From a virus, in IMG/VR virus record IMGVR_UViG_3300042907_000385, positions 1 to 22,895 of that record: DNA of 22,895 nt; one strand, given 5' to 3'. This document shows positions 1 through 22,895 of this stretch, piece by piece. The position numbers were made by a program, and so were the translations under genes. Position 1 is the stretch's first letter. Each line of letters begins with the position of its first letter. Below the pieces are notes generated by a model, which did no database searches, was not told where the DNA came from, and worked only from the letters and a program-made list of their open reading frames with translations.

Positions 1-139
1 ACCTGAATTTGGACTTGACAAGTATGTGGATTATGATGTACAATACAATAAGACTTTCTTGGAACCGATCAAAGGTATTCTGGATTGTATAGGTTGGAAA
101 ACAGAGAAATCCAATTCAATTGAAGACTTTTTTAGTTAG
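1..139 (+). CDS. 43: DNA polymerase gp43, C-terminal end (partial)
   Basis: Reading from base 2, the last 45 codons of a gene are present, ending at TAG 137-139. The peptide has the pattern KYVDYDVQYNKTFLEPI followed by a short tail ending SIEDFFS. This resembles the end of T4 family-B DNA polymerase gp43, where a DY...F.KTF..P segment leads to a C-terminal hydrophobic peptide that binds the sliding clamp. The identification rests on this short tail and on gene order, since uvsX follows directly as in T4-like phages. The start and all catalytic motifs lie outside the window. The stop codon overlaps the ribosome-binding region of uvsX, so the two are probably co-transcribed. Confidence 0.72.
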   Translation, partial: PEFGLDKYVDYDVQYNKTFLEPIKGILDCIGWKTEKSNSIEDFFS

Positions 140-147
140 GTTATATT

Positions 148-1275
148 ATGAAACTGTTTTCAGATGATGATGATTATTTTCCAATTGATGTTAATAAAAT
201 TAAAACTGATGCAATAAAGGAATACAAAAATATGAGTGTATTAGATAAAATTAAAAAGAATTCCAGTATTAAAGAATCTGCAATTCTTTCAAAGTCCAAA
301 TTCTTTACAGAAAAGGATATGATACCAACTGCCATTCCTGCAATAAATGTTGCATTGTCTGGTAAGTTGGATGGTGGTCTTACACCTGGTCTTACTATGT
401 GGGCTGGTCCTAGTAAACATTTTAAGACTGCATTTAGTTTGTTGATGGCGAAATCTTACTTGGAGAAATATGACGATGCGGCCCTTTTATTCTACGATAG
501 TGAATTTGGCACACCACAATCTTACTTTGATAGCTTTGGAATTGATACTGATAGGGTACTTCATACTCCATTAACTGATATTGAACAACTCAAGTTTGAT
601 ATTATGAATCAGTTGAAAGAACTCAATCGCGGCGATCATCTGATTATTGTGGTTGATTCTATTGGTAATCTTGCTTCTAAGAAAGAAGTAGACGATGCTC
701 TTGATGGTAAATCTGTTGCTGATATGTCAAGAGCAAAACAAGTCAAATCTCTGTTTCGTATGGTAACACCACATCTATCATTAAAAGATATTCCTATGAT
801 TGTGGTAAATCATACATACAAAGAAATCGGAATGTTCCCCAAAGATATTGTTGGTGGGGGTACGGGTTCTTACTATTCTGCTGATAACATTTTTATTATC
901 GGAAGACAACAGGAAAAAGATGGTAAGGAACTGGTTGGTTATGACTTCATAATCAACGTGGAGAAGTCACGCTATGTCAAGGAAAAATCTAAAATACCTA
1001 TTACTGTTTCTTTTGATGGTGGTCTTAGTAAGTGGTCTGGTTTGTTGGAACTGGCCCTCGAATCAGGACATGTTGTTAAACCCTCTAATGGATGGTACTC
1101 TAAAGTCAATATTGAAACAGGTGAAGTAGAAGAAAAGAAGTGTAGAGAAAAAGATACCGATACTAAAGAATTCTGGTCGTCTATTTTAAAAGACAAAACG
1201 TTCTCGACATTTATTGAGAACAAATACAGAGTTTCATCTGGTAGTATTATTCAAGAAGAGGTTGAAAATGATTGA
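148..1275 (+). CDS. uvsX: UvsX, RecA-like recombination protein
   Basis: A 375-residue protein (T4 UvsX has 391). UvsX is the phage RecA homologue: it coats single-stranded DNA and catalyses strand invasion, which in T4-like phages starts recombination-dependent replication. The Walker A motif is GPSKHFKT at residues 87-94, which has the unusual UvsX form (T4 GPSKSFKS) lacking the usual Gly before Lys. Walker B is LIIVVDS at 165-171. A GGGTGSYY segment near residue 235 fits the DNA-binding loop region. The start ATG at 148 follows an AGG at 138-140 with good spacing. Position between gene 43 and gene 41 matches T4. The 3' end overlaps the next gene by 8 nt. High confidence. Confidence 0.95.
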   Translation: MKLFSDDDDYFPIDVNKIKTDAIKEYKNMSVLDKIKKNSSIKESAILSKSKFFTEKDMIPTAIPAINVALSGKLDGGLTPGLTMWAGPSKHFKTAFSLLMAKSYLEKYDDAALLFYDSEFGTPQSYFDSFGIDTDRVLHTPLTDIEQLKFDIMNQLKELNRGDHLIIVVDSIGNLASKKEVDDALDGKSVADMSRAKQVKSLFRMVTPHLSLKDIPMIVVNHTYKEIGMFPKDIVGGGTGSYYSADNIFIIGRQQEKDGKELVGYDFIINVEKSRYVKEKSKIPITVSFDGGLSKWSGLLELALESGHVVKPSNGWYSKVNIETGEVEEKKCREKDTDTKEFWSSILKDKTFSTFIENKYRVSSGSIIQEEVEND

Positions 1276-1606
1276 AGGTATTGATTATTCTTATATTTAC
1301 CCTGCAAATGATGATACAACGGTACATATAAAATTAATGTCTGGAGAATATGTTGATACTATTTTTAAATATGGAAAAGTAGATTTTGAAGAAAAAAATG
1401 AACAAGCCTATTTACATTTTGGGTTTGATGTGATACAATCTACTATCATGAAACCGCGCAAATTAGAGAAGAATAAAGACTTCAGAAATTACATAGGCGG
1501 ATTGTTGATCGAAATCATTAGTGCAAATTTAGACCAGGAAATTATTGATGAAAGTGGAACAACTGATATTGAAGAATCTGATTCACAACGAGGACTACTT
1601 TCGTAA
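1268..1606 (+). CDS. Small protein in the position of T4 gene 40
   Basis: The ATG at 1268 lies inside the end of uvsX and gives 112 residues beginning MIEGIDYSYIY. An upstream in-frame alternative at 1214 would lie 62 nt inside uvsX, so the coupled start at 1268 is preferred. T4 gene 40, between uvsX and 41, encodes a protein of similar size implicated in head-vertex assembly. The match is by size and position only, and I cannot confirm sequence homology. The protein is acidic at its C-terminus, has a small beta-rich-looking N-terminus and a hydrophobic helix (IGGLLIEIISA), and has no signal peptide. Its last 59 nt overlap the start of the helicase gene, implying translational coupling within the replication operon. 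Confidence 0.75.
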   Translation: MIEGIDYSYIYPANDDTTVHIKLMSGEYVDTIFKYGKVDFEEKNEQAYLHFGFDVIQSTIMKPRKLEKNKDFRNYIGGLLIEIISANLDQEIIDESGTTDIEESDSQRGLLS

Positions 1607-2912
1607 GGTTCTTCCTTTCTTAAAGAAAGAATATTTCAGTGATAATGTAGAAAGGTTAATTTTCGAAGAGGTTGTAACTTTCTCAGAGGGTTACAACCAA
1701 CAACCCAGCATTCCTGCTCTGCAAATTGCAATCGACGAAAAGAAAGGGTTAAATAGTGAAGAAGTATATAATGCATTAGATTATATCAAAGAGCATTTAA
1801 AGACTAATGATGAAAACAACTCTGAGTGGGTTCTTGATAAAACAGAGTTGTTCTGTCAAGAAAAAGCAATCTATAATGCAGTATTAGAATCCATTCATAT
1901 TCTTGATGGAAAAAGTAAATCACTAGAGAAAGGTGTTATTCCGAAATTGTTATCGGATGCCCTTTCCGTTTCTTTTAATGACTCGGTGGGACATGACTAT
2001 TTCGAAAACTCCAATGAACGATACGAATTCTATCACAGACAAGAAGAACGTATACCTTTCGACCTCGATTATTTCAACAAAATTACGAAAGGTGGTTTAC
2101 CTTCTAAAACTCTCAATATTGCATTGGCTGGAACTGGTGTTGGTAAGTCTCTTTTCATGTGTCATGTTGCTGCTGCTTGCATGGTACAAGGTAAAAATGT
2201 TCTTTATATCACGTTGGAAATGGCTGAAGAACGAATTGCTGAACGTATTGATGCAAATCTATTGAATGTCCGTGTAGATGCACTGGATAAACTAACTCAA
2301 GAAGAATACAATAAGAAAGTTTCTAGAGTTAGAAACAAAACGAATGGTAAACTTATCATTAAAGAATATCCAACTGCATCTGCATCGTCTACGCATTTTA
2401 GAGCATTGTTGAATGAACTTAATCTTAAACGTAATTTCAGACCTGATATCATCTTTATTGATTATCTCAATATCTGTACTTCTTCTCGTATTAAACATAG
2501 TGCAAATATTAATTCCTATACCTATGTCAAATCCATTGCTGAAGAACTTCGTGGTCTTGCGGTCGAATTTGATGTTCCTGTTGTCAGTGCTACACAGACT
2601 ACAAGAAGTGGGTTCTCTAGTTCTGACCCTGGATTGGAAGATACTTCTGAATCATTTGGACTCCCAGCAACGGCAGATTTAATGTTTGCATTAGTATCTT
2701 CTGAAGAATTAGAAGAACTAGGTCAAATTATGGTTAAACAGTTGAAGAATAGATACTCTGACCCTAATGCATATAAAAGGTTTGTTGTTGGGGTTGATAG
2801 GTCGAAAATGAGGTTGTATGATATAGAACAATCTGGCCAAGAAGATTTAGTCGATATTGGTGTTGTTAACGATAGTAATCCAAAGAAAAAGTTTGAGGGT
2901 TTTACAGTATGA
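1548..2912 (+). CDS. 41: gp41-like replicative DNA helicase (DnaB family)
   Basis: A 454-residue hexameric 5'-3' replicative helicase, close to T4 gp41 (475). Walker A is AGTGVGKS at residues 194-201 and the Walker B aspartate is in FIDYLN (D305). The following segment with SYTYVKSIAEELR, LAVEFDVPVV and SATQTTRSG, then SFGLPATADLMFAL, matches the gp41 core closely. The ATG at 1548 has AGGAA at 1536-1540, 7 nt away. A TTG one codon upstream is less likely. The gene overlaps the preceding small gene by 59 nt and the next gene by ATGA. In T4 the partner primase gene 61 lies immediately downstream; here it lies about 19 kb away on the same strand (22133). Confidence 0.94.
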   Translation: MKVEQLILKNLIHNEDYFRKVLPFLKKEYFSDNVERLIFEEVVTFSEGYNQQPSIPALQIAIDEKKGLNSEEVYNALDYIKEHLKTNDENNSEWVLDKTELFCQEKAIYNAVLESIHILDGKSKSLEKGVIPKLLSDALSVSFNDSVGHDYFENSNERYEFYHRQEERIPFDLDYFNKITKGGLPSKTLNIALAGTGVGKSLFMCHVAAACMVQGKNVLYITLEMAEERIAERIDANLLNVRVDALDKLTQEEYNKKVSRVRNKTNGKLIIKEYPTASASSTHFRALLNELNLKRNFRPDIIFIDYLNICTSSRIKHSANINSYTYVKSIAEELRGLAVEFDVPVVSATQTTRSGFSSSDPGLEDTSESFGLPATADLMFALVSSEELEELGQIMVKQLKNRYSDPNAYKRFVVGVDRSKMRLYDIEQSGQEDLVDIGVVNDSNPKKKFEGFTV

Positions 2913-4015
2913 GTTTATCAATAAGTGATGCTATTTACATTACTAAGGTGTATGAAAATTATTTTGGTAACATCAATAGTATTGATCAATATATGAGGGA
3001 ACAGAAACTTGCATCTTTAGATAAGATTGTTAGTTCTCTCTTTCCACCGGAAGATGATCTATTTTCTGATTTTACTATGCACCCAAAGGATATGGAATTC
3101 GATGTAGTTCAAATTCCCAATAAACAATGGAATACATTAGTAGATATCACTTCTTCTCATATCAATAATGATATGCCAGCTAGAAATTACAAGTTGGCGG
3201 TTATCGAAAAGAAAACACAAAAATATGTAGGTTTCATTCGTCTAGGTTCTCCTGTTATCAACTGTAAACCACGTAATGATATGTTAGGTCAAGTGTTCAC
3301 TCAACAAAAAGAGTGGTCTAAACGTTTTAATGAAACTACATTGATGGGGTTTGTTATTGTTCCTGCACAACCATTTGGGTATAATTATCTGGGTGGTAAA
3401 TTATTGGCAGCAATTTGTTGTTCACATAAAGTAAGAGAAATGTGTAACGAAAAATACAATATGAACATGTGTCTATTTGAAACTACGAGTCTTTATGGTA
3501 GTTCTAAAACAGTATCTCAATATGATGGCATGAAACCATACATTCGATTCAAAGGTTTAACACAAAGTGATTTTCTACCTTTGATGCATGGTAAACCATA
3601 TAGTGATCTTGTTGAGTTTGTTGAGAATAGATGTGGCGAGATAGTTGATAAAAATGCTTCTAGTAAAAAAATGAAAATATCTCAGAAAATAATTTCATTA
3701 ACCAAACAAACACTAAAGGGAACCGACGAACTTAAAAAATTCAATCAGATTATTGAAAGTGCAAAGTCTCTTACTGAACAGAAAAGATACTATATTTCTA
3801 ACTATGGTTTCTCTAATTATATCGACTATGTAAACTGCAAAACTGATACTTTGATTAAAGACCCACAAAATTATGATAAGTTTGAGTTAGATAATATTAT
3901 TGAATGGTGGAGAAAGAAGGCAGTTAATCGTTATGAAACATTGAAGAATGATGGTAAAATAAGAACTGAAATTGAGGTCTGGACTTCTGGTAAAGACATT
4001 GATATCATTAGATAA
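2909..4015 (+). CDS. Unknown protein with DUF4338/DruA-like features
   Basis: A 368-residue protein whose ATG overlaps the gp41 stop (ATGA), so it belongs to the replication operon. The central region (about residues 90-215) contains GFIRLGSPV (108-116), an R-N-D-x-L-G segment at 122-127, N141 followed by MGFVIVP (146-152), GGKLLAAI (162-169), and FETTSLYGSSK (190-200). The order of elements (G-x-x-x-x-G-S, RD..G, N-x-T-x-hydrophobic-IVP, N/L-helix, ET....G) resembles DUF4338 proteins such as DruA of the Druantia defence system and, more loosely, Mom-like acyltransferase folds. I infer this by eye from memory of the family. The C-terminal 120 residues are lysine-rich and helical. Function unknown; a DNA-associated role is suggested by its neighbours only. 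Confidence 0.8.
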   Translation: MSLSISDAIYITKVYENYFGNINSIDQYMREQKLASLDKIVSSLFPPEDDLFSDFTMHPKDMEFDVVQIPNKQWNTLVDITSSHINNDMPARNYKLAVIEKKTQKYVGFIRLGSPVINCKPRNDMLGQVFTQQKEWSKRFNETTLMGFVIVPAQPFGYNYLGGKLLAAICCSHKVREMCNEKYNMNMCLFETTSLYGSSKTVSQYDGMKPYIRFKGLTQSDFLPLMHGKPYSDLVEFVENRCGEIVDKNASSKKMKISQKIISLTKQTLKGTDELKKFNQIIESAKSLTEQKRYYISNYGFSNYIDYVNCKTDTLIKDPQNYDKFELDNIIEWWRKKAVNRYETLKNDGKIRTEIEVWTSGKDIDIIR

Positions 4016-4037
4016 ATAGTTTTATTTGAGATATTAA

Positions 4038-5222
4038 ATGGCTACTGACGCTAAAGAAACAGAGAAGCAAGAAAACGGTTCTAGAGTTTATTTCGAAGCC
4101 TATATCGAAAAAAACGAAAGGGATTTTGCTAAACTTTCTGTGTTAGTACAAAAAGTATACCCGAATGTCAGTAATGAGTGGATGGAGTCATTTCGAAAAC
4201 AAGCAGAGGCACTGAAAGGATATATAGGTAATACTAATACTTCAAAAGGTTATGTTTATTCGCGTGATAGTGGGTTTATGCCTTATATTGAAGATATTGC
4301 GAAAAAGAAATGTGGGGTATCTGTTAAGGATAGATGGAACCCCGCTGATATATACATGATAAAGAAAAACAAAGAAAAGGAAGTTATGAAAGTATTATCT
4401 GAGATAACAATTTCAGATGATAAAGATGCAAATTTAATGGCTCTTAATTCATACATGAAAGAATTGGTCATGTCTAAAGATATGATACCAGTTTCGTTGA
4501 AAGCGATAGCTACAAAAACTAAATCTGCAAAAGCTGAACCTGCTAACCTTGGTGGTACTTCACATAAATTTGATATGAAATTAAAGAAAGGTTCATTGAA
4601 ATGCATTTTATCTATCGGTCATAAAAATGCATATGAATTTGATACAGGTGAAGTTGCTTTTGACTTTTATGTGGATGGGGAAGAAATTCACGGCCAAGCG
4701 CGAAATTTTCAATACAGTAAAGCAAGAAACTTGGTGCAGACGGATTTAACACCAAAGGGTCGGTCTGGTGGAGCCAAGTTAGGTAAAGTATCTTCGGTTG
4801 CATTAGATTCATTTCTTACAAAACATGGTTTGGATAGACCATCATCTGCCGCTAAAGACCCGAATATAGATTTACCTGGTCAATGGACAGAAACAAATAT
4901 AAAGTATTGGATTAAATTTATTAAAGAATTACAGAAAGAAAGAGTTGGTGGTTCAGAAATAGATTTGGGTGACATGGAAGTAAAGATTGACAATATAAGA
5001 GAAACAGGTCCAGAAGCAATAATAAAAAATGCAATTTTATTCGAAGATAAAACTAGAAGTTCTGCTGGTAAATTTTCATCAAAATTAATTGGACTTCGTT
5101 GGGCTAAAGTTTGGGTGGAAATAGATAGAAAGGGGTTAATGGATGAGTGGTTACTGACCCTTTACCTTGGTGCTAAAAAGGAATTTGGAAACAAAAACGG
5201 ACCATTTATAAAAATATATTAA
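4038..5222 (+). CDS. Conserved-looking hypothetical protein, possible nuclease-like fold
   Basis: A 394-residue, charged, soluble-looking protein without signal peptide or membrane segment. The N-terminal half carries KDRWNPADIYMIK (residues 97-109) and, after a helical stretch, IPVSLKAI (150-157). A hydrophobic strand with P-x-D followed about 50 residues later by a strand ending in x-x-K is the general layout of PD-(D/E)XK nuclease cores, with D104 and K155 as candidate residues; this is a guess by pattern. The C-terminal half contains a beta-rich region (KCILSIGHKN, EVAFDFYVDG) and ends in a conserved-looking PFIKIY. It starts 22 nt after the preceding stop with only a weak GAG at 4028-4030, and an ATAAATAG word overlaps the upstream stop. 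I do not recognise the family with certainty. Confidence 0.8.
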   Translation: MATDAKETEKQENGSRVYFEAYIEKNERDFAKLSVLVQKVYPNVSNEWMESFRKQAEALKGYIGNTNTSKGYVYSRDSGFMPYIEDIAKKKCGVSVKDRWNPADIYMIKKNKEKEVMKVLSEITISDDKDANLMALNSYMKELVMSKDMIPVSLKAIATKTKSAKAEPANLGGTSHKFDMKLKKGSLKCILSIGHKNAYEFDTGEVAFDFYVDGEEIHGQARNFQYSKARNLVQTDLTPKGRSGGAKLGKVSSVALDSFLTKHGLDRPSSAAKDPNIDLPGQWTETNIKYWIKFIKELQKERVGGSEIDLGDMEVKIDNIRETGPEAIIKNAILFEDKTRSSAGKFSSKLIGLRWAKVWVEIDRKGLMDEWLLTLYLGAKKEFGNKNGPFIKIY

Positions 5223-5238
5223 TTATTCTGAGGTTATT

Positions 5239-5952
5239 ATGACTGCAACTGTGATTATCCCTACTACGGGATCGCGTGAATTGGAATTATCGATAAATAG
5301 TGTTCTAAATCAATCATATTATACACAACTATATCTCGTAGTTGATGGTGAAGAATATGTTGATAAAGTTAATAGTATTCTTAATAGAAGTAAATTATTA
5401 GATCATGATATAAAATTATGCGTCCTTCCTCAAAATGTAGGTGCAAATGGATTCTATGGACATAGAATCTATGCTGCATTTACTCATCTAATCAATACTG
5501 ATTATGTTCTGTATCTAGATCAAGATTGTTGGTTTGAACCTAATCATGTGGAAAGTCTAGTTAATACCATTGAACAAAATAATATTGATTGGTCTTATTC
5601 ATTAAGAAAGATTGTTGATTCTGGAGGTAACTACATATGCAATGATGATTGTGAATCGATTGGGTTATGGGCTCCATATGCACAATATAATCATATCGAC
5701 ACTAATTGTTATTGTATAAAAACTTCAATAGCAACTAAAGTTGCATCTGTATGGCATGGTGGTTGGGGTCAAGATAGAGTATTTTTCAATACATTGTTCC
5801 AACATTTTAGAAATGTAAGGTGTACTGGTGAATACACTGTGAATTATAGATTAGGTGGTAATGAAGGTTCTGTTAAATCGGAATTTTTCTTGCTTGGTAA
5901 TAAAGTGGTTGAGCAAAGATATAATGGGGTTTACCCATGGCGAAAGATTTAA
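5239..5952 (+). CDS. GT-A fold glycosyltransferase (family 2-like)
   Basis: A 237-residue protein opening the glycan island. The N-terminus TATVIIPTTGSRELELSINS is the typical first strand and loop of GT2 enzymes (VIIPT..R...L..SI.S). LYLVVDGEE is the second nucleotide-binding strand, and YVLYLDQDCWF carries the DxD motif D94-Q95-D96 that would hold the metal and sugar nucleotide. The downstream GGWGQDRVFFNTL fits the acceptor-side region. No membrane segment is present, so it is probably cytoplasmic. The start has a good GAGG at 5230-5233. The donor and acceptor sugars cannot be told. The next gene follows after 16 nt with its own SD. Confidence 0.85.
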   Translation: MTATVIIPTTGSRELELSINSVLNQSYYTQLYLVVDGEEYVDKVNSILNRSKLLDHDIKLCVLPQNVGANGFYGHRIYAAFTHLINTDYVLYLDQDCWFEPNHVESLVNTIEQNNIDWSYSLRKIVDSGGNYICNDDCESIGLWAPYAQYNHIDTNCYCIKTSIATKVASVWHGGWGQDRVFFNTLFQHFRNVRCTGEYTVNYRLGGNEGSVKSEFFLLGNKVVEQRYNGVYPWRKI

Positions 5953-5968
5953 TTATATTGGAGTTTTT

Positions 5969-6631
5969 ATGAATGTTAGTATTTTTTCTCTGTATTGGGA
6001 TAATGGTAAATCTCTTTATGAATTGAATAAAAAGGTAACTGATCATTTTGAATTGAATGTCAATTATCACAATTTAAATAATATTAGACATGGGCATTGG
6101 ATGGATAATATTATGCATAATTGTAATTCTGAGGTAATCGGTTTCTTTGATGTGGATTGTATCCCTACGAATAGAGATATTGTTGAAAAGAGTATTTCTT
6201 ATGTTGTAGAAAATAATTCTTTTATTGGTATTGCACAAGCTAGTAACCACATTCCTCCCTGTTCTCATATTTTTGCTGCTCCTGCATTCTTCTTTATAAC
6301 AAAAGATTGTTATATGAATAGGTTAAACAAACCATCATTCTTAGAGAATGAGAGGTCTGATGTGGCAGAAGAAGTCAGTTATGTCGCTGAAGAAAAGAAT
6401 GTAAAGTATAGATGTTTTTATCCTACTCACTTTGAAAGACCTTCTACTGAAGGAGTTTGGGATTTGAGTAACTATGGTAAGTTTGCTATAGGAACACATT
6501 TTAATGGTGGGATATATCATCTATATCAAGGTAGATTTGCAAATAATGTCGCGTTGTTCAATGAGAGATGTAATCAAATCATTAGTGGTAACTTCTCTAC
6601 TCAAAATATGATTAGTAGTGTAGAACTATGA
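5969..6631 (+). CDS. Glycosyltransferase-like protein (GT-A, DxD)
   Basis: The ATG at 5969, preceded by TTGGAG at 5958-5963, gives 220 residues. Upstream in-frame codons back to 5855 lie inside the previous gene and are rejected. The protein starts MNVSIFSLYWDNGKSL, with a strand-loop like that of short GT-A proteins, and has IGFFDVDCIP with D61-V62-D63 as the DxD. A segment rich in aromatic residues (IFAAPAFFFITKDCYMN) and H/Y residues near the C-terminus (GTHFNGGIYHLYQGRF) may form the acceptor side. It is shorter than usual GT2 enzymes and lacks the classic VIIPxYN start, so the assignment is moderate. The stop overlaps the next ATG by 4 nt (ATGA). Confidence 0.72.
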   Translation: MNVSIFSLYWDNGKSLYELNKKVTDHFELNVNYHNLNNIRHGHWMDNIMHNCNSEVIGFFDVDCIPTNRDIVEKSISYVVENNSFIGIAQASNHIPPCSHIFAAPAFFFITKDCYMNRLNKPSFLENERSDVAEEVSYVAEEKNVKYRCFYPTHFERPSTEGVWDLSNYGKFAIGTHFNGGIYHLYQGRFANNVALFNERCNQIISGNFSTQNMISSVEL

Positions 6632-7602
6632 AAATTGCTTTCTATTTAAATAACCTTTCTTTTAGAGGAACTACAGTTGCCACTTTGGATTATGCATATT
6701 ATAATGAAAAGATTCTTGGTAATGAATCTATTATAATCTATCCAAATAAATTAATAAACGAAAATATCGATATTAACTTCTCAAAAAGATACGAAATTGC
6801 TGAAAAATGTAAATCTAATTTTCTTACCATTGCGTATGAAACTAATGAAGAAATCATATCCAAACTAGATGAATTGAATTGTCATCATGTCTACATGTTG
6901 AAAGCTGGATTTAGAGATGATGTTTGGTTTGAAGGAAAAACCAATTTAGTTCATGCTGTATTTGGTTGTTATGATCCACATGGAACTTATGCATATGTGT
7001 CTAAGTGGTTATCCGAATCTGTTTCTAATAATACGATTCCATATGTTCCTCATATCGTCAAACTACCTAAAGAACAGACAGAAAATTTTAGAGAGAAATA
7101 TAACATAACAAAAGATAAGATAGTAATTGGACGATATGGTGGGTTTGATCAATTTGATATTCAATTCGTTCATAATATCATTTCTTTTGTTGTTAGTAAT
7201 GATCCAAAATTTGTTTTTATGTTTGTCAATACTAGAAAGTTTATAGATCATCCGAATGTATTATTTTTGGATGCTATGATTGACTCTCAAGAGAAAACCA
7301 ATTTTATTTTATCATGTGATGCAATGATTCATGCCCGTAGTGATGGTGAATCTTTTGGTCTATCTATTGGTGAATTTTTATTCCACAACAAACCTGTATT
7401 TTCATTTGGCGGCGGCCGAGACAAAAATAATGTAGAACTTTTGCAAAAATATGGATTGATATTCAATAATGAATATGAATTGCTTGACAAAATCTTCAAA
7501 TTGAAGTATAATGGATACACTGAACAATTTTCAGAAATTGTTAAAATTTTCTCTCCAGAGAATGTGATGGAAAGATTTCATGAAATATTTTTAAGGAAAT
7601 GA
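6628..7602 (+). CDS. GT-B fold glycosyltransferase (GT4-like)
   Basis: A 324-residue protein with the layout of retaining GT-B enzymes. The N-terminal domain starts MKIAFYLNNLSFRGTTVATL, with a glycine/threonine-rich acceptor loop. The C-terminal nucleotide-sugar domain holds IVIGRYGGFDQFD, FMFVNT and the diagnostic HARSDGESFGLSIGEFL, in which E241 and E249 form the E-x7-E motif of GT4-type enzymes. This is followed by NKPVFSFGGGRD. The protein is predicted to be cytoplasmic and to transfer a sugar from an NDP donor to a glycan or protein acceptor. It is coupled on both sides (ATGA with the previous stop, overlap region with the acetyltransferase gene). Confidence 0.85.
   Translation: MKIAFYLNNLSFRGTTVATLDYAYYNEKILGNESIIIYPNKLINENIDINFSKRYEIAEKCKSNFLTIAYETNEEIISKLDELNCHHVYMLKAGFRDDVWFEGKTNLVHAVFGCYDPHGTYAYVSKWLSESVSNNTIPYVPHIVKLPKEQTENFREKYNITKDKIVIGRYGGFDQFDIQFVHNIISFVVSNDPKFVFMFVNTRKFIDHPNVLFLDAMIDSQEKTNFILSCDAMIHARSDGESFGLSIGEFLFHNKPVFSFGGGRDKNNVELLQKYGLIFNNEYELLDKIFKLKYNGYTEQFSEIVKIFSPENVMERFHEIFLRK
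7593..7597 (+). promoter_or_regulatory. Shine-Dalgarno site that selects the acetyltransferase start
   Basis: AAGGA lies one base before the ATG at 7599, which is too close to serve it, but seven bases before the in-frame ATG at 7605. This favours 7605 as the true start of the GNAT gene. Confidence 0.6.
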
Positions 7603-7604
7603 GC

Positions 7605-8084
7605 ATGCAAAATAATGTGGTTTTAAAAGAAGCAAAAACTTTGGAAGATTTCTTAGTTCTAAGAAACATCAGAAATGAATGTAGAGAATTTATGACAAGA
7701 GATATTTCATATATTTCAGAAGATCAACAAAAACAATGGTTTGAAAAAATTAAATCTAACCCAGATAACACATTTAAAATTTTCCTATTATATTTAATTG
7801 AAAATGGTGTGATTGCGAGTCCGATTGGATATGGTCTTATCAGACAAGAAGGAGACTTTTCTGTTGTATCCGGTGGATTAGTCGAGACATGTAGAGGAAA
7901 AGGATATGGGAATGTATTATTCGAATATTTAATTAAAAATATCGATGATAATACTTCTATTAAATTGGAAGTATTGAAGAAAAATACAAGAGCGTTTGTT
8001 ATCTATAATAAATTAGGTTTCCGTGTTATTAATGATGATGGTAAAATTATAACAATGGAATATAATAATAATTCACAAATGTAA
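7605..8084 (+). CDS. GNAT-family N-acetyltransferase
   Basis: A 159-residue protein of the GNAT acetyl-CoA-dependent acyltransferase fold. Motif A is seen as GGLVETCRGKGYGNVLFEYL, with the R97-x-x-G100-x-G102 pyrophosphate-binding loop. Motif B is the KKNTRAFVIYNKLGFR segment, typical of the end of the fold. The N-terminus (NVVLKEAKTLEDFLVLRNIRNECR) is a usual GNAT alpha1 region. It lies directly upstream of a DegT-type sugar aminotransferase; such pairs commonly make N-acylated amino sugars, so an NDP-amino-sugar N-acetyltransferase role is inferred. The start at 7605 is chosen for SD spacing; an in-frame ATG at 7599 would add two residues and overlap the previous stop. Confidence 0.88.
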   Translation: MQNNVVLKEAKTLEDFLVLRNIRNECREFMTRDISYISEDQQKQWFEKIKSNPDNTFKIFLLYLIENGVIASPIGYGLIRQEGDFSVVSGGLVETCRGKGYGNVLFEYLIKNIDDNTSIKLEVLKKNTRAFVIYNKLGFRVINDDGKIITMEYNNNSQM

Positions 8085-8106
8085 AATTCAACACATGGTA
8101 TAATAT

Positions 8107-9186
8107 ATGAAAAGAATTCCTCTTTTTAAAGTAAAAATGTCCGATACTGCAAAGGAAGCAGTATCAAAGGTATTAGAATCTGGTTTTATTGGACAGGGAT
8201 CAGTAGTAGAAGATTTTGAAGATGCACTTAAAATAGAGTTACGAAGTAAAACAAGACCCGTAACTGTCAACTCCTGCACATCTGCTATTGATTTAGCATT
8301 AGATTTATGTGGTGCAGAATTCGGAGATGAAATTATTTCTACTCCACAAACTTGTTTTGCTACTCAAGTAGGTGCTATCCATAGAGGTCTCAAAATTCGT
8401 TGGGCAGATATTGACCCTATTACTGGATTAATTAATCCTGAATCAGTCAAATCGTTGATTACAGAAAAGACCAAAGCCATTTTATGTGTAGATTGGGCTG
8501 GAAAGTTTTGTGATTTTGGTACTCTAAAATCTTTTGGTATTCCAGTTATCGAAGATGCTGCTCATGTTTGGGATGTGTTTAACGAAACACCATGTGAACG
8601 AGGGGATTATATTTGTTATAGTTTTCAAGCTATTAAATTTTTAACATCTTCTGATGGTGGACTTCTAATTTGTCCAGAAGATAAAGAAGAAAGTGCAAGA
8701 ATTCTTCGTTGGTATGGATTGGACAGAACTAAAAAGCAATCATTCCGTTGCACTCAAAATATTACGTCTGCTGGATATAAGTATCATATGAATGACGTAT
8801 GCGCTTCAATCGGACTCTCTAATATAAATTCAGCTAGAGAATCTGTAAACAAACATAGAGAAAACTCTAAACGAATAATCAACGAAGTTAATAATTCCAA
8901 ATTAATTTTGCCTGTTTGGGACGAAACTAATTCTTACTGGTTATTCAGTATGCATGTTTTAAATGGTCGCAAAGATGATTTTACAAAATATCTTGATGAA
9001 AGAGGTATTGAGTCTAGTCCCGTTCATTATAGGAATGATAAGTATGATTGTACTTTCAAATTTCAAGAAAACGATTTACCTGGAGTAAATTCATTTTCCG
9101 AAACACAAATTTGTATTCCTAATGGGTGGTGGTTATCTGAATCTGATATCAGTTACATCATACAAACTTTAAATAGTTATAATTGA
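8107..9186 (+). CDS. DegT/DnrJ/EryC1/StrS-type PLP sugar aminotransferase
   Basis: A 359-residue aspartate-aminotransferase-fold enzyme that would transfer an amino group to a keto group of an NDP-sugar. Family hallmarks are IPLF at the N-terminus, SGFIGQGSVVEDFE, VNSCTSAIDLALDL (phosphate-binding loop), PQTCFATQVGAI, VIEDAAHVW with D150 facing the PLP pyridine nitrogen, and YSFQAIKFLTSSDGG with K177 as the Schiff-base lysine. YKYHMNDVCASIGLSNI matches the usual C-terminal family motif. Length is typical, and catalytic residues are intact. It follows the acetyltransferase by 22 nt with no clear SD. Together with the SDR and methyltransferase downstream it suggests synthesis of a rare amino sugar. 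The exact ring position aminated cannot be told. Confidence 0.92.
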   Translation: MKRIPLFKVKMSDTAKEAVSKVLESGFIGQGSVVEDFEDALKIELRSKTRPVTVNSCTSAIDLALDLCGAEFGDEIISTPQTCFATQVGAIHRGLKIRWADIDPITGLINPESVKSLITEKTKAILCVDWAGKFCDFGTLKSFGIPVIEDAAHVWDVFNETPCERGDYICYSFQAIKFLTSSDGGLLICPEDKEESARILRWYGLDRTKKQSFRCTQNITSAGYKYHMNDVCASIGLSNINSARESVNKHRENSKRIINEVNNSKLILPVWDETNSYWLFSMHVLNGRKDDFTKYLDERGIESSPVHYRNDKYDCTFKFQENDLPGVNSFSETQICIPNGWWLSESDISYIIQTLNSYN

Positions 9187-9194
9187 GAAATGTA

Positions 9195-9905
9195 ATGCCA
9201 AGAATTTCTGTTTGTGTTCCTGTATATGAAATGAAAGATGGGTTTGGAGAAAGATTTCTTATTGAATTTTTTTCAAATTTAACAATTCAAACTTTTAAAG
9301 ATTTTGATGTAGTAGTATCGGATCAATGTGAATCTGATATATTAAAGAATGTTTGTGATATGTTTTCCAAAGTTCTTGATGTAAAATATTTCAAAAATAA
9401 AAGTAATATTAAAAATGCTGCTAATAATGTAAACAATGCCATTAATAATGCGACAGGTGAAATTATCAAGTTACTTTATATGGATGATTTTTTCGTTGAT
9501 GTTAATGCATTATATAAAATTTCTAATGCTTTCCAAGAAAATGATGGCAAGTGGTTAATAAATGGGTTTGTTCATTGTAACATGGATAAATCGAAATATT
9601 TTGATGCTAGAATTCCTTGGTATGGTAATAAGTATGTGAATGGTGATAATACTACAGGCAACCCATCTACTTATGCTGTAAGAAAGGAATGTTTATTGGA
9701 GATGGATGAAAATCTGTTGTGGATAGTAGATGGTGAATATTTTTATAGGTCTTTTTTTTATCATGGTGATCCGATTATCATTAATGATATATTAGTTTGT
9801 TTTAGGGAACATCAAGACTCTGCTTTTTTAGACCCAAAATTTAGAGAATTGGATACTAAAGAAAGACAATATTGTATTGATAAATTTAAAAACATTAAAA
9901 AATAA
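9195..9905 (+). CDS. Glycosyltransferase family 2
   Basis: A 236-residue GT-A enzyme. The N-terminus PRISVCVPVYEM has the classic VxVPxY strand, followed by FDVVVSDQCESD (nucleotide-binding strand), NAANNVNNAINNATGEIIKLLYMDDFF with a D97-D98 metal-binding motif, and FREHQDSAF near the end. The ATG at 9195 is preferred; an in-frame TTG at 9183 overlaps the previous stop and would add four residues. No membrane segments. It probably adds one sugar to the glycan made by this island; donor unknown. Confidence 0.87.
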   Translation: MPRISVCVPVYEMKDGFGERFLIEFFSNLTIQTFKDFDVVVSDQCESDILKNVCDMFSKVLDVKYFKNKSNIKNAANNVNNAINNATGEIIKLLYMDDFFVDVNALYKISNAFQENDGKWLINGFVHCNMDKSKYFDARIPWYGNKYVNGDNTTGNPSTYAVRKECLLEMDENLLWIVDGEYFYRSFFYHGDPIIINDILVCFREHQDSAFLDPKFRELDTKERQYCIDKFKNIKK

Positions 9906-9918
9906 TTGAATAATTTTT

Positions 9919-10812
9919 ATGAAAGATATTAATATTTTAATAATTGGTGGTAATGGATATGTTGGTTCATATCTGTCTGAACATCTAAAATCTAAACAAT
10001 ATAAGGTAGATGTTTATGGAAATAGAAATCAAGATTATAATATATTAACTAACGAGTTCCTGTCCATATATGAATATGTTATTTTATTAGCTGGACATTC
10101 TAGTGTTGCTTGTTGTAATGGTGAATTGAAATCTTCATGGAATAATAATGTAAGAAATTTTGCAAATCTTGTAGAAAAAACTAATCAAAATCAAAAAATA
10201 ATATATGCCAGTAGTGCCTCTGTATATGGTAATAAAGGGGGTAAAGTATTTAATGAAACGGACATGTCGTTAGAATATATTAATAATTATGATTTAACAA
10301 AATGTGCTCTGGATTTACTCGCTTTAGATTATATTAATAAAGGCAAAAAAATTATAGGATTAAGGTTTGGAACAGTAAATGGGTCATCTCCAGTTATAAG
10401 GCGAGATTTAATGATTAATTCTATGTTGTATTCCGCAATATTTAATAATATAATCAACATCAATAATAAAAATATATCAAGACCGATTTTATCAATAAAA
10501 GACCTAAGTAATGCTGTAGAACGTATAATCTTTTCTGAATTTTCTAGTGGAATATACAATCTGGCATCTTTTAATTCTAATGTGGATGAAATATCCAAAA
10601 GTGTTCAAAACAAAACTGGTGTTAAAATCATAGATCATGGGGATTTTGATGGAGTATATGATTTTATAATTGATACTACATTATTTAAACAAACGTTTAA
10701 TTTTACATTTCAAGACACCATGCAATCTATTATTGATGATGTTATTGAATGTTATAATGACAACCAGACCAAAATAGTAACAAGAAATACTTATTTCCAT
10801 TATGAAAACTAA
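9919..10812 (+). CDS. NAD-dependent epimerase/dehydratase (extended SDR)
   Basis: A 297-residue extended short-chain dehydrogenase/reductase acting on NDP-sugars. NILIIGGNGYVGSYL contains the GxxGxxG nucleotide-binding turn (G10, G13, G16). IIYASSASVYGN (94-105) carries the catalytic Ser/Thr position, and NYDLTKCALD gives the Y124-x3-K128 pair. ILSIKDLSNAVERI fits the family's conserved C-terminal segment. Length is near that of reductases and epimerases of deoxysugar pathways and shorter than 4,6-dehydratases. I infer a role in finishing the sugar (epimerisation or reduction of a keto group) next to the aminotransferase and C-methyltransferase. The last 11 nt overlap the next gene. The DNA here is especially AT-rich. 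Confidence 0.88.
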   Translation: MKDINILIIGGNGYVGSYLSEHLKSKQYKVDVYGNRNQDYNILTNEFLSIYEYVILLAGHSSVACCNGELKSSWNNNVRNFANLVEKTNQNQKIIYASSASVYGNKGGKVFNETDMSLEYINNYDLTKCALDLLALDYINKGKKIIGLRFGTVNGSSPVIRRDLMINSMLYSAIFNNIININNKNISRPILSIKDLSNAVERIIFSEFSSGIYNLASFNSNVDEISKSVQNKTGVKIIDHGDFDGVYDFIIDTTLFKQTFNFTFQDTMQSIIDDVIECYNDNQTKIVTRNTYFHYEN

Positions 10813-11527
10813 AATAGACTATGTAACAGTTATATTTAAAAATTATGATTTATTGGATATACAAAGAGAGTTATTAAAAACTTTTGTAGGTGAAGAAAAT
10901 TATAATTTTATAATTGTGGATAATACACCACCGAATGAAAAAAAAACAATACTCCCAAATGATAATGAAATACTTGTATTGAGAGATAGTATTAATGAAT
11001 TTGATGGAATATCACATGGGTCAGCATTAGACCTTGGGTTAAAATATGTAACCTCTGATATTGTTTGTTTGATGGATTCGGATTTCTTTATATTAAATAA
11101 CAACATACATGACTATGTATTAAATAAATTTAGTGAGGGTTATTTAGCTGTTGGTGCAGAATGGAATGATGGTGAAGCCACTATACCGGTAGTTAACACA
11201 TTTCCCGATAAATTTGATAATATACCATGTTGTTTTTGTGGATATTATGATGTTAATATTGCCACATCTAATTCTTGGGTAATAACCCCAAATGAAATTG
11301 ACAGATCAACTTCTTTTATAGAAGTAGGATGGAGAATAAGGAAATATATACTTGATAATAATATCAAAAGTATGCATTGGAAAACAAATTCTAGGGTTAA
11401 TAAGAATTGCGTTTTTAGAGACAACAATGATATTCTAATGGGTGTTCATTATGTTGCGGGATCACATAGAAGAATCGGTGATAACCCTAAAGAAAATATA
11501 TTAAACGAATTGAAGGGATATAAGTAA
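10802..11527 (+). CDS. Glycosyltransferase-like protein (GT-A)
   Basis: A 241-residue protein whose ATG lies inside the end of the SDR gene (11-nt overlap). IDYVTVIFKNYDLLDIQRELLKTF and YNFIIVDNTPPN give the first two strands of a GT2 fold. SALDLGLKYVTSDIVCLMDSDFFIL contains the D92-S93-D94 metal-binding motif in the usual context (A...G...T..D.V...D.D). The C-terminal part is unusual: a cysteine-containing PCCFCGYYDVN, and GVHYVAGSHRRIGD near the end. No membrane segment. Probably a cytoplasmic sugar transferase of the island; substrate unknown. Its stop overlaps the methyltransferase ATG by one base. Confidence 0.8.
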   Translation: MKTKIDYVTVIFKNYDLLDIQRELLKTFVGEENYNFIIVDNTPPNEKKTILPNDNEILVLRDSINEFDGISHGSALDLGLKYVTSDIVCLMDSDFFILNNNIHDYVLNKFSEGYLAVGAEWNDGEATIPVVNTFPDKFDNIPCCFCGYYDVNIATSNSWVITPNEIDRSTSFIEVGWRIRKYILDNNIKSMHWKTNSRVNKNCVFRDNNDILMGVHYVAGSHRRIGDNPKENILNELKGYK

Positions 11528-12714
11528 TGAGTTATAAGAAAATTGAAAAATGTTTATGTTGTGATAATGATGAATTGGATTTTGTTCTTGATTTAAACTC
11601 ACAACCACTAGCTAATAGTTATTTAAAAAATAAAGATGATGAAGAAGATGTATTTCCTTTGGGAATTAATTATTGCCCAAAATGTACTCATATACAATTG
11701 ACTCATGCTGTTGATCCAGATTTATTGTTTAAAGATTATCTATATGTCAGTGGAACAACAAAAACATTAAGAGATTATTTCGACTGGTTCTCTAGTTTCA
11801 CTAACAGTTATACAATTGGTCGTAAAGTTTTGGATATTGCTTGTAATGATGGTTCTCAACTAGATGCATTTACCAGAAGAAATATTGGGTTTAAAACATA
11901 TGGTATCGATCCAGCCGAAAACTTATTCGATATCAGTTCTAAAAATCATAATGTTATTTGTGATTATTTAACTGAAGAAAGTCTCAAAAAGTTTGATACA
12001 AAGTTTGATATAATCATAGCACAAAATGTGTTTGCCCATAACACATATCCTAAACAATTTTTAGAATTGTGTAAAACGGCTTTAAATGAATATGGTAGAA
12101 TTTTCATTCAAACTTCACAAGCAGATATGGTAAAAAATAATCAATTTGATACCATTTATCATGAACATATTTCTTTTTTTAGTGTAAAATCATTCTGCAC
12201 ATTAGCAAAGAATGCTGGGTTAAGTGTGATTGATGTTGTAAGAACTCCGATTCATGGAACAAGTTTTGTATTCGTTTTATCAAATTCTTTGGAGGATAAA
12301 TCTGAAAAGTTTATTGCAAGAGAAGATAACCTATCACAAGAAGTTATTGTTAGATATGTAGAAAATTGCAAAAGAATTTCCAATGAAACTTTTAATAAAA
12401 TATCAGAATTAAGAGAACTTGGATATAAAATCATTGGATATGGTGCTGCAGCTAAAGGTAATACTTTTTTAAATTTTTCTAAATTTCAACTAGATTATAT
12501 ACTCGACGATAATCCATTGAAACATAATATGTATAGTCCTGGAAGTAAAATTAAAATCGTACCACCTAATTATCTATTAAATGAAACTGGAAAAATTTGT
12601 ATTGTTCCTCTTGCGTGGAATTTCTTTGATGAGATAAAAGAAAAAGTATTATTAATGCGTGACGAAGATATTATATTCTTAAAATATTTTCCAGAGGTTG
12701 AAATTTCACAATGA
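11527..12714 (+). CDS. Zinc-type SAM-dependent C-methyltransferase (sugar methyltransferase)
   Basis: A 395-residue three-part methyltransferase of the type exemplified by TylC3/NovU/EvaC, which add methyl groups to carbon atoms of NDP-keto-deoxysugars. The N-terminal zinc-binding region has C9/C12 and C50/C53 with the SQPLANSYL segment between them. The Rossmann domain has VLDIACNDGSQLDAF (SAM motif I, D103-G109) and DIIIAQNVFAHN. A YHEHISFFSVKSF segment, typical of the family, precedes a C-terminal domain with GYGAAAKGNTFLNF (304-317) and YILDDNPLKHNMYSPG. All elements are intact and length is typical. It suggests that the final sugar is C-methyl branched. The stop overlaps the next gene (ATGA). 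Confidence 0.92.
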   Translation: MSYKKIEKCLCCDNDELDFVLDLNSQPLANSYLKNKDDEEDVFPLGINYCPKCTHIQLTHAVDPDLLFKDYLYVSGTTKTLRDYFDWFSSFTNSYTIGRKVLDIACNDGSQLDAFTRRNIGFKTYGIDPAENLFDISSKNHNVICDYLTEESLKKFDTKFDIIIAQNVFAHNTYPKQFLELCKTALNEYGRIFIQTSQADMVKNNQFDTIYHEHISFFSVKSFCTLAKNAGLSVIDVVRTPIHGTSFVFVLSNSLEDKSEKFIAREDNLSQEVIVRYVENCKRISNETFNKISELRELGYKIIGYGAAAKGNTFLNFSKFQLDYILDDNPLKHNMYSPGSKIKIVPPNYLLNETGKICIVPLAWNFFDEIKEKVLLMRDEDIIFLKYFPEVEISQ

Positions 12715-13481
12715 AAAAAACAGTAATATCCCACTTTTATAATGAAGAATATTTGTTACCTTGGTGGTTAAATCACCATAAACAAATATTCGATCAAGGA
12801 ATAATGATAAATTATGAATCCACTGATAATTCGGTAAATATCATCAAAGAAATATGTCCTGATTGGAAAATTATTCAATCAAAAAATGAATATTTTGGCG
12901 CCGAGGAAATAGACAAAGAAGTTTCTGAAATAGAAAAAGAAATAGAAGGATGGAAAATATGTCTTAATACTACAGAATTTATTATTGGGAATTTTTCAAT
13001 CCTAGAACATTCTCCAACGGAACATATTAATTTAGGTGGTAGAGCAACCAGAGTGACTACAGGATATGGAATTCCAGTGCATGTTATGATTGATAATGAT
13101 AGAGATAATCTACCAGTTTATGAAAAATCATTAATCGAACAAAAATACTATGGTATGCATTATAAAGAAGGTGGATTTAATTTAAGGTTTGGAAGGTTGA
13201 TACATAATTCTAATAACATAGAATATCCTATTGGAAGACACTTTGATTATACAACCGAAGAATTAGTCATTTTATGGTATGGGTGGTCTCCATTTAACAC
13301 CATGAGTAAACAGAGAAAATTACAAATACAACATAGAATGCCACAATCAGATAAAAATAGAGGGTTTGGAACAAGTCACCTCGTTAGTGATGATGTATTG
13401 GAAAATCAATATATAAAAGATTTTTTACCTAGATCGAGAGATTTAACTGAAGATTTAAAACTACTTATGGGGGAAAAGTGA
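12711..13481 (+). CDS. Glycosyltransferase-like protein with altered DxD
   Basis: A 256-residue protein with the start of glycosyltransferases that scan NEE..L..WL.HH: VISHFYNEEYLLPWWLNHHKQIFD, then GIMINYESTDNSVNIIKEI (where related enzymes have DN.STD). In most relatives the next conserved strand ends DxDEF; here it reads CLNTTEFIIG (N86-T87-T88-E89-F90), so both aspartates are replaced. It may be inactive, metal-independent, or of a subfamily in which this variant is normal; I have a vague memory of similar phage proteins. The C-terminal part has VILWYGWSPFN and basic KLQIQHRMP. It is coupled to the methyltransferase (ATGA) and to the next gene (GTGA). Confidence 0.78.
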   Translation: MKKTVISHFYNEEYLLPWWLNHHKQIFDQGIMINYESTDNSVNIIKEICPDWKIIQSKNEYFGAEEIDKEVSEIEKEIEGWKICLNTTEFIIGNFSILEHSPTEHINLGGRATRVTTGYGIPVHVMIDNDRDNLPVYEKSLIEQKYYGMHYKEGGFNLRFGRLIHNSNNIEYPIGRHFDYTTEELVILWYGWSPFNTMSKQRKLQIQHRMPQSDKNRGFGTSHLVSDDVLENQYIKDFLPRSRDLTEDLKLLMGEK

Positions 13482-14188
13482 ATAAAATTAATTATATTCC
13501 AGCGTTCTATATCGGAGAAAGAAAACACTCTGGTTATGCAAAAGAATTGCAAAATAATCAATTAATAATGGTTGAAAAACAAATAGAGGCTCTTAATAAG
13601 ACTGATATTCAATTTGTTACTTTTGCTTTTAATTTAGATGACATTACTATGTCACAAGAAATCGAAGAAAAAATCAAATCTTATAATATTAATTTTAATT
13701 ATGAATGTTATTTTAGACAAAATAAAGGGTGTAGTTATGGCGCTTGGAATGATGTAATAATTAAAAATTTAAATGATTTCGATTATTTTTTCATCATTGA
13801 AGATGACTTTATTCCAATAGTAAAGGACTTTTATGTTCCGTTTATTGAACGTTCAAGTTATGAGATTCCCTATGTTTGTGAATTTACTGATTCAGAATGG
13901 AAAGGTCTACCCCATGCTTCTATCCCGCATGGAATTATGCGATCAGATGCATGTAAATTCATATATGAAAAATATGGAAACATATTAAAGACCTACGAAC
14001 AAGATAATAGATTAGAAACTTTTTATAAAATTCAAATGGAATGTTATGAATATTTTATTAATGAAGGTTTTGGTATTACTGATATTTTAGATTCATACAG
14101 TGCTCCATTTATGTCTAGTCCGACAAGAACTGTAACAATCTTTGGTGATCCTAAAAATCCTGTATTACTCGATCCTATTATTTTGTAA
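13478..14188 (+). CDS. Glycosyltransferase-like protein, last gene of the glycan island
   Basis: A 236-residue protein starting at GTG 13478, which overlaps the preceding TGA; a G-rich run (13469-13473) lies just upstream as SD. INYIPAFYIGERKH opens the protein, and FRQNKGCSYGAWNDVII then FFIIEDDFIP (E108-D109-D110) form the donor-site region: R.N.G.SYGAW followed by an ExD-type metal motif is a pattern of GT-A fold enzymes. GIMRSDACKFIYEKYG and the C-terminal region lack motifs that I recognise. A cytoplasmic transferase acting in the island is inferred. It is followed by a 69-nt gap holding a late-promoter-like site, so this gene probably ends the transcription unit. Confidence 0.75.
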   Translation: MNKINYIPAFYIGERKHSGYAKELQNNQLIMVEKQIEALNKTDIQFVTFAFNLDDITMSQEIEEKIKSYNINFNYECYFRQNKGCSYGAWNDVIIKNLNDFDYFFIIEDDFIPIVKDFYVPFIERSSYEIPYVCEFTDSEWKGLPHASIPHGIMRSDACKFIYEKYGNILKTYEQDNRLETFYKIQMECYEYFINEGFGITDILDSYSAPFMSSPTRTVTIFGDPKNPVLLDPIIL

Positions 14189-14218
14189 TAGTATCAACTA
14201 TCTGACGAATACGAGTAA

Positions 14219-14226
14219 TATAAATA
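14219..14226 (+). promoter_or_regulatory. T4-type late promoter word (TATAAATA)
   Basis: A perfect TATAAATA, the T4 late promoter -10 element recognised by gp55, lies 32 nt before the ATG at 14258, in one of the few spacers of the window. It is the only plus-strand copy that I found by eye. Such a word is expected several times by chance in DNA this AT-rich, so the support comes from its position at the boundary between the glycan island and the virion-like genes. Confidence 0.6.
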
Positions 14227-14257
14227 GACTATATAACAACCACAGTGTGTTGAACGA

Positions 14258-15430
14258 ATGAAATCATTTGCAAATTTTTTAGTCGAAGAAACAGAAGATA
14301 CGAAACTTAAGCATATTCACCATGCAGAAGATAGACCTTTTTTACATGGTGCTGCTGGTTTTAGTCATGCAACAGGTGCTTTGGAACAAGCACATAATCA
14401 TATTTTAAGTGGTGGACATGGTTCATCGCTTACTATGAAATATGATGGTTCTCCCTCAATTATATTTGGTACGAACCCAGAAAACGGTAGATTTTTCGTA
14501 GCATCTAAATCTGCGTTTAATAAAACACCAAAAATCAACTATACACATGAAGATATTCTAAAGAATCACGGCCATGCACCTGGTTTGGTAGAAAAACTTC
14601 ATTCAGCATTAAATCATTTGCGTAAAGTGACACCTAAATCTGGTGTATACCAAGGTGATATGATGTTTTCTGGTGACGATAAAAAGGAATCCAAACGCGG
14701 TGTATCATTTACTCCTAATACTATCACCTATACTGCAAAGGGGGATATGGGAGAAAAAATCAGAAGAGCCAAGATGGGTGTAGTTGTTCACCAACAATAT
14801 CGTGGAGATCAACTCAATGATATGAAAGCAGACCCACATCCCGATGTGCATAATTTTGGACAACATCCTGATGTATGGCATCAATCTGCCGAACATGATA
14901 CGAGAAATTCTCATTATAGTTCAGAAGATCAAAAACAATTCCAAAAGCATATGGATGCTGCTAAACGATTACATAAAGAAAATGCTGCATTTATGTATTC
15001 TGCTACTGCTCCACATCATGGTGATGCCAATCATTTAGCGACATATATTAATGACACCGTTAGAACTGGTGATACACCATCTTCCGAAGGGTTAATGAAA
15101 CACATAAATGATAAGTATACTAAATCTGCAAGTAAGTTAAAAACTCCTGCTGCACAAAGCAGAAAGATGAATCAATCAAATGAACATTTGAATTATATCA
15201 AACAAAATAAAAAACATTACGATAACTTATTAAATATGCATGGTCATCTTCAAAGAGCCAAGAATGTTTTGGTTAATGTATTGAATCAACATAGTGGTGG
15301 ATTAGAACATGATATTGATGGTAAAAAAACAGACCCAGAAGGTTTTGTAGTTAATCATGCGGGACAACCAACTAAATTAGTTAACCGTGAAGAATTCAGT
15401 AAAGCAAACCTCCTAAAAGTAAGAAAATGA
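14258..15430 (+). CDS. Ligase-like nucleotidyltransferase with capsid-targeting-like N-terminus
   Basis: A 390-residue protein. SLTMKYDGSPSIIFG (58-72) has the KxDG motif I of covalent nucleotidyltransferases (ATP-dependent DNA/RNA ligases and capping enzymes), with K61 as candidate AMP-linked lysine. GVYQGDMMF (129-137) resembles motif III, EGFVVN (361-366) motif IV, and T-K-L-V with K373 motif V, all in the right order. I recall the histidine-rich family (HHAEDRPFLHG..GF.HA) from marine T4-like phages as uncharacterised. The first residues MKSFANFLVEE resemble the capsid-targeting sequence of T4 internal proteins, with LVE as possible prohead-protease site. The region 195-330 between motifs III and IV is long and helical. 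It overlaps the next gene by ATGA. Confidence 0.85.
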   Translation: MKSFANFLVEETEDTKLKHIHHAEDRPFLHGAAGFSHATGALEQAHNHILSGGHGSSLTMKYDGSPSIIFGTNPENGRFFVASKSAFNKTPKINYTHEDILKNHGHAPGLVEKLHSALNHLRKVTPKSGVYQGDMMFSGDDKKESKRGVSFTPNTITYTAKGDMGEKIRRAKMGVVVHQQYRGDQLNDMKADPHPDVHNFGQHPDVWHQSAEHDTRNSHYSSEDQKQFQKHMDAAKRLHKENAAFMYSATAPHHGDANHLATYINDTVRTGDTPSSEGLMKHINDKYTKSASKLKTPAAQSRKMNQSNEHLNYIKQNKKHYDNLLNMHGHLQRAKNVLVNVLNQHSGGLEHDIDGKKTDPEGFVVNHAGQPTKLVNREEFSKANLLKVRK

Positions 15431-18093
15431 AGAGATTCCTAGACGTTATTGCAGAAGAAGAAAAGAAGTCCAAGAAAGCAGTATTGGCTTTCGGACGCAT
15501 GAACCCACCAACCAGTGGCCATTTGAAATTGATCGATAGAGTTCGTCATGTTGCAGATAAAGAAGGTGCATCACACCATGTGGTAGTATCTCATTCTCAA
15601 GATAGTAAAAAGAATCCATTATCTGGTGAAGAAAAGATCAAACATCTTAAAAGATATTCACCAGGTACTCGTTTCTCTGCTTCTTCTAAAGAACACCCAA
15701 CTATTCTTCACCATGCTGCTAAGTTACATGCACAGGGACATGACCATTTGATTGTAGTTGCTGGTTCTGATCGTGTAAAGGAAATGCATGACCTTTTACA
15801 TAAGTATAATGGTAAAACAGCAGGTCATGGACATTATCATTTTAAGAAGATTGAAGTTCGTTCTGCTGGTCATCGTGACCCAGATGCAGAAGGAACAGAA
15901 GGTATGTCTGGCACTAAAATGAGACAACATGCTAAGAATAAGGATTTCTCTTCATTTAGACAGGGTGTACCACATCATGTTTCAGATGAACATACAAAAG
16001 AATTAATGCATGATGTTAGTCGTGGTATGGGACTTCATGAGGACGTTAATCACGGAGCATTCAAGGCAATCTTCGTAACAGGTGGTCCTGGTTCTGGTAA
16101 AGATATTATTATTCGTGAAGCGATTGCAGAAAAAAGAAGTGTAGAAATGAATTATACACAAGCACGATCTGTATTGAGTAATCTACACAAAACCAATGAT
16201 TTTAGAGTAGAATCTATTCATAATCGCACTCCATTAATTATCAATGGACCCGCAGAAGATTTAAATACTATTATCGGTATCAAAGAACATCTAGAATCCC
16301 TTGGATATTCTACTATGATGGTATTTGTTGACACTACTAATGAAGCAAGTCAAGAAAGAAATCAAAAGTTGTCTCGCATGATGGTAGAGTCAGTTAGACA
16401 AGAAAAATGGATACAGGCACAATCCAACAAAGAGATATTCAATACTCTATTCAACAACTTCATTTATTTTGATAATAGTGATAGTATCGAGTCCATAGAA
16501 GAAGATATTACAATAACTTACCAAAACATAAATAGTTTTTTGGACGAAGAAGTTGCCCAATACTTATCGTATGAATGGTTTAAGAACCGCAATAAATTGA
16601 ATTTTAATGAAATGTTTAATAAGAATTCTAAACGAATTCAGAAGTCAACAGTAGTTAAATATAATCCAGAATATAAGGCATCAGGACCAAACGATATCAC
16701 ACCAGATAATAGAGCCGGTGAATCACAAATAGATGATATTAAGTATGATGCGCCTAAGAGAACAAAAACTTATACTTTCAGAACATACAGTGAACAACAA
16801 CAACCTAAGATAAAGTTTACTGCTCCTCCAAAGGAAAGTAACTTCTCTAAGGATAATGATAAAGTTAAAAATAAAAAAAGATACTCGGACTCACCAACAG
16901 TTAATCAAAGAATGAGAAATACTAATGGTGTTGGTCCAGAATTTGATACTAGACAACAGGGTACGGTTTATCCAATGTCCGGTCTTGGTGATGTAACATA
17001 CAGAGAACAGACTGAATTTGTTAAATCTCTTCTGAAAAGAGTAAAAGAAGCCATTGATGATCCAGGCGCAGTAGATATGGGAGTTGGAGGAACTTTATGC
17101 GGATCGACTAATAAAGAACCTATGCAATCCTATAAAGATCAAGAAAGAAACATCGGTATAAAAATAACTAAGAAAGGTAAAAAAATGTTTAATAATAAAT
17201 TTACAAATAAAGACCCTGTTGCAGAAGAAATCAAAAAAATCATCGGAGAAAGATGGGACGATGATGAAGATGATGACGTTGCAAAAGCAGATAGAGAATT
17301 AGCAAGAATGAAAGTTAAACCTATCAAGGCTGATACTAAAACTGACCCAGACAAAGAAATGTCTAAGTTGGCAAAGAGAACTCCAAAGGAAGTTGACGAG
17401 GAAGTTGTCGTTGAAGAATCCCGAATTTCCGCGTTAGAATCTTTTTCGGATTCTAAATTAAGAAATTTTCCTGGGTCTAATAGGAATAGACCAATACCAT
17501 CAGAAAGAAAATGGACTGATGAAGAAAAACGAAAAAGATTTGATGATTGGGTAAAATCAGTTGCAGAAAGAAAAAAGAAAGAAATGAAGGAAAACTTTGC
17601 TGACGGGAGACACCCAGAAGATAAAGAAGATGTTGAACTTCAAGAAAAGACTCTTACTCCTGCTGAATCCAAGAAGAAAGAAGAAATTGTAAAGTCCATG
17701 AAAAAGGACAAGGAAGGATTCAAAGAAAGATATGGTAAGAAAGCAAAGTCAGTAATGTATGCAACCGCTACAAAACAAGCAAAGAAAGTTGCAGAAGAAG
17801 CAGAAGTCAATGAAGCAAAAGGACCAACTTCTACTTATGGGTTAGATACTTTTGCAACTAATGAAGAACCAGTAACCCCATTATCAAGAGCAAAAGAATT
17901 AGCTCGCACTGCAATGTCTCGTATTAAAAACGAAATGTTAGGTAAGGCTGGTGCAACTTCTGAAGAAATAGACCCTACTATCAAAAGTACTGATACATTA
18001 AAAGGTCGCATTAAAGGTGGTAAAGACGATGATGTTGGTCCTGCTGCAACTGGTCGTTCTACCAAAGTTAAATTTACTCCAGGCCCAAAATAA
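15427..18093 (+). CDS. NMNAT-like nucleotidyltransferase fused to P-loop kinase, long charged tail
   Basis: An 888-residue fusion. Residues 18-200 form a cytidylyltransferase/NMNAT-like domain: AVLAFGRMNPPTSGHLKLI holds the (T/H)xGH motif (T29-H32), and SGTKMR (161-166) corresponds to ISSTxxR; both are intact. Residues 213-375 form a P-loop kinase domain with Walker A GGPGSGKD (219-226) and an R-rich lid region (QERNQKLSRMM). This order, NMNAT then kinase, recalls NadR. About 500 further residues look disordered and rich in K, E and D, with an acidic run near 615 and a TLTPAESKKKEEIVKSMKK...YATATKQAKK module (743-787) that I recall from many marine T4-like phage proteins. The N-terminus MKRFLDVIAEEEKK resembles T4 capsid-targeting sequences (IAE site). 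It overlaps both neighbours. Confidence 0.87.
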   Translation: MKRFLDVIAEEEKKSKKAVLAFGRMNPPTSGHLKLIDRVRHVADKEGASHHVVVSHSQDSKKNPLSGEEKIKHLKRYSPGTRFSASSKEHPTILHHAAKLHAQGHDHLIVVAGSDRVKEMHDLLHKYNGKTAGHGHYHFKKIEVRSAGHRDPDAEGTEGMSGTKMRQHAKNKDFSSFRQGVPHHVSDEHTKELMHDVSRGMGLHEDVNHGAFKAIFVTGGPGSGKDIIIREAIAEKRSVEMNYTQARSVLSNLHKTNDFRVESIHNRTPLIINGPAEDLNTIIGIKEHLESLGYSTMMVFVDTTNEASQERNQKLSRMMVESVRQEKWIQAQSNKEIFNTLFNNFIYFDNSDSIESIEEDITITYQNINSFLDEEVAQYLSYEWFKNRNKLNFNEMFNKNSKRIQKSTVVKYNPEYKASGPNDITPDNRAGESQIDDIKYDAPKRTKTYTFRTYSEQQQPKIKFTAPPKESNFSKDNDKVKNKKRYSDSPTVNQRMRNTNGVGPEFDTRQQGTVYPMSGLGDVTYREQTEFVKSLLKRVKEAIDDPGAVDMGVGGTLCGSTNKEPMQSYKDQERNIGIKITKKGKKMFNNKFTNKDPVAEEIKKIIGERWDDDEDDDVAKADRELARMKVKPIKADTKTDPDKEMSKLAKRTPKEVDEEVVVEESRISALESFSDSKLRNFPGSNRNRPIPSERKWTDEEKRKRFDDWVKSVAERKKKEMKENFADGRHPEDKEDVELQEKTLTPAESKKKEEIVKSMKKDKEGFKERYGKKAKSVMYATATKQAKKVAEEAEVNEAKGPTSTYGLDTFATNEEPVTPLSRAKELARTAMSRIKNEMLGKAGATSEEIDPTIKSTDTLKGRIKGGKDDDVGPAATGRSTKVKFTPGPK

Positions 18094-19208
18094 TGGATAA
18101 GAAAGTAGAAAAATTAACTACTCTGATTAAAGGTAGGGTGAAGGAACGCCCTACCTTTGGTACAGACCCCAATGACCCTTGGTCTGCAAAAGCAGGGATT
18201 ACTGAATCTGGTACATTAGATTCATATCTAAAATCCAAAGGTATAGACCCTATGCGTGTGAGTCAACAAACCAAAATATCTCATGCAAAAAGTAGTACTT
18301 TTGCGAAGTGGAAACAAGATCGTAAGTTTTCTGAAGAAGTTGAACAGATTGACGAAGATGACCTTCTTAATAAGTATCTTAGAACCAAAGGGTTAAACCC
18401 CAAAACTGCAAGTAAGATATCTAAAATTGCTGCTTCTAAAACCGGTGATTTTAATAAATGGAAAAGAGACCATGTAAGCGGCGGTCGATTACCAGAACAA
18501 ATGTCTTTTAAACATTCTTCGGTTATGAGAAGACAGAAAATGTTAGATAAGGCATATAATAGATTAAAACCTATTCGTATTGCTGGTCCAGACCTTCATG
18601 GAGGTCATCATGGATTGAAAAATGAAGAAACTGATAAGAAAGATACAATAACAATGGATATTCCTTTGTTGATTCGTATACTTGAGTTGGTTCGTGAAGA
18701 TATAAAGACGGATGCTGATCTACATCGTGTAGTTGAAAAACTTATTGATATTCGCAATAAAGGTACTTTAACGATGGATGATTATGATACTGTTTCTAAT
18801 ATAAAAGAACAGTATGTTCCAGAAGATACATATCAAGATAGTTATGCTGCAACACAAACTACTGGACCAGAAATAACTAGCACTGATGATACTGAAAAAG
18901 AATCTGGTTATTATAAATCATCTAAAGCCGCTAATATGGTAAAGTCTCTTTTAAAAAAAAGAACTGTTAAAGAAGACTTATATGACCATGAAAAAGAAGA
19001 TAAGTCAGTAGAAAGTTATGGTAAGAAACCAAAAATTGATACAAGTCCTATTGACCCAAAATCCGCAGGTATTGTTTATGGTGGAAAGACACTAACTAAA
19101 CAACCAAGGGATACAATAGAACTTGACCCTATGATGAAGAAACCTGATGTTACGCCCGATTTCCAAAAGAAGGCCAATATTGATAAGAAATCAACAAACG
19201 ATAAATAG
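18093..19208 (+). CDS. Charged repeat-containing protein, probable virion or head-associated
   Basis: A 371-residue, lysine- and aspartate-rich protein; its ATG overlaps the previous stop by one base (TAATG). Residues 42-77 and 92-127 are two copies of a module (15 of 36 identical, no gaps, 50 residues apart) with L..YL..KG..P...S...KI...K...F.KWK.D. Between them lies EQIDED, an I-x-E site like those cut by T4 prohead protease. A helical TMDIPLLIRILELVREDIKTDADLH segment (212-236) is followed by a low-complexity tail. No enzyme motif is visible. I recall similar modules in T4-like cyanophages but no known function. The gene sits in the late-type block between the NMNAT fusion and the structural gene. 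Confidence 0.83.
   Translation: MDKKVEKLTTLIKGRVKERPTFGTDPNDPWSAKAGITESGTLDSYLKSKGIDPMRVSQQTKISHAKSSTFAKWKQDRKFSEEVEQIDEDDLLNKYLRTKGLNPKTASKISKIAASKTGDFNKWKRDHVSGGRLPEQMSFKHSSVMRRQKMLDKAYNRLKPIRIAGPDLHGGHHGLKNEETDKKDTITMDIPLLIRILELVREDIKTDADLHRVVEKLIDIRNKGTLTMDDYDTVSNIKEQYVPEDTYQDSYAATQTTGPEITSTDDTEKESGYYKSSKAANMVKSLLKKRTVKEDLYDHEKEDKSVESYGKKPKIDTSPIDPKSAGIVYGGKTLTKQPRDTIELDPMMKKPDVTPDFQKKANIDKKSTNDK
18216..18473 (+). repeat. Tandem 36-residue protein repeat within the 18093 gene
   Basis: Codons 42-77 (18216-18323) and 92-127 (18366-18473) encode related modules with shared L, YL, KG, P, S, KI, K, F, KWK and D positions, spaced by exactly 50 codons. At DNA level the copies have diverged, so this is an old duplication. 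Confidence 0.8.
19201..19207 (+). promoter_or_regulatory. Late-promoter-like ATAAATA before structural gene
   Basis: CGATAAATAG lies 45 nt before the ATG at 19246, overlapping the end of the upstream gene, with a strong AAGGAG SD at 19233-19238. It differs from the T4 word by one base. The same 8-mer ATAAATAG also occurs inside genes (5293, 16528), so the evidence is mainly positional. Confidence 0.4.
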
Positions 19209-19245
19209 ATAGATAAACTTATAAGTTTTTTTAAGGAGAAATAAA

Positions 19246-19830
19246 ATGCCATCTTGGGGTAATACCGATTCAATTTATGATAAGCCACACTGGCCTTATG
19301 AAAGACAAGTTCGCCCATTCGCAACATTAGTTACTGCTGGTGCAGTAACTACGGGTAATACTATTATATTCGCTGGTACTAATTCATTAACCGCAGCTAA
19401 TATAGGTATTGTTGCTGGTATGAGTGGGTATGCAGCAAACCTTTCCATTTCTGGTGAAAATGAATTCTTTGCTTCTAATAATACTGTTGTTTCTGTAACT
19501 GGAAACAGTGTAATATTCAGAGCTAACGTTTTTGGAACCATTGCATCTGGAACTTCTATTGATTTCGGAATCCCTATCCGTTACAATGAAGACGGTGCAA
19601 ATACTTACTTTGCTGATACTGTTATAGTATCTAATGGACGTTTAGCTAATACTGTTGGTTTTGCTAATACTGCTACTGCACATAAAGGTTGGGTTCGTGT
19701 AAGAACTGGTACTGGTGGTCGCGCTGGTCGTGTTCAAGTAGAGACTCTTGTTGCTCTTAGTAATGTTGTTACTTCTAATACATTATCAGGTAACACCAGT
19801 AATTCTACTGTTTACTACTCTGGTCTGTAA
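19246..19830 (+). CDS. Probable virion structural protein
   Basis: A 194-residue, low-charge, beta-rich protein starting MPSWGNTDSIYDKPHWPYE and made of G/N/T/S/V-rich stretches (TTGNTIIFAGTNSL, NNTVVSVTGNSVIF, IDFGIPIRYNED), ending with WVRVRTGTGGRAGRVQVETLVAL. The M-P-x-W-G-N/K-T-D start and this composition recall a widespread structural protein of marine T4-like phages, which I cannot verify here. It has the strongest SD in the window (AAGGAG, 8 nt from ATG), a late-promoter-like site upstream and an intrinsic terminator downstream, all as expected for an abundantly made late virion protein. It lacks the capsid-targeting-like N-terminus of its neighbours. Confidence 0.8.
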   Translation: MPSWGNTDSIYDKPHWPYERQVRPFATLVTAGAVTTGNTIIFAGTNSLTAANIGIVAGMSGYAANLSISGENEFFASNNTVVSVTGNSVIFRANVFGTIASGTSIDFGIPIRYNEDGANTYFADTVIVSNGRLANTVGFANTATAHKGWVRVRTGTGGRAGRVQVETLVALSNVVTSNTLSGNTSNSTVYYSGL

Positions 19831-19835
19831 TTATT

Positions 19836-19857
19836 GGGGGATTTATCCCCCTTTATT
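19836..19857 (+). terminator. Rho-independent terminator after the structural gene
   Basis: GGGGGA (19836-19841), loop TTTA, TCCCCC (19846-19851) forms a perfect 6-bp GC-rich stem followed by TTTATT, only 5 nt after the stop codon. The T-run is short and interrupted. It stands out in AT-rich surroundings. Confidence 0.75.
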
Positions 19858-19862
19858 AAATT

Positions 19863-20246
19863 ATGCAAAATTTAACTGATGATAATTTCCTGATATATGC
19901 AATGAAGTGTTATAATTCGCCTCATTGCATTATGTCAGAATTTGAAGGTGATATTAAAAGAACTAAATATTTGAAAAGGTTATTTCGCAAATACAAAATA
20001 ACCAAAAAGTTAAAAGAAAGACTAATTTTAAATCATATTATTTTATTAAATAATGTTTTTGGACCTGTTGCAACATCAAGAATATTATTTTATAAAACCG
20101 ACGAAAGAGATTATGATATTCTAAAGACATTCTTAGAATATCTCGATATCATGCCTGATGAAGTTGTGGGTATCAGAGGACGCAATATTCATACTTCAGA
20201 TATTCCTTTAGAACCTAATATTGTAGAGATATTAATAAACATATGA
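19863..20246 (+). CDS. Conserved-looking hypothetical protein
   Basis: A 127-residue protein starting MQNLTDDNFLIYAMKCYNSP, with a very basic helix (KRTKYLKRLFRKYKITKKLKERL) then LILNHIILLNNVFGPVATSRILFYK and a C-terminal acidic part. The pattern (LTDDNFL.YA...Y..P..., D.KR.KY.KRL...Y, LKERL.LNH...L.N.FG) matches small proteins that I remember as common but uncharacterised in T4-like marine phages. No membrane segment, signal or enzyme motif. It starts 11 nt after the terminator stem with no clear SD, and its stop overlaps the next gene (ATGA). Confidence 0.8.
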   Translation: MQNLTDDNFLIYAMKCYNSPHCIMSEFEGDIKRTKYLKRLFRKYKITKKLKERLILNHIILLNNVFGPVATSRILFYKTDERDYDILKTFLEYLDIMPDEVVGIRGRNIHTSDIPLEPNIVEILINI

Positions 20247-20869
20247 AAACATTTACAAAATTTAGAGAATCCTTAGAATCTAAAAATCCTAAAGAATATG
20301 ATTACGAAGGTGAAATGGCCAAGAATGACATGGAAGTAATTACCATGCATTGTAAACATGTCACTGATATGTTAGATGATACAACTAATCTTCCAGAATG
20401 GGTTCAAAGTAAAATAACTTTAGCTAAAGACTATATGTCAACAGTATGTGATTACTTACATTCTAATTTAGATGAAGAAACTAAAGAACCAACAGGTGAT
20501 CTTAAAAAGGCATGTTGGAAAGGTTATACTGCCATCGGTATGAAAAAGAAAGGTGGTAAAATGGTTCCTAATTGTGTTCCAGAAGAAACTCAATTAGATG
20601 AAAAATCTGCTGCATGGCAACGTAAAGAAGGCAAGAACCCAGAAGGTGGGCTCAATAAGAAGGGTATTGCATCTTATCGTAGAGAGAACCCAGGTTCTAA
20701 GTTAAGTATGGCAGTAACTACACCTCCTTCTAAGTTAAAGAAGGATAGTAAGGCTGCAAATCGTAGAAAGTCATTTTGTGCAAGAATGGGTGGTATGCCT
20801 GGTCCTATGAAGGATGAAAAGGGTAGACCAACTAGAAAGGCATTATCACTGAGAAAGTGGAATTGTTAA
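20243..20869 (+). CDS. Modular small protein with capsid-targeting-like N-terminus
   Basis: A 208-residue protein with three visible modules. Residues 17-75 (YDYEGEMAKNDMEV...LPEWVQSKITLAKDYM) form a helical module with a WVQSKIT..KDY pattern. Residues 87-113 (LKKACWKGYTAIGMKKKGG, then KMVPNCVP) form a short two-cysteine module (C91, C111). Residues 121-208 (KSAAWQRKEGKNPEGGLNKK, SYRRENPGSKLS, KSFCARMGGMPGP, then RKWNC) form a basic module. All three I recall from marine T4-like phage proteins of unknown function. The second and third modules are separated by QLDEK (L118-D-E120), a prohead-protease-like L-x-E site. The start MKTFTKFRESLES partly matches T4 internal-protein N-termini. It is coupled by ATGA upstream and TAATG downstream. 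Confidence 0.82.
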   Translation: MKTFTKFRESLESKNPKEYDYEGEMAKNDMEVITMHCKHVTDMLDDTTNLPEWVQSKITLAKDYMSTVCDYLHSNLDEETKEPTGDLKKACWKGYTAIGMKKKGGKMVPNCVPEETQLDEKSAAWQRKEGKNPEGGLNKKGIASYRRENPGSKLSMAVTTPPSKLKKDSKAANRRKSFCARMGGMPGPMKDEKGRPTRKALSLRKWNC

Positions 20870-21063
20870 TGAAGACATTCAAACAGTTTATAAATGAAGA
20901 TGGAATGGGTGGGGGAGCAATTGCCTCTGCCGGACCAAGTAATGTAGTTGGTAGTGGTGCAATTGCTGGTAGCGGGGGCGCAGGTGGTGAGCCAGGTGTT
21001 CACCTTCCTAGAAAAAAGAAAAGTCCTGTTATGGGGACAATGTATAAAAGAAAAAGTTATTGA
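20869..21063 (+). CDS. Small Gly/Ala-rich protein with capsid-targeting-like N-terminus
   Basis: A 64-residue protein; the ATG at 20869 overlaps the previous TAA (TAATG). In-frame codons from 20857 lie inside the previous gene. MKTFKQFINEDGM closely matches the N-terminal capsid-targeting sequence of T4 internal proteins (MKTYQEFIAEA), with INE as possible processing site. The remainder is a Gly/Ala/Ser-rich stretch (GGGAIASAGPSNVVGSGAIA) followed by GEPGVHLPRKKKSPV and a basic end (KRKSY). After cleavage it would leave a basic peptide of about 55 residues, as expected of a DNA-associated head peptide. Similar small proteins are, to my memory, widespread in marine T4-like phages without known function. 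Confidence 0.8.
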   Translation: MKTFKQFINEDGMGGGAIASAGPSNVVGSGAIAGSGGAGGEPGVHLPRKKKSPVMGTMYKRKSY

Positions 21064-21076
21064 AAAGCAATTTTCA
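21061..21076. terminator. Small symmetrical hairpin between convergent genes
   Basis: TGAAAA-GCAA-TTTTCA is a perfect 6-bp stem with a GNRA tetraloop. Its left arm starts with the TGA of the plus-strand gene, and its right arm ends with TCA, the stop of the minus-strand lipoprotein gene. It may act as a weak two-way terminator; the stem has only one GC pair. Confidence 0.35.
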
Positions 21077-21322
21077 CTGAGTTGACTCGATAGTAACTTC
21101 TAAGTCAGAGATATACCCTTTAATTAGGGTATCTCGCTTTAACAATTTATCAATTTGTTCTTGATTCAAACAAGAAACATCACTACTAGAAATTTTTGGT
21201 ATTTCTGGTTTGACTGGTTTCTTTATTGGAACAGAAACGTATACTATTCTTTCTTTAATTGTTGGTTGTATAGTACATCCACTAATCATCAAACACGTTA
21301 GTATCATCACTAGTTTTTTCAT
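21074..21322 (-). CDS. Rz1-like outer-membrane lipoprotein (o-spanin candidate)
   Basis: An 82-residue protein with a lipoprotein signal peptide: MKKLVMILTCLMISGC, lipobox ISGC with C16 as the lipidated residue. The mature 67 residues start with a proline/lysine-rich stretch (PIKKPVKPEIPK) and end in a short helix. A small proline-rich lipoprotein next to a holin gene is the usual form of an Rz1-type spanin subunit, which joins an inner-membrane partner to disrupt the outer membrane at lysis. The gene starts 41 nt inside the holin-like gene in another frame. No clear Rz-type partner (N-terminal membrane segment plus coiled coil) is seen, unless the 21689 product or a gene outside the window serves. 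This implies a Gram-negative host. Confidence 0.72.
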   Translation of the reverse strand: MKKLVMILTCLMISGCTIQPTIKERIVYVSVPIKKPVKPEIPKISSSDVSCLNQEQIDKLLKRDTLIKGYISDLEVTIESTQ

Positions 21323-21593
21323 CTTTTTTCTTCTCTTTTGATTTTTTCACTGCCACTTCAGTCTTTTTAGTCTGTTCCTTTTCTACTATTTTGGCAATAT
21401 CATCTGGAGTAAGTGCATTACCTTTTTCTGCAAATACACTAATTAAACCAGATAATGTTATACCTAGTGTTACAATGGCTTCTTTCTGGTTGGCATCAAT
21501 AACTAAACCGAAAGCAGTTGCTAACCATACAAACCCACGCCATGTGCTTGGTTCTTTTAATTTTTCTACGATGTAACCTAATGTCTTATTCAT
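21282..21593 (-). CDS. Holin-like membrane protein
   Basis: A 103-residue protein with two short hydrophobic segments (about 18-32, WRGFVWLATAFGLVI, and 39-54, AIVTLGITLSGLISVF) joined by a tight DANQKE turn, and a highly charged, lysine-rich C-terminal tail ending TNVFDD. KEPSTWRG ahead of the first segment followed by a two-helix hairpin with small residues and a charged tail is typical of small phage holins, which form the inner-membrane hole that triggers lysis. SD is CCTT/AAGG at 21601-21604, 7 nt from the ATG, and a TATAAATA site lies upstream. The stop lies within the lipoprotein gene. No endolysin gene is seen in the window. Confidence 0.72.
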   Translation of the reverse strand: MNKTLGYIVEKLKEPSTWRGFVWLATAFGLVIDANQKEAIVTLGITLSGLISVFAEKGNALTPDDIAKIVEKEQTKKTEVAVKKSKEKKKDEKTSDDTNVFDD

Positions 21594-21622
21594 ATGTTTA
21601 CCTTAAAATATTTGTTTATTAG

Positions 21623-21630
21623 TATTTATA
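21623..21630 (-). promoter_or_regulatory. T4-type late promoter word (TATAAATA) for the lysis genes
   Basis: On the minus strand this reads TATAAATA, identical to the T4 late -10 element, 29 nt before the holin-like ATG and with an SD between. It is the only minus-strand copy that I found by eye and lies in a 95-nt divergent spacer. Confidence 0.62.
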
Positions 21631-21643
21631 AAAATAAGGTCAA

Positions 21644-21650
21644 ATAAATA
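21644..21650 (+). promoter_or_regulatory. Late-promoter-like ATAAATA before the XhlA-like gene
   Basis: CAAATAAATATAAAAG lies 38 nt before the ATG at 21689. It matches the T4 late word in seven of eight bases, and an overlapping TATAAAAG offers another -10-like element. Weak on its own, but it sits in the divergent spacer. Confidence 0.35.
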
Positions 21651-21688
21651 TAAAAGAACTTTTTTCTTTTCCCCCTATAGGAACCAAA

Positions 21689-22108
21689 ATGGCGGATGAC
21701 TACACGGATTTAAAAGTTGATGTTGGTGTTTTAAAAGCACAAATCGCCACTATAACAATATTATGTCAGAAAATGGATACTGTCATAGAAAAGATAGTAA
21801 ACCAACAGGACAGATATATTTCACAAATATATGAAGACATGGAAAAAAGAAGAGTTGAAAAAAATGTGGAGTTAAAAGAAGTCCATAATAGAATCGATAC
21901 CGTTATTGATAAAGTTCAATTAACTGAACATAGAATAATGGAAGAGATAAAAGAATTGAGAAAAGAAATGTCAGATAAGTTCGAACAGGAACAAAAATCT
22001 GTAGATAAGTTACAGGATTGGAAATGGATGGTTGCTGGCGGAATAGTTGTAATTTCATGGTTGATTTCTAACGTGGACTATGATACAATAGTTAAGTTAT
22101 TAAAATAA
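21689..22108 (+). CDS. XhlA-like coiled-coil membrane protein
   Basis: A 139-residue protein: residues 1-110 are almost continuous amphipathic helix with heptad-like spacing (VLKAQIATITILCQKMDTVI, VELKEVHNRIDTVIDK, IMEEIKELRKEM), then DWKWMVAGGIVVISWLISNV (110-129) is a single membrane segment preceded by tryptophans. This layout of a coiled coil with C-terminal anchor matches the haemolysin XhlA type found in phage lysis cassettes. It sits divergently from the holin-like gene. The function could be lysis support or inner-membrane spanin-like; the topology (C-terminal anchor) is opposite to normal Rz. SD AGGA at 21679-21682. Confidence 0.75.
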   Translation: MADDYTDLKVDVGVLKAQIATITILCQKMDTVIEKIVNQQDRYISQIYEDMEKRRVEKNVELKEVHNRIDTVIDKVQLTEHRIMEEIKELRKEMSDKFEQEQKSVDKLQDWKWMVAGGIVVISWLISNVDYDTIVKLLK

Positions 22109-22132
22109 ATTTTACTTGGTTATGAGGTCGTC

Positions 22133-22895
22133 ATGAGTGTCTTTGTTGACAGAAAATATCTTTTATTGATATCACCCAAACTTAAATTGTTTTCACAGAA
22201 GAAACCAGACCTATACAACTTTAGGTGTCCTATCTGTGGTGATTCACAAAAAGACAAAAATAAATCTCGCGGTTATGTGTTCAAAAGAAAGGATGATTAT
22301 TTCTTTCGGTGCCATAACTGCTCTGCATCCTTGAATTTCTATAATTTCTTAGAGAAGGTACAACCTTCCATTTTGAGAGAATATTCTTTAGAACGGTTTC
22401 GTAATGATGAACCAAAACCAAAAGAACCATCTATAGAAATTCCAAAAACGAAACCAGTATTCAAAAAGAAACTAAAACTCAAGATGGTTTCGGAACTTTC
22501 TGATACACATCTTGCAAAGAAGTATTGCATAGACCGAAAGATACCAGAGGAATCCCTCTATAACCTCTACTACGCTCCAGATTTCAAGAAGTTTGTGGAA
22601 GACCTCGGTGTAGATAAAAACAACCTCATAGACGACGACAAGAGGTTGGTGATACCATTCTATGACAAGAACAAGAACCTTGTTGCTCTACAGGGAAGGA
22701 CACTAACCAATTCGAATATGAGATATATAACTGTGAAAATCACAGAAGAAAGTGAAAAGTTCTTTGGGCTGGATCGCATAAATGAAGATGAGAAAATATA
22801 TGTTGTCGAAGGTCCAATCGATTCTTTATTTTTAGAAAATGCGATTGCAACTGCTGATAGTAACCTCACTCGCGTAGATCAATTGTTCGATAAGA
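22133..22895 (+). CDS. 61: gp61-like DNA primase, N-terminal part (truncated by window end)
   Basis: 254 codons from ATG 22133 to the window edge with no stop; T4 gp61 has 342 residues. The N-terminal zinc-binding domain has C32-P-I-C35-G-D and C60-H-N-C63, as in phage primases, with SRGYVF and YFFRCHNC around it. Further on, RLVIPFYDKNKNLVALQGRTL (an RNA-polymerase-domain segment) and KIYVVEGPIDSLFL, the start of the TOPRIM domain with its acidic E-G-P-x-D, are visible. It would make RNA primers at the replication fork together with gp41 helicase. SD GAGG at 22124-22127, 5 nt from the ATG. Confidence 0.92.
   Translation, partial: MSVFVDRKYLLLISPKLKLFSQKKPDLYNFRCPICGDSQKDKNKSRGYVFKRKDDYFFRCHNCSASLNFYNFLEKVQPSILREYSLERFRNDEPKPKEPSIEIPKTKPVFKKKLKLKMVSELSDTHLAKKYCIDRKIPEESLYNLYYAPDFKKFVEDLGVDKNNLIDDDKRLVIPFYDKNKNLVALQGRTLTNSNMRYITVKITEESEKFFGLDRINEDEKIYVVEGPIDSLFLENAIATADSNLTRVDQLFDK

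Follow-up and report, generated by a model that had tools for sequence, protein, structure and literature searches.

Capsid-targeting-like N-terminal tags of the T4 type on predicted enzymes of a freshwater phage

Phage T4 loads its internal proteins into the head by means of a short N-terminal capsid-targeting sequence (CTS), which in IPII and IPIII reads MKTYQEFIAEA, and mutagenesis of IPIII has assigned residues 4 and 7 to targeting and residues 8 and 10 to processing (PMC9026906). T4 proteins carrying a CTS are known to be injected into the host (PMC9026906, PMC9391042). The T4 enzyme Alt is also packaged in the head, trimmed by gp21 and injected, but it starts with MELITELFDED and is cut after ITE-6 (PMC5694885). 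In cyanophages, cytidylyltransferase/NMNAT-like enzymes have repeatedly turned up in virions without a stated mechanism for how they get there. Here, we studied a 22,895-nucleotide stretch (hereafter the window) of a freshwater virus of bacteria (IMG/VR record IMGVR_UViG_3300042907_000385), in which several unrelated proteins begin with a sequence of this kind.

As a first step, we confirmed the four ORFs for which an earlier note had proposed a shared, T4-like N-terminus: MKSFANFLVEE (14258), MKRFLDVIAEEE (15427), MKTFTKFRESLES (20243) and MKTFKQFINEDG (ATG at 20869, inside an ORF whose first possible start is a GTG at 20857). The loose form MK-x-F is not special, as six near-N-terminal methionines in the window have MKx[FY], including that of the RecA/UvsX-like ORF at 148 (MKLF); the note's statement that no replication protein has this start is therefore wrong for the loose form, and we rejected this form as evidence. 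In contrast, the exact T4 register, MKx[FY]xx(hydrophobic)[LIVM]xE, was present in 3 of 28 window ORFs (14258, 15427 and 20869) against 0.0034 expected from N-terminal residue frequencies (binomial P about 6e-9). The fourth ORF (20243) keeps F4 and F7 but lacks [LI]xE in register. Over nine T4-like genomes, T4 included, the register sits at 22 of 2809 N-terminal and 1 of 7000 internal methionines (Fisher P 1.8e-11), although homologous proteins recur and these are not fully independent. A DNA version of the pattern matched only at 14258 and 20869, with 0 matches in 100 shuffles. The features of the block are collected in Table 1.

Table 1. Features of the block that contains the tagged ORFs, in window coordinates.
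Coordinates	Strand	Feature	Basis
14258..15430	+	DUF6267 (PF19782) protein, 390 aa, with N-terminal CTS-like tag; predicted RNA-ligase-like nucleotidyltransferase	Pfam 6.5e-99; tag conserved in 79 homologues / 34 representatives; AlphaFold pLDDT 88 with residues 1-15 below 50; top 50 VIA-align entries all polynucleotide ligases, best Z 9.4
14258..14287	+	CTS-like segment MKSFANFLVE, predicted cut after E10	exact T4 IPIII register F4, F7, L8, E10
15427..18093	+	888-aa protein: CTS-like tag, PPAT/NMNAT-class nucleotidyltransferase (about 15-205), P-loop kinase-like domain (about 208-384), long charged tail	Pfam CTP_transf_like; phrog_3041/395; structure and fold search Z 14.4 and about 12.9; homologues MS-detected in four cyanophage virions
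15427..15456	+	CTS-like segment MKRFLDVIAE, predicted cut after E10	M1, K2, F4, E10 invariant over 27 sequences down to 30% identity
18093..19208	+	371-aa protein inside the block, no CTS	N-terminus MDKKVEKLTT, not of CTS form; no family match
19246..19830	+	WGxTD-type protein, no CTS; same position as S-SM1 'S-layer domain' gene and S-SCSM1 ORF95 (virion-tagged)	start motif and gene order only; no BLAST hit at E 0.01
19863..20246	+	DUF7207 protein, no CTS	Pfam 9.8e-34; homologues S-SCSM1 ORF96 and S-CREM2 ORF159 at the same position
20243..20869	+	DUF6321 protein with partial CTS MKTFTKFRES (F4, F7 kept; no [LI]xE at 8-10)	Pfam 8.7e-24; homologues start MKTFKHFVES, MKGFKQFVNE, MLKFKDFILE, MITFKQFINE and similar
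20869..21063	+	64-aa Gly/Ala-rich protein with CTS MKTFKQFINE; resembles T4 gp61.1	11 representatives, F4 11/11, F/Y7 11/11, E10 9/11; alignment with T4 gp61.1 beyond the tag suggestive

Next, we asked whether the pattern is conserved more than the residues after it, a test that the note itself had proposed. In 34 diverged homologues of the DUF6267 protein, F4, F/Y7, L/I8 and E10 were each present in 34/34, while positions 2, 3, 5, 6, 9 and 14-17 varied, such that conservation is restricted to the residues assigned to targeting and processing in IPIII. In the nucleotidyltransferase, positions 2, 4 and 10 are fixed. Synonymous codons vary at most fixed sites, indicating that selection is on the protein. 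Similarly, 80 of 80 homologues of the S-SM1 nucleotidyltransferase read MKxFxAFLxEA. Most homologues of the 20243 protein have the cut site that this protein lacks in register, and T4 IPI is a known CTS protein that also lacks it in this register. It is noteworthy that the tag is not universal in DUF6267, since the S-SM1, S-SZBM1 and Syn1 proteins of this family lack it.

To examine whether tagged proteins reach the virion, we turned to published mass spectrometry. Homologues of the 15427 protein were detected in virions of four cyanophages: S-SM1 T4-GC190 (PMC3037559; here MKKFSAFLNEA), S-SCSM1 ORF91 (PMC9602691; MKSFLQFLKEA), S-CREM2 ORF154 (PMC10665884; MKNFSSFLTEA) and S-SZBM1_140 (PMC9146016; MRFRQFIIEA). 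The first three start with a perfect CTS and the fourth with the same spacing one residue earlier. We found no mass spectrometry record for any DUF6267 protein, and no mapped new N-termini for any Kyanoviridae. A blind scan of S-CREM2 with the strict pattern gave two hits, both MS-detected non-structural enzymes (the nucleotidyltransferase and a SAM hydrolase, MKDFDSFLEE); S-SM1 gave one hit, which was detected; and S-SCSM1 gave two, of which one is virion-tagged and the other (ORF30, 106 aa) is not. A scan of 150 of 169 kb of T4 gave IPII, IPIII and gp61.1 only. In the seven largest relatives the strict hits lie in this block, apart from one beside gp21 at the gp68 position. The window is a fragment without gp21; in 15 related contigs, also fragments, a gp21-type protease (PF03420) was found in 11. 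Finally, a scan of IMG/VR returned at least 120 hits, 115 of 121 at ORF starts and in 32 non-homologous groups (control, 11). A Pfam search with 20 tagged environmental proteins identified few of them.

We then examined what the tagged proteins may be. A PDB sequence search gave no useful relative for DUF6267 or the 15427 protein, NCBIfam added only a generic cytidyltransferase domain, and structure search was needed. In DUF6267, the motif I KxDG lysine and the EGxV and downstream K motifs of covalent nucleotidyltransferases and polynucleotide ligases are present, with K61, D63, G64, E361, G362, V364 and K373 invariant in 67 sequences. The Z values of the ligase entries aligned to the predicted structure ranged from 9.4 to 6.5 (T4 Rnl2, 8.4), whereas Foldseek alone was weak (best E 0.014); as the Z values are moderate, we take this as support rather than proof of an adenylyltransferase fold. 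The low model confidence at residues 1-15 is as for a flexible, detachable leader. In the 15427 protein, the HxGH-like and (S/T)xxxxR-like motifs read GRMNPPTSGH and GMSGTKMR with invariant cores, and the Rossmann-type fold matched PPAT (Z 14.4) and NMNAT (Z 13.1), with the substrate undetermined.

Taken together, the interpretation that the shared N-terminus is a T4-type CTS is largely supported, and we hold it with high confidence. In this view, the 10-residue segment, probably a short amphipathic helix with F4, F/V7 and L/I8 on one face, docks the protein into the prohead core during head assembly, a gp21-type protease cuts after E10 and releases the mature protein into the head, and the cargo, including an adenylyltransferase-kinase (15427) and a predicted RNA-ligase-like enzyme (14258), remains with the packaged DNA and probably enters the cell with it. 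Docking, packaging, cleavage and injection in this phage are inferred, in the absence of virion data for it. The note was supported in reading the block as encoding packaged proteins, but was wrong in giving T4 Alt the MKTYQEFIAEA form.

Other explanations appear less likely. The tagged proteins could be prohead core or structural internal proteins, like gp67/gp68/gp22, that help build the head and are largely cut up or expelled; several products are small and low-complexity (20869, the 15427 tail, 18093), and the CTS-like protein beside gp21 at the gp68 position would fit this view. However, 15427 and 14258 have conserved catalytic-type folds and motifs, S-CREM2 also tags a SAM hydrolase, and T4 CTS proteins are known to be injected, and we therefore regard this possibility as unlikely. 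Shared ancestry of the 5' ends, or a constraint on translation initiation, without a packaging role, is more doubtful still. Although a portable 5' module would also spread to unrelated genes and ATGAAA starts are common in general, codons vary synonymously at most fixed residues while neighbouring residues change freely, E10 and position 8 are far from the start codon, the order-scrambled control is rare, and tagged homologues are in virions. Chance resemblance is refuted for the strict form by its rarity in the window and its conservation in homologues, and remains open only for 20243 taken alone.

The CTS itself is known, but its use here appears unreported: we found no report of a CTS in cyanophages in a literature search that did not extend to subscription journals or supplementary tables. 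The tag supplies a mechanism for the presence of the nucleotidyltransferases in cyanophage virions and turns virion cargo into something predictable from sequence. It also flags DUF6267, a family of unknown function, as a probable packaged ligase-like enzyme, and T4 gp61.1 as an overlooked candidate internal protein. Proteins injected with the DNA act before any defence or host-takeover gene can be expressed, so a list of them points to early counter-defence and metabolic functions. More tentatively, the CTS could be a portable delivery address used throughout aquatic T4-like phages, such that the proteins they carry into the cell can be read from sequence, and in this phage the ligase-like enzyme and the adenylyltransferase-kinase could act on host or phage RNA or on cofactors at the first moment of infection, before any phage gene is expressed.

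When compared to T4 IPII/IPIII and IPI, the tags described here share the register of aromatic 4, hydrophobic 7, [LI]8 and E10, the occurrence on unrelated proteins and, in relatives, the same gp21-type protease family. The T4 cargo, however, are small proteins not known as enzymes, coded near gene e and the tRNAs, while here the cargo is a conserved block that includes large predicted enzymes, and position 4 is F instead of Y. T4 gp61.1 has 54 aa, a perfect CTS (MKTFKEFIKED) and a basic stretch, and lies between gp61 and gp41, as the block does in cyanophages, but its similarity beyond the tag is only suggestive, and its function and virion presence are not established in the papers searched. 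T4 Alt is a packaged enzyme, with the leader MELITE rather than the MKTYQEF form. The virion-associated NMNAT/cytidylyltransferases of S-SM1, S-SCSM1, S-CREM2 and S-SZBM1, whose published reports do not mention a targeting sequence in the passages we consulted, are homologous to the 15427 protein, to which the window version adds a kinase-like domain and a long tail.

We first confirmed that the four ORFs and their N-termini are as described in the earlier note, which had pointed to starts of the form MK-x-F. The product at 14258 is DUF6267, that at 15427 is a cytidylyltransferase-like protein, that at 20243 ends in DUF6321, and that at 20869 is a 64-aa Gly-rich protein (coordinates are listed in the table). 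The window is part of a T4-like phage with many freshwater-type relatives: near-identical and 64-79% identical homologues of the 14258 protein are found in many IMG/VR contigs, and isolate relatives are T4-like cyanophages, Methylophilales phage Melnitz, pelagiphage HTVC008M and phage C48C1. A freshwater habitat is our inference from the kind of relatives. A glycosyltransferase and sugar-modification island lies between the helicase region and the tagged block, and S-SCSM1 has a similar kind of gene set elsewhere in its genome. Right after the block, two overlapping small ORFs, one with a lipoprotein-like start (MKKLVMILTCLMISGC), suggest a spanin/lysis cassette.

Coordinates of the features discussed in the text (G and L handles denote the genomes or sequence records in which the features lie)
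Sequence	Position	Strand	Feature
window	148		RecA-like ORF
window	5239-14188		glycosyltransferase and sugar-modification island
window	14258-15430		DUF6267 protein
window	15427		cytidylyltransferase-like protein
window	20243		protein ending in DUF6321
window	20869		Gly-rich protein
window	21074-21593	minus	two overlapping small ORFs
L110 (T4)	18966-19130		gp61.1
L303 (S-CREM2)	3837-5081		ORF6, S-adenosylmethionine hydrolase
G014:C1	7015-7248		small ORF between portal and gp21
G001:C1	101936-102166		small ORF between portal and gp21
G011:C1	62790-63077		small ORF between portal and gp21
G012:C1	63661-64107		DUF6267 N-terminal ORF
G013:C1	117090-117536		DUF6267 N-terminal ORF

Next, we asked whether the shared start is more than chance. 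MK-x-F alone is weak, since the RecA-like ORF has it too. The useful pattern is the one that T4 IPIII mutagenesis defines, with residues 4 and 7 for targeting and residues 8 and 10 for processing (PMC9026906). In that register the window has 3 hits in 28 ORFs against 0.0034 expected, and over nine genomes the pattern occurs at 22 of 2809 N-terminal and 1 of 7000 internal methionines. In T4 (150 of 169 kb scanned) it finds exactly IPII, IPIII and gp61.1, indicating that the pattern is calibrated. It is noteworthy that T4 gp61.1 (54 aa) carries a perfect CTS and lies between gp61 and gp41, the same neighbourhood as the block in cyanophages, making it a candidate overlooked internal protein. In seven relatives of 96-170 kb all strict hits but one lie in the block homologous to this one; the exception is a 77-aa ORF two genes upstream of gp21, at the position of T4 core protein gp68. 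Small ORFs between portal and gp21 at the gp68 position in G014, G001 and G011 start MKSFKEFISE, MKLFSNFRQQ and MKTFDEFKTS, and are possible core proteins with the tag or a part of it.

To test whether the functional residues are conserved, we compared homologues of the tagged proteins. In 34 DUF6267 representatives (mean identity 73%), F4 is 34/34, F/Y7 34/34, L/I8 34/34 and E10 34/34, while even K2 is only 11/34 and positions 3, 5, 6 and 9 vary. In two genomes, G012 and G013, DUF6267 appears as a 148-aa N-terminal ORF, possibly due to an intron or homing-endonuclease insertion or a frameshift. In 29 nucleotidyltransferase representatives K2, F4 and E10 are 29/29, and residues 11-15 are the most variable stretch of the N-terminus. 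Synonymous codons vary at most of the fixed residues (E10 of the nucleotidyltransferase is always GAA), indicating that the constraint is mainly on protein. All 80 S-SM1-type homologues read MKxFxAFLxEA, and M1, K2, F4 and E10 stay invariant in an alignment spanning 30% identity. The DUF6321 family, where the window copy lacks the cut site, mostly carries full tags; T4 IPI (MKTFKEFTSTTT) is a precedent for a tag with no cut site in this register.

We then turned to published virion proteomes. Homologues of the 15427 protein were detected by mass spectrometry in virions of S-SM1 (PMC3037559), S-SCSM1 (PMC9602691), S-CREM2 (PMC10665884) and S-SZBM1 (PMC9146016), and their N-termini, which we read from the sequences, are MKKFSAFLNEA, MKSFLQFLKEA, MKNFSSFLTEA and MRFRQFIIEA, respectively. 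As a blind test, we scanned whole genomes with the strict pattern. S-CREM2 (175 kb) has two strict hits, the nucleotidyltransferase and the SAM hydrolase, and both are in its published virion proteome as non-structural proteins. The hydrolase starts MKDFDSFLEE, a perfect CTS, and a packaged SAM-depleting enzyme would suit counter-restriction. S-SCSM1 (229 kb) has two hits, the nucleotidyltransferase (virion) and a 106-aa ORF not tagged as virion, and S-SM1 has one, which was detected. With about a quarter or less of proteins detected in each phage, we estimate from the published counts that this agreement would arise by chance with a probability of roughly 0.003. S-SCSM1 also has neighbouring block genes ORF89-93, 95 and 97 tagged as virion proteins, and S-CREM2 ORFs 155, 156 and 160 are in its proteome; ORF160 has a short match to the DUF6321 protein.

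To evaluate how general the tag is, we examined environmental phage proteins and found that 32 non-homologous groups (L307-L424) start with the same tag; most have no Pfam match. A pattern with the same elements in another order gave 11 matches in the whole collection, mostly on very short ORFs. Cargo includes the nucleotidyltransferase, DUF6321, DUF6267, a GNAT acetyltransferase, DUF192 and a weak RNA 2'-phosphotransferase match.

Next, we wished to see what the cargo may do. DUF6267, a Pfam family of unknown function found in 470 phage records, gives a confident model (pLDDT 88) with a low-confidence N-terminus, and the predicted fold is RNA-ligase-like with a long helical insertion before the EGxV motif. 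All 50 entries listed by VIA-align are RNA or DNA ligases, led by Naegleria RNA ligase (Z 9.4, 185 residues, 4.0 A) and T4 Rnl2 (Z 8.4), and KxDG, EGxV and a downstream K are invariant. Foldseek by itself was weak (best E 0.014), so the assignment rests on the motifs and the second alignment together. The 15427 protein has a nucleotidyltransferase domain (PPAT Z 14.4, NMNAT Z 13.1), a P-loop kinase-like domain (Z about 12.9) and a long charged tail. Its first residues are modelled as a short helix, with low confidence.

Given the motif, the selection on it, its distribution, the protease in relatives and the tagged homologues in virions, our best reading is that the tag docks the proteins to the prohead core, that the gp21-type protease cuts after E10, and that the mature enzymes stay in the head, although docking, cutting and injection are inferred. 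We are highly confident that at least three of the four are CTS proteins, consider it likely that they are cut at E10, and think it somewhat more likely than not that they are injected. The main alternative, which remains open, is that some tagged proteins are core components rather than injected cargo.

The CTS, and the idea that T-even phages attach it to diverse proteins, are known (PMC3012670; PMC9026906), as is virion NMNAT in cyanophages, but we found no report among the openly accessible papers searched that joins the two. What is new here is the tag on a conserved block of predicted enzymes in Kyanoviridae-like phages, the ligase-like assignment of DUF6267, and the prediction for T4 gp61.1.
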